NCBI GenBank assembly: GCA_009746045.1
Contig: RPFO01000448.1
Location: 3,020,049-3,084,048 of the forward strand
Reading direction: 5' to 3'
DNA from: Mesostigma viride
Lineage: Eukaryota > Streptophyta > Mesostigmatophyceae > Mesostigmatales > Mesostigmataceae
DNA: 64,000 nt
Numbering within the stretch: the stretch's first letter is position 1; every line of letters begins with the position of its first letter. The position numbers were made by a program, and so were the translations under genes. The notes beneath the pieces are model-generated. The model did no database searches and had not been told where the DNA came from. It saw only the letters and a program-made list of their open reading frames with translations. This document shows, in pieces, positions 1-64,000 of this stretch.

Positions 1-390
1 CAAATCAGTACCAAAGATTCGTTGAGCAACCAGTTGACCCTACAAGTCCTCAGCTAATCTCAGCCGGTGCAACCAAATATGTACGAATCTTTGCAAGCAA
101 GTCGTATAAAACCTACAATTATTTTTCTCGGACCACTAATTAAAAGCCACCAACCCTTCTAAACAACAGGGTCATCCAAGGAAAATTCAGGCGATCATGA
201 GGCCCTTTGTACAGATCGAATCAGTCAGCCCATGTCGCCGACAGCCTTCCACATGCAGGCCAAGGCATAGCGGCCCTATCTTTCCCGCATGCGTTGATTA
301 AACTATACTCAGAGAACACCGATTTTGTGCTGGCACCTTTACCCCAGCCACCCATGCAGGTAGGGGTTGGCTGGACAGGTGGTTGCTATG
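1..390. other. unassigned left-edge sequence
   Basis: No coding pattern, RNA gene or repeat structure that I can support. It is flank to the inverted-repeat element that starts near 391 and carries a possible 5-base target duplication (CTATG at 386-390). Confidence 0.3.
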
Positions 391-477
391 GGCCGGGCCC
401 ACTTCAAATGTTCCGAAAAGTGTGACACTTTTTGTCGTTTTTTGGACTTTTTCGACGATCATCACTCTGCAGAGTGA

Positions 478-590
478 TTCGTCGTGCGAAATCGTGCGAA
501 ATTGTGCGAAAATTTGCTGAAATCTTGTGAAATTTGCTGAAATCGTGCGAAATTGTGCGAAATTGTGCGAAATTTGCTGAAATCGTGCAC
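478..590. repeat. degenerate GTGCGAAAT tandem repeat, left block
   Basis: About ten head-to-tail units of a 9-11 base motif (GTGCGAAATC / TTGCTGAAATC). The same motif recurs near the other end of the inverted-repeat element at about 3148-3370. Small open frames across it are by-products of the repeat. Confidence 0.7.
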
Positions 591-596
591 AGGTCG

Positions 597-1284
597 GACA
601 AATAAAATAAATATAAATTCATTATATAAATATATTTACCCATATATTATTTATAAATATTGGATATTTAGTCCCCTAAGTATTATTTGCTTCGTTCGCC
701 TAACTTGGGGGAAAATATTTAAATATATTTATGACGGAAGTGCCTTAGGCGGAAAAATATTTAAATACATTTGTCCAGAAGTCTCGTTCGCCGGTAAAAT
801 ATTTAAATATATTTGCAGTGGATTGGCCGTTGGGGCTAACTATGTAAATGTATTTAAATACTATTTAAATATCAGGTATTAATAAATGTATTTAAATGTA
901 TCAGTATATTTAAATATATTTTAGCATTTAAATACATGCCTGTCCTAGTTGCGCCCTATCCGGAGCGCCCTCCCCCCTTTCCCGCCGTCCGTCACCCGCA
1001 GGCCGAAGCCCCTCCTACAACAGTCAGTCGGTCAGTGAGTCAGTCAGTTTGCTCTCGAAGCTTCATGACCAGCCTCCGTTGTAGTATTTATTAAGTGAGA
1101 CAACTATTTAAATTGATTTACTAATTAAAGGGTATTTAAATATCAAGGAAACTAAATATATTTATAAATATATTTGGTTTGCTTGATATTTATTTATATA
1201 TTTAAATATATTTGCCTCGAAGGGCCCTTTGGCAGAATTTGTTTAAATGTATTTGTCACGAAAGGCAGTTGCGCTGGAAAATAT
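597..1284. repeat. AT-rich ATTTAAATAT repeat field
   Basis: Dense ATTTAAATA / TTTAAATAT words with short GC-rich gaps. One segment (about 763-800, with GTCCAGAAGTCTCGTTCGCC) recurs as a direct copy at about 2998-3040, on the far side of element A copy 1, so the two fields belong to one structure. No gene seen. Confidence 0.6.
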
Positions 1285-1288
1285 TTAA

Positions 1289-2987
1289 CCCCTAAATGGG
1301 CAGAAATACTGCCGATGCATCGGCTGTAACTTCACAATTTTGCAAACCAGATGCCATCCAACCCACCCATATCCAATGGCTGTCCTTGGGGGCCAAGCAT
1401 GTCCATGAGTTGCCCTTCGGGTTGGTATATCACAACCTTACATATATGCAGGGTAGGCCATGTATAACTGCCGTCAAAGTCAGGGGGGTCAAGACGAGCG
1501 TTTTCATTTTTGGTAGAATGTGCATTTTGAATTATGTTGTAAGAGCTAGGCACCTACCACTTCAGGTATGATAAACAATTAGTTGCTGAACAGTTTGAGC
1601 CATTGGGGTCATCATTTGGGTGGGTATACCAGCAGTTACACCCAGTACAGCCCATAGGGGTACCGATGGTAAAAAGCAACCAAGGGGGTAGGAGTGGGCA
1701 TACTACCTACTAATACCTACTAATATGGCCCCCAACCATGCCACACAATACATTTCCCTTCCACAATGATGGGGAAACATAACTGCATCATCACACTGCC
1801 CTTACATGGCACCTATGTGCAGGTGCCACCTTGTCCATGCACGTAGGTAACGTGGTATGGATACCCTACGCAAGGCATGCATTCTAGGAGGCAGCCACCA
1901 ACAAACTAGTGATTTTAAGCCTATTTCAGCCTGCCCTAGCAAGGATAAACTAGGCCTAAGCTGCTATAGCTTGCCAGGTGATGGCCAGCACACCTGGTGG
2001 CACATGCTGACAATGGGAAGCTTCTACTCACCGGTTACATGCTTGATGATGCCACAGAGACCAGCCAACTGCCTCACACTCATGCAATATGTGTGTGGGA
2101 AATGTATAACAAACATACATGGAGGTATTCAAACCCATACAGCCTCTAAAACTTATCACCATCACCCTGTGGCAGGTCAACTGACTGATGGAAGCATCTA
2201 AGAAGGGTGTTTTAGAAAGGGGCCAGGCCAGGGTCAAGAAAGAGCATGTATAGTGCAAAAAGAATGTGCTACACAAGCTAGAACGTATATATAAACGTCA
2301 AACATCGATAGGAAAACGATGATTAAGCTTTACCAGGCATGGATGGCGTTACCTTGGCCCAGGCGGTGGCCGCAAAATGGCGCATTTCGGCACGCCAAAG
2401 TTGTGCAGCATGGTCGCTGGATTCGGCGATTTCTGGCCACCCTTGCACGTTTACGACTACTATGTATCATAAAAAGTACAAAGAAACCAATATATCCTTT
2501 AAAATACGCCGGAAAGGTATTGCTGTCAACGTTTCTATCGTCCGGCCTGATCGCAGTTTTTTCCAGCAAGAACGCTGCCGACACCTATCAAATGGCATTC
2601 CCGCGAACCAAAAATTGGCCTGTGTGATCTTTAGGACGTATAAAATCAATTTCCTGAGTTTGGTCAGAAAATTCGAACGAAAACGTAAATGCCATGCGTG
2701 GGCGCAAGCCGCCATGGCCGGGTCGTCGTTTTCCGGAATGCACGTTGTACGCGAAAAAGTACCCTGACCCCTTGTACTTCGACCGACCAGAACACCTCCA
2801 TAACTTTGTCAGAAGTATGCAAACCCTAGTACCATGCTGTGAGGAAAATTATAAACTTTCGATCTTCTCAGCTAAAGTTTTCCTAATTCTCAATAGTTTT
2901 CGCGGCATTTGGTCCCCCGAGAAGGGGCCGACGTGTCGGCTGTAACTCAGTTTTAGGCGGAAAATCGGCAGCCAGACCATTTAGGGG
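1289..2987 (+). mobile_element. element A copy 1: non-autonomous piggyBac-type element
   Basis: This is a 1699-bp unit flanked by TTAA on both sides (1285-1288 and 2988-2991). Its termini are perfect inverted CCCCTAAATGG, matching the piggyBac pattern of a TTAA duplication with ends starting CCC. Just inside each tip lies a 14-bp palindrome or near-palindrome (GCCGATGCATCGGC at 1311-1324 and GCCGACGTGTCGGC at 2927-2940). The length is identical to copy 2 (11105-12803, constant offset 9816), with only scattered substitutions. Open frames of up to about 140 codons occur but are not all preserved between copies, so I treat the element as non-coding and mobilised in trans. No transposase with these tips is in the window. 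Confidence 0.85.
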
Positions 2988-3147
2988 TTAAATATATTTG
3001 TCCAGAAGTCTCGTTCGCCGGAAAAATATTTAAATATATTTGCCTTGCTCCCCAGTTTGTGTGAAAATATTTAAATGTTATTTGACCTTGTTTTGGTACC
3101 TGCCAGAAGTATTTAAATGTTATTTAAATATTATTTGTCCGACCTGT

Positions 3148-3370
3148 GAAATCGTGCGAAATTTCATGTGAAAAATGTCGACGGTAAAAAATTTTGATGT
3201 GCACAACGTGTGTGAATTCATGCGAAATTTTGTCAAAAGGCACTCCCCAAACCGACCCTTGGTTGAAATCCATGCGAAATCGTGCGAAATCATGCAAAAT
3301 TGTGCGAAATCGTGCGAAATCGTGCAAAATGTGTGAAAATTTTGCGAAAATCACGCGAAAATCATGAGAA
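3148..3370. repeat. degenerate GTGCGAAAT tandem repeat, right block
   Basis: Same motif as at 478-590 (units such as CGTGCGAAAT and CATGCAAAAT), in the same direct orientation, near the right end of the inverted-repeat element. Confidence 0.65.
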
Positions 3371-3460
3371 CTCGTGCCAATTTATTTTATTTTTTTTGCG
3401 AAAATAGCGAAAAAGTGTCACACTTGGACGGCGGAACATTTGAAGTGGGCCCGGACTATG

Positions 3461-4189
3461 AAAGGTGGGCTTCCATTCTAGGGAAGCAGTTTGTTTCTTT
3501 TGCCTCCCACCCACCCACCCTGGCAAAAGGGGGTAGAGCAGGGGCACAGCTGCTGTGGGCCCTGCAACACATATAGGTTTGTATGTACATGTAGATGTGT
3601 ACACTATAGGTTGGACATGGAGTGCGCTACCAGCTCTTTCTAGTACACGTACCCACACAAACGCCTGAACTTGATCCGTCCCCATCATTTGCGACGCCGT
3701 CATCGCAGTATTTCAGAATGGGGTCGTTGCAGCCATCGTCTCTCTGCTCAGTGCCTGCCGAGTCCACGCACTCTGCATGGTGTCAGCCAGGAGATACACA
3801 CAAGATGGACATAACATGATGACATCATAGTGGACAGGAGCACTTTTGATAGATGAGTATTAAGTCTGACTGAGCAAATGGTCCATCAAACACATCATGA
3901 ACAGCCATCGGCGGAGTGCAAGCAGATAATTTAAGCGCAGCATGTACCAGTGGTACAGTAGTAACAGTGCGCAAATACTGTTCAAACCGCACCAACTTAG
4001 TGTGTAAATTCAAGCCAGTGCGCACTAGTTCAGACCTGTGAGTAAAGAATTTCTTGCGTTACATACTAAAGATCTTCTACCTGTAATGCAGCCATATCAG
4101 TATCCATTTGTCCATGGACCATTTCACAAGGTCGTGTACATACGTTCAAAATGTGTGTGTCGCCGATTGAATGACATTTATTATAATTT
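3461..4189. other. unassigned intergenic sequence
   Basis: No supported gene, repeat or RNA. Short open frames lack family features. Confidence 0.3.
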
Positions 4190-4407
4190 GTGACGGAACC
4201 TTTTTGCCACTTGGGCAATTGGGTCTGTCACTATTTATCCGGCAAGAACCACTCACCGGTATCTATTCCGCGTTAAGTTCACACTTCACATGAACGTATT
4301 GCCGAATAGATATGTACCGGTGAGTGTTTCTCGCCGGACGATTCGTGACGGACCAAACTACATGTATGTACTGTAATTGCCCAAGTGGAAAAAAAATTTT
4401 CCATCAC
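4190..4407. mobile_element. small fold-back element (MITE-like)
   Basis: About 218 bp that folds back on itself. The outer arms start GTGACGGAA and end TTTTCCATCAC, each followed inward by CCACTTGGGCAATT or its complement. The inner arms, CACTCACCGGTA and TACCGGTGAGTG with CCGGC/GCCGG outside, enclose a short loop near 4272-4300. No obvious target duplication was found and nothing is coded. Confidence 0.55.
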
Positions 4408-4604
4408 GGGCGATTAATTTATCGAAACCAAAACGTCCTAGACTTAGTGTATGGGTCGATATCTGCTGTGCTGCTGGGGGCTATTGCAGTACCAAATTTC
4501 AAATTACCCCTCATTGGTCCCATTTCAAGCCGAAAAATCGGCTGCAATATGCTAAATTTGCAGACCACCCCACAGCCAACCTACATCAGTGTGTCTAGTA
4601 ACGG

Positions 4605-4748
4605 GACGCAGGCGTCAGCCACTGACGCGTCAGGCTCTGACGCGTCAGGTATTTCACCCCGCGCGTCAGCCGTCTGACGCGTAAAATTGGGCCACGCGTC
4701 AGGCGCCTGACGCGTAAATTTAGGGCGTCCGTCAGTCTTCTGACGCGG
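4605..4748. repeat. TGACGCGTCA-type palindrome cluster
   Basis: About ten occurrences of GCGTCAG / CTGACGCG, several joined as palindromes (for example TGACGCGTCA near 4623 and 4637). A related cluster with GCGTCAGCC lies at about 5998-6070. It could be a protein-binding array or remnant repeat; the sequence alone does not decide. Confidence 0.5.
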
Positions 4749-5181
4749 ACAGGCCGGGACCTGCTATTCGCCGCGCCGGGCCTGGACCTTATAGATACTT
4801 CTCCGTTCACAATTTGACAATAAGCCCACCAAATTAAATTAATTGCACATGACTAGTGTATCCAAATCTCTGGAAAATTCGTTGGACGTGCATGCCAAAA
4901 CCTGCCTGATTGCCAACGAGAGACAAAATTAACTTATATGTCGTGCAGCCAGCAGCCAAGTCCACGAGGTGGCTATGGCAGTGACAGTCACAAGCTGATC
5001 CCTTGATTACCTTCTAAGCCAAGATGCCCTAAACTTACGTTTGATACGTTTCAATAGAAGCTCCTTTTTCCTAAGTTTTCTTGCAAGTGGGGCGTTGCAT
5101 CGATTTACATAGGCACCGCCGAGGCGGTAGGAAGTACATTTCGTCGCCATATACACTGTAGTAAGTATAGGCAACCTCTTT

Positions 5182-5475
5182 TTGCCTTACATCGCCTTGT
5201 TTCTCGAGGCTGTCGTCAGCGAGGATTACGCACAACAAGAGCATGGCATGGCGTGGACTGTACGCGGATTGTCAAGAAGGCTTAAATCTGTGGCGATATC
5301 GTCATATTTCAAGAGACAAACCGCCGACAGGGCAGGATCAAGTAGTCCCGATTTTGTCGATGTAACCCAGGCGGTCAAGGAGCTGGATATGTGGAACAAG
5401 AGGAAAAGGGCGACCAAATATTGTGAGGCTAGTGAGACTAGAGGCACAAGCCCCGGGAGGTACAGTCAGCACTAG
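5182..5475 (+). CDS. possible short gene or terminal exon, unknown
   Basis: An open frame of 97 codons with a mixed, lysine/arginine-rich composition. A canonical AATAAA lies downstream near 5648. I recognise no domain. The upstream sequence has no clear promoter and the start is simply the first ATG. It could be the last exon of a small gene or chance; coding status is weak. Confidence 0.25.
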   Translation: MPYIALFLEAVVSEDYAQQEHGMAWTVRGLSRRLKSVAISSYFKRQTADRAGSSSPDFVDVTQAVKELDMWNKRKRATKYCEASETRGTSPGRYSQH

Positions 5476-6825
5476 TACCTACCTTGACAACGATGGATGA
5501 GGGCTAGACAGTTTGTGTTATTTGTAGAAAAGGGTTCTTGTTTTATGCACATCCAGACATGCTAATGATTGCTTGAGCTTTATTCATTAAGTACCAATCA
5601 TTTACCATGTAGATTTCAAGCTCATTTTGTTATGCCCTTAGGGTAACCAATAAAGCTTTTTGGTGACCACTTGTAAGTTATATTGGAATGACCGTTTCGA
5701 AATCTGTGACATTTAAACATTCTTATATGAACGTATTCTCTCTTTTTTTTTTGAAAGCTTAATTAGGCCAGTTTTCTTTACAATGGAGCATGTTTGAGAT
5801 CCAATCTTGTAATACCTGTCTTGCCCCTTCACCCTTGAAACCACTTGTCACCCTGTCCCTGTCCCATCTTGCACCTGCCCCCGGCAATTCGACTGACCCA
5901 CCCCCCCTTCCCCAGTAATTCTGCTCCTTATATAGGGGTCATTGAGGGTAATTCCGCCCTATAGGGGGCCCCTGGGACCTGCCCCTAACTGATATGGGCT
6001 GATGCGCCGCCAACGGTGGCGTGTCAGCCGTCCGACGCGCCGCCAACGGCGGCGCGTCAGCCGACTGACGTATGCCAAAAACCCTTACTAGACACACTGT
6101 CAGACCTACATACCATGATCTACAGTAAGGGATGTCCTTGAGGGGCAAGCATGCCGATGAGCTAGTTGCCTTTAGGGGTGAGCTATCACAAGCCCATATA
6201 TCTGTTGCAAGGTACAGTAGGTTATAGAAAACTACTGTCAAAGTCAGGGAGGTCAAGACTCGAGTGCGTTGTCACTTTTGGTAGAATGTGCATTTTGAAT
6301 TTTGGGATAAAACCGTACACACCTACCAACTTGCGCAGGGATTGTGAACAATTAGTTGCTGAACAGTTTGACCCATTGGGGTCATAAATTGGGTGGGTAT
6401 ACCACTCAGTAGTTACACCCTATATGCAGCCTACAGGGGTAACGTTGGTAAAGGCAACCATGTGCATGATCGATCCAAGCAACCAAGGGTCATACTATGT
6501 CCCAATGTGCCACCAACCATGTAGAAGGACTCGTTTCCCTTCAACATTGATTGGCAAGCCTAAATGCATAATCATATACCACCCTAGTAGCGTAGGTGGG
6601 ACACTGTCCACTCACGTCTAGGTAATACGTTACGGACACCCTTTATGTAGTACATTCTAAGTGGCAATCACCAATAGACTGTTGAGGTTACTACATGAGC
6701 CTTTTTCAACTATTTAAACCAAGAGTACACTTAAGTCTAAAGCTGCCATTGCTTGCCATATGGTGGCCTGAACCCACATGGTGGCACATGCTGACAGTAG
6801 CCACTTTTAACCCATAGTCCGTTAA

Positions 6826-6845
6826 CCCCCCGACCTGTCGGGGGG
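6826..6845. repeat. subterminal perfect hairpin of element B
   Basis: CCCCCCGAC and GTCGGGGGG separated by two bases, 15 bp inside the left tip. A decayed version is present in the deleted derivative near 15643-15665. Probable role in transposase binding is inference. Confidence 0.8.
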
Positions 6846-7058
6846 TTTGACTAACGGTCGAATTTCGCGCCGCGCCGCGAGCGCCGCGCCACTTGTGACG
6901 GATGTCAGTGGTCCGGTGGGTCCGGGAACACTTAGGGACGAAGGTGATGCATAGGTTTGGGGGTAATATCCGCCATAGCCTGGTAATTATAGGGCTGTAA
7001 TCATAGGGGGTCACGTGACTTTGGCGGGAAAATTTGGACCAAGCGCGCGCGCGCGGAT

Positions 7059-9167
7059 ATGGCGGATGCGCTCAAAAAAACGTGGCTAGGGCGAGTTTTG
7101 CGCGTCGACGGAAAGGAATTTAACACTACGGACACTTACGCAGGCTGTGTGACCGACATCGTGTACTCAGGAGGCAAGGCTAAGTATAAATTCTGCCTCC
7201 ATTTCGAGGATGATGGCAAGGATGTGTGGTACCCGCTCGCCCAGGTCGAAAAGTGGTGGGCAGATCAGGGCAGCCGAAGTTTTTGCGAGGCAGGCGATGG
7301 TTCCGATTCCTGCCGGTCAGATTCGTCTGCAGGCAGTGACGAGCTTTCGAATGAGAGTGCTGCAGATAGTGATGAGCAAGGCAGCGGTGGTGATGGAGAC
7401 GATGGTGTCGAGGACGTGGACGATGAGCCACGACCAAAGCGCGGCCGGCCTGCTGGGTCTCGTGGCCGGGGTAGGGGGCGGTCCCGTGGCCGGGGCAGGC
7501 CTGCGCAGGGCCGGGGCAACCAAGAAGCCTCCGAGTTCGCCTGGGAATCGGAAGATATCGATACGAGTGAGGCAGAGGGCGTCGGTGCCGCAAGAATGTG
7601 GAAGAATTACGCCAAGCTTTCTGTAGCAGGCTTTTTCTTCTTGCTGCTCGAGTTGTCTTTCATCACCAAGATCGCCGAGTGGACCAACCTCAAGGCTCAG
7701 CAGCGTCTGGACAAGCTCGCTGCGCAGGGCAAGGCTGGGCGTGCATGGGCCAAGACCTATGCAAGTGACATCCTTCGCTTTTTTGCATGCCTCATCGTCA
7801 TGTCCATTCACTGGCAAAGGGGAGCCTATGTACCCTACTGGAGTGCTGATCCTTACGTGGGCCTTGCAGCCGTCAGTGCAATCATGACTTTGAACAGATT
7901 TCAAGACATCCTTCGGAACCTGTCAGTTAGGGACCCCACGGAGAGCAGGCCAGCCAAGGGGGAGGAAGGCTATGATCCGTTGTGGTATGCAAGGGTCATG
8001 ATTGAGCGCGTGCAGAAGCGGCTGCTAGTGGTGTTTCGGCCCAGCGGGGTCGTCACCGTCGATGAGTCAATGCAGTTCCAGAAGTCCAAGTGCGAGATCA
8101 GGCAGTACTGCAAGGATAAGCCATCACGGAGTCGCTGGGGGGTGAAGCATTGGGCTCTAGCCTGTGGCAGCACTGGCATTCTTGTTTACTTCATCCCGTA
8201 CCTCGGTGGTGGCGTATGGCCGATAGGCTGCCCAACCCAGGAGGAGCTGGATTTCTTCGCTGCTGCTAGTGGTATCGGGTCATGCTGGGTGGCTGCCCTA
8301 GTTCACGCTTGCAAGGGTGTCTTGCAGCCTGCCTCCACCATTGTCGCTGACAACCTCTTTAGTTCTGTGAAGCTAGTCGAGTGGCTGGGCATGAAGGGTT
8401 ACACCTTTGTGGGCACTGTGAGGAAGAGCAGGACGTGCTACCCTTGTGACATAAACATTACTGAACAGGAGGCAAAAGCACAAGGGCTGAGGCGTGGCAA
8501 CACCTTGCATCGCATGCTAGCATTGCCAGGTGGCAAAGTGGTGACTGCCCTTACGTACATCGACAGCAAGGTCGTCCGGTTCTACTCATCACGACACGCC
8601 AGCCCTGCCCAGGACCCCTCCAACAAGAAGAAGCGCTGGAACAAGGCAACGGGGGCTTACGAGGACGTGCACATTCCCAAGATCAAGCACTTCTATGATC
8701 AGCATAAAAGCGGGGTGGACAGATTTGATCAAGTGGCTTCGTACTACCACATGGAACTCGTTACCAGGCGCCCATGGCAGCGTACATTTTTCTGGTTGCT
8801 GAACCTCGTGGTGGTGACAGCCTACAAGTATCAACAACTAGTAAGGGGGAAGGAGGCTTTCTTTAGCCAGCTTGAATTTAGGGCACAGCTGGCCAAGGAG
8901 TTGTTAGCAAAGGCAGATGCCCTGGACCTGGAGGCTAAGCGCCAATCAGTTAGCGGGGCCGTTACCAGGAGAACGCCTGCAGCTGTGTTCACTGAGGCTG
9001 CCACACATGCTCCCGGTCTTAGTGATATGAAAAACACATGTGCTGCATGCAAACAAAATAGCAACATCACTAGAATTTGTGTTGGATGCCAGGTGCACCT
9101 GCATCCCGAGCCGGGCTGCTGGGCGCACTGGCATAACAAGGTCAAGGGCAATTTTTGCCGGTCCTAG
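7059..9167 (+). CDS. piggyBac transposase (DDE_Tnp_1_7 family)
   Basis: 702-residue intact transposase that would cut and paste element B at TTAA. Residues 1-67 form a compact module of unknown type. Residues 75-125 are acidic, and about 126-155 are an arginine/glycine tract with AT-hook-like KRGRPAG and RGRP motifs. The catalytic domain starts near 180. The catalytic aspartates appear as D335 (TVDES context), D431 (VADNLFSS) and D554 (KSGVDRFDQ), matching the family's DDD pattern. The C-terminus has the typical Cys/His-rich DNA-binding finger (Cys 661, 664, 674, 677, 687, 700; His 680, 682, 690, 692). The length is close to other piggyBac transposases. The start is the first in-frame ATG, right after a GC-repeat leader. 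No intron is needed. The 14307-15677 derivative shares its ends and could be mobilised by it. Confidence 0.95.
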   Translation: MADALKKTWLGRVLRVDGKEFNTTDTYAGCVTDIVYSGGKAKYKFCLHFEDDGKDVWYPLAQVEKWWADQGSRSFCEAGDGSDSCRSDSSAGSDELSNESAADSDEQGSGGDGDDGVEDVDDEPRPKRGRPAGSRGRGRGRSRGRGRPAQGRGNQEASEFAWESEDIDTSEAEGVGAARMWKNYAKLSVAGFFFLLLELSFITKIAEWTNLKAQQRLDKLAAQGKAGRAWAKTYASDILRFFACLIVMSIHWQRGAYVPYWSADPYVGLAAVSAIMTLNRFQDILRNLSVRDPTESRPAKGEEGYDPLWYARVMIERVQKRLLVVFRPSGVVTVDESMQFQKSKCEIRQYCKDKPSRSRWGVKHWALACGSTGILVYFIPYLGGGVWPIGCPTQEELDFFAAASGIGSCWVAALVHACKGVLQPASTIVADNLFSSVKLVEWLGMKGYTFVGTVRKSRTCYPCDINITEQEAKAQGLRRGNTLHRMLALPGGKVVTALTYIDSKVVRFYSSRHASPAQDPSNKKKRWNKATGAYEDVHIPKIKHFYDQHKSGVDRFDQVASYYHMELVTRRPWQRTFFWLLNLVVVTAYKYQQLVRGKEAFFSQLEFRAQLAKELLAKADALDLEAKRQSVSGAVTRRTPAAVFTEAATHAPGLSDMKNTCAACKQNSNITRICVGCQVHLHPEPGCWAHWHNKVKGNFCRS

Positions 9168-10140
9168 AGTGATGGTTGAGCCACCACAGGCTTGTGTTAT
9201 TGCACACCATGTTTATTTGACAATGACAGTATGTTTATGGCACTATCTAGAACATGTGTAGAACATCATACAAGCCATAAGGGGTTGACATACCATTTTC
9301 CCTGTTTTTGGCTGCTCGTAGTCATGTGCCTATATGAACGTGATATAAGCATTATAATCCAATTCTGAGTGCACCCCCCTCAGTTGGGGACCCCTGGACT
9401 ATCTATCTAAACAACCCAGCCATGCATTTGTGGTTCAGAACCATCCCAAAGATTTGAGGTGGGGGTAGACTTTTTCTTGCGCGAAAAAGTTCGTATTTTG
9501 TCCAACTTTGACAGTAAATATCTTGCAAACCACTTAATAGAATCAAAATATTATTGCATATTCTGAAAGCCCTTGAAGTGTAGATGTTCCTAGCACCTTG
9601 GTTGAGGGTATTTGGAGTTGTGGTCTGTGAGTTATGATTTTTTTGATTTTCAGGGGTCTGGAAGTGCCAAAAATGGGTCAGCGGACTATGGGTTAACTGA
9701 CAACCGTAGATGGCGGGCCTTGGAAGACTGTGCTATGTGAAGCAGTCAAATCCCGCACAAGAATGCAACATGGATGAAGGAGAAGGATAACAAACATATA
9801 TGGGGATGTTTAAACCCCTACTGCCTCTAAAAATCAGCGCCAGCACACCTTGAGAAAACTGACAGTGCATATGGGTGCAGCATCTAAGAAGGGTGTTTTA
9901 GGGAGGGGCCATGCAACAGTTCAAGAAACCTAGGTATGCATAGTGTGAAAAGACAGTGCCACACAAGCTAGAACATATCTATAAGTGCTCATCCAGTATG
10001 GATCATAAGGGGGATGATATTTTAGCTTTACCTGGGATAAATGACGCTACCTTGGCCCAGGCGTGGCGCAAAACACGGCTCTTTGCGGCACACCAAAAGC
10101 ACTGTGCAACGAAGTAACTGGATCCCCGTGCTGTTATGTA

Positions 10141-11100
10141 CTTTTTGAGCTGTCTGCTCATTTTATAGTTAATAATGTTGCGGCGGGCTCAAAGGGGGCC
10201 GATCTGCCGCCTGTAGCGTAGCTCTACCGTACGTCACCTACACCATGTAAGGTGCTTGTTGTTACATAGGACTAGAGAGAAGGGGACTGGCGATGCGCCG
10301 GCCGGTACTGATGCCTACTGGCAACCGTGCCCGCCCTTGGTTGAGGGGGGCGCGGCGCCTTGCGACATGTGCTTTGTTTTCCATTTTCACACCGTACTTA
10401 GAGAGAGTGGTGTGGTGAACGTAGGAAGGCCTTTTCGCAGCTCGCAACTTTCCAATGTGAGGAAAGGTGGGCTGGCTGCTAGGGGGGCCGCTTTGCGGCC
10501 ACTGTGGCTGTTATGCCCAATGTAAGTCGACGTTGCCAGCCTCCCCATGTTACGGAGAGGTGACCCGCTGTTTTTCGAAATTTTGGTGAAGGGTTGTGTA
10601 GTGCTGGTCCTATAGGGTGTTACCCCATGGCGCTGGGGTGGGCCGACCGGGCTCTGGACAGTTGGGAGCCCGTAGTGACTCGAATTTCGGAAGGCAAGGA
10701 AGAGGGAAGGCGGTTTCTAGAGAAGGTGTTGTTTGGCGGAGAGACCTGTGAAAGGACAGCGCGAGGTGACGATCCCTGAAGGAAGCGCTAGACTTGCCCT
10801 CGAGTCAAGTGTCCGCCAGGGTTTTTTATCCCTGTAGTGGTGTGCACGAGGGAAGCTGGGTCGTTTTTCAGACAGAGTGGGGTCAATAACAACCTAAATA
10901 GAGGCAGAGAAAGGGGTGCACCGATGGCAGCGGCTGCCGTGGGTCGGAGGGGGGTCCTGTCGGCATGGGGAGGGCGGCGGGCGCCCTGTATGTACCCTCT
11001 CGGCGCTCCGGCGAGTTGGCCCCTTCTGCCCTTGGCGATAAGGGAGTGGTGGGAAGCTGTGGTAAACCGTGGGAATTCATGTGCACTTATAAAAATCTGT
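10141..11100. other. unassigned GC-richer stretch
   Basis: About 0.95 kb between the old A relic and element A copy 2. It is GC-richer than its neighbours, with several short open frames and no recognisable domain. Composition and small GC-rich inverted motifs resemble organelle-derived DNA, but I found no organellar gene, so origin is open. Confidence 0.3.
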
Positions 11101-11104
11101 TTAA

Positions 11105-12803
11105 CCCCTAAATGGGCAGAAATACTGCCGATGCATCGGCTGTAACTTCACAATTTTGCAAACCAGATGCCATCCAACCCACCCATATCCAATGGCTGTC
11201 CTTGGGGGCCAAGCATGTCCATGAGTTGCCCTTCGGGTTGGTATATCACAACCTTACATATATGCAGGGTAGGCCATGTATAACTGCTGTCAAAGTCAGG
11301 GGGGTCAAGACGAGCGTTTTCATTTTTGGTAGAATGTGCATTTTGAATTATGTTGTAAGAGCTAGGCACCTACCACTTCAGGGATGATAAACAATTAGTT
11401 GCTGAACAGTTTGAGCCATTGGGGTCATCATTTGGGTGGGTATACCAGCAGTTACACCCAGTACAGCCCATAGGGGTACCGTTGGTAAAAAGCAACCAAG
11501 GGGGTAGGAGTGGGCATACTACCTACTAATACCTACTAATATGGCCCCCAACCATGCCACACAATACATTTCCCTTCCACAATGATGGGGAAACATAACT
11601 GCATCATCACACTGCCCTTACATGGCACCTATGTGCAGGTGCCACCTTGTCCATGCACGTAGGTAACGTGGTACGGATACCCTACGCAAGGCATGCATTC
11701 TAGGAGGCAGCCACCAACAAACTAGTGATTTTAAGCCTATTTCAGCTTGCCCTAGCAAGGATAAACTAGGCCTAAGCTGCTATAGCTTGCCAGGTGATGG
11801 CCAGCACACCTGGTGGCACATGCTGACAATGGGAAGCTTCTACTCACCGGTTACATGCTTGATGATGCCACAGAGACCAGCCAACTGCCTCACACTCATG
11901 CAATATGTGTGTGGGAAATGTATAACAAACATATATGGAGGTATTCAAACCCATACAGCCTCTAAAACTTATCACCATCACCCTGTGGCAGGTCAACTGA
12001 CTGAGGGAAGCATCTAAGAAGGGTGTTTTAGAAAGGGGCCAGGCCAGGGTCAAGAAAGAGCATGAATAATGCAAAAAGAATGTGCTACACAAGCTAGAAC
12101 GTATATATAAACTTCAAACATCGATAGGAAAACGATGATTAAGCTTTACCAGGCATGGATGGCGTTACCTTGGCCCAGCCGGTGGCCGCAAAATGGCGCA
12201 TTTCGGCACACCAAAGTTGTGCAGCATGGTCGCTGGATTCGGCGATTTCTGGCCACCCTTGCACGTTTACGACTACTATGTATCATAATAAGTACAAAGA
12301 AACCAATATATCCTTTAAAATACGCCGGAAAGGTATTGCTGTCAACGTTTCTATCGTCCGGCCTGATCGCAGTTTTTTCCAGCAAGAACGCTGCCGACAC
12401 CTATCAAATGGCATTCCCGCGAACCAAAAATTAGCCTGTATCATCTTTAGGACGTATAAAATCAATTTCCTGAGTTTGGTCAGAAAATTCTAACGAAAAC
12501 GTAAATGCCATGCGTGGGCGCAAGCCGCCATGGCCAGGTCATCGTTTTCCGGAATGCACGTTGTACGTGAAAAAGTACCCTGACCCCTTGTACTTTGACC
12601 GGCCAGAACACCTCTATAACTTTGTCAGAAGTATGCAAACCCTAGTACCATGCTGTGAGGAATTTTATAAACTTTCGATCTTCTCAGCTAAACGTTTCCT
12701 AATTCTCAATAGTTTTCGCGGCATTTGGTCCCCCGAGAAGGGGCCGACGTGTCGGCTGTAACTCAGTTTTAGGCGGAAAATCGGCAGCCAGACCATTTAG
12801 GGG
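11105..12803 (+). mobile_element. element A copy 2
   Basis: 1699 bp, flanked by TTAA at 11101-11104 and 12804-12807, with inverted CCCCTAAATGG tips. Collinear with copy 1 and nearly identical, so both moved recently. Some frames open in copy 1 are closed by stops here, which supports a non-coding element. Confidence 0.88.
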
Positions 12804-12844
12804 TTAAAAAACGCTACAGTGCCTGGCAAGCCTGGAAAAAAATT

Positions 12845-12945
12845 GGGGGCGCGTGAAAACGGCAAAGGCAAAGCGGAGCCGCCCAAAGCGGCGCCCAAGC
12901 TAGGCGACGGGCTCCGCTTTGCCTTTGCCGTTTTCACGCGCCCCC
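12845..12945. repeat. 36-bp perfect inverted repeat (hairpin)
   Basis: Left arm 12845-12880 and right arm 12910-12945 are exact reverse complements, with a 29-base GC-rich loop. It lies about 40 bp from the right end of element A copy 2. It could form a very stable RNA hairpin or DNA cruciform; no gene reading into it is recognised. Confidence 0.85.
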
Positions 12946-12999
12946 CTCGAGGGGGGGTGCGTGCGGAACCCGGCAGTGCGGTCCGGCTTTGTTTTAAGA

Positions 13000-14302
13000 A
13001 AATGCATAATATACCATAGTAAAGCTCCACTCGGCTGCGGCTGCTGCAAGGCTCGTGACACCATGGCACCACAATGTCACAATGATGTAGGCATGGGTAA
13101 TGCGATGATAGAAGGGAGGTGGCGCCTAGTACGTACCCACGCAAGTCCCTCCCGTGTCATCCTGCCCATCATTTGTACCATCGTTGCAGATGGGTAAGGC
13201 ATCACTGCAGCCATCGTCTGTAGAGCCCTCCAATGCCGTATCCACACAGGCTGCAGACGGCGCAAGAACAGAAGATTCAAACAAAGAGAACACATGAATC
13301 CCTGGCAGTTTGTATCATGAAATCAGTGTTCAATGTGGACTGGGGCACTCATAGATGGCCCTTCAAATACCATGCACAACAAGCTAAACACACAGAGTAT
13401 ATTGTCATGACCAAGCTCACGTTCAATTCGCTGACCGAGCACTGTCACATTCAACCCACTGACCAAGTGTCAGAAGTAGCAAACATGGTGTGACCATAGA
13501 TCTCTGGGCAGTTGTAAATGCAGCTTGCCACATCCTTACGTGAATTGTGGCAGTTTGCCTATTTCACGCCCAGGCTGGTATCTTTCAACCAATCTTATTT
13601 GAGTTCCAGGTGACAGTGTCGCATGAGAGACGCCGCTGGCAGCGGCAATCATTATTACACATGTACGTTGTATTTTTTCTGCATGTGATTAGGCGTAGTG
13701 ATAAAGAGTTTATTATGGCTTTCTTTTTGGTTTTGAATTTGATGTTGATTATGGCTTTCAATTTAGTTTTTCGAGAATTTGATGCAGTACTTACAACGTG
13801 AGATACTAATTGCCGACAGCACATGTGGTGTTGATTTTGAGATACACCACATTGTTTTTATCAAGAGTCGCACCTGGTTGTATACGGTGATGCTGGCAGT
13901 CGACACCAATGCCAGGTTTATACCTTCCTGTCCAGAACCCTGGAAATTTGTATGGTGTAACCACTAAGTATTGTGCCTGGTGCGACTTTCGTTAAAAGCC
14001 GCTCACTTCTTGTGAGTGAAGTTCAGCGCAATCTTTACATATTTTATTGGTTTGGTTGGTACCTGCGCACCTGACCACAAATTGTGTCAGGCCCTACAAT
14101 CATTTATCGCCATTCCCTGTCAAGGATTGGACGTCGATGCCACTGTGAACCATGATGCGTGTGGAAAGTGCTCAACAAATACCAGGAACTGATCTTAGTC
14201 CTGACCTTGGTCGTGCATACCTCCCTGCGTTGTCTCATCTTGACGCATGGCCGTTTCATCTATTTGCATTGACCTATGTAATCCAGGTCACCTATTTCTA
14301 AC
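13000..14302. other. unassigned intergenic sequence
   Basis: No supported gene. Contains a short run of the 24-bp minisatellite motif (about 13410-13465) and a weak inverted pair (CGCACCTGG near 13868 and CCTGGTGCG near 13976) too short to call an element. Confidence 0.3.
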
Positions 14303-14306
14303 TTAA

Positions 14307-15677
14307 CCCTTAGTCCGCTGCCCCATTTTTGGCACTTTCATACCCCTAAAAATGAAAAAGATCATAACTCACAGGCCACAACTCCAACTATTTACCCCCA
14401 ACCAAGATGCTAGGAGTATCTACACTTCAAGGGCTTTCAGAATATGCAATAATACCTTGGCTTTATCAAAGCATTTGGATGATAGCTCTAATCAAAGTTG
14501 GCCAAAAGACGATCTATTTTCCCCGAGGAAAAGTCTACCCCCCCCTAACTTCCCAGGTAGGGTAGGGAATCTCAATATCAACATTGGACAACTTAGTTGG
14601 ATAGTCCAGTGGTGGTTTCCTTGGGTCAGACCACCCGGATAACCCATAAGTAGACCTATATACGGTGCTCATATACGTGTGTGGGTTACGCGCGCGTAAA
14701 CAGCCAACTATGACATGCAATACAAGAATGCATTATAACAAGCTATAAAAGATTGCCAAAGGTGCTGGAATACAAACATGTTGCCTACCTGCATTAACGA
14801 AATGATATGCTCTGGACAAAGAAATGCCATAAACTGGTCACTTTCAGGGCTAATACCGCTCTTTACAGCAGGCATGGAAGATTGCTGAAAGGTGCACTAA
14901 AATCTCGTCAAATATAATGCATGGGAGACGTATTCCGCTGCAAAGGACACACAAACACGTTGCCGTACCTGGCTCGTTCACGTCCTGGCCGGATTCCAGT
15001 GGCCGGGACCATCATATCTCACACATACCATTGGTTTTCAGGCATAGGTCGCCATAGCCTCATCATGCATGCATCCATTATGATTACCAGTTGATGCTGC
15101 GTTCAAAGATCACCTATAAACGCGTCCGCATTCCCAGCAAACGCATCAGCGCATCAGCGGACATCCCGTACCAAAACTGGATGCTTGGGCTGGCGCAGAC
15201 TGCCCGGCCATGAGTATAAAACGGAAATACGATAAGCGATTACTCATCTGGCACTGACGACCAAGAAGGCAGTATTTTTCCACCTGAATTTTCCCAATCC
15301 TACAAGTTTGGCCATGCCTGCCCTACGAAAATCACGCATCATCATTCTGAGCAACATTCTAAACCGTTTCTAGCCGCGAGGCGCAAAATTTCCCTGATAA
15401 AGGCACGTTGGCAGCCATATCTCGTCACGCGTGCGCGCGAGTGAAAAATTCCCGCCAAAGTCACGTGACCCCCTATGATTACAGCCCTATAATTACCAGG
15501 CTATGGCGGATATTACCCCCGAACCTATGCATCACCTTCGTCCCTAAGTGATCCCGGACGGCCGGACCCACCGGACAACTGTCCTCCGTCACAAGTGGCG
15601 CGGCGCTCTCGGCGCGGCGCGAAATTCGACAGTTAGTCAACCCCCCTGACCGTTCGGGGGGGTAGCGGACTACGGGT
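14307..15677 (-). mobile_element. deleted derivative of element B (piggyBac MITE)
   Basis: About 1.37 kb flanked by TTAA (14303-14306 and 15678-15681, the right one with one extra T). The first about 250 bp are the reverse complement of the 3' end of element B, and the last about 250 bp (15430-15677) are the reverse complement of its 5' end, including the CACGTGACTTTGGCGGGAA region just upstream of the transposase ATG. The transposase body is missing and replaced by unrelated-looking sequence. It is a non-autonomous partner of element B. Confidence 0.85.
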
Positions 15678-15779
15678 TTAAGGATTTGCATTGTCTTCAA
15701 AGCATTATTGCACGCGAAACCTCTTCCTCCTCGCCCATCTTGTGTAAATACGTGAATCCAAGCACCAAGGATGCCCAGT

Positions 15780-16010
15780 TCAACTCACTGACCAAGCACA
15801 GGTTCAACTACAGTAACCCACCAACGTACGCACGGTTTCACCACACTGTATACTGACCAAGGACACACTCGACCCACTGACCAAGCACACGTTTAACCCA
15901 AGTGCTGACCAAGCACACACTCAAATTCAACAAACCCACCAGCTGGACCGCGCACGGCTTCACCATATTGTACCGACCAATCACACGCTCAAACCACTGA
16001 CCATGCAATT
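15780..16010. repeat. 24-bp minisatellite, left part
   Basis: Degenerate tandem units of consensus CAACCCACTGACCAAGCACA plus four bases. The array resumes at 19438 after a 3.4-kb insertion. Confidence 0.75.
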
Positions 16011-16014
16011 TGCT

Positions 16015-19000
16015 TAACACGTCGTACGTCAAAACTCAGTCCTAAAAATAGGACTGAGTATGCCAACTTTGAGATCATGTAGCGGTAAGGGTAGGGGGGT
16101 ACCCCATATGTTTGATATGCATCAGAGCACTCAATATCATGCTAATGCTTGGGCATATGCCTAAAAAATCATATGTTGACCAAATCATGTAAAATTTTAC
16201 AAGGGTGTCAACCCATGCTCGCGATTTGGCAATTTTCTGTGGAAGGACGAGTTGGGAAAATTCAATAAAATCCATTTGCATGTTGAAAAAATATAGGCGT
16301 GTAAACAATATAGTTCTTGAAACATGGCAAAAAACTGGGCTCAATTTGGCCACAGCCTCTACCTGAAACTCACCAAAAACCACCAGCCCTAAGAATGGGT
16401 TTCGAGGTTGCTAGCAATGTGCAAGCATGTAAGTGCGGTCATACTACACACCACCGTGGCAACCAACCATGCCAATCAACTCATTTCCCTTCTAGCATAA
16501 CAGGAAAACATACTTGCATCATCATATTGCAGTTATATTATACCTTAGTATATGTGTGAGAGCCTATGCACGCACGTAGGGAATGGGCATTGATACCTAC
16601 CTACAAAGGGTTTTATTATGAGCCTTAACCACCAATATAATGGGTAGGTTAAGCATATTTCAATTGTTTTTAACAAGAATAGAGATGGCTAACACTGTTT
16701 TGCCTTGCCATGGCATGGCCAACATACTTGCTGGCACATGATGACAGTGGTTTATCACCAAGATTCTTCACTCACCCGTATAAGCTTGAAAGCACGCTGG
16801 ATGCAGCCCATGGCCATACAATCACGCAGTATGAACGTAGCAAAAGAATAACTAACATCTATGAAGGTATTTAACCCCTAAATGGTCTTGCTGCCGATTT
16901 TCCGCCAAAAATCGAGTTCCAGCCGATGCATCGGCCCCTTCTCGGGGGACCAGATGCCGCGAAATCTATTGAGAATTAGAAAAAGTTTAGCTGAGAAGAT
17001 CGAAAGTTTATAAAATTCTTCACAGCATGGTACTAGGGTTTGCATACTTTTGACAAAGTTATAGAGGTGTTCTGGCCGGTCAAAGTATAAGGGGTCAGGG
17101 TACTTTTTCACGTACAACGTGCATTCCGGAAAACGACGACCTGGCCATGGCGGCTTGCGCCCACGCATGGCATTTACGTTTGCGTTCGAATTTTCTGTCC
17201 AAACTTAGGATATTGATTTTAAACGTCCTAAAGATCATACAGGCCAATTTTTGGTTCGCGGGAATGCCATGTGATAGGTGTCGGCAGCGTTCTTGCTGGA
17301 AAAAACTGCGATCAGGCCGGACGATAGAAACGTTGACAGCAATACCTTTCCGGCGTATTTTAAAGGATATATCGGTTTCTTTTTACTTTTTATGATACAT
17401 AGTAGTCGTAAACGTGCAAGGGTGGCCAGAAATCGCCGAATCCAGCGACCATGCTGCACAGCTTTGGTGTGCCGAAATGCGCCATTTTGCGGCCACCGGC
17501 TGGGCCAAGGTAACGCCATCCATGCCTCGTAAAGCTTAAGCATCGTTTTCCTATCGATGTTTGACATTTATATATACGTTCTAGCTTGTGTAGCACATTC
17601 TTTTTGCACTATTCATGCTCTTTCTTGACCCTGGCCTGGCCCCTTTCTAAAACACCATTCTTAGATGCTTCCCTCAGTCAGTTGACCTGCCACAGGGTGA
17701 TGGTGATAAGTTTTAGAGGCTGTATGGGTTTGAATACCTCCATATATGTTTGTGATACATTTCCCATACACATATTGCATGAGTGTGAGGCAGTTGGCTG
17801 GTCTCTGTGGCATCATCAAGCACGTAACTGGTGAGTAAAAGCTTCCCATTGACAGCATGTGCCACCAGGTGTGCTGGCCATCACCTGGCAAGCTATAGCA
17901 GCTTAGGCCTAGTTTATCCTTGCTAGGGCAGGCTGAAATAGGCTCAACACCACTAGTTTGTTGGTGGCTGCCTCCTAGAATGCATGCCTTGAGTAGGGTG
18001 TCCGTACCACGTTACCTACGTGCATGGACAAGGTGGCACCTGCACATAGGTGCCATGTAAGGGCAGTGTGATGATGCAGTTATGTTTCCCCATCATTGTG
18101 GAAGGGAAATGTATTGTTTGGCATGGTTGGGGGCCATATTAGGAGGTCGTATGCCCACCCCTACTCCCTTGGTTGCTTTTTACCAACGGTACCCCTATGG
18201 GCTGTACTGGGTGTAACTGCTGGTATACCCACCCAAATGATGACCCCAATGGCTCAAACTGTTCAGCAACTAATTGTTTATCATCCCTGAAGTGGTAGGT
18301 GCCTAGGTTTTATAACATAATTCAAAATGCACATTCTACCAAAAATGAAAACGCGCGTCTTGACCCCCCTGACTTTGACGGCAGTTAAACATGGCCTACC
18401 CTGCATATATGTGAGGTTGTGATATACCAACCCGAAGGGCAACTCATGGACATGCTTGGCCCCCAAGGACAGCCATTGGATATGGGTAGGTTGGATGGCA
18501 TCTGGTTTGCAAAATTGTGAAGATCCAGCCGATTTATCGGCAGGATCTCAGACCATTTAGGGGTTAAACCCATACAGCGCCTAAAAAACTGCAAAAGTAC
18601 ACTAGGGTAAGGCAAATGCCTGGTAACATCATAAAAAATGGGGGGTTTAGAGAGGGGCAGGCAACGGTCAAGAAAGCGCATCAAGATTCGAAACTGACAG
18701 CGCCTTGCAAGCTCAAACTCATGTAAGAACATAACAAAACGATGAGGTGACGATATTTCAGCTTTACCGTGCACGGATGGTGTTATCTTGGCCCAGGCGG
18801 TGCCCGCAAAAGTGACACTTGCGGCACACAAACCATGACATGACAGAGTGGTCGAAATAATCAAATCTTTACTGCCACTGACTTAATTCTACACACATGC
18901 ATGATAATAAGTAGAAAGAAGCATATAAACCCTTCGAACTGCACCGTAAAGTAAATTTAGTCATCAATTCCGTCAACCTGCCTGGTCGCAGTTTTTTCCA

Positions 19001-19432
19001 GCAAGAGCAGTGCCGACACCTGGTAAATCGCATCCCCGGGAGCTAAAAATTGGTTTGTGTCATCTTTAGGACATATAAAATCTATTTCCTGGGTTTTACC
19101 AGCTAAATCGTCCGCAAACGTAAACTGCATGCATGGGCGCAAGCCGCCATGGCTAGGTCGTGCATTTCCGGAACTCGCGTTTCACGTGAAAAAGTACCCT
19201 TACCACCTGTACTTTGACCGTACATTTAGCCGCCCAAACAAAATCCAAAAAAATCGCAAAAATATGTCTAAGAAAGGTCATTTCACGTAGTATTTGAATA
19301 AATTTTGAGGGAATTTTTTTGACAAACATTCCGACTTGGGCGAATTTTCTACGAAACCCAAAAACTCAGTCCTAAGAATAGGACTGAGTTGAACTCAGTC
19401 CTAAGAATAGGTGCAGTGCCGAACGACGTGTT
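16015..19432. mobile_element. older TTAA-flanked element related to A, carrying nested copy 3
   Basis: Candidate tips are TTAA (16013-16016 region) followed by CACGTCGT, and ACGACGTG followed by TTAA (19424-19434 region). They sit inside the 24-bp minisatellite, which continues on both sides. Inner palindromes ACTCAGTCCTA..TAGGACTGAGT occur at both ends (about 16034-16058 and 19364-19388). The interior aligns with element A (16430-16870 and 18568-19240) but is interrupted by copy 3. Tip assignment is inference; internal homology to A is directly visible. Confidence 0.55.
16875..18563 (-). mobile_element. element A copy 3, nested
   Basis: 1689 bp in reverse orientation relative to copies 1 and 2, flanked by TTAA at 16871-16874 and 18564-18567, with CCCCTAAATGG tips. 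It lies within the older A-like element. Removing it with one TTAA rejoins sequence matching the uninterrupted family (GGTATTCAAACCCATACAGC at 2124 in copy 1). Confidence 0.88.
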
Positions 19433-19437
19433 AAGCA

Positions 19438-20560
19438 CACGCCCAAGCCTCTGACCAAGTACACGCCCAAACCAATACCAAGCACGGGTTGAACCCACTG
19501 ACCAATTAAGCACACGTAATCAGTTCCCTGCCAAAAAACTGAGCGTGCACGGATAATCCTGTTGCACGGAGATGATGTTCTTATATTAGAAAATATTTAT
19601 ATGAGAAAGGAGTTGTGCCACGACTAGTTAAGCCATGACTACACTCAGGCTACGCCACGACTGACGCCATGGCTGTGCATGCCGCCCCGTGTTGTTACGT
19701 ACGGCACACGAGTATCATACGTTCAACCCAAGTGCTGACCAAGCACGCACCCAGCCCACTGACCAGAAACACGTTCAATCCACTCACCAAGCACAGGTTC
19801 AACCCACTGACCATGCTCGGGTTCCACCATGTGTACTGACCAAGCACACGTTCAACTCAATGACCAACCACACGCTAAACCCAGAGTGACCAAGCGCACG
19901 CTGAACCCACTGAACAAGTAGTCAAGCACTGTCAGGTCCAACCCACTGACCAAGCATACGCTCAACCCCCAGCACAAGCACACATTTAGCCTACTAACCA
20001 AGCACTCATTCAACCCCCTTAACAAGCCCACGTTCCACCCATTGACTAAGCTTACATACAACCCCGTACTGAGCAAGCACAGCTTCAACCCACCAACCAA
20101 GCGCATGTTTTACCCACTGGCCACGTACCTGTTCAAGCCACTAAACATGCACACGCTCAACCCACTGACCAAGCACAGATCCCGCGTACTGACCAACCAG
20201 ATATTGAACCGGCCACTTAGCTGGAACAGTTTCAACATGCCACTGACCAAGCACACATTCAACCCACCGACAAACTAGTGCACACGTTTAATTACCGCAC
20301 TGACCATGCACATTCATCTCTCATGAGCACCATACTGACCAAGCACATGTTCAACCCACTGGTCAACAAAGCATGTCACAGTCAACCCACTACATGATAA
20401 CCACGCACACACGCTCAACCCACTGACCAAGTGCTCAAGATGAAGCACGGGTTACTTACCCACTGACCAAGCGCTGTTTGACCCCACTGCATCATCATGA
20501 CCAAGCACGCGTCCAACCAACTGGCCAAGCAACCACAGGTCCCCAACGGAGGTCAAGCAC
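19438..20560. repeat. 24-bp minisatellite, right part
   Basis: Continuation of the array left of 16010. Degenerate units of CAACCCACTGACCAAGCACA type. Densest at about 19730-20480. Confidence 0.8.
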
Positions 20561-21320
20561 ACGATCAACTGATCTCTGACATTCACCCTTGTACTGTCGG
20601 CAGCGGAGTGGGGTTGACACGCGGGGGCTGCCGGGCCGGGCCGGGGCCTGCTGCAGCTGGGGGGTTGCAACAAGTGGTAGTACTGCAATACTACCAGTAT
20701 ACCAGCCCCTTGTAGATATTTAAAGCTTGGTTATGACACGAAGTTCGTACACGACACGAAATACGTACCAGCTTCACCGAATGGTGCCGGGTTGAAGATG
20801 GAGGCAATCGTGATCCCAACCAGAACGAACAAGGCCGCTCGACCCCAATAACTATGCAGATGCAGCATGGTTATTGGCGACCGCGTACTATCCTTTTGTA
20901 CAGTACGTACGCGACTTGCTTGCTGAAAACAGCTCGCGTGCAGCAGATCAAGCGACATGATCAGCCGGCAATTTTCATAGAAGCAAAAATACGATAAAAT
21001 GAAATGACGTGTCAGTGATCGCCGATAACTATCATCCGCCACAGATGGATGGGACATGGCTTCAATTCACATGAACTGACATGTGCAGCTGGAAGTAGAT
21101 TGCATATCATCGACTAGAAAATGAAAGAATAACTTGTTCATAAAACGTCAGCAAAATACGAAAGAAGGGGGATCGAAACGCGCGTTCCCTTAATTAGTTC
21201 ATTCACATACCTAAAATGGAGTGCAACCGGGTCGACAACGTTAAGTCACTTCGCTCAAGCCGGCATGCATACCAAGTACACTGAGCTCATGAATGGTTTT
21301 CAGGAAGGGTTTTCAATGCT
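20561..21320. other. unassigned intergenic sequence
   Basis: No supported gene. Includes a small palindrome around 20677-20699 and GC-rich GGGCCGGGCC runs near 20640. Confidence 0.3.
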
Positions 21321-21600
21321 TTTTAACGCGCCATACCTCCTGGCAAAAAAACACGCAGGCCCGCTGTCAGTACATACTCGAGAGCTTCCGGAGCCTGTCG
21401 CCCTTCCCATTGCGCTATGCTGACAAGTGACAGCTAGCGGTGACAACGGTTTTATGTGGAATCTTTTTAACGCGCCATACCTCCTGGCAAAAACACGCAG
21501 GCCCGCTGTCAGTACATACTCGAGAGCTTCCGGAGCCTGTCGCCCTTCCCATTACGCTATGCTGACAAGTGACAGCTAGCGGTAACAACGGTTTTATCTG
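21321..21600. repeat. 144-bp tandem duplication
   Basis: Two head-to-tail copies (from 21321 and from 21465), each starting TTTTAACGCGCCATACCTCC, nearly identical. Recent duplication, non-coding. Confidence 0.85.
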
Positions 21601-21934
21601 GAAACGGCCACCAAGCTAAAGCGCAATCCCAGTTATCCCACCAAACTAAGCGCATGACGCCAGCAAGACGCCAGGGTTAGTTACAGTCATTCCCGCTTGA
21701 AGTTGCGATCGCCCGCTAAAAACTTGGCGTCGAAACTTAAAGCGGGAACGCAACTTAACGGTAGAATGAGGCTAGCAGCCCACCACAGCCCACCACCTCC
21801 TCCTCTGACGGACTCTATCAGATTCTTACGGCATTCGACAGCTCTCGTCAAGCCCGATCGGGAATTTGGTCCTTTTGGTCATGTTTTGGTGTTAACTTTT
21901 AACACCACGAAACCGCCAAATAACACCAAATTCC

Positions 21935-22060
21935 CATAGATTCTCTCGGGTTTATTGTAATATCGTTTGTTAATACTAGAAACCCCACAATTCAGTCTCG
22001 TTGCGCTCGTTGCGCCGATTGTTCCGTTTTTAACACCAAATCCCTTAACACCAAAAAAGG
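21935..22060. repeat. dispersed repeat D, copy 1
   Basis: Shares TAATATCGTT, ATTCAGTCTC, GCGCCGATTG and TTTTTAACACCA in the same order with 39725-39815, so an interspersed repeat about 90-120 bp long. Lies shortly upstream of the gene at 22558. Confidence 0.65.
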
Positions 22061-22486
22061 ATTTGAAACGAAATGGTCGGAGGATGCACACTGAACAGAA
22101 CTGAACATCAAGATCTGCGAATTCCCGCGCCTGCTAGAATGTACAGTGACCAGAAGTAGCACTAGCTTGTGCTGATCGACATGGCGACAATTTTTCGCGG
22201 TGCTAATAGTCTGATACGTTCCCGCCATTTCGCGAAAATATCGGCAACTGTGTGGATACGCACGAACGTGTCACTGCGCTTTTGCATTTCGGTGCAAAAT
22301 TTGCCGGTGTTATTTGTTGTCCGGCCTAGTGCAACTCTTACAATACATGGTTTTCAATGGTGTCAGGCGTCGGTTGACGTTCTTTAAGGCGTGGTGTTAT
22401 TTCTGGGGCAAGTCCGCGATACCTTACTCTGACAAATGACAGGTCGCAATGACGGTTGGCCTACAGATATTTGGCGTTTAGGTGGG

Positions 22487-22493
22487 TATAAAT
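22487..22493 (+). promoter_or_regulatory. TATA box
   Basis: TATAAAT 65-71 bases before the ATG of the following gene, a spacing that would give a leader of roughly 40 bases. Position-based inference. Confidence 0.45.
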
Positions 22494-22557
22494 TGCGTCC
22501 GTTCTTCCCTTTTGGTGCCCTTCCACCACATTCTAACTTCTGCTGTTTTAAAACAGA

Positions 22558-23615
22558 ATGCCGCCCATCACCATCGACCTCACGGTCTCTCCTGTGAAGC
22601 CCCTTCCCGGCAGGCAGACGCAAAGCCGACAGCAAGCATCTCTAAGCGCTTCAGCTTCAAGCAACGATGCAAGTCTTCTTGCCGCTGGGCTCAACGACAG
22701 GTGTGCTGCACCCAAGAGGAAGTCGACACCTTCTGCCTCCACAGGCCGCGTCGAGGAAGACACGCCTGCGGCCACTGCACCGCTCAACGACAGGTGTGCT
22801 GCACCCAAGAGGAAGTCGGCACCTTCTGCCTCCACAGGCCGCGTCGAGGAAGACACGCCCCCGGCCACTGCACAACACCGCGTGTTTGCTCCAACGGCCG
22901 CCCTTAGGAAGGCATCCCCCCGCACGGGTGCACACCAGGGGAAGCCTTGCTATGTGATCGGCTGCAGCCCCCCTGTTATCGCCCATGACCTGACTCGAAT
23001 GGTGGGTTTCACAGGCTGTTGTCTTAACCTAGTTCTATCTTCATCGCCCGTTATATTTTATACTGTGAGTCAGTTGTCATTCCAGTTCCTATTTACATAT
23101 AAAACCGTCTAAGTTTCATGCGCTTAATTTTTAGGTCTGTAATGCAGCATATTGTTTACATTTTGCTCTATATTCGTATGTGTCCTACCTTGATCTATTA
23201 TCTTGTATTATCTATATTGTGTGCCCTGCAGTGCATCGTGATGTCATGCATGCAGAAGCGGTCTGGCATACGTGAGGACGACCCCAAGGTCTGGAGGCTG
23301 CGCGAGGTTGAGGGGGTGCCTCTGAAATGCGGTGGAAGGGGCACTAGATCAAGGAAGGGCATCGTCTACCGGTGCTCGCATCAGCATGTCCGCAAGCACG
23401 TTTACCGGTCCATTGAGGTGGACGTCACTGATGAGTGCGGTGCGCAGTGCCGACAGCTTGTCTTTTTCTGCCCCGCCTGCGTGAGTCACTCAGTGGCAAC
23501 ATTGACCTGCACAACCCGCCCAGGTTGTGGGACTCCCCCGTCACGTTGTCCCACGGAGGAGCGATATTTTGATGCAATTGGGTTCCCAGCTACTCCTGTC
23601 CTGAACTTCGCCTAG
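22558..23615 (+). CDS. predicted two-exon gene: SUMO-interacting-motif and Cys-rich protein, unknown
   Basis: Model: exon 1 22558-23001 (148 codons), a GT-AG intron 23002-23231 rich in T, and exon 2 23232-23615 (127 codons plus stop); both junctions are phase 0. A second in-frame acceptor lies 21 bases further on. Exon 1 begins with an ITIDLTV motif (residues 4-10) like a SUMO-interacting motif. It then carries two tandem 31-residue units (from residues 45 and 76, from a 93-bp duplication), each with a basic PKRKS that could be a nuclear signal. Exon 2 is rich in Cys and His (CSHQH, CGAQC, FFCPAC), suggesting a metal-binding module I cannot name. TATA lies upstream and AATAAA at 23989. A nuclear role is inference. 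It could also be domesticated or transposon-derived. Confidence 0.5.
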
Positions 23616-23988
23616 ACTTTACCAAGTCCACATCCAGCTGTGCCATAGCAGAGCTCTAGCTTTTCTTAATTAATGGTGTTAGCTTGGGCCATAGAATGAA
23701 GGGACATTGAGCAAATTGTGAATCATGGGAAAAATTCTGGCCAGAATACCATGGCGCTCATTTGTGCTTGATCCATATAGGTGTAGCTAGACTTTGTGAG
23801 GACCAAGAGTTACTAATGTCATGGCCATGTTGAGTTTTGGAAAAAAGCAGGCATGGGAGGGTTTGCCTCGACGTATGCCTTTGCAATTTGTTGTGTACCC
23901 CATGGCCAAACGACTTTCATCTTCTTATTAAGTGAGAAACTATTTGTATACGTAGTATGTTGCTTTATACATCTTGCCATCCTTTTTA

Positions 23989-23994
23989 AATAAA
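23989..23994 (+). terminator. AATAAA polyadenylation signal
   Basis: Canonical hexamer 374 bases after the stop of the gene ending at 23615; it may end its transcript. Confidence 0.4.
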
Positions 23995-24133
23995 AGCTTT
24001 TTTATGTGTGTTATGTTCGTGATGACTGGTGTTTTGTGCACAACATTTATCAATATTGCGCTCCAATTGAACAGTTATTTGATTTTCCATGTTACCTCCT
24101 TGACAATGTACAGATTACACTGAAATACAAATA

Positions 24134-24240
24134 ATTAAATTAATTAATTAGTCTCTCGTGTCCCCGTTAGTTGGGGGACCACGGAGCACTGAATTCCCAA
24201 TTTAAGATACAGTGCAAGTCTCACCAAGATCGACGTCAAC
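24134..24240 (-). mobile_element. LINE/SINE 3' end relic with hairpin and TTAA tail
   Basis: Reverse-strand tail (TTAATT)n at 24134-24152, preceded on that strand by a GTCCCC..GGGGAC hairpin and the shared CGGAGCA motif. Short 5'-truncated copy; nothing coded. Confidence 0.5.
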
Positions 24241-24255
24241 ACGTATAAATGTATG

Positions 24256-24420
24256 ATTAATTAATTAATTAATTAATAGACACGTGACTGCGTCACGTGA
24301 GCATAAGTCCTCAGTGGAGGGGGAACATGGGATGAAATGTATGATGTCCACTGCAAATCCAAAATATGGGCCTCAAGTGAGGCCTCGAGCTAATCTTGCG
24401 CATGCACGCAAACAATGCCT
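24256..24420 (-). mobile_element. second-type 3' end relic (CACGTGAC hairpin plus TTAA tail)
   Basis: Tail at 24256-24279 followed by CACGTGAC-TGC-GTCACGTG, a perfect 8-bp stem. The same hairpin with the same neighbouring sequence lies in opposite orientation at about 59000-59065, showing a second repeat family with hairpin plus tail ends. Confidence 0.55.
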
Positions 24421-24689
24421 ACCATTCCTTTTATGTTTTCTAGGACCCACAGTTACGGGGTCGTAGTCGATCTTTGACAACGTCCGCCAAACGCTGCTTA
24501 ACCTGCTGATCAGACCATTATCTGAGTAAGAGGGGTTAATTGAGCGGATGACGCCACTTAACAGCGTCTTTGCTCTGCATGTCAGCTAAAAATATGGCGC
24601 ACGTTATATGAAGTGGTATATGTCCAATTGATATTGGCCACCCCGTCGCCAAAATCAGGGCTATAAATGTCATGCGACAGTGTCATGAA

Positions 24690-25301
24690 GAACAACTAGG
24701 AAAGTATATGGGTCGCGACCCCTAACAGTAGAACTAGTACGTAGGTGTGGGAAGCCATGGCGGCCGCCCACTCACCATCATGCCATATGTAGGATGGTGC
24801 CAAGGACCACTGGCTTCTCACCCTCATGGGCCTGGTAGGTGAGGTAGAACTGCGCAGGTGCCACCGCCTTCCCCACTCACGGGACAAGGCGGCTCCCCCA
24901 CCAGTCCTGCTCACCTTCCCCTCCCCTAAGGATCAAGCGGCGGTTCCTTTCTTGTCGCAAGAGGTTGCACGACCTCACCTGGACGCTGGACGACGACCTG
25001 ACCCCCGCTCAGCAGCAGCAGCGACGCGACCTGTGGCCGGAATACCTCCGCCACAAGCAGGTCCCCCAGAAGCCCAAGGTGTACTTGAGGGGCGGGGACC
25101 TGATAATTAACCACGCGATGTGGACGCCCCCTGCGCGCTAGAATAGCCTGTATAACAGCCCTACCTTGTATCCATTGGTATAGTCACTGCCGCCATGGCA
25201 GCCATGCCTAGAATGTTTGCCTAGCTGTGCCACCATACCTAGTCACGTGCACCGCTAACACACGTTACACAACCAGCCATAATTAATTAATTAATTAATT
25301 A
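24690..25301 (+). pseudogene. 5'-truncated LINE ORF1-type relic with TTAA tail
   Basis: A readable frame ends with the stop at about 25139-25141. It includes LDDDLTPAQQ (about 24989) and YLRGGDLIIN (about 25081), the pattern of the C-terminal part of LINE ORF1/gag-like proteins (basic run, LWP, then FRG-type strand). Non-coding sequence and an (ATTA)n tail (25279-25301) follow. The upstream part is truncated. Related relics at 26461-26650 and 57240-57420 end in the same way. Function in an active element would be RNA binding; here it is a fragment. Confidence 0.55.
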
Positions 25302-25900
25302 GACTCGTGCTCCCGTTGGGTCCGAGTCACGGAGCATTAACCCCGATGGATGGATGGATGGGTGCAAACAGTCCTACCGGTCTAATCTATCTACATCAGC
25401 TACCTACTACATCTATCTAACAGCATTCGAACTACAACATCTATCTAGACAGCCACACGCTGCCCTAGGGGAGCTGTCTGGCGTGCCTCCCACGGGTTTG
25501 CACACGCGGGCGCTTCCCCACTGGGGGGGGCTCGTTGTCCTCTATGACCTGGGCCCACTTGGCCTTGTCCATCATCTTCTTCCAAATCACGGAGAGGCCT
25601 AGGCCCCCCATGTCCTCTACTAGCTGTTCTTTGAAGGTGCGGGCCTTGCGGCGTCTAACATCACTGGGCCCGGCCAGCCATATTCTGATCAGACACTCCG
25701 CAAAGGTGAAAACCTTTGCGTTCAGTGCCGGGCCGCGGAAAACGCGGAAAACGCGATCTGCAAATGAATCCGACCGGAATCGAACTGGGGACCTCTCGCA
25801 CCAATTTTGCTGACTATAGGACGGACGTCTCCGGTTACCATGGCATCGCCAACTTACACCTACAGTCATCCGCAAAAGTTCTCCTGTCCGGGGAGTGATG
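25279..25900 (-). pseudogene. LINE ORF2 C-terminal relic, possibly with a tRNA-like head
   Basis: On the reverse strand, 25875-25465 is open. Its middle shows the zinc-knuckle-like end of LINE reverse transcriptases (FTFAECLIRIW), then LVEDMGGLGLSVIWKKMM and KAKWAQVIED. The 3' sequence has the GCTCC..GGGAGC hairpin (about 25308-25340) and a (TTAA)n tail shared with the forward relic ending at 25301. The 5' part (about 25770-25850) holds a B-box-like AGTTCGATTCC and tRNA-like spacing, so it may be a SINE with a LINE-derived tail. Copies of the same body occur at 52430-52640, and a diverged frame at 29182-29379. Confidence 0.55.
25770..25850 (-). ncRNA. tRNA-like SINE head (candidate)
   Basis: Reverse strand carries an A-box-like TGCCATGGTAACCGG and, about 50 bases on, AGTTCGATTCC, matching the RNA polymerase III B-box. 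The cloverleaf stems are imperfect, so it is not a functional tRNA. Confidence 0.35.
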
Positions 25901-25974
25901 CAAGCCTTTCGGATTTGGTACTAGATAAATCACTCGAGATCTGTGTGTAGGAGTACTACACACGTGTCTAGCCA

Positions 25975-26812
25975 TATAATTAATTAATTAATTAAAATCA
26001 TAGCTCCGTTGGGAGCATATGTAACACATAGCCCTGAGAAAGGGGCATCTATGGGTTTGTAATACAATCAGGGCTACAACCTGCAGGTGGAGGATGTACA
26101 ACTGTCACCTGCTCTGGGTGCACAAGGTGCACCTGCACCGCCATGATGGTTCATGCCTCCTTAACAAGCACAGGCACCCAGGGGGGGCTTGAGGAGAGGG
26201 CCTAGAAGGCCTGCATGACATATGGGGTGGAGGGTATGTGGCTAGGCTATAGCTGGTGTACACATGGCATCTCAGCAGAGAGTAACTCCCTGCATAGGCA
26301 TCGCATGGCTAAATTCTTAATGCATCATCCATGGGAGGTCCCATTGTAGGCTGGGCGCGGCTAGATACTGAAAGCATCATCCATGGGGGCCATTATGGGC
26401 GCACATGCGCGTGGGCCACTTGCAAGGCTAAGCCTATCTAATCTACACTACTGGTATATTCCCTAGCCTGGAGTGGCAGGAGGGGCCTGCCAGGGCTTGT
26501 GGTCAACGTGGATGACCGCCCCCCTCCAGTATACCGGCTTCCCCCCTGCACGCTGCCGGAGCTGAAGGTAGGTCGGCCATAGCTCGCGTCGCCGCTGTTG
26601 CTGGGCCAAGGTCAAGTCGTCGTCCAGCGTGAAGCGAGTCTCCGAGAGCTTCTTGCGGCATTTGGGCCAGCCATATAGCCTCAGCTTAGCCCTTGTACAG
26701 CCATGCTACGTCCTGGCTATGATCAGTTTACTTGCCCACGCTACTTGTTACTAATGATATGTTCACATATGGGTCTTATTGCACCCACAGCACTTGCCGG
26801 ATCGTCTACTAA
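25975..26812 (-). pseudogene. LINE ORF1-type relic with covarying tail hairpin
   Basis: On the reverse strand, about 26650-26461 reads LDDDLTLAQQQRRRELWP and then YWRGAVIHVDHKPW, the same ORF1 C-terminal pattern as at 24690-25301. A long 3' untranslated part runs to a perfect hairpin GCTCC-GTTG-GGAGC (forward strand 26003-26016) and the (TTAA)n tail (25975-25996). The copy at 56785-57420 is related. 5'-truncated, not functional. Confidence 0.6.
26003..26016 (-). ncRNA. 3' tail hairpin, G-C outer pair
   Basis: Reverse strand GCTCCCAACGGAGC: 5-bp stem with CAAC loop, directly before the TTAA tail. Confidence 0.7.
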
Positions 26813-27087
26813 AAAATTAAATTAAATTATAACATGTCTCCGTTGGGAGATCATGTAGCACATATTCCAGGTTGGATGGGTGGTGTGGAGGAAGCCGCGT
26901 AAGCGAACTAACTAAGCTATATCTAGTCTAGGAAACCCTATCTACGCTACTCATCAAAACGGCTCCTCCTCTTGGGGGGAGGCGGCTTGCCCACAGGGGC
27001 TGGCGTGCCGTGTAAGCCTTGACGTCAATCTTCTGCCACCGCTTCTTGTCATGCATGGCAGTCCAGAGAAGGATCGTCTACATGGCG
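26813..27087 (-). pseudogene. 5'-truncated 3' end of the APE-type LINE
   Basis: Reverse strand carries the ORF2 C-terminus (KKRWQKI, ARQPLWA) and 3' untranslated part, closely matching 56460-56770 of the degenerate LINE (shared GCCAGCCCCTGTGGGCAAGC). It ends with hairpin TCTCC-GTTG-GGAGA (26837-26850) and an (AATTTAATT) tail. Typical 5'-truncated retroposed copy. Confidence 0.7.
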
Positions 27088-27243
27088 TGTCCGATTGCCG
27101 CTGTGGCATGCCTCTGGCATGAAGGAGCTAAAGGGGGTACGTCTCTGCCCTTTCTTCCTGTTGTGCACATGCAGGGATTAAAAGCACTTCGGTGCTCCGT
27201 GACTTCCGAACGGGAGCAATTAAGAACTAATTCAATTAATTAA
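27088..27243 (+). mobile_element. SINE-like element S, copy 1
   Basis: About 155 bp, homologous to 59390-59553 (shared CTGTGGCATGCC, TCTGCCCTTTC, CAGGGATT). Ends with AGCAC-TTCG-GTGCT (27183-27196), then the GTGCTCC..GGAGCA pairing partner, then AATTAATTAAT. Non-coding. Confidence 0.6.
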
Positions 27244-27289
27244 TAGGATGGTAGTTCTCTGCTGCGCATGCGAATCCCATTACTTAACC

Positions 27290-27450
27290 CAGGTTAATTA
27301 ACTGCTTGATTGGAACACGTCGATCGCGTGTTGGGGAGCCACGGTCCCACGGAGCATTGGTGCAACCGTTCTCGCGCCGTTTTCGTGGTACCAGTTGAAG
27401 TCCTACCACTCTAACGGACTGAGTTTGTGCGCCTACCAGGCGCCGCGCCA
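27290..27450 (-). mobile_element. tRNA-like SINE candidate
   Basis: On the reverse strand a D-arm-like CTCAGTCCGTTAGAGTGG (near 27423-27405) begins a tRNA-like head. The shared GCTCCGTG and GGCTCCCCAACA hairpin motif follows at about 27325-27360, and the piece ends in TTAATTAA near 27296. Head and tail combination suggests a short SINE using the LINE tail signal. Cloverleaf not verified. Confidence 0.35.
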
Positions 27451-28660
27451 ATAATAATTTAACGGTCAAACCTGGGGGGATCGAAAGATCTAGACGTCAG
27501 CTTTCCGTAGAGCACTTCAGACCGTACTTTGGACACCTGGCCAGGGAGATATGCTTGAGCAAAGTTAGGGGGGTACCATGGTCCAACGGGACCGACGTGC
27601 AGGAAAAATATTGACGCGCATGGCTATGGCGGTGCAAAGAACTGACTGGTACGAGAGAATGGCTTGACGTATTGGACTCAAATTTTGTAGGCATGATTCT
27701 TAGATCCTAAAAATTGAATATCCCTAGCCATGGAAGGTTTGGAGGTACGTAGATGGGTCTCGGGGTGCTGGTCGGCGCAGCAAATGACGTTAGCGGCCAG
27801 GCAGTGATGGTGCGAGTGCTGCATGTTGCTAGGCCGAATTTTCCCAGACATCTGCGCATCGATCAATTTAGTACGTTGTTCCCAACAAGATTTATTAGCA
27901 TTGGCAGCCAGTAAAGGCTCGAGGCTACGTCCATTACTCTGGCGTGCTGGCTCGCGCAAGAAAGGTAATCTGCTGTACCGACCTGGTACGTTCTAGCCTC
28001 CAAGCGTGTTCTATTAGCCGTATATAGTTGTATTATCGTTTAAAGCTAATATCAGAGTTATTACCGAGGGGTTGTGATTGTCTTTTTGTTGTTTTGCTGC
28101 CTCTACGCATCGGCTTGTCATGGTTGGGGAATACCATCAGGTCAAGCAGATTTTGGACCATGTTTGGTCACCGTTAGCTGATGCTGCAACGGAAATAGCG
28201 AGGTAACGATTGTTATCGGTCACTAATATGGTAACGTTGATTACCCAATGCTTTTCCTTGGTCAAGCACCCCGAGACAAGTTCTTTTCTGACCAGTGTTA
28301 GGCGTGGCTTCTTGTTTTGCTGGCCAACGCCCACCTTCTTGTTTTGCATCCATTGCATGTGAAAATCGTGGAGATACCCATAACCTGTTTGCATGGGAGC
28401 ATTATACCAACTTATTCCTATTGTTTTATTCATTGTTTCCAAGAACATAGAGGTGTTTTGTCGTTCATTGGGTGTGTTAGTGATGTAGCTCCTTGCCACC
28501 CTTTGTACGCGCGCTTTAGGCCTTGATATGAGCCTTACACCTATTGTATAGCATGAGCTTGTGTCTTATATGCTGGACATGGTGTTGGCATTGCTTTTGT
28601 GGCCATCTAGTTGTTGTTTTGTGCCACTTTGGGATAGGAAACCTGTACGGCAGTTCTAGC
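27451..28660. other. unassigned sequence
   Basis: No supported gene. A 120-codon open frame on the reverse strand at 28137-28499 has no recognisable features, and I treat it as chance. Confidence 0.3.
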
Positions 28661-28666
28661 AACCGT

Positions 28667-28710
28667 CCCAAAATAGCTTGCACCGTTATAACGGTCTGAG
28701 CTATTTTGGG
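28667..28710. repeat. 44-bp near-perfect palindromic hairpin
   Basis: CCCAAAATAGCT (28667-28678) pairs exactly with AGCTATTTTGGG (28699-28710). The interior holds a perfect 14-bp palindrome ACCGTTATAACGGT (28682-28695). Could be a cruciform or small fold-back element. Confidence 0.75.
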
Positions 28711-29181
28711 CTGTTTGCTAGCTAGCATGTGCAGTTCTGTGACATTTCATGCTGTGAATGCATTGATGGCATGCCTGTGATTCTAATAAACTGCCTTTAA
28801 AAGGCCAGGGCCACCTGATTTGTGTAAATGGTCTATAATGCATTATATATGTCACCAACCCCATGTGCACCGTACCCCCCTGGGGGGGGTGCTATTTATA
28901 GCATGCATGGGGCATAGATATGTGACCAACCAAATTTCCCAAACATTATTTGATATAAAAGCATGCTTGGTTCCAAGGGTGGGCCAGAAAATCTTATTTG
29001 GCTAGTTACTCTCAGGCGCACAAAGATACCCAAACTCAGTCCGTTTCGGTGGTTCCAGTCCAGACGGTTTACATCGAATGAAGATCAAGGAGACAACCAG
29101 CGCAGGCCTGCGAATGAAGATGCCTATACGGTTGGATCAATATGGATACTCGTGTAGGATCATGGATACTCGACTCCTCCC

Positions 29182-29379
29182 ATGCATTTGGGAGGAGCCG
29201 GCAACAACGTAGAGCCAGTGAGTAAGTGCATGGTGGGCATGCGAATCCATGACGACGTACGATTGCAGATGATTGAGGATTCAGGGCTTCTAGGACTATC
29301 TGTAATCCGTGCCCTCATGATAGACAAGGAGAAATGGGCCGCAATCTGCGATAAGTGTACCTTCCTTCATGAGAATTAA
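29182..29379 (+). pseudogene. LINE ORF2 C-terminal relic, forward
   Basis: The end of this 65-codon frame (EDSGLLGLSVI, MIDKEKWAAI) matches the C-terminal pattern of the relic at 25465-25875 (EDMGGLGLSVI, MMDKAKWAQV). Stop at 29377-29379, then AATTAATTA. Third copy of the same LINE end. Confidence 0.55.
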
Positions 29380-29459
29380 TTAGCAACATAACGGCAGGCT
29401 CGAGCTACCATGGTCCGGATTCTCCCGATTTCTGGCCTGCGCTGGTTGTCTCCTTGATA

Positions 29460-29690
29460 ACTCCGTTGGGAGTACATGTAGCACAAATCCCTGAGAAGGG
29501 GCATATTCTGATTTGGCACGCCGCAAAGGTGAAAACCATCTGCGTTCAGTGCCGGTCCCTGAGAAGGGGCATATGGCTATTAATACATTCTGGGCTACTT
29601 CCTGCAAGGCTAGGGTGTAAACTACACCTGCTCTAGGTGCACCAAGGGCACGGCTGCACCACCATGATGTCTCAGAGCTCAATTAAGGCC
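29460..29690 (-). mobile_element. LINE 3' end fragment with tail hairpin
   Basis: Forward-strand hairpin ACTCC-GTTG-GGAGT at 29460-29473. Body matches 56807-56960 and 26003-26150 (GGGGCATAT, CTGGGCTAC, CACCATGATG). The piece near 29507-29560 repeats 25680-25732. No intact coding. Confidence 0.6.
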
Positions 29691-29918
29691 TGGCATGGGG
29701 GATATGAAACATGCTCCTGTTTCATACCCACGAGCCCCGCGACCCAAATGTTGCTAGAATGCAGGGTAGAAGTCCGCAGGTGGAGGTTATTGCCCCTGAG
29801 GATATCCGCTACACTACCGCGTTGTCTGCAATTACAGTACAGGACAGCTGAGATGAGGATTTTATCCCCCTCAAGTGACTTTATACGGTTCCAAGGGCAT
29901 GATGCATTGAATGAAAGA

Positions 29919-32507
<2,589 letters not shown>

Positions 32508-32508
32508 T

Positions 32509-34444
32509 GCAAACGGCCAGGGAAATACGCTTTGGATTTGGAGCTCGATTTTGTTTTGTAAACCGTCATGATCAATCTGCAGAGGACTTTTACCGGGCAT
32601 TTTCGGCATCAGTAGATTAATGCATTAAAGGAGACAGTGTCTCTACCTTTGTCATGTTTCTAAGAACTATCATGGCAATGGTAATCCTCCCACCCACACT
32701 TGATGAGTTATAGCCCCAAACAGACAGTTGCCATCACGTGGAGTGGCGCAGATCTTCATGGCACTTGGAGGGTAAATTGCTGAAGGCCTGTGGTGTGTAC
32801 AAGTAACACCATGCTCACCGGCAGTAACGTGTAACCACAAGTACTCGAAAGATAATTGGGTAGCGCGCGGCATAAACTTCATGTCGCCACGTTCGGGGCG
32901 CACTAGGCATGGATATCCCTGCCTATTCGATGTATATGAGCGACGTCGTCGGATTACCCACTCGCCAAGTCAAGTTCTTCCCTAAAAGCGAGCGGGCGCG
33001 CTAAAGAAGACTTACATTCGACCAGGAATCATCAACACGCCCAGCTGCTCGCTAAATCTAGTTGCTAAATCGCACAGCGCCGATGCAGGCCGAACCGACC
33101 TATTTCCACAAATAATAGGCTGCAGCTTTCACGGGGTTAAAACTATCGCGATATTTCAAATAAATGACACTCCGATCACTGTCAGCATTGTTTGCAAGCA
33201 CTCAACATGCCCCAGAATCGATATCTAGTGCAGCACCGCCATTCATTTCTTTATCCCTGCTTTAGCCACGGCCATGGGCACATGGTTTATCAAGGAGACA
33301 ACATGTGCATGATCAGAACAGGTATTTCATTTATACAACAATTACTTAATCAGAGCACAGCCAAGGCCGAGTGTTTGCTTCATGGTCAGTGGGTGGCTGC
33401 TCGGTCAGTATGGTAAACTCATGCTCGGTCAGTGGATGGAACGTATTCTGATGGAACGTATGCTTGGTCAGTGGGTGGAACGTGTGCTTGCTCAGTGGGT
33501 GGAACGTGTGTTTGGTCAGTGGGTGGAACGTGTGTTTGGTCAGTGGGTGGCAGGTGTGCTTGGTCAGTACGGGGAACCCGTGCTTGCATGGTCAGTGGGA
33601 TGAACGTGTGCCAGTATGGGGAACCCGTGCTTGGTCAGTGGGTGGAACGTGTGCTTGCTCAGTGGGTGGAACGTGTGTTTGGTCAGTGGGTGGAACGTGT
33701 GTTTGGTCAGTGGGTGGCAGGTGTGCTTGGTCAGTACGGGGAACCCGTGCTTGCATGGTCAGTGGGATGAACGTGTGCCAGTATGGGGAACCCGTGCTTG
33801 GTCAGTGGGTGGCACGTGTGCTTGGTCAGTATGGGGAACCCGTGCTTGCATGGTCAGTGGGTGGAACGTGTGTTTGGTCAGTGGGTGGCACGTGTGCTTG
33901 GTCAGTATGGAGAACCCGTGCTTGCATGATCAGTGGGTGGAAGGTGTGCTTGGTCAGTGGGTGGAAGGTGTGCTTGGTCAGTGGGTGGAACGTGTACGTG
34001 CGTGGTCAGTGGGTGGAACGTGCACTTGGTCAGTGGGTGGAACGTGTGCTTGGTCAGTGGGTGGCACGTGTGCTTGGTCAGTATGGGGAACCCATGCTTG
34101 CATGGTCAGAGGGCTGAACGTGTGCTTGGTCAGTAGGTGGAACGTGCACTTGGTCAGTGGGTGGCACGTGTGCTTGGTCAGTGGGTGGAACGTGTGCTTG
34201 GTCAGTATGGGGAACCCGTGCGTGGTCAGTGGGCTGAAAGTGTGCTTGGTCAACAGTGTGGGTGGGAGGATTACCATTCAAATGATAGCTCTTAAAAACA
34301 TGACAAAGGCAGAGACACCATCTCCTGGCATTAATCTAGTGATTCATCAGTAATGCCAAAAATGCCCAGTAAAGGTCCCTTTCATGAAAAGGAACAAATC
34401 AAATTCGAGCTCAAAATACAAAGGTTTTTTCCCCGGCCGTTTGC
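32509..34444. mobile_element. long-TIR non-autonomous DNA element
   Basis: Left arm 32509-32700 and right arm 34256-34444 are inverted copies about 190 bp long, diverged but collinear (shared GCAAACGGCC tip, GAGCTCGA, GGGCATTTT, TCTCTxCCTTTGTCATGTTT, GGTAATCCTCCCACCCACAC). The interior holds unassigned sequence and a 24-bp minisatellite. No transposase and no clear target duplication; the left tip abuts the (GGGA)n array. Long TIRs recall Mutator-like elements, but superfamily is not shown. Confidence 0.65.
33370..34255. repeat. 24-bp minisatellite inside the long-TIR element
   Basis: Units GTGGGTGGAACGTGTGCTTG plus GTCA, reverse complement of the family at 15780-16010 and 19438-20560. Because 24 is divisible by three, all frames give 8-residue repeats. 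The open frames are array by-products. Confidence 0.9.
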
Positions 34445-35250
34445 TTGGGCTTGACGCTCAGGATACCACGCCGTGTGTATGCCATCCCCCGCAGGCAGAA
34501 TACCTGCTTTTAAAGCAACAGCCCACGCAGATGCAGCAAAAACAGGAACACTTCCCGTGGCTGACCGAAACACAATGGAAAAATAATGCGTGAGTGCAGG
34601 AAAAGGAATGGAAAGGCATTCGCCGGCGTGTGTCCCCGACCGAAATACAGCAACAAAGAGCGGGAGGCATACCTGCCATGCGGGAAGTGACTCAACGAAT
34701 GTTGTTGCCGAGGAAAATGGGCCTCCTTTCCCGCTGATGACGGAAACACAAAGCAAACAGACGGGCTCGAAGCATAGGAATGCATGAAACATGAAACGAC
34801 GTTCCAAAGCGTCCCAAATCGAAATAAAACAAAACCGAGCGCAAAAGACGGTGGAATATGTGCATGGCGGGACAGTGCTGCTATGGAACCGCCCGGTAGG
34901 CAAACTGCCTCTCCCTATCCGCTCGAAAGAGACCGACTGGAAGCCAAAATGCTTATGTGACACCGTTCCAAAGCCCAGCAAACAACAAACGCAGCTTACC
35001 CAGGCGTCAGAACGGGTGCCACCTTCTTACCCCGACAGTCATCTTCCCCGCAATCTTTTCCAAGAGCTCGCGGCACCCACAGTCCAGGCGCTCCAAAGAA
35101 CCGTCATGAAAGACGGCGTCATTGTACCCCGTTTCAAAGCGTCCAACAATGAAAACGTAGCTTGCCCAACAGTCACGACCTCCTGAACAGGCGGCTGTCG
35201 ACAGCCATCCCGTCTTCCCGCGGCCATCATTTGAAATTTCATGCTGAAAT
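34445..35250. other. unassigned sequence
   Basis: A 199-codon reverse frame (34382-34981) and a 131-codon forward frame (34791-35186) overlap. Neither shows a domain, signal or family composition. No supported gene. Confidence 0.3.
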
Positions 35251-35329
35251 TTCATGCTGGGCCCCGATGCTGCACGCTGCTGAAGTGGTGGGCCGACCGC
35301 GCGCTGCTGGGCGCTGGGGTGGCTCTAGC

Positions 35330-35715
35330 CCGTGGCCCATGGCCCGTGGCCCGTGGCCCGTGGCCCATGGCCCGTCGGCGCTGGTTTCCTTCCGTCCCTC
35401 GCTGAAATTGCCCGTGCTCCTTCGCTGCGCTCCGGAGAGGAATCGTAAGCGGCCGTAGGTCTGAAATTCGTTGGCGCATCTTTTTCTAAGTAACGTGCTC
35501 CTTCGCTGCGCTCCGGAGAGAAATAGTAGAGTACGGTGCTCGCTTCGCTCGCGGCTCGCTGCGCTCGCTGTGCGCTTTAGCAGTACGGTGCTCGCTCGCT
35601 CCGCTCGCTCGCCGTACGGTGCTCGCTCGCTCCGCTCGCTCGCGGTAGGGTGCTCGCTCGCTTCGCTCGCTCGCCGTACGGTGCTCGCTCGCTTCGCTCG
35701 CTCGCCGTACGTACT
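35330..35715. repeat. short tandem repeats rich in CGCTCGCT
   Basis: GTGGCCC(A/G) units at 35330-35372, two copies of GTGCTCCTTCGCTGCGCTCC (35413 and 35498), and four or five units of a roughly 31-base GCTCGCTCGCT-rich repeat at 35535-35710. The open frames are repeat by-products. Confidence 0.75.
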
Positions 35716-35984
35716 GTATCTGCGATATCCGCGATTCTCCCGTCAACCTCCGGAGTACCCCCCAATGGCTGATTTTTGTACCACGATTTTCTACCTAATT
35801 ATCGGCGGTACTCCCCCTAATTATCGGACCAGCGGGCACCCCAATTTAGGCACAACTAGGCATTTCAGGCTATTTTTGGCATACCTGGGTCACCTTAACT
35901 GTTATATGGAAATAAACTAACACCCATTTCACCGGAAATTATCGGACCAACGGTCACGAAGCTCGCTTTATATAGGGGAAAGGA

Positions 35985-36206
35985 TTCACGCCTTAAGTTG
36001 GGTTGGCTTAAGTTGTGTTCACGCCTTAAGTTGGGTCGAATAGGATTTCGGCATTCCGAGTTCAAAGTAGTTCAGAATAGTATGTTTTAGTATCTTTAGT
36101 TCAAATTAGTAGAATTTAGTAGAGTCATTCACGCCTTAAGTTGGGTTCACGCCTTAAGTTGGGTCGACCCCACCCGCCTCGAACCCAACTTAAGGCGTGA
36201 ATGACT
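35985..36206. repeat. CACGCCTTAAGTTGGGT repeats with a 26-bp inverted pair
   Basis: Five or six copies of the motif. The copy at 36123-36148 is an exact reverse complement of 36181-36206. Lies just upstream of the L1-like insertion but outside its target duplication. Confidence 0.7.
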
Positions 36207-36270
36207 GTAGGGGAAAGGATCACCGGCCAGGCTGTCTTTGCCCCGCGCACACAGTGAAATGTTCCGCCTC

Positions 36271-39200
36271 ACCGTTACTACTCAGCTCTCTTTCTAAACG
36301 AACCCCATCCTGACTCATCAGTCTGCAGCCATGCAAAAAATCCTACATGCCATTCCCCGTCGCCTTACACCAGCTCAACAGCAGGAACTCGATCAAATCC
36401 CCTCCATGGAAGAGGCCACAACAGCTATGGAACACATCAAAACCGGTAGCGCCCCCGGGGTCGACGGTCTGCCTATTGAATTCTGGAAAACGTTCTGGTC
36501 CCTTCTACACATAGATTTCTACGAATGTATTCTTGAAATTTGGCGGCACGGTAAGGTGAGCGGCAGATGGGCTGAATCTGCGCTTATCTTACTGTACAAA
36601 AAAGGAGACAAGACTCTATGGAAAAACTACCGCCCAATCCGTCTCCTTACGGTAGCGTACAAAATCATCAGTAAAATAATCCAACGACGCTTATACACCG
36701 TCCTAGACTTCCTCATTGGTCCGGAGCAAGTGGGCTTTAGGGCCAATCTCCACATCAACGACAGCATTACCCTCATCATGGACATTGTGGAAAAAGCCTG
36801 GCGCGACGATATAGAGGGTTTCATATTGTTTTGGGATTTTGAAAAAGCCTTTGACCGTATGTGCTGGGAATACCTAGAACACATTCTAACCGCACTAGGA
36901 TTTGGCCCACAACTCATGACCGTCATTATGGGTATGATCAAATCCCTGGCTTGGTATTTACTAATAGACGGACACAAGTCAGCGACCGGCGCTAGCTCAC
37001 GATCGCTACCACAAGGAGATTGCATGTCCCCTATTCTATTTCTCTTGGCCCACGCAGGACTCTACTGGCTACACCAGAACGATCCTCGCATTCGGGGCTT
37101 CCCGACAGGTAACGGTAAAGGTATATTCCAAACGGCTTATGTGGATGACACAACAAATGTTTGTATCTCTCTGCCTGAAGTGCATGCTGTCATGGATAAT
37201 ATCACTACCTATTCTGTTGCCACACAACAACGATGCAATGTGCTCAAGTCCACGGGACTGCATATCGGCAAAACCAACACCCTACGCTACGCCCTCCCCA
37301 ACCTGGCTGTGACCTGGGTCAAGCCGGGGGATCACCACCTTTTGCACAATTGTCCCATCGGCTGCACACCCGAGGGACGCTTGGCTGAACAACGTTCTTT
37401 CATGTATGATGAAACCAACCACGTGGGCAAGCTTGCAGGCGTTCTCCTTACCGCAGGGCGCTGGGGGGCCGTCCACCGCATGAGCCTACGAGGGCGAACC
37501 CTGATCGTCAACCAACTGTTGTTCTCTAAGGTCTTGTATTATTGCCAAGCACACCCACCCAATGATGCCACCACACAGCTCATCCAACGCCTTGGCAGCA
37601 ATTTTGTCTGGAAACAGAAAGGCTTAATCTCCCACACGGTCCACGGATGGATCAACAGAGAGATGTCCTTCATGTCATGGGTGCACGGGGGCCTCGGGCT
37701 CCACAACATACAATGGCGTCTGTGGTCGCTGTATGCTAAACAAGTGATATCCGTTTTTATGGGCGTTAACACACACCCTGGCTGCATGCTTGCACGTGAA
37801 ACGCTAGCCTCTCTTTCCACCCATGCTAGTGGCACCTCGTGGCAACTGGGGGCGGGCATACTGGGCAGCACCCTTATTTCGTACAAAGGACTCCCATGGT
37901 ATTGGCAGCGCATATGGACAGGTTACAATAAGCTCAAGCCGGGTCGCCTAGTCTTTCCTACTACTAGAGAGGAGGTGGCACGGCAGCCACTCTTTTTTAA
38001 TGACTTAATCACAGACGCTACTAACAAGCCCCTGGGCACTCTCCACGGACACAACCCGTATGATGGCTTTCTGCGCGCGTCACCGCCGATTGTCAGGGTG
38101 CTGGACCTCTACCTGGGGCACGGCGCTGCGTACCGACGGCTCAGCTACGACGAGGTCAGCACTTGGGTCTCCCACATGCCCTCCCTGCAAGCGTGGCAAA
38201 CTCTTATAAGTGCGATACCAGCGGCGTGGCATGCATTGATGACTGCCCCACGCAAGCCAATTATAACCGGCGACTGGGTTAGCTTCTACGCCGACGGAGT
38301 CACGCCTGCGTGCAAGGGTTTAGTCGTGACGGTTCTGCCACCTGAGGGGCTCCAACTACAACTGCTGGACGCTATTTCTGGCCACAATGGGTGTCTGTAT
38401 CAACTATCCACCTTATATGCGTACACGCCAGCTTCCCAGTGTCACCGCATACGCGTAGTCCCATGGTCTGTGCCAAGATCTTGCATGATCCAGCCGGACC
38501 CATTATCCCCGGTTGAGAGCATTACATGGCTACACGTGGGCAACACACGGCTCGATCTACTACATCTGGACCCGGTTGAATTTGGATGGGTCTTAACCAA
38601 GGGGGACATCAGAACCAGCAAATGTATCTTTGAGTACACCGCAGATTGGGGTTATGATATCTTGTTGCATATGTACCATCAGCCCCACCCGGGCCGAGCC
38701 CGCTGGGGAATACATTGGCCGGGCTACACTTGGGTTAAGATGATTACCCTGGCGGTAGACCACCCTCTCGTGGACCGCAGGGCCACTGATGTACAACACC
38801 TTTTGATGCATAGGGCGATAGGGGTCTGCGCCATGCTCCACGAGCGTTTTGGTCATGATGCATCATGCCTGTGCACGCACCCTAGTGAAACCATTGAGCA
38901 CAGGTTTCTTTACTGTAATCTCCCTGGGGTTTGGACGTGGCTCATTAACATCTGGGCCGCATGGACGGCATCGCCACCCACTCTCCCAATCAGCGTGCGT
39001 ACCATCATTTTCGGTATTGCTGGCACACCAGGGTCCGAGCTTTCAGTTTCCCAAGCAGAATGGATATGGCTACGCACTACTATGCTATACGCGATCTGGA
39101 CCATACGCAACGAGACAGTCTTTAAGGTCCGCGAGGAGTATACCCGCGGCGGCGTAGTCCGGCGCTTTATATACCTATGGAATGCGGCTATGCGCCGCTA

Positions 39201-39505
39201 CTGGCTGTTAGCTCAGGAACAACACAGGGTGTGGGACCCAGGGCCCAATAACGACAAGCCCAGCCCGCTCCAGCTTTTTCATGATCTACTGGGCCGTAAT
39301 CAGGTATTCACCAGTATGCCTCATGGCGACATCACTCAGGTCCAATGGCTTCCCTGGTCTAATAACGCGCCCTATTAGCCTTTCACCTGTCACCGCCACA
39401 CGTGTGTGTGCCCACCTTCATTAGGATTCGCTGATACTCATTTCCCCTCTCACCTCTTTGGTCCATAATTGGCTAATAAAATATACCCATTTCCCCGAAA
39501 AAAAA
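36271..39505 (+). mobile_element. L1-like LINE insertion, 5'-truncated, with poly(A) and TSD
   Basis: Flanked by AAATGTTCCGCCTC at 36257-36270 and 39506-39519, a 14-bp target duplication. The 3' end has AATAAA near 39476 and a poly(A) run just before the second duplication. These are the marks of target-primed insertion. The element starts 60 bp before the ATG of its ORF and lacks an endonuclease region, so it is 5'-truncated. The duplication is perfect, so the insertion is young. Confidence 0.9.
36331..39378 (+). CDS. LINE reverse transcriptase, ORF2 3' part (RVT_1, zf-RVT)
   Basis: 1015 codons without a stop. RT motifs in order: a leading SAPGVDGLP; motif A with D169 (FWDFEKAFD); motif B SLPQGDCMSP; motif C AYVDDTT with D272 and D273. 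A thumb-like region and a long C-terminal domain follow, containing a zinc knuckle (C846, C848, ETIEHRFLYC) and a Trp-rich tail. These match L1-type ORF2 after the endonuclease. The APE endonuclease that normally precedes the RT is missing because the insertion is 5'-truncated. The ATG is simply the first in the remaining frame, so a functional protein from this copy is doubtful. It would catalyse target-primed reverse transcription in a full-length element. Confidence 0.9.
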   Translation: MQKILHAIPRRLTPAQQQELDQIPSMEEATTAMEHIKTGSAPGVDGLPIEFWKTFWSLLHIDFYECILEIWRHGKVSGRWAESALILLYKKGDKTLWKNYRPIRLLTVAYKIISKIIQRRLYTVLDFLIGPEQVGFRANLHINDSITLIMDIVEKAWRDDIEGFILFWDFEKAFDRMCWEYLEHILTALGFGPQLMTVIMGMIKSLAWYLLIDGHKSATGASSRSLPQGDCMSPILFLLAHAGLYWLHQNDPRIRGFPTGNGKGIFQTAYVDDTTNVCISLPEVHAVMDNITTYSVATQQRCNVLKSTGLHIGKTNTLRYALPNLAVTWVKPGDHHLLHNCPIGCTPEGRLAEQRSFMYDETNHVGKLAGVLLTAGRWGAVHRMSLRGRTLIVNQLLFSKVLYYCQAHPPNDATTQLIQRLGSNFVWKQKGLISHTVHGWINREMSFMSWVHGGLGLHNIQWRLWSLYAKQVISVFMGVNTHPGCMLARETLASLSTHASGTSWQLGAGILGSTLISYKGLPWYWQRIWTGYNKLKPGRLVFPTTREEVARQPLFFNDLITDATNKPLGTLHGHNPYDGFLRASPPIVRVLDLYLGHGAAYRRLSYDEVSTWVSHMPSLQAWQTLISAIPAAWHALMTAPRKPIITGDWVSFYADGVTPACKGLVVTVLPPEGLQLQLLDAISGHNGCLYQLSTLYAYTPASQCHRIRVVPWSVPRSCMIQPDPLSPVESITWLHVGNTRLDLLHLDPVEFGWVLTKGDIRTSKCIFEYTADWGYDILLHMYHQPHPGRARWGIHWPGYTWVKMITLAVDHPLVDRRATDVQHLLMHRAIGVCAMLHERFGHDASCLCTHPSETIEHRFLYCNLPGVWTWLINIWAAWTASPPTLPISVRTIIFGIAGTPGSELSVSQAEWIWLRTTMLYAIWTIRNETVFKVREEYTRGGVVRRFIYLWNAAMRRYWLLAQEQHRVWDPGPNNDKPSPLQLFHDLLGRNQVFTSMPHGDITQVQWLPWSNNAPY

Positions 39506-39724
39506 AAATGTTCCGCCTCTTTTTTTTTTCCATTTATTTCAATTCGACTCCGCGACACCGGAACGGTCAGCGCGCCGCGGAATTGCGCGGGAAACGGCTT
39601 TGTTTACCGTCAACGCGGTTTCACTGAACACCGGTACAACGCTAACCTTGTTCAGCCTGAACCGCCGGCTGAGCGAAGCCATTTCGTTCAGTAAAGTTCA
39701 GAAGTTCTGGTACGGACTCATTTT

Positions 39725-39815
39725 GTAATATCGTTGGCTAATACTCGAAATCCTAGAATTCAGTCTCTTCGCGCCGATTGGTCCATTTTTAACACCATTT
39801 TAACACCAAAAAGAC
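39725..39815. repeat. dispersed repeat D, copy 2
   Basis: Ordered shared blocks with 21935-22060 (TAATATCGTT, ATTCAGTCTC, GCGCCGATTG, TTTTTAACACCA). Confidence 0.6.
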
Positions 39816-40595
39816 ACCACGCCCCAGTCAGTCTAATCTATTCTGTAGTCCAGCCCTCGTCCTGCTGGTTTACTTTCCACTTTCCACACGCGAGCACTTC
39901 AAGTTCGAGCAAGCTTGGCACTGCAGGCAGGTTTTGCGTTGTAAAACATGCGATGTAAATATATTCCGGCCCTCGGCCACTGTAGATGTACGATACAGAC
40001 TCTGCTGCCCATGTGCGGCGTGGGAATGACTAACTATTAACTAACATGCGATGTTCTGTAACATGCATGGCGAGTACTCGTATTGGGTTACCTACACAGT
40101 AAACACCACGTTACATCGCTAAACCACGAGCATTATGCATGAAGAAGCTGATATTCTACATGTCTCCTGCGGCTCCCTCGATTTGTCATGTCTCAGTTGG
40201 TGCCAACGTGCTTAGCCGTCGGGGACTGAAAAACGCTCATCTTGTGGGTCCGTTGCTTACTTGGCTAGGGTATTAGTTGTCGTTAAATAACTCCGACTGA
40301 ATTTTAGCTGAGTTGGCTTCTTGCCGACTTTTTTTTTTCAAGATTTTGTCCTTTACCCGACAAGAGAGAATAAATACGAGAAAATTTTGGCAGTTTATGT
40401 TGAAGCCCTTGCAGTTTTAATCCTGCTCAGTCAGCCGGATGCACTGCACTTGTTTGCTGGATACCTCATACATTCCGGCCTGATCGGCGGCCTGTAAGGA
40501 TGAAGACAACGTCATTCAAGGGTAGGCAGCTAACATGTAGGGCTAGGTGTCGGGAGCAATTCTGACATGTTTGAGCGCCATCGGCACCAGAGTTA
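39816..40595. other. upstream region of the multi-exon gene
   Basis: No supported coding sequence. May contain the promoter; no clear TATA box. Confidence 0.3.
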
Positions 40596-40779
40596 ATGCC
40601 TCGTCGGAGGCAGTATTTCCGCTGGTTGCTGTTCGCGGGAGTTACGTATCTTGTTATCGTCAGCGTGACCGTTCTCCGGAGAAGAAGTGTTCCTAGCATC
40701 CCTGAGGAGGAAGGAGACGTGGAGGATGAGGGCCGAAAGGCATCGTCTGCCTCATGCGGCTCGCCACTGTACGGAAAAG
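40596..40779 (+). CDS. exon 1 (signal-anchor-like)
   Basis: Starts MPRRRQYFRW followed by a hydrophobic run (LLFAGVTYLVIVSVTVL) and an acidic stretch. Ends phase 1 at GAAAAG|GTGCGG. A first exon is inferred because the ATG opens the frame; an upstream exon is not excluded. Confidence 0.4.
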
Positions 40780-43700
40780 GTGCGGTGACAGCTCACATAT
40801 ATGTTTTGTGCAGGTCCTGCTACTGTACGGAAAAGGTGCGGTGAGGTTGCTCATATATTTCTTTATTGCAGAGGCAATTTTGAGAAATGCGCGCAAATGG
40901 GGCCGTCCAAGGCAGAAACTGCCTTACTGATTGGTTAACCTTCCATTGTGTAACGCACTGCCATAACGCTGTGGGGTGCCTGGGAACCGGCAGCTGTCTG
41001 TCGGTTTGACGAGCCGCCCATAATGTCGTTAAGTCCCTTGCTGCCCACGGCAAGACCAAGTCTGCACTGCTCTTCTCCCTTCCCCATGGTTGGTATGTGC
41101 GCCTGTGATAATATCAGTGGTTCGTTTGCCCAATCATCAAAGGTTGCCTGTTTGGTGTTATTCATGCCCACCCAGCATGCTTGCGGATGTCACTTGAGCA
41201 TGTCTGGTGGTATTCATGCCCACCCACCATGCTTGTTGGATGGACAGCGTTCAACCCACTGATCAAGCACACGCTCAACCCACTAACCAAGCACGCGCTT
41301 AACCCACAGACCGAGCACTCTTCTCATGTGTTTGGATATCCTTGTTTCTTTTCACCGTGCTGTCGGATGTCATTCGTGTCTGGTGGCGTTCATGCCCACC
41401 CACTGTCCTTGTTGGATGTGTTACTATGCATGGTTGGACGTGCTGGTGCGACAGCCCTCAACACCCCGCAAGCCATTCAGCGCACCAATCTCTACGCCAC
41501 CATGGCAAACAGCTTCCTCAGCGACGGGGCTCAAGCGCTGAGTGGCGGGTCCACCTCACAGGGCCTCAAGGTGCATGGGACGCATACCTGTGCTCCTTAA
41601 AGCTGTCTTCTAGTTGCAGGGCTACTTCTTAAATCGTCAGTGCCAGCTTTACATCCATCCCTTAGCTGTTCATAGTGGCCATTGGGTAGCCGCCACAACC
41701 GCTCCCTCTATCTGTTTATGAATTGAAGAAAACATCAGTGCTGCTCGAAGCTGTACTAGCATAGCCATAGTGACCATTTAGCTGTGCCCAGTGTCATCGA
41801 TTACCGTTTGCTCGTTTACTGAAGTTAATGATGTACTGCTATCTGTCGGTATCTTAGGTATCAGCTATTCGAGGTACTGTACAGAGACCCAGTCGTCAAA
41901 AGCGGATGCCCCCCTGCTCATGGGCCGAGTACTGCTTGGAGGCTGCCTCTGTATTAGGGTGGATGATAGCTTAGAATAGACAGGATACTGGTAAGCTTAA
42001 CTAGCCAATAACCTAACTATTAAGTATGTTGTTGAGTGGAAAGAGGGGGCAAAGGGGCTACGGCTTCGAGTGCCCAACTAGTTCGTGGGTGCTGAAGGTT
42101 TTCCTTGTCTAATAAATGGCATCATTGCCCCCCCCCCCCCCCCCCCCCCCCCCTCCCCCCGGGTTCTTTTTGTGCATGTCTTTGTTATGTGCTCCTTGTT
42201 CTGCGCTTTCTGCCGTGCCTCCCCTTGTTGCTACTCTCTGTTTGCCTGCACCGTACCACGCCTGTGCGGTTCCTTGTCTATTATTCTGCTTTCTCGCTCC
42301 GTTCCACGCCGCTGCCTCCCCTTGTCCACACCTCACCCAGACCTCCGACTTGTTCCTGGTGCAAGGTGGCCGCATCATGCCCATTCTCAAGGTACCCACA
42401 TGCCGCTCACTCCGGTGCAGACTACTGCAAATATCTATTTGTTCCATGCTGCCACGTTCCGCTGTCACTGCTGCTGCAGCATTACGCTGCCACGTTCTTA
42501 CTACGGCCCTGGTTTACCTGCCGAATGTATACACGGTTACTCGTGATCAAGGCACTAAAACCTACCATGCTCTAGCTGTCTTGTATCTTCTATCTGTTTT
42601 CTATCTATTTTCTATGTAGCTTCTTTTTGCGCGCCCAACTGCTTGTGGGATGCCGAGCGGCACTTTATGATCCTGTTTCATGCAGCAGTGCTTTACTCAC
42701 TCTTATCGGGTGGCATGTGCATGTGTGCGTTTGATTGGTTTCACAAAATGGACTGTGTGGAGATCTCTGTCTCCACGCATTGTGTTCGATGCATTTCGCT
42801 ACCGGCAGCACCTCGTTCATGGTGCCTTCAAAAGGCATATTTTTGGGGGGGGGCAGGATTCGTGCATAATGGTCAAAGCAGCGGTCATCCATGAGGTCCA
42901 ATAACATGCGATGCTGAATGGATCTTGTCATCCCAGTGTGATCCTTTTTTGAGGAGCGGTGTTCTGGTTGGATCTCAGATCTATCGCGAGGCACATGGGA
43001 ACTTTTTTTTTTTAATTCGATGCACGAAGTTGAGCATGTCGTGTCAGCCGAGATTTGTGGCGCTCATTGCTCAAACAGTGACATTAACTTTGGTACACTA
43101 CTGGATTCCAGCATAGTGAACAAAACTCTTTTCCCTTTCCCAGCCATGTTCAGGCAGACCTACCCTGGCGTGGCATCCACCTCTGCTGTCACGATGACCT
43201 CATCGAGTATTCACATTCCACCATTCGCTGTTCGCGGCGCCTCGATGGTTTGATGGGCTTCAAAACATCAGGCGGTCTGTGGTAGTAGTATTTCTATCAT
43301 AGTATCCTTGTGATGCAGCTCAGTATGATGATCCAGTGCGTTATGGGGACGTTATTATCCTCCTGAGCTCTGTGTCATGAAGCGTCGTGACGCAGACCAC
43401 GCTTAATCATGAAGAAGACGTTCCGGGCACTGATCGCGAATGCACGGTTTGCATGCCTTGCTTCTGTACACCCTGGGGTGCCACCTGGCAGCGCCTGGAG
43501 CACCCCGTTCGCGCCATGGTGCTGCCGGTGCAGTCGGCGTCGGTGTCGCAGCAGATAAGGTGAGGCACGTCGCAGTCATCATGCAGCAAGGACAGGCATG
43601 GGGGCACAGGTTGCGAGAATAAGTTTTACCGATTAGTAATGCCAGAATAAGGTTAAGTTTTACTTTGCCATACTAAGGTGAGGGGATTATTATCATGTCA

Positions 43701-45025
43701 GAATACAAGGATGGACCGGAATGCAAACACGAAGAAAGGGCCGCTTCACCATGGTGAACGGCGGTCGTCTAAACAAGCAACAGAGGCAACGCACAGTGGA
43801 TGGCAACTGGGCATCTGGCATCTGCGTGGCGAAGATGATGTGATGCACCTGGCATCTGCCTGCATGTGTGTGGAGACATCTCGGAAAGCACAAGGGGTGT
43901 ACACCATGTGTCGCGAGACCTGTCAAGAGCTGCAAGTGGCACACGGTAGCGAGAAGAAGGGTCCGCTGCCTGCCACCAGCATGACCGGAAACAAAAGCCC
44001 TTGTAGGGGTTAGTCTGTGTTTTTCAATCTTTTTTGAATGTATCATGTAATTATATATTTTCTTTTGTCTAAGCCATAGAATATTCTGTATTGTGCACAA
44101 ACTACGATTGGCCTTGTCAGACTTTGGGCTCACGAAACGAAGCTGTCATAAGTACTTGGTACTTACAGGGCGGATATTTATAGCAGGGTTTCTTGCCGCT
44201 ATTCAGCTTGACCAGGCTACCTGTTCTTACTTCCCCTGCTCTGTTCGGTGTGCTTGCGACAAATGGCAGCCACGCCACCCAGCAAGCCCTCTCTCGCAAC
44301 TTTGGCCAAGATGGTAAGCACTTACCTAGTCGTGGCCACCCAAGGATCACTTGGATACCTGTAAATCCTGTCTGGCTGCCCTGCCTGTCCCGCCTGTCCC
44401 GCCTGTCCCGCCTGTCCCGCCTGTCCCGCCTGTCCTGGCTGTCCCGACGGTCCCGCCTGTCCCTCCTGTCCCGCCTGTCCTGCCTGTCCCGACGGTCCCG
44501 ACGCTCCCGACGCTCCCGGCGGTCCCGACGGTCTCGACGCTCCTGACGGTCCCGATGGTCCCGACGGTCCCGACGGTCCCGACGGTCCCGCCTGTCCCGC
44601 CTGTCCCGCCTGTCTCGCCTGTCCCGCCTGTCCCGCCTATCCCGCCTGTCCTGGCTGTCCTGGCTGTCCTGGCTGTCCTGGCTGTCCTGGCTGTCTGTGT
44701 ATCCTATCTATTTGTCCTGCATCCCTTGGGTTACATGAACCTGGACGCTCCCTGGCCCAAACAAACCTCTATTTCTGCCTTAGATGTCGGCTAGCTGATT
44801 CTGCTTTTCTTCCTTTCGCCTTCTGCAATTTTAGCGCATTGTTGATTATCCTATGGGTGCTGTCATCGTGCCCCCCAGCCGTCCCCCCAGCTGTAGTGCA
44901 ACAGTATATACTAACTCGATTTTATGAACTAGCTCTGGCCCACCTGGCCTGCACAATGAACACCTTGCTTGTCTCGATGACTCCCCTTTTCGGTCCTTCG
45001 CGTGCCAGTTAAGAGCATCTGCCAA

Positions 45026-45109
<84 letters not shown>

Positions 45110-48100
45110 AGGGAGGGAGGGAGGGAGAGGGGGAGAGAGAGAGAGAGGGAGGGAGGGAGGGAGGGAGGGAGGGAGGGAGGGAGGGAGGGAGGGAGGGAGG
45201 GAGGGAGGGAGGGAGGGAGGGAGGGAGGGAGGGAGGGAGGGAGGGAGGGAGGAGGGAGGGAGGGAGGGAGGGAGGAGGGAGGGAGGGAGGGAGGGAGGGA
45301 GGGAGGGAGAGACAGAGACAGAGACAGAGACAGAGACAGAGACAGAGACAGAGACAGAGACAGAGACAGAGACAGAGACAGAGACAGAGACAGAGACAGA
45401 GACAGAGACAGAGACAGAGACAGAGACAGAGACAGAGAAATGTTGCAAGTGGTTGAGGATGCCTAACTCATGTCGAGGCACATCTTGTTGCGACCTTCTT
45501 GTCGCTTGTTGCTTGCTTGTGGCGGCCTCGCGGATGCCTGGAAGCATGCTTTGCATGTTGTCTCGCATTAACTCAATAAATCATGTGACTGTGTCGAGTG
45601 GGTACCAATAAAGGACCTTCAACCCCATACCAAGAAAGGCACGATGAAGCATAGCAAATGGTACATTTTCCTTTCTCTCCTGCTCCTTAACGTCACTGCG
45701 CCCATCTCTCTGCCCTACCCTGCTATGATGGCGTCACACCTGTCCTCTGCCCTACCCTGCTATGATGGCGTCACACCTGCCCTCACTAGTCCACGCCCTT
45801 CCTCCTCTGTCCTTGCCCGCCCCCACTTGTCCACAGACGTCTGGTTCCAGGATCCCTCCATGTACCATCTGAGCGTCTGGCACGCGTCACACCACATGGA
45901 GACCATCCCCGCCACCTCGGCGGAGGTACGAGAATCGGATTTTTTTCTTAAGAGAAAAGGCGATGAATCTGAAAATGTTTTCGTATAGTGGCATGGGCAC
46001 GCCTCCGGTGACCCCATCATCTTTCCCCGTACTGCAGTTGCCACAAACATGTTTTGAGCTGTTCACAGGCAACTACTTACTGCTGCAATTACCACTTGCA
46101 GCAGGCGCTGTACCTTGTATCGTGCATACACGATGGGGGCTCCTTTGCTCGGGCCTTCTTGCGCATGACTTATTGCACAGGGCTCAGTGCACTTTATGCG
46201 GTTTATACTGCACACGTTTCCCATAGCATTGAAACCCGCCCGCCTCCAATACCAATCCCATTCCCTTTCACCCCCTTTACTCACCCCCTTAATTCACCCC
46301 CTTAATTCACCCCCTTGATTCACCCCCTTAATTCACCCCCTTAATTCACCCCCTCTACTCACCCCCTTAATTCACCCCCTTAATTCACCCCCTTAATTCC
46401 CCCCCTTAATTCACCCCCTTAATTCACCCCCTTAATTCACCCCCTTAATTCACCCCCTTAATTCACCCCCTTAATTCACCCCCTTAATTCACCCCCTTAA
46501 TTCACCCCCTTAATTCACCCCCTTAATTCACCCCCTTAATTCACCCCCTTAATTCACCCCCTTAATTCACCCCCTTAATTCACCCCTTAATTCACCCCCT
46601 TAATTCACCCCCTTAATTCACCCCCTTAATTCACCCCCTTAATTCACCCCCTTAATTCACCCCCTTAATTCACCCCCTTAATTCACCCCCTTCACCCCGT
46701 TCACCCCCTTCACCCCCTTCACCCTCTTCACCCCCTTCACCCCCTTCACCCCTTCACCCCCTTCACCCCCTTCACCCCCTTCACCCCCTTCACCACCTTC
46801 ACCACCTTCACCACCTTCACCCCCTTCACCACCTTCACCACCTTCACCACCTTCACCCCCTTCACCCCCTTCACCACCTTCACCACCTTCACCACCTTCA
46901 CCACCTTCACCCCCTTCACCACCTTCACCACCTTCACCACCTTCACCACCCCCTTCACCCCCTTCACCCCCTTCACCCCCTTCACCCCTTCACCCCCTTC
47001 ACCCCCTTCACCCCCTTCACCCCCTTCACCACCTTCACCCCCTTCACCCCCTTCACCCCCTTCACCCCCTTCACCACCTTCACCACCTTCACCACCTTCA
47101 CCACCTTCACCACCTTCACCACCTTCACCACCTTCACCACCTTCACCACCTTCACCACCTTCACCACCTTCACCACCTTCACCACCTTCACCACCTTCAC
47201 CCCCTTCACCACCTTCACCACCACCTTCATCACCTTCATCTACCCCCTTCACCCCTGCACCTTCATGTCCTCATCACCCCCTCGGCATTCCTCTTCCTTG
47301 CTTTCATGGCCGTCTCTAGCATCCATGTATAGCGTCCACGTCCCACTCCTGGTAGCACCCTTGCAACAGTCGACAAGCCGCTTGGTGTGTCCACTGATAT
47401 CATATTCGTAGGGTCATGCATCTCCATGAGCTAATGGGAGAGTCACAGGTAGGTTTTGTATGATTAGGTTGGTCTACGTGTTTATCAATTGATTAACTGC
47501 ATGATTAGGTTTTACCATGTAGCTGGAACTCCCACTCTTTAACCCTGGACCACTTGGCTTTTGACTAAGTACCTGGCTTTTGACTCCCGACTACTTGACT
47601 TTGGACTCCCAACTTCGCTTTTTGATGATGGGGCCGTGGCTGGTGCTGTGCTTGTATGACCCCACCCCCCGCATGCAGTTCATGAATAGTAACTTGATAA
47701 ATGCACAATTGTGTCATATCGTGTCATATTGTGTTATATTTTTGTGATCTGACTTGTAGTGGAATCTCAACTACTTGGCTTTTGACCTCCAACTGCTTGG
47801 CATTTTGTTCTGCCGGTTACCGCCTCCCCCCCCCCACACACACACACCCTTGCATGGGTTGGCCTCCCCCAGGTGCGGCAGGAGTTCCAGGCCATCCAAA
47901 GCGTCGCCAGCTCGTCGTGCCCGCTGATCGTTGCTGTGGACCGTGTGGTGGCCACCACGACAGGTGTCCTCATCCTGTGCTGGCAGGTATGAATGAACGA
48001 GCGAACCGCCGGCATGATTCGAGCATCCCAACCCTGGGACATGCGGCGTGTTCCATTTTGGCACATTCCGCATGCAGGACCCTTAACACAGCGTCTGGTC

Positions 48101-51100
48101 CGACCTTGGGGGTTGGATGCACGTACCAGTATTCCAAAACAACTTCGACATGCGTGTGTACAGCTGCCTCTGCACACGCGACCGCTTCGCACGGCAACCC
48201 CTGTACCAACTGGTCGGATTCCGATTCTCCAGAATAGCCTCACACAGCAACCCCTGTATTAACTGGTCGGATTCCGATTCTCCAGAATAGCCTCACACAG
48301 CAACCCCTGTATTAACTGGTCGGATTCCGATTCTCCAGAATAGCCTCACACAGCAACCCCTGTATTAACTGGTCGGATTCCGATTCTCTAGAATAGCCTC
48401 ACACAGCAACCCCTGTATTAACTGGTTGGATTCCGCTTCTCCAGAATAGCCTCACACAGCAACCCCTGTATTAACTGGTTGGATTCCGCTTCTCTAGAAT
48501 AGACTCACACAGCAACCCCTGTATTAACTGGTTGGATTCCGCTTCTCTAGAATAGACTCACACAGCAACCCCTGTATTAACTGGTTGGATTCCGCTTCTC
48601 TAGAATAGCCTCACACAGCAACCCCTGTATTGGCTGGTTGGATTCCGCTTCTCCAGAATAGCCTCACACAGCAACCCCTGTATTAACTGGTTGGATTCCG
48701 CTTCTCTAGAATAGACTCACACAGCAACCCCTGTATTAACTGGTTGGATTCCGCTCCTCCAGAATAGCCTCACACAGCAACCCCTGTATTAACTGGTTGG
48801 ATTCCGCTTCTCCAGAATAGCCTCACACAGCAACCCCTGTATTAACTGGTTGGATTCCGCTTCTCCAGAATAGCCTCACACAGCAACCCCTGTATTAACT
48901 GGTTGGATTCCGCTTCTCCAGAATAGCCTCACACAGCAACCCCTGTATTAACTGGTTGGATTCTGCTTCTCCAGAATAGCCTCACACAGCAACCCCTGTA
49001 TTAACCGTTTGGATTCCGCTTTGGTCATAGGGTTTATTAGGTACTACCGCGTCACATGGCAGGCCCTTTAAGCGGTTGGACTATATTGATTGGGTTTCCT
49101 TAGTGGGCGTGTGCACTTGCCTCTGCACGATGCACATGTGCATGCTTACCTGCACGCGCACGTGCATGCGCCCATGCGTGCACACAGACATATGAGTGTG
49201 CAAGACCACACCCATGGAACAACCAACCACGCTCGGCTTATCAGGCCGATCGAGACAGGACCAAATGCTGGCTCTCATGTGTGTGGCTTTATACCTAATG
49301 AAGTACTTGTTATAGCTATCAAAGATCTAATTTTTGCTGTTAAAGAACTTGTTATACATATGGAAACTTGCAATTGAATATCCGCAATGCCCTCCCCCCC
49401 CCCCCCCCCCCCCCCCCCGACGAATGATGACCGCCCTGTCTGCTGGCATGCCTGTTTTGCGCGTTGGCCTGTTTGGTGCGTGGACCTGTCCTGTGGGTTG
49501 CTCACGCGGCGCCACCTGGCAGCTGCTGGATGGCACTGAGCCAATGGGACTTCGCCACAAGCTCAAGCAGGCGCTGCCCAACTGCCCCAAACACCAGATC
49601 GTACGTGGCACCACGTGGACCATTTTGATATGTTGGTAACCTATATGGCATATCACTACCTGGTTGGCCCCAAACACCAGATCCTACGTGGCATGAAAGG
49701 TTGTTGCTTTGCCAAGTTAGATAAAGGTACCCCAAACAGTGCAGAAAGGTACTCCAAGCGGTATTTTTCGATGGGGCAAACTTGGGTCACCTAATGTAAA
49801 TCATATGTGACACATAGATCGCCGGCTCATCTAGCTGTTTCTATAATGGATGCAGTGTTACCTGGCCATGTATGCTTGTCATGATGTCATGGGTTTCTTC
49901 ATGGTCTACAAATCATCATGGCCAGTACCATGGTGGCAACGCTGGATTGCCACGTTGTTTTTTTGGGGGGGGGGCAAAATTTGATTGCCATGTCTCTGTT
50001 TGCTGGGTGGATGCTTTCATCATTTTATACTAACACGCGCAGTTCCACAGCTAACTATACCTTGACATGGTCCTGCGGCGAATGGAGACATCCGGTCTTG
50101 GCAGTATCTTACAGCATGCGTCCTACCCGAAGAAGTTGATTTCCGCACGCTACGTGCCCCTGCTCCCCTCCACAGCCTCCCTGCCCCATGCCACCATTGC
50201 CGCCCCCTCCACAACCTTCCTGCCCCACCATACTCACCACACCCTCCACACCCACCACACCCACTACACCCAACACACCCACCACACCCACCACACCCAC
50301 CACACCCACCACACCCACCGTGACCGCACCACCGTTGCTTGGCCAGGTCAAGGACTGGGCAATCCTGCACACAACGATTGCAAGGATTGTACAGACGCCA
50401 AAATCAGTCAAGGTGAGAAGAGAAAATGACGTCTGTGCCCACGGCCTGTGAAACTGTGGCGACTGGTGCCCATATTTCCTGGCAACATCCCGTGTGCCTC
50501 GCTTGGGTTTTGCTACAAGGCCCGGCTGCCTGCATCCCTGCCATAAATAAGTAAAGATAACGCTTAAAGCAATATAATTGGCTATCACGATGTATGATCC
50601 TATATAGTGTCTGGTCCTACATAGTATGGGTTCATTTTACCTTCCTGAATATGAAAGAATAATAGCTCATGGCACTCCCTGCCACCTCCCATCACCTACG
50701 ACCTCAAATCGATCGGCGACAGGTGTGTTGGACATTCTGTTTGCATTCTTTGGCATCCTTTCTCTCCTGTGTGCCCTGGCTCCTGCGTGTCATATCTTTA
50801 GCAGGTGTCCTTGCTCCTGCATGTCATACCTTTGACACGCGTCCTTGCTTCCGCGTAATATGTTGAACACATTTCCTGGCTCCACGTGTAACCTGTCAAC
50901 CTTATCCTTTCTCCGCATGAGTGCAGTCGGACCCCGATCCCCTCCGGCAGGGCGTGCGCATGCAGCGGCTGCTTCTGGAGGCCACAGACGAGCTCAACCG
51001 GCAGCTATGCGCGCTAGAGGTAAAGGGGGAGGGGGGGGGGGGGGGGAAGGCAGGCTCGAGTTAGAGAAGTGGGGGGGGGGGGGCGACAGCCGGCAGCTGG

Positions 51101-52172
51101 GGGGGCAATCGGCAGCTGTGCGCACTGGCTGGGAAATACTGTGGCCTGAAAGTACTGTACATTGGGGGCGGCGACAGCTGCGCGCGCTCGAGGTTGGGGG
51201 GGGGGGGGGGGGGCTGAAGGTAGCAGGGGGGCGGGGGTAACATAAGAAGCTGTGCACACTGGAGGTCATTGGGGGGGGGGGGGGGGGGGGGGGGGAGAGG
51301 AGGGCGGGGGGGGCACCTAGCACTTCTGTGCACTAGAGGCACCTGAGGTAACATAAGAAAGTGTGCGCGCTGAAGATTGGAGGGTTTTATCACGCTTGTC
51401 TCGCTGACTTTGCTTGGCTTTGTTCAGGAAACCTGACAGATACTTCTGCCAAGAATAATGTCGAAGCAACACGGTGGGTTACGTACGCGTTTATGCTGCA
51501 AGAGTGTGGTTCAGACTGGTAGAGATGGACTAAATATTAATGCGCACTCTTTCCATTTGAATTTTGCCAAGGTTGTAGACTCTTTCCATTTGAATTTTCC
51601 CAAGGTTGTGATATGATATTGTTTACGATGAGAGCAGTATGATATTTATTATCTGCCACTGATACGGTCATTACGATGTCATGCAGAGCATCCCGGGTAC
51701 CCATCGTGTGTTTTGTCTCGGCCATCTTTCTCTGTTCTCATTTGAATCCTTTTTTGCCCGCAATCTTGCACGGGTTTGTGTGGCCTTCTGTGTTGGCATG
51801 CCCAAACAACAACAGACCCAGCTATACGCCATGTGGTATGTACAGGAACGAGATCTGTTAGCACTTGCGCTCGGTGGCAACTTCACCTACCAGGACACCA
51901 AACTTCAATGCTCTGCCGAGTAAGTGCCGGGCATCTGTCTTGACGGGCATATGTCATCATGCCCTCTGGTCATGGCCCGCTTGAGCTACCGCTACAGCTG
52001 CCCGGCCTATTGCCCCATGTGGATGAAGCTTTTGCGTTGCAATCTCCTGTGCATGGCCAACTTTCGTTATGACTTGCAAGATGTGCTTCGTTTAGTTGGT
52101 ACTGCCTACCAACTAAAGCGGGCAGAGCTCTTGCGCATAGACAGGTCTGATGGTGTGCTCCAGGCCCGCTGA
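40596..52172 (+). CDS. multi-exon host gene, unrecognised protein, repeat-stuffed introns
   Basis: I assembled this model from open frames bounded by AG and GT with matching phase. Exons: 40596-40779, 40814-40835, 40872-40933, 40994-41092, 41455-41570, 42341-42391, 43154-43247, 43418-43559, 44270-44313, 45837-45925, 47873-47986, 50347-50412, 50927-51019, 51816-51919, 51998-52172 (stop). All junction phases agree, giving about 484 residues. A further coding-like block, 49508-49600, lacks a clear acceptor. The start gives an N-terminal basic patch, then a hydrophobic stretch (about residues 10-27) like a signal anchor. Later exons read as ordinary globular protein, but I recognise no family. 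Introns hold tandem arrays, poly-C and poly-G. Weakest exons are 40814, 43154 and 43418. Some exons could be missed. Confidence 0.5.
40814..40835 (+). CDS. 22-nt microexon from a tandem duplication
   Basis: Between GTGCAG and GTGCGG. Phases (in 1, out 2) bridge the exons on either side. The exon end and following intron repeat the end of exon 1 and its intron. Confidence 0.35.
40872..40933 (+). CDS. exon 3
   Basis: Acceptor TTTATTGCAG, donor ATTG|GTTAAC. Reads GNFEKCAQMGPSKAETALLI in the phase set by its neighbours. Confidence 0.4.
40994..41092 (+). CDS. exon 4
   Basis: Acceptor CCGGCAG and strong donor GTTG|GTATGT. Phases 1 in and 1 out agree with exons 3 and 5. Confidence 0.45.
41455..41570 (+). 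CDS. exon 5
   Basis: Acceptor GCGACAG, donor CTCAAG|GTGCAT. Reads LNTPQAIQRTNLYATMANSF, with GC-rich third positions. Ends phase 0. Confidence 0.55.
42341..42391 (+). CDS. exon 6 (17 codons)
   Basis: Acceptor CACCCAG, donor CTCAAG|GTACCC. Reads TSDLFLVQGGRIMPILK, phase 0 at both ends. Confidence 0.6.
43154..43247 (+). CDS. exon 7 (alternative frame possible)
   Basis: Using acceptor TGTTCAG the frame fits the preceding phase. The acceptor 10 bases earlier (TTTCCCAG) opens another frame that does not fit. Donor GATG|GTTTGA. Confidence 0.4.
43418..43559 (+). CDS. exon 8
   Basis: Strong donor ATAAG|GTGAGG; reads TPWGATWQRLEHPVRAMVLP. The acceptor is poor (no pyrimidine tract), so the 5' end is uncertain. 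Confidence 0.5.
44270..44313 (+). CDS. exon 9 (44 nt)
   Basis: Acceptor ATGGCAG, donor GATG|GTAAGC. Reads HATQQALSRNFGQD. Phase 2 in and 1 out match both neighbours. Confidence 0.55.
44385..44700. repeat. 9-bp CCTGTCCCG / ACGGTCCCG minisatellite
   Basis: About 35 units of a 9-base repeat with two main variants, in the intron after exon 9. Divisible by three, so it opens frames that are not genes. Confidence 0.9.
45030..45437. repeat. compound microsatellite (GA)n, (GGGA)n, (GACAGA)n
   Basis: (GA)n 45030-45102, mainly (GGGA)n 45103-45308, hexamer GACAGA 45309-45437. Same intron. Confidence 0.95.
45837..45925 (+). CDS. exon 10
   Basis: Acceptor TGTCCACAG after a pyrimidine-rich tract, donor GCGGAG|GTACGA. 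Reads DVWFQDPSMYHLSVWHASHH and on; phases fit. Confidence 0.65.
46265..47240. repeat. 13-bp TTAATTCACCCCC then 9-bp TTCACCACC minisatellites
   Basis: 13-base units to about 46685, then 9-base TTCACCCCC / TTCACCACC units to 47240. Both in the intron between exons 10 and 11. Reverse-strand Gly/Glu frames are by-products. Confidence 0.95.
47873..47986 (+). CDS. exon 11 (38 codons)
   Basis: Acceptor CTCCCCCAG, donor TGGCAG|GTATGA. Reads VRQEFQAIQSVASSS, then a hydrophobic IVAVDRVVATTTGVLILCW; beta-propeller-like in feel, but no family identified. Confidence 0.65.
48194..49015. repeat. 53-bp minisatellite, about 15 units
   Basis: Unit begins CCTCACACAGCAACCCCTGT and contains AATAG. Two main variants (CGGATTCCGA and TGGATTCCGC). 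In the intron after exon 11. Confidence 0.95.
49394..49418. repeat. poly-C run
   Basis: About 25 C in a row in an intron. Similar runs occur at 42129-42152 (C) and at 51022-51295 (several G runs). Confidence 0.9.
49508..49600 (+). CDS. possible additional exon
   Basis: Reads GATWQLLDGTEPMGLRHKLK and ends at a good donor (CAGATC|GTACGT) in phase 0. No AG acceptor is found just upstream. Similar GATWQ wording to exon 8 suggests an internal repeat. Confidence 0.4.
50226..50322. repeat. CCACACCCA minisatellite
   Basis: About ten 9-base units before exon 12. Confidence 0.85.
50347..50412 (+). CDS. exon 12 (22 codons)
   Basis: Acceptor TTGGCCAG, donor GTCAAG|GTGAGA. Reads VKDWAILHTTIARIVQTPK, phase 0 both ends. 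Confidence 0.6.
50927..51019 (+). CDS. exon 13 (31 codons)
   Basis: Acceptor GAGTGCAG, donor CTAGAG|GTAAAG. Reads SDPDPLRQGVRMQRLLLEAT with helical character, phase 0 both ends. Confidence 0.65.
51022..51300. repeat. G-run cluster (G-quadruplex prone)
   Basis: Four or more runs of 12-26 G separated by pieces repeating CGGCAGCTG and GCACACTGG words taken from exon 13's end. It starts right after the exon 13 donor. Confidence 0.85.
51816..51919 (+). CDS. exon 14
   Basis: Acceptor AACAACAG, perfect donor CCGA|GTAAGT. Reads TQLYAMWYVQERDLLALALG; phase 0 in and 2 out. Confidence 0.55.
51998..52172 (+). CDS. terminal exon 15
   Basis: Acceptor CGCTACAG; the split GA|C codon joins exon 14. Cys/Leu-rich start, then FRYDLQDVLRLVGTAYQLKR and a stop. 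A LINE relic starts 100 bp later. Confidence 0.6.
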
Positions 52173-52270
52173 AACATAGGGCACAGCTCACCTTGGTTAG
52201 TTGATTGACTACACATACCTGCGTGCCTTAGTAAGGTATATGCAATTTATTTATTGAACATGCAAACTAA

Positions 52271-52645
52271 TTTGCATTAATTAATTTATTAATTAAACTC
52301 GTGCTCCTGTTGGGGAGTCACGGAGCATTAACCCCGATGGAGGGATTGATGGGAACATGCAATCCTACAACCGGTCTATTCTATTTAGTTACATACATGC
52401 AATCCTACTGGTCGTTCTATCTAGGGTATGCCAGACCCTAGGGGTCTTGCCTAGCATGCTTCCCGCGCTTGCAAACACGCGGGCACTCCCCACTGGGGGG
52501 AGGTCATTGTCCTAGCTATATAACCTGAGCACACTTGGCCTTGTCCATCATCTTTTTTGAAATGACGGAGAGGCCTAGGCCCCCCGTGTCCTCTTCTAGC
52601 TGCTCCTTGAAAGTGCGGGCCTTGCGGCATCTAGCATTGCTGCAT
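52271..52645 (-). pseudogene. LINE ORF2 C-terminal relic, second copy
   Basis: Collinear with 25279-25655 (shared CACTTGGCCTTGTCCATCAT, GAGGCCTAGGCCCCCC). The TTAA tail is at 52271-52296 and the GCTCC..GGAGC hairpin at about 52303-52330. Truncated at 52645. Frame broken. Confidence 0.65.
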
Positions 52646-53830
52646 GGGTCCGTCCCACGTGCATGAGGAGGTGCCTGCCAGGCTGAGCAGGTCGCAGCCC
52701 TGCGGAGCTCTAGCTAGGGGCCGCGAGATGTGCATGTCTATACCTGGTTGGTGCAAGCTAAGTGCCCTACTGTCTGTGGGGGCTCCGCGTCAGTGTTTGT
52801 TTTAGTGGCGATATGCCGCCAAATGTGGCGGTGTGGCACTTTTTTTGGCAAAATGTGGCGGTGCCACCCACTTTGACAGGGCTCCCAAGAAGCCACAATT
52901 TGGCCGTGCTGTTCTACTTTGTAGTTTCGTTTCGCCACAGGGTGGCCGTGCCTGAAGTTCACTCTAGTACAGGTTACGCCACAATTGGCAGTGTCAGCCG
53001 AACTTCCGGCCGGTGTTCCGCCACAAGCCTCCCTAGTACTAGACTACTACAATGAGTACTACTGTGACTGACTGACTCACTGACTGCATAGTGAGTGCAT
53101 GTACGTAGAGCCCGGCCAAGTGCCAAGTGGCAAGTGGCCCGCTGCCAGAGACCAGAGTGCACTGTGCAGACTGCAGCTTGTGTGCATTTTCACTTTTCAG
53201 GCTTCAGCTGGCTGGCGGCCTGGCGGCTGGCGGCTGGCGCCTCAGTTAAGTCACTCGCCAGCCATACTGTAATGCATTGACTACCGTAGTGGTCAAGATC
53301 ACTTTGTACTGCATTGACTACGGTAATGTACAATGTGTTTCGACTTTCGGCACAACAGTTGTAATCGTTGTTGTTAATTTACCAAGTACTGTACGCCCGG
53401 CGCCGATGCCTGAGACGGAGACGCTCGCCCGCCTTGTGTACAGCCAGTACGGCGCCGCGCCGCGCTGACCCCGCTGCCGGCAGGGTCATTTGCTGCACCA
53501 AAAAGCCAGCCCGCCACACGTGGCCGTGCCAAGCCCAATTTCAGTAATTGGGCCCGGCTTTAATTGGGGGCCCCACACACATGGGCCGAGTAAACTGAAG
53601 TTTTCATAGTTCGAAACGCCACAAGTGGCCTAGCGCCACTAGTAACGAAAACCTTCAAAAAAACACTGCTCCGCGTGTGCGTGGCATTCATAGCGATTCG
53701 GGCCGTGGTGCCCGTGGACAACCCTGTAACTAGGACCTAGATAGCTTACATAATCCATTCCATAATAACTGGTGCATTGCTGCTAACGACAACACTCCCC
53801 TGTTTTCTGCCAGTTTTTGTGGGATAGCGG
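52646..53830. other. unassigned sequence with TGTGGC/GCCACA motifs
   Basis: No supported gene. Repeated GCCACA / TGTGGCGG words (52805-53030, 53505-53640) without a clear period. Confidence 0.3.
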
Positions 53831-53835
53831 GATGG

Positions 53836-56770
53836 TTGCTGTCAACAGTCAACTGCCACTTCCAACGTCCCTCACACGACTTGGTCACTTTTCGGGGCCC
53901 TAACGGCTGTCAGGCCTGTCTGGGCTACGTGGTGGTACGGCAGCCCAGGTGCACTTCGGTTCTGGACACCCGAGGACTGTTCGACACGCCCACGGTGTGC
54001 TCTGACCACAGGTTGGTGCGCGCGACCATTCGACTCCGGTTCCATGTCCCCGAGCGCCGCGCCCCATGCAGTGGCCCGCCCTAGCTGACTGGTCTGCTCT
54101 ACGCCCGGTCCGGGGGGATCCTGAGGACTGGACACACGCCGAGCGCGATCGGAACCGGTGCCGACAGGAGTACTTACCTGGCGGCCCTGGCCGCCCGGGC
54201 GGACGTCGACGCGCTGGACACGGGTGCTCCCAACGCCGCCATTTTTGCAGGCTTTGCGGCCCGCGCCGTGGGGCCCCGTTGAGCACTGGCGGCCCGGCAC
54301 CTGCCGGTCATGCCCCGCCGCCGCGCCCCGGCCCGCTCTACCGCCAGGACCCCAAGGTCTTGGCCGCCCGGCACCGCCTCAAGCGTAACCGGGACCCGTT
54401 GCACAACCCGGTGCTCAAGACCGCCCTTGTGGAGGCCTACGATCGAGCACGCTCAGGACGCAGAGGCGGCCCAGCTAGTGCATCGCAGGTAATGGCAATT
54501 ATTGCCAAGGCCTGCCAAGCTCGCAACCAGGGCAAGGACATGTGGTACCACCTCGGTCGACCGGCTCGGCAGCCAGCGGCAGCGCACCCCGGTGGAGCAC
54601 ACGGGGGACGGCACGGCGCCGGTCAGCCTTGACCGCTGGTTGGCCCACAATGTTTCCTTGACAGGTGGGGCTCGCGCCCCCCCCCCCCCCGCCGCTTCAC
54701 CCCGAGATGGCCGCCCGCCTCGGTGTTGCAGGACCCCCCCCCCCGCCGGCGCCCCCCTCCTCGGCCGCGGACTACCAAGTCCCCGCGCCTTGCCAAGGAG
54801 GGCTGCCTTGCCACCAATTAACGACGTCGTCCACCCCTTAACTTTGAAGGAATTGGACGGCGCCCTTGCTCGCCTGCGGTACGACGCGGCGGTCGGTGCC
54901 GACCACCTTTCTCTGCTGAGCTGCTGAAGACCCCTGACCCGGCGGTGAGGGATCTTCTGCTGGCGTTCTGCAACCGTGTCCTGCTCTCTGATGAGCCTCC
55001 GCCTGCTGAGTGGCAGACGGCCATCCGCGTCATGCTGTACAAGAAGGGCTCTGCTGCTGACCCCGGTAACAATCGGGGTGTCTGCCTCCAGAGCGCCGCG
55101 CTGAAGGTCTTCATGCGCATGATGCTGCACCGCCTCCGCGCCGCGCTGGACCCACACCTGCCAGGGTGAGTCTCAGATGGGTTTTCGCCGTGGCCGTAAC
55201 ACTGTTATGGCTGCCGGTATTTGTCGCGCGCCGGTTGATGGAGGAGGTGTGTCGCCTTTGCCCTGATGGTCTGCCGCTGGTCTTCATTTTTGTCGACTAT
55301 ATCAAGGCCTTTGGCACGGTCAGGACTCTGGGAGGCTCTTTGGGCCATCCTAGCTCTGGATCGGGTACCACCAGCGTTTATTGCTGCCATTCGTGGACTG
55401 TATGAGGGCTCACAGGCAGTACTTAGTGCAGACTGCGGAAGGCACCACCCCACCATTCCCCCTTCACCACGGGGTGTGGCAAGCTTGTGTCCTGTCCCCA
55501 TACCTGTTCATTATTGTCTCGAATCACGTCATGCGCCGGGCACGTGCGCGCTTTACTGCTTCGGGTTCCTGCTTCGGGTTTCGGTTTCGAGCCCGGCTTG
55601 GACATCCTTAACAAGCGCGAGCACGGCGGGGTTGGCACTGCATGCTACCGCCTGGCCAACCTGATTTATGCGGACGACACCACCCTCATCGCGCGCCCCG
55701 AGCACATTCAGACCTGCGCTGCATGGACTGTCAGACTGGGCTTGGAGGCAAGGGCCGTGGCCGGGTCCGAGATTATTAGTGTCAAAACTGAGGCGATGGT
55801 GATTGGGGCCTCCGGTCGCCCACCGCGGCCGCGCCTGCTCGACGGGACGGAGGTCCCGTTCCGTGACCGCTTCAAACTGTTGGGGAGCATGCTCCCTGAC
55901 ACCGACGACGATGTGGCCATCCGCATCGGCCTGGCCTGGGCCAGGCTCCGTTCGCTCAACACCTACTGGCACTCGATCGAAGGGCCTGGGCGAGCACCGC
56001 AAGCGGATGCTCTTCAAGGTCCTCGTCCTCACGGTGCTCACCTATGGCGCCGAGGCGTGGACACTCACGGACACACTGGCAGCTATTAGCTAGACGGCAC
56101 GGTTTACAGGATGCTCTGACAGGTCCTGAACCTAGGGTTTTCCAAGCGTAGGTCATTACGGAGTCTTTGTATCAGGGCCGGTATGCCTCGTATTTCGGAC
56201 GAGATTAGGCAGCGTTACTAGTAGGATAGCATTTGCAGGACATCTTGCTCGCACCAGCCAGGTCGACACCGCCCTTAGTTGGTCTGGCCGGCCCCCAGCG
56301 GCTTGGCCAACCAGGGCGGCATATTTTGACCTGGCCTGGCCCCAAGGACATTCCCAGGAAGTTTGGTAAACCTGCCATGAACTACACCCAGATGTTGCTG
56401 GCCGACCTAGTGGTCCCAGCTCAGTTTGAACACCGCATCCACTCCCTCTCCCTTCTTTGGACTGGCAGCCGTGCAGAACAAGAAGCGGTGGCAGAAGATT
56501 GTCCAGGCTCACACGCCAGCCCCTGTGGGCAAGCCACCCCGGCCAGCCCCCCCAAGAGGACTGAAGGGGCGTTTTGCTGAGTAGTGTAGTTAGGATTTTA
56601 TAGACTAGATAGCTTAGTTAGATTTAGTTAGGTTCGTTCGATTATTATTATAAATGAATTATAAAATGATTATTTTCGCGGCTTCCTCCACTCCACCCAC
56701 CCATCAAGGAATATGTGCTACATGATCTCCCAACGCAGCTTAGTAGGCATGTTATAATTTAATTCAATTT
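53836..56770 (+). pseudogene. degenerate APE-type LINE (endonuclease end, RT, 3' end)
   Basis: Pieces in three frames form one decayed ORF2. 53836-54084 carries the end of an AP-like endonuclease (VCSDHRLVRATIRL, the SDH motif). 54300-54600 is a linker. 54840-55170 holds the RT start (AAVGADHLS, EWQTAIRVMLYKKGSA). Motif A is at about 55291 (FVDYIKAFGTV, with G where D is usual), motif B at about 55466 (GVWQACVLSP, changed from the usual RQG) and motif C at about 55668 (LIYADDTTLI). The end (NKKRWQKIVQAHTPAPVGKP) stops at about 56579. The 3' part to 56770 has CTCCCAACG and an AATTTAATT tail and matches 26813-27087. Frameshifts and stops make it non-functional. Confidence 0.75.
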
Positions 56771-56784
56771 TAATCCATTCCATC

Positions 56785-58363
56785 CCATTAATTAGTTAGG
56801 AACATAACTCCGTTGGCAGTATATGTAGCAAATATCCCATAGAACTGAGGGGCATATGGCTTTTAAAATACACTCTGGGCTACTTCCGGCACTGAAGGGT
56901 GGGAATGTAAACGACACTTGCTCTAGGACGTGTACCAAGGGCACCTGCACCACCATGATGTCTCGGAGCCGTCATGGGGGGAAGATCATGCATCATGGCT
57001 ATACAAGAGCTAGGGCATGGCTTCTCAACAGAGACATATGATGAGCGACTCTAGCTCTGCATAGGCAGAGCGTGGCTAAATCAACATCCATGGATGGGGG
57101 TCCCATTATTGGCATGGCTGGGCTGAATTCTGAAGGTGTCATCCATGGGGGGCATTATGGGCGCACATGCGCGTAGGCCACATGCTAGGCTAAGCCTGAC
57201 TAATCTACACTACTGTTATATATTCCCTAGACTGAGGTTGCTGGGGTGCATGGCAGGAGGTGCCTGCCAGGGCTTGTGGTCAACGTGGATGACCGCCCCC
57301 CTCCAGTATACCACCGGCCGGCTCCCCCCCTGCGCTCTGCCGGAGCTGAAGGTAGGTCGGCCATAGCTCGCGTCGCCGTTGTTGCTGGGCCAGGGTCAAG
57401 TCGTCGTCCAGCGTCAGTAGCGAGTCCGCGAGATCTTTTTTGCGACAGCTTGTCCGCCATGTACTTAAATGGTGTCAGAGGAGCCGGCACTCGGGTGCCG
57501 GGCCAGCCTCAGTACCCCGCGCGCGCGGGGGAGGCGGACAGCCGACATCCGCAGGCTGCTCACCAGTGAGTTGCATGGGGGCAAAAATGTCGCGCTTAAA
57601 TGCCAGGAGAAGCATCTCCGAGGTCTCATCTACAGGCTGGTCGAAGTGCCTTGACGATGACATTGTGGCTGCGATAAGTTGTCGAGCTCGGCCTCCTCAC
57701 GAAGGTCGAGTGCTTGTTGCTTGAGCTGTGCCGCGTTGGTGGAGGTGGTGGAGATGGTGTGGTGCAAGGCCGCCCAGGTCTGGGTGGAAGGAGCATCGCT
57801 GGCGCGGGCCAGCAGATGCCGGCCGGTAGCGATGTCCTTCACCGCCTGGGCGGTGTGAGGCCTGCGGTGTCGTGCAAGCACTCAAGGGCGAGGGCGGTGG
57901 CGTGGAGGCGCTTAATTGTCGAGGTCGAGGAGCTGGGCCTTGATGTCGGCAGCATCAAGGCGGCTTGGTGGAGGCGGAAATGGCAGTGGAGGTGGAGGCG
58001 GCGGTGGTGGAAAGGTGAGGGAGCTCAGTAGCCAGCGTGCCTCCCATTAAGTGCTGCCACATCGGCAGCAAGGGGGCTCACGTGCTGCTGGCCGGAAGGC
58101 TTCCGTAAGGATGGAACGGAGTGTGGGTGCGGAGATGGATGGAGCCCAGATCTCACCATCAGAGCGCATGAGAAGGGAGTTGCCGAACATATGGTGTGCT
58201 GGAGTTGCATTGGGGCGGGCGCACCCGATCAGAGTGCCTGGGTTAAAAACCATTTGCCGTCCGGGGTGCCTGAGGCGAGTGCATGATGCTGTCGAGATGG
58301 AGGCACAGGTCGTAAAGCGAGGCGTAGTCCCCGAAGAAAAGGCAATGCATGGCAGTTGCCGAG
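56785..58363 (-). pseudogene. LINE ORF1-type relic, decayed
   Basis: Reverse-strand pieces in shifting frames: 58253-58050 (FNPGTLIGCA, CCRCGS), 57881-57630 with a coiled-coil-like STNAAQLKQQALDLREEAEL, 57663-57475, and about 57420-57260 with LTLDDDLTLAQQQRRRELWP. Together they resemble an ORF1/gag-like protein: a variable N-terminal part, coiled coil and C-terminal domain. A 3' part similar to 25975-26460 follows, ending in a weakened hairpin (56807-56820, one mismatch) and ATTAATTAG. It meets the forward LINE tail to tail. Confidence 0.55.
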
Positions 58364-58366
58364 GAC

Positions 58367-58760
58367 ATTAATTAATTAATTAATTAATTAATTAAACTTG
58401 TGCTCCCGTTGGGGAGTCAACGGAGCACCGAAGTGCTATTAATCCCTGTTGTGCCGGGGACATGTTGGTCCAGTCGTGATCGTCGACCTTGAAAGGTTGG
58501 GGCCGAAAGCGCGGTTCTGTTGGGCGCACTGTTCTGTTGGGCGCAGTTCTGCTGGGCGACTGCGTTCACGGGATCTGGCGATGCCAATGGCAAGGCGCCG
58601 CCAGGAGCCGAGTGCACTACCAAAGCTTGAGTAGTGGCCTCGCTGCCTGGCAGGCCGGGCGGAACTACAGCCAGAGCTGCAGGCGAATTTTCTTTGCTCG
58701 TCGCAGCCGCCAGGGTGCGTTGCGTATTCGAGCGTTTGCTCGTCATAATATTGCGTTTTA
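58367..58760 (-). mobile_element. short element with ORF1-like start joined to the tail hairpins
   Basis: Reverse strand: a frame of 109 codons (58746-58417) starting MTSKRSNTQRTL, Ala/Pro-rich, running straight into AGCAC-TTCG-GTGCT (58424-58437), GTGCTCC..GGAGCAC (58400-58428) and the TTAA tail (58367-58395). Looks like an internally deleted element that kept its 5' ORF start and its 3' signal. The protein family is not recognised. Confidence 0.45.
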
Positions 58761-58999
58761 GTTTCGGATATTAAATATATATCAACGTGCGCGTCTTAGA
58801 GAGACGAAGCGATAGTGATATTCACGGCCGAATTTGGCCGGTGCCCAAACGTGAAAGTTATGAGCTCCGCCGTCAGCCATGCCGGCTACCTCGATCGTGG
58901 CTCGTGGCTCTTGGCTCGTGGCTCGTGGCTCGTGGCCGTCAGCTCGTGGGATGCACAGTACATGTAAGGCTTCCCCATGGCCCGGGATGAAACATTGTG

Positions 59000-59075
59000 G
59001 CATTTCATCCCATGTTCCCCTCCCACTGAGGACTGATGCTCACGTGACGCAGTCACGTGTCTATTAATTTAAGTG
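59000..59075 (+). mobile_element. second-type 3' end relic, forward copy
   Basis: Inverted counterpart of 24256-24340: CACGTGACGCAGTCACGTG hairpin followed by CTATTAATTTAA. Confidence 0.55.
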
Positions 59076-59389
59076 CCCATATAGTTGCAGGGGCCGCTGC
59101 TTGATGGTGCTTAGTAGTGATAAGCAGCATGCGTGTCAGTAAGTACTTGCGTGCCATGCGCATGGGCATGCCACAGAGTAGTATGCTAATCTCATTGGAA
59201 AATAATAAAGTTATTAATATCGTCTGCATCATGCCCCAACTTGGTACCATATCGTCGCCTAGCTTAGCTTAGTCCTTGTACAGCCATGCTACGTGCTGGC
59301 TATATGCACCAGATTCCTTGCCTGGCACGCTCCCTGTTATGCCATGCTCACATGGGTCTTATTGCACCCACAGATTGCCGGATCGTTAG

Positions 59390-59553
59390 CGTGTCCGTTT
59401 AGCTTGCGTGCCCGAATGCAGCTGTGGCATGCCTTAGGCATGAAGGAGACTGGGGGTCTCTGCCCTTTCTCCTGCTGTGCACACACAGGGATTGAAAGCA
59501 CTTCGGTGCTCCGTGACTCCACAACGGGAGCACGTGTTTAATTAATTAATTAA
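59390..59553 (+). mobile_element. SINE-like element S, copy 2
   Basis: Homologous to 27088-27243. AGCAC-TTCG-GTGCT at 59497-59510, overlapping GTGCTCC (59506-59512) that can pair with GGAGCAC (59527-59533), then TTTAATTAATTAATTAAT. Confidence 0.6.
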
Positions 59554-59637
59554 TATCGTCACCTTGGTCCAGCTGATCCTGATTTCTGGCCTGCTCTGGT
59601 TGTCTCCTTGATATAGTCACTAGATCGGGGGATCTTA

Positions 59638-59641
59638 TCAA

Positions 59642-59680
<39 letters not shown>

Positions 59681-59698
59681 ATTAATTAATTAATTAAC
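59638..59698. repeat. (AAAT)n and (TTAA)n tail of the reverse LINE
   Basis: About ten AAAT units then four AATT units, at the 3' end of the element running leftward from the right edge. Confidence 0.85.
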
Positions 59699-59859
59699 AT
59701 TGCTCCATGGGGAGTATAATATGTATTAAAAATATAATTACTTACAGCAGAGTGAAATCACTCAAACCAAAGCAAACGCCCAGCTATAAACCTATATACA
59801 GAGCCATGTCAAAGCTCTATACTACGATAAGACCAATGGAAACGCCTAACGGGAGGAAC

Positions 59860-62070
59860 CTAATAGCCCTGCTGCACCGCAAAATCAGCCCGCGTACGGC
59901 GGAGCATGATGTCCGCCATGGCCCGAGTCAGCGCCACCGACAAGCGCTGACGCCAATATGACGTCCAGGTCCGCGCCGACCATGGGGCCCGCTGGCCCTC
60001 CAGGTCCAGCCGGTCCTCCCGGAGCCGGCAACACTCCTTGAAGAAGGCGGAGGTCAGGGGCCCCATGGCCCCAAACTCCTCCAGGACAAAGGGCACCACA
60101 CGATGGTGCCCGACGTCGCCGTAGGCCAGGAGCTTGGCCCGCTCCGCCCGGTCCGCCGTGTAACCTGCCGTGAGGGAGGCCCCAGCCACGTGGCTAAGAG
60201 CCAAGGGCCGCGCCACCGAAACGTCAATAAGCAGATGCCGGCCACCCCCCTCAAAGTCCAGCACCACGATGTCAGGCCGGTGGTTGGGGGAATAGAAGGC
60301 AGCGCCATCCGCATCCTCGGACCGGATGTTCGCGTGGGGGAAAACCGACCGAATCATGGCGAGCACCACCGTCAGGAGGACAGTGTGCAAATACAAATAC
60401 CAATTCTGATTCTGTTGGCCCCCCATGCAGGCAAGGTAGTGAGTCCCCGTGGGATCCAGCGGCTGCCCACAGCTACCACAAGGCCGCCCGGCCGGAACAA
60501 GAGGCTGCGGGGCAAATAGCTGGTGCCGGAGCGCCACCGAGTAGTGGCTGGGAGCCAAGGCGAATGGGGGGGCCATGGGAAGAGCACGAAGGTACGCCGA
60601 GCCCACACTCCGCAAGGAAAGCGAGAACAGCCACGCACGTCCCTGGGCGTTGAGGTCCGCGAAAAGAGCAATCCAATCAGCCGTGTGCAGAATACCCGCG
60701 TAGGTTTTCTGGTGTTTATCGATGACGCGAGCAGGGAATGCGGCGGGAGATTGAACGGAGGCGACCGAGGGAGTGCCGCGAGGGAGGTGGCGCTGTACCG
60801 CCTGAGCGGCACGGACGGGAGAACAGGCCTGCTGGATCTCAGCATAGGCCTCCTGGATGGCGGTGACGAAGGGCAAAGGGCTGCTGGGGTCCAGGAGGTC
60901 AGGCGCTGCCGTTGCCAAAAGGGGCAGGAGCCGGCAGCTTTCCGCCCACGACTGAGCGACGGAGCCCAAAAAGGCTGCTGGGGCCAGCCGGGCGGCACGA
61001 GTCAGACCGCAGCCACCCATCCGTGCAGGCAGGGAGGCAATGCGAATAGCATGTGGCGGGAGGTCGGGGCCCGGGACCAGCTGCGCCAAGGCCGACTGGA
61101 TGCGTTCGTCGTGGCCCTCGGCGGCCAGCCGGACCTGAGACGGAAGAGCGCCCCGGAGCCAGTGAACGACGCGAGGGTGAGCGCAAAACCACAGAAGCAG
61201 ACCCTTGGTCTGCGAATCATGAAGGCGCGCAATCAAGGGCAGTACCTCAGTGCGTGCCTCGAGGGCGGCCCGCAGAGCATCGATGACAAACGCGGGGTCG
61301 CCAACCGGAACGCCGAGGACATCCAACCCATGGAGGCGCTCGTCCCGGCCCAAGAGCTGGGGCGGAAAGCCGGAGCAATCACCTTGGGGCGAGTACACCG
61401 CGCACTTGGCAAGGGTCAACTGGAGGTTGATGTCGGCCACCGCGGTCTGCAGTGCCAGCAGAGCCGCGGTGGTGTCCGGCACAGGGCCCAGAAGGTAGAT
61501 ATCATCCAAGTAGGCCTGAATAGCGACCGCCGGGTGGGCAGCATGGACCGCTTGGAGGCAACCCTGGAGGGGGGCGGCAAAGTACAGGGGTCCCAGGGGG
61601 TCCCCTTGCTGGGTGCCCGACCGCGACAGCAGGCCGCCGCGAGTGCCGTCCTCCATGATGTGAACCAGTTGGCCGGGCTGGCCGTAGCACACGGCTGTCC
61701 AAGCGTACAAGTCCTCGAAGGACTCCATGACGGCCGCAAACATGCTGGCGCGGGACAGACTGTTGAACGCGTTGTGGCAGTCGACCTTGACGACAGCGTG
61801 GGTGGGGTGGGCCTCGAGGTAGGCCTGCACCGAATGGATGAGGATATCCGCCCCGCCTGGAGTCGTCACCCCCAGCTGGGCCGCCACCGAGGTCTCACCC
61901 GCTGCGAGGGGCGGGCAGAAAAAGGCACGGAGCTCGGGCGCCTTTTGGCGGCAGATCACTTTGCCCACGAGCTTGCGGAGCACCTCACCGCAGGCGATCG
62001 GGCGCACCTTGCCCTCGGGGGGGGCAAGACACCCTTGAGCAGAGCGAGGAGGCGAGCGCCCGCTAACCAC
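59860..62070 (-). CDS. LINE reverse transcriptase and restriction-like endonuclease part
   Basis: 736 codons open. RT motif A is KVDCHNAFNSLSR, motif B SGTQQGDPLGPL, and motif C AYLDDIYLLG (catalytic Asp pair D189-D190 of this frame, forward 61501-61506). Near the C-terminus CGSC (C-x2-C) and THYLAC form a zinc knuckle. RPDIVVLDF (Asp at forward 60271-60273) and LLIDVSVARP (Asp at 60223-60225) follow, fitting a PD-(D/E)XK nuclease. The protein would nick target DNA and prime reverse transcription. The apparent ATG is not the true start: the frame continues the next piece upstream across a break at the G8 run 62017-62024. Ends at a TAG shortly before the 3' tail. Confidence 0.88.
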   Translation of the reverse strand: MVSGRSPPRSAQGCLAPPEGKVRPIACGEVLRKLVGKVICRQKAPELRAFFCPPLAAGETSVAAQLGVTTPGGADILIHSVQAYLEAHPTHAVVKVDCHNAFNSLSRASMFAAVMESFEDLYAWTAVCYGQPGQLVHIMEDGTRGGLLSRSGTQQGDPLGPLYFAAPLQGCLQAVHAAHPAVAIQAYLDDIYLLGPVPDTTAALLALQTAVADINLQLTLAKCAVYSPQGDCSGFPPQLLGRDERLHGLDVLGVPVGDPAFVIDALRAALEARTEVLPLIARLHDSQTKGLLLWFCAHPRVVHWLRGALPSQVRLAAEGHDERIQSALAQLVPGPDLPPHAIRIASLPARMGGCGLTRAARLAPAAFLGSVAQSWAESCRLLPLLATAAPDLLDPSSPLPFVTAIQEAYAEIQQACSPVRAAQAVQRHLPRGTPSVASVQSPAAFPARVIDKHQKTYAGILHTADWIALFADLNAQGRAWLFSLSLRSVGSAYLRALPMAPPFALAPSHYSVALRHQLFAPQPLVPAGRPCGSCGQPLDPTGTHYLACMGGQQNQNWYLYLHTVLLTVVLAMIRSVFPHANIRSEDADGAAFYSPNHRPDIVVLDFEGGGRHLLIDVSVARPLALSHVAGASLTAGYTADRAERAKLLAYGDVGHHRVVPFVLEEFGAMGPLTSAFFKECCRLREDRLDLEGQRAPWSARTWTSYWRQRLSVALTRAMADIMLRRTRADFAVQQGY

Positions 62071-62864
62071 TCGCGCGCAGCGGGAGGAACGCGACCAGCC
62101 GCCAGGTCAATGAGGGTGTCAAAGAGAATGTCCTCGCCCCCATGCCCCACCAGGACCTCCAAGTGCTCGTAGCGCCAGCCCGACGGCCCGGTAGAGGAAG
62201 CCCGCGGGACCTCACGCATCACCTCCAGGAAGCAGTCGCGGTCCAGCCGGAGGGGGGCCGGCAGGGGGTCCGGCACGGGCAGCTGGAATCCGGGCTCCGC
62301 AGGGTGAAGAGCCTCCAAGGCCGCCAGGGTAGCCGCATTGGCGGGGGCGAGCTTGGCCATTTCCAAGCGGGTCATGGCCCGGCTGAGCTGCCCCTCGCGG
62401 ACGAGGCGGATGACGTCGGCGGCCACCCGCTCGAAGTTGACCTCCCCCGACAGCCGGGCCGTGCGCGGGGGCGGCACGCCAAACAGCCCCTCCCAGTCCC
62501 CCTGCAGAAAGCGTCGGCAACGGGCAATAACCGCACCCTGGAGGCCGCGCACACCACGCCCGAGAGGGGTGAGGAGCAGGCGGGGGGTCACCATGTGCAG
62601 TTTAAAGCCCAGCGGGTCGTCCGGAGCGGCGTGCATGCGCCGGAGAGAAACGATTGCACATTGCGCGAAAAGGCTACGCGCGCGGTGGGGGAGGTCGGTC
62701 AGGGTAGACGTCGGGTTGATGGCGCATGCATCCCAGGGAACCGTGTCAAGCCAACGCCAACTGGCCGAGTAGTCGGGCGGCGGGGGCTGGGAGCCGGGGG
62801 AGCCGAGGCGGGAGGGGGGAGGGGGCCGGGACTGCTGGCCGGTTGAGGGGCCGTTGAGCAACAC
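61956..62864 (-). CDS. LINE polyprotein, region before RT core
   Basis: Open frame covering the RT N-terminal extension (SSTGPSGWRYEHL, EWLAGARLLAL), which aligns in order just before the RPIACGE start of the next piece. It joins the RT piece by a one-base change at 62017-62024 and joins the finger piece upstream in a Pro-codon-rich G/C tract (62800-62830). Part of one original ORF. Confidence 0.75.
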   Translation of the reverse strand: MLLNGPSTGQQSRPPPPSRLGSPGSQPPPPDYSASWRWLDTVPWDACAINPTSTLTDLPHRARSLFAQCAIVSLRRMHAAPDDPLGFKLHMVTPRLLLTPLGRGVRGLQGAVIARCRRFLQGDWEGLFGVPPPRTARLSGEVNFERVAADVIRLVREGQLSRAMTRLEMAKLAPANAATLAALEALHPAEPGFQLPVPDPLPAPLRLDRDCFLEVMREVPRASSTGPSGWRYEHLEVLVGHGGEDILFDTLIDLAAGRVPPAAREWLAGARLLALLKGVLPPPRARCARSPAVRCSASSWAK

Positions 62865-63579
62865 AGGCGCGCGCGTGCTGAGCGCGCCCGTGAATGGAGT
62901 ACACCCGCTGGCAGTGAGCTTCCGGGCACCGGTAACAGCTCATGGCCTGCAGATCCGCCGCGCCGAGATCGGGGTGCACAGCGCGAAGGTGCTGGCAGAG
63001 GAGGTTACGGTTGTGGAACACACCCGCACACGGGGACCCCGTGGGAAGCAGCACGGCACACCGGTGAAGGCCGTCGGCGGGCGCTGAGTGGCGGGGAGCG
63101 GCGCCAGCAAAGGCAGGACGTGGGGCCTGCGGCGTCTCCCCAGCCGGGCCGGCAGGCGCGCGCACCACGACCCGACCAGCGCCCGGCAGGCCCGCCGGGG
63201 CCACGGAGGAGGCAGTGCCCACCGGGGAGACCCCCAGCGGAGGGGGATCGAGAACGCCGGCGCCCCTCCCAGGGGGACTCGCCAGCGCGCCCGCGACCAC
63301 CCCAGGCCCCGGCAACGAGGCCGGGGGCGGAGGCCGAGGGGTCGGGGAGGCAGCTGGCCCCGGGGCCCGGTGGGGACCCGGCAGGGGACCCAGCGAGACC
63401 GGGGGCGGGCCGAGAGGAAGCGCAGTCCCAGGGGGCGGCACAACAGCCCGGCACAACGGGCAGCGCGGCACGGAGTGGAGCAAGCTGCGCGCGATGCACG
63501 CTTGATGGAATGTGTGGCCGCACGCGGGCAGGCGACACAAGCCATCCCCCGGCCGGAAGGGCTCAAGGCAGATGGCACA
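62746..63579 (-). CDS. LINE polyprotein, RING-H2 and zinc-finger region
   Basis: Frame open from before 63579 to the stop at 62746. RING: CAIC (63568-63579), CGHTFHQAC and CPLC (63451-63462), spaced C-x2-C, x14, C-x-H-x2-H-x2-C, x11, C-x2-C, a standard RING-H2 of ubiquitin ligases. A Pro/Ala/Gly linker of about 140 residues follows, then a finger-like HNRNLLCQHLRAVH and CPEAHCQRVYSIHGRAQH. C2H2 fingers before the RT are usual in R2-type LINEs; the RING is not part of that standard plan as I know it. Ubiquitin ligase activity is inference. Confidence 0.75.
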   Translation of the reverse strand, partial: CAICLEPFRPGDGLCRLPACGHTFHQACIARSLLHSVPRCPLCRAVVPPPGTALPLGPPPVSLGPLPGPHRAPGPAASPTPRPPPPASLPGPGVVAGALASPPGRGAGVLDPPPLGVSPVGTASSVAPAGLPGAGRVVVRAPAGPAGETPQAPRPAFAGAAPRHSAPADGLHRCAVLLPTGSPCAGVFHNRNLLCQHLRAVHPDLGAADLQAMSCYRCPEAHCQRVYSIHGRAQHARACVAQRPLNRPAVPAPSPLPPRLPRLPAPAARLLGQLALA

Positions 63580-63983
63580 GGAGCCCGACTCGGGGTCGTC
63601 CCCCTCCAGAAGGGACCGGACATGAGGGGGGGGCGGGTCCCAGCCGGCCTCCCAGCAACCCGGGAGGCGGCAATCTGGGCGCGCGAGAGGATGCCGACCG
63701 GTTGGTCAGCCGCGGGGTGCCATTCGTGCGGGATGCCTGCCAACTCCAGGATGTCGTGGAGGAAGGCAGAAACAGGCGTCCCCGCGGTTAGGGGCTGGGC
63801 GCGCCCGGCCGAGTCCACCAAGATGGCCTGGCCGCCCTGAACCGCGATGGGGGCCCCGAACTCCACACGCAGCATGGCGGCCTGCGCCAGGCTGAGGGAG
63901 GTGATGAGAAAGCCCCCACTGGCAACCGGGCCGGGAGGCGGGGCCTGGGCGTCCAAGAAGAGGCGAAGCTGCCGCGGGGACAT
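63580..63983 (-). CDS. LINE polyprotein, N-terminal part (incomplete)
   Basis: Frame open from the window edge; the ATG at 63983 is internal as the frame continues upstream. Hydrophobic and Ala/Gly-rich, with no recognised domain. The frame changes to the RING frame at the G8 run 63626-63633. The true start is beyond the window. Confidence 0.55.
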
Positions 63984-64000
63984 GAGGCCCAGGTCGGCGC

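Follow-up and report, generated by a model that had tools for sequence, protein, structure and literature searches.

3′-terminal hairpins shared by three L1-like LINE lineages and their ORF1-encoding satellites in Mesostigma viride

Three LINE lineages in the genome of Mesostigma viride, each with an APE endonuclease (EN), a reverse transcriptase (RT) and an upstream ORF1, terminate in one of three RNA hairpins, A, B or C, followed by an A/T repeat tail. In each lineage an ORF1-encoding satellite carries the lineage's hairpin on a different body, without an RT between ORF1 and the 3′ end. The best reading is that an L1-like LINE group of the stringent type uses the hairpin as its 3′-terminal recognition element, and a probability of about 0.83 is assigned to it.

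Hairpins and tails in the window and the genome

For the window, the whole 64-kb stretch of DNA that was analyzed, the initial annotation named three hairpins, GCTCC-GTTG-GGAGC at 26003-26016, TCTCC-GTTG-GGAGA at 26837-26850 and ACTCC-GTTG-GGAGT at 29460-29473, and all three are present. Their placement before the tail is correct on the minus strand, where the loop of the RNA is CAAC and not GTTG. An adjoining (TTAA)n tail, claimed for all, is found at 26003 (25980-25995), whereas 26837 is followed by (AAATT)n (26814-26828) and 29460 has no adjoining tail. The annotated 5-bp stem is the upper part of a true stem about twice as long, with a second helix under a one-base bulge. Read in RNA sense (the minus strand at the named sites), the stem has 10 bp and is interrupted by a single bulged base, and CAAC forms the loop. 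An A/T repeat tail comes next in most cases, and MFE folds include the bulged structure. Hairpins A and B have this architecture in common, with a lower stem, a one-base 5′ bulge, a 5-bp upper stem and the CAAC loop, and two types are clearly different, A/B and C. The folding z-scores of hairpin C are weak (-1.8 and -1.9).

Perfect 5-bp stems around a GTTG/CAAC tetranucleotide occur four times in the 64 kb, at the three named sites and at 58403-58416. The related stems annotated near 24155, 25310, 52305, 58400 and 59527 are also present, as scored (E 1.8e-06 to 0.0085) by a covariance model of hairpins A and B built partly from the same forms. Three places that the annotation does not list (27194, 24281 and 59041) bear further hairpins, alike in kind or in role, and an Rfam search of the window returned no match. 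The features are as follows, with E values from the covariance model.

24157-24183, minus strand: hairpin B variant, then a AATTAATT-rich tail (E 0.00047)
24281-24299, minus strand: hairpin C in the form of LINE_C ends, then a (TTAA)5 tail (24257-24276)
25306-25331, minus strand: hairpin B with an insert, 3′ end of a LINE_B fragment (25675-25282); tail 25283-25298 (E 0.0085)
25980-25995, minus strand: (TTAA)4 tail of the satellite-A fragment with the hairpin at 25999-26021
25999-26021, minus strand: hairpin A, G-C form, 3′ end of the satellite-A fragment (E 6e-07)
26484-26585, minus strand: ORF1 match of the same satellite-A fragment
26814-26828, minus strand: (AATTT)n tail of the LINE_A copy 27072-26814
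26833-26855, minus strand: hairpin A, T-A form, 3′ end of this 5′-truncated LINE_A copy (E 9e-08)
27194-27219, plus strand: hairpin B′, decayed, satellite-B 3′ end
29456-29478, minus strand: hairpin A, A-T form, of a satellite fragment, tail not kept (E 0.002)
36298-39378, plus strand: ORF of a different LINE, RT1
52300-52322, minus strand: hairpin B, 3′ end of a LINE_B copy (52770-52280) (E 1.8e-06)
53775-56770, plus strand: 5′-truncated LINE_A copy with the end of EN, RT, 3′ UTR and a mutated hairpin A at 56727
56803-56825, minus strand: hairpin A of a satellite-A copy (58914-56787) split by the insertion 58367-58451 (E 0.0005)
58401-58419, minus strand: hairpin B′ of a 5′-truncated satellite-B copy of about 85 bp (58367-58451); tail 58368-58395 (E 0.0027)
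59041-59059, plus strand: hairpin C in the form of LINE_C ends
59512-59534, plus strand: hairpin B′, end of a satellite-B copy (59265-59555); tail 59538-59553 (E 1.8e-06)
59863-62106, minus strand: ORF of a further different LINE, RT2

In the 440-Mb genome, the hairpin A pattern, with two stem pairs, the bulge and the loop left free, has 10,644 sites against none for the reversed pattern, and hairpin B has 6,110 against none in the reversed controls. The sequence ACTCCGTTGGGAGT occurs 7,124 times, its reversed control not at all.

The annotated position of the hairpins at retroelement 3′ ends is supported by target duplications and empty sites. The tails, of the types (TTAA)n, (CAATT)n and (AATTT)n, are missing from the empty sites and the insertions carry target duplications, which shows that the tail comes with the insertion. 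Within the window, the LINE_A copy 27072-26814 has the target duplication GTAGACGATCC relative to a related empty site in L003, and the satellite-B insertion 58367-58451 has a related empty site in L028. A first, noisy pass of the empty-site search gave at least 1,111 cases; the filtered search gave sites for 28 of 99 tails, 7 of the 28 being judged spurious (nested, tandem or poorly aligned). The target duplications among those listed measure 6 to 24 bp, some of them spurious, and their sequence is not TTAA. Copies are often 5′-truncated.

Other mobile elements are present in the window. The RT1 LINE, seen as one copy with an unmapped end, apparently terminates in an A-run, and no hairpin like those above is seen downstream. 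The RT2 LINE was rejected as a hairpin partner because the three other copies compared end without a hairpin; an ACTCC-CCAT-GGAGC hairpin with a TTAA tail (about 59,700) abuts the end in the window copy only. A piggyBac-like transposase ORF lies at 6993-9167, and TTAA repeats also occur in the window.

LINE lineages and their ORF1-encoding satellites

Full LINEs are found at L029, L032, L034 and L035. The ORF2 of L029 contains the Pfam domains PF03372 (E 2.2e-05) and PF00078 (E 5.3e-23). The ORF2 frames of LINE_B and LINE_C are open over 1182 and 1222 aa, and their alignment to the L029 ORF2 gives 49-53%. The hairpins are not distributed over several LINE clades; they belong to three lineages of a single group with RTs 66-69% identical. 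Judged by its sequence features, ORF1, APE endonuclease and RT, this group is L1-like. The identities of the EN-RT linker (A-B 44%, A-C 35%, B-C 37%) suggest agreement with the A/B versus C split of the hairpins, and those of EN show the same trend (A-B 54%, A-C 49%, B-C 48%). The ORF1s of LINE_A and LINE_B align to satellite ORF1s at 27-32%, and a Pfam search of ORF1 returned no ORF1 family.

The pairing of elements and hairpins was scored up to 600 nt from the ORF end in a non-random 265-kb sample, composed of 20 contig 1 regions picked by exact hairpin-A matches, one 3-kb locus and the window. Hairpin C follows all six LINE_C ends, hairpin B follows 8 of the 9 LINE_B-like ends (59-100% identity) and hairpin A follows 7 of the 10 LINE_A-like ends. 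For satellite A, 17 of 32 ends have hairpin A and 14 have no hairpin within this distance; satellite B has hairpin B at 3 of 6 ends and satellite C has hairpin C at 2 of 4. The two mismatched pairs, a LINE_B end followed by hairpin A (L026) and a satellite-A end followed by hairpin C (L027), are read as later insertions.

Over the 250 nt that precede the hairpin region, the LINE and the satellite of one lineage have nothing in common beyond a 9-nt match at chance level. Satellite A is an element of about 2 kb, with 11 other copies starting at the same 5′ end (query 60-76), and its ORF1 match is free of stops in 85 of the 89 copies scored out of 24,522 candidates; satellites B and C are known from few copies. 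In a tree with long branches, the satellite ORF1s and the three LINE ORF1s fall into separate groups with support of 100/99. By structure modeling, the satellites encode a predicted L1-type ORF1 protein (coiled coil, RRM, CTD): a fold search gave human LINE-1 ORF1p as the nine best PDB matches, for a model with a mean pLDDT of 48.6, values of 70-80 being confined to most of the C-terminal region. When the ORF1 alignment was searched by sequence against PDB, no L1 ORF1p was retrieved. The proposed sharing of the hairpin by LINE and SINE-like families holds in that RT-encoding LINEs and elements without RT both carry it, but the main partners encode ORF1, which argues against classic SINEs (short, without an ORF, with a Pol III promoter). 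A tRNA-like piece joined to hairpin A was seen in one case (L018). Origin of the satellites as deletion derivatives of their LINE is contradicted by the separate, though long-branched, ORF1 groups and the unrelated 3′ bodies. It is an even bet that an old ORF1-only lineage, rather than LINE deletion products, exploits the three LINE lineages, with the hairpins as exchangeable keys and the satellite ORF1 under selection. Among the open-access papers listed by literature searches, no report of such ORF1-only satellites outside mammals was seen.

Selection on the stem and rival readings

The compensatory change first noted in the stem is upheld by shuffle tests of covariation, by double changes between hairpins A and B and by a bias toward G·U. 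The two free stem pairs of hairpin A covary, with families using different pairs there that are mostly paired, and double changes at further pairs set hairpin A apart from hairpin B. Of 100 listed hairpin A sites, 79 form the stem as depicted, 15 form it if the bulge is shifted by one base, and 6 do not form it; wobbles in the sense strand comprise 31 G·U cells versus 2 A·C among the sites listed. In tests of 25 distinct A forms and of 12 hand-chosen A+B forms, none of 500 shuffles reached the covariation scores, and two of the five measures per test fell within the shuffle range. Pairs with double change were matched by 459 of 500 shuffles (A forms) and 92 of 500 (A+B forms), and further pair types by 43 and 225 of 500, respectively. 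These shuffles overstate significance because copies share descent, the independent units being about five or six family forms. Such small numbers, and the two measures within the shuffles, are compatible with a founder effect, in which recent descent from few masters keeps the stem and covariation reflects few founder differences without selection. So are the near invariance of hairpin B at 100 listed places out of 6,110 and the uninformative stem variation of hairpin C, which gives no evidence on compensatory change. This explanation is nevertheless unlikely, as families differ at the two free hairpin A pairs yet mostly pair, double changes separate A from B, and the hairpin is shared while the upstream bodies are unrelated. 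The hairpins are real and selected.

The TTAA repeats and the transposase ORF at 6993-9167 would fit a signal at the DNA level, or a terminal inverted repeat, belonging to DNA transposons that target TTAA (piggyBac MITEs), in place of an RNA signal. That origin is exceedingly improbable given that hairpin and tail lie at one end of the element, target duplications are not TTAA, 5′ truncation is frequent, the elements encode RT or ORF1, and wobble pairs read as G·U on one strand; a piggyBac-type transposon with TTAA duplication and terminal inverted repeats is not what is found. The 265-kb sample at first showed, in three lineages, RT elements and ORF1 elements whose bodies differ but whose hairpins agree, and L029 and L030 have a common sharp 5′ limit near the ORF2 start, as would be expected of a two-component LINE with RT and ORF1 on separate, mutually dependent elements sharing the hairpin. 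This arrangement is highly improbable and is refuted as stated by copies with both ORFs in each lineage: all 40 scored matches (the best of 605 candidates, the query's own site included) cross the ORF1-ORF2 junction of LINE_A, and LINE_B (L034) and LINE_C (L035) have their own upstream ORF1.

Recognition model and known systems

Under the recognition-element reading, and by analogy with studied LINEs, the LINE RT probably reads the hairpin as a tag for choosing RNAs to copy. The ORF2 protein would bind this hairpin either on its own RNA or on that of a satellite; the loop would provide specificity and the bulged stem a general fit to the protein. It would then nick the target near AT, anneal the A/T repeat tail to the nicked end and begin target-primed reverse transcription, while slippage on the repeats may produce the variable length and unit of the tails. 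Satellites would exploit the LINE by bearing its hairpin while bringing their own L1-type ORF1 protein. With three related L1-like LINEs, two hairpin types (A/B and C) and thousands of copies in one genome, RNA specificity becomes testable, and the ORF1-only satellites offer a natural test of the role of L1-type ORF1p for an RNA without an RT gene.

A close likeness is to LINE1-1_ZM of the maize/sorghum L1 clade and ZmSINE2/3, which are described as having a common 3′ end of about 50 nt with a hairpin and compensatory changes (Ohshima; PMC3747384). Common to both systems is a 3′ hairpin with such changes, carried by L1-type LINEs as well as by their non-autonomous partners. The maize loop is given as UCU and the partners as tRNA-derived SINEs (PMC3747384), whereas the Mesostigma elements have a bulged stem, a CAAC loop, three hairpin types, ORF1-encoding partners and A/T tetra- and pentanucleotide tails. 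In the zebrafish L2 LINEs ZfL2-1 and ZfL2-2, an ORF2 segment between EN and RT is reported to bind the stem-loop with loop specificity; across UnaL2, ZfL2-1 and ZfL2-2 the loop is essential and the stem exchangeable, and UnaL2 requires a bulged base (PMC4176376) and ends in TGTAA repeats (PMC3747384). In contrast to these L2-clade elements, the group described here is L1-like with an L1-type ORF1, and its hairpin binding is predicted. The mammalian HAL1 (half-L1) elements are described as non-autonomous, encoding only L1-type ORF1p, with several origins from L1 (PMC5753468). The satellites likewise encode ORF1p and no ORF2, but, unlike HAL1 as described there, the sampled satellite ORF1s form a group separate from the three LINE ORF1s, and outside the terminal hairpin region the 3′ body is unlike that of the LINE. 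In the model outlined by Ohshima, L1-clade LINEs ancestrally recognized a specific 3′ RNA structure, a property lost in mammals and some plants (PMC3747384).

Hairpin structure and covariation

Three types of 3′-end RNA hairpin, A, B and C, are followed by A/T repeat tails in a 265,232-base sample of the genome that comprises the window, 20 regions of ~10 kb and one 3-kb locus; the regions were picked by hairpin A matches, and the 3′ ends come from a small, enriched set. The usual sense-strand form of hairpin A is ACATN-n-NCTCC-CAAC-GGAGN-NATGT, in which a one-base 5′ bulge separates lower and upper stems of 5 bp each, the upper one capped by a CAAC loop. Hairpin B is GCTCCGTGACTCCC-CAAC-GGGAGCAC and hairpin C is CACGTGAC-GCA-GTCACGTG; the bulged-stem, CAAC-loop plan is common to A and B, not C, and is present in the RNAfold minima of the tested A and B ends. 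The three hairpins that the initial annotation had described beside TTAA-type tails are indeed located at 26003, 26837 and 29460, all with minus as the sense strand (the orientation with the tail 3′ of the hairpin), but the tail is as described only at the first, which adjoins (TTAA)n, the second adjoining (AAATT)n and the third being without a tail. Across the 440 Mb genome, ACTCCGTTGGGAGT occurs 7,124 times, the hairpin A pattern, with two stem pairs, bulge and loop left free, 10,644 times, and the hairpin B pattern 6,110 times, compared with 0 for each reversed control.

Covariation was scored in two sets of forms. For 25 distinct A forms among 100 places listed of the 10,644, where 8 of the 10 pairs are fixed by the search pattern and hence uninformative, both-side changes occupy 15 cells versus 6.9 in shuffles, and neither the covariation score nor the percentage paired was reached by any of 500 shuffles; pairs with a double change (459/500) and further pair types (43/500) lay within the shuffles. 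For 12 forms picked by the analyst (nine A, three B), double changes occur at 5/9 pairs and the score was again reached by 0/500 shuffles, with 0.527 for the true structure and at most 0.138 for slid structures, pairs with a double change (92/500) and further pair types (225/500) lying within the shuffles. Among the 100 listed A places, the drawn pairing holds at 79, a one-base shift of the bulge restores it at 15 and neither applies at 6; the loop is CAAC in 81 and CCAC in 11. The two free pairs hold 31 G·U or U·G cells versus 2 A·C or C·A on the sense strand, so it is in the sense RNA that the structure is maintained. Since copies have common descent, the independent covariation evidence amounts to five or six family forms, with A-T, C-G, T·G and G-C at one free pair and A-T, G-C (the 26003 form), C-G and T-A/T·G at the other. 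Hairpin C showed no informative variation in the sample.

LINEs and satellites that end in the hairpins

LINE_A, which ends in hairpin A, is an L1-like LINE with the order ORF1, ORF2, 3′ UTR, hairpin A and (AATTT)n at sampled locus L029, its ORF2 containing APE endonuclease (EN) and RT domains (Pfam). LINE_B combines a 1182-aa open ORF2 frame with hairpin B at L032 and has an upstream ORF1 at L034. At L035, both LINE_C frames are open, ORF1 over 495 aa and ORF2 over 1222 aa, and the element carries hairpin C. The idea of a two-component LINE, in which RT and ORF1 belong to different elements, is refuted for all three lineages because every one of the 40 scored matches, among them the query's own site, spans the LINE_A ORF1-ORF2 junction and because LINE_B and LINE_C have upstream ORF1s. 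With domain limits set by the analyst from Pfam, RT identity among the three is 66-69%, EN identity is 54% for A-B and 49 and 48% with C, and EN-RT linker identity is 44% for A-B and 35 and 37% with C. A C-run between EN and RT is one C longer in one of the LINE_A copies at L029:3395 and L030 than in the other, and ORF2 at L030 comprises two overlapping frames of 619 and 615 aa, the latter also open in many of 150 scored copies; a split ORF2, slippage and a trans-mobilised master are possible explanations.

The window also contains:
1284-2994, 11099-12808, 16868-18569: ~1.7-kb sequence, 95-96% alike, two copies inverted relative to the third
6993-9167 (+): 724-aa transposase ORF (DDE_Tnp_1_7, E 1.2e-48), presumably piggyBac-like, unrelated to the hairpin
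36298-39378 (+): RT1 LINE ORF, A-run downstream
59682-59717: ACTCC-CCAT-GGAGC hairpin with (TTAA)4, abutting the RT2 LINE 3′ end; no hairpin at the end of three other RT2 copies compared
59863-63705 (-): RT2 LINE region (LINE ORF 59863-62106), RING-finger ORF upstream (62746-63705); C-terminal PD..D motif, suggestive of a restriction-like endonuclease

Satellites A, B and C encode an L1-type ORF1 protein and contain no RT before the 3′ end. Satellite A is ~2 kb, shares its 5′ start with 11 other copies and has a stop-free match in 85 of the 89 copies that were scored from among 24,522 candidates. Satellite ORF1 dN/dS, with some frames partial, is 0.39-0.55 within A, 0.30 within B, 0.41 for B versus C and 0.75 for the near-saturated A versus B comparison. 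The AlphaFold model of satellite ORF1 is of low overall quality (pLDDT 48.6), but human LINE-1 ORF1p accounts for the nine best PDB matches of its C-terminal part. A tree of nine ORF1s separates the three of LINEs from the six of satellites (support 100/99), with program warnings of long LINE branches and some partial rows. Each LINE and its same-lineage satellite have only a single 9-nt match (E 0.31) in common over the 250 nt that lead up to the hairpin region.

Nearest hairpin within 600 nt downstream of each ORF end, 265-kb sample
LINE_A-like: A 7/10, none 3/10 (three of the ten from the LINE_B query, 32-52% identity)
LINE_B-like (59-100% identity): B 8/9, A 1/9
LINE_C: C 6/6
Satellite A (32): A 17, none 14, C 1
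Satellite B (6): B 3, none 3
Satellite C (4): C 2, none 2 (both weak matches, 41 and 50%)

The mixed cases at L026 and L027 are read as later insertions. In satellite B, AGCAC-UUCG-GUGCU overlaps GUGCUCC...GGAGCAC before the tail (window 59490-59534, L022:2098, L027:5795), the two stems being mutually exclusive. A tRNA-like piece with GTTCGATTCC, presumably a B-box-like motif, joins a LINE_B end in the window (25740-25845, -) and hairpin A directly at L018:1475-1728, and is possibly a SINE.

Insertion of the tailed copies

Filled copies were compared with related sites without the insertion, and 28 of the 99 tails tested have target duplications, 7 of them judged spurious.

Clear cases: filled copies and their empty sites
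LINE_B copy, L032: duplication ATGCAGGCTCT, empty site L013
LINE_A copy, L030: duplication ATTCTTG, empty site L022
Copy at window 26814: duplication GTAGACGATCC, empty site L003
~85-bp copy, window 58367-58451: empty site L028

Because the empty sites are without the tail, the tail arrives with the insertion. Among accepted duplications with TTAA or CAATT tails, 13/17 start, as printed, with AT, in agreement with the tail's last bases, which suggests that the nick end pairs with the tail to prime synthesis.

Relation to previously described elements

Stringent-type LINEs are described as relying on a 3′ stem-loop, which in zebrafish L2 LINEs is bound by the segment between EN and RT with specificity from the loop, and in UnaL2 the bulge is required (PMC4176376). 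A hairpin common to L1s and SINEs, with compensatory changes, is described in maize and sorghum (PMC3747384). By analogy, the present hairpins probably work as in these systems, as putative RT binding sites, in a variant that is L1-like with three hairpins and ORF1-only satellites. HAL1s are described as L1 derivatives with ORF1 only (PMC5753468), whereas the satellites here differ from their LINE by more than a simple deletion.
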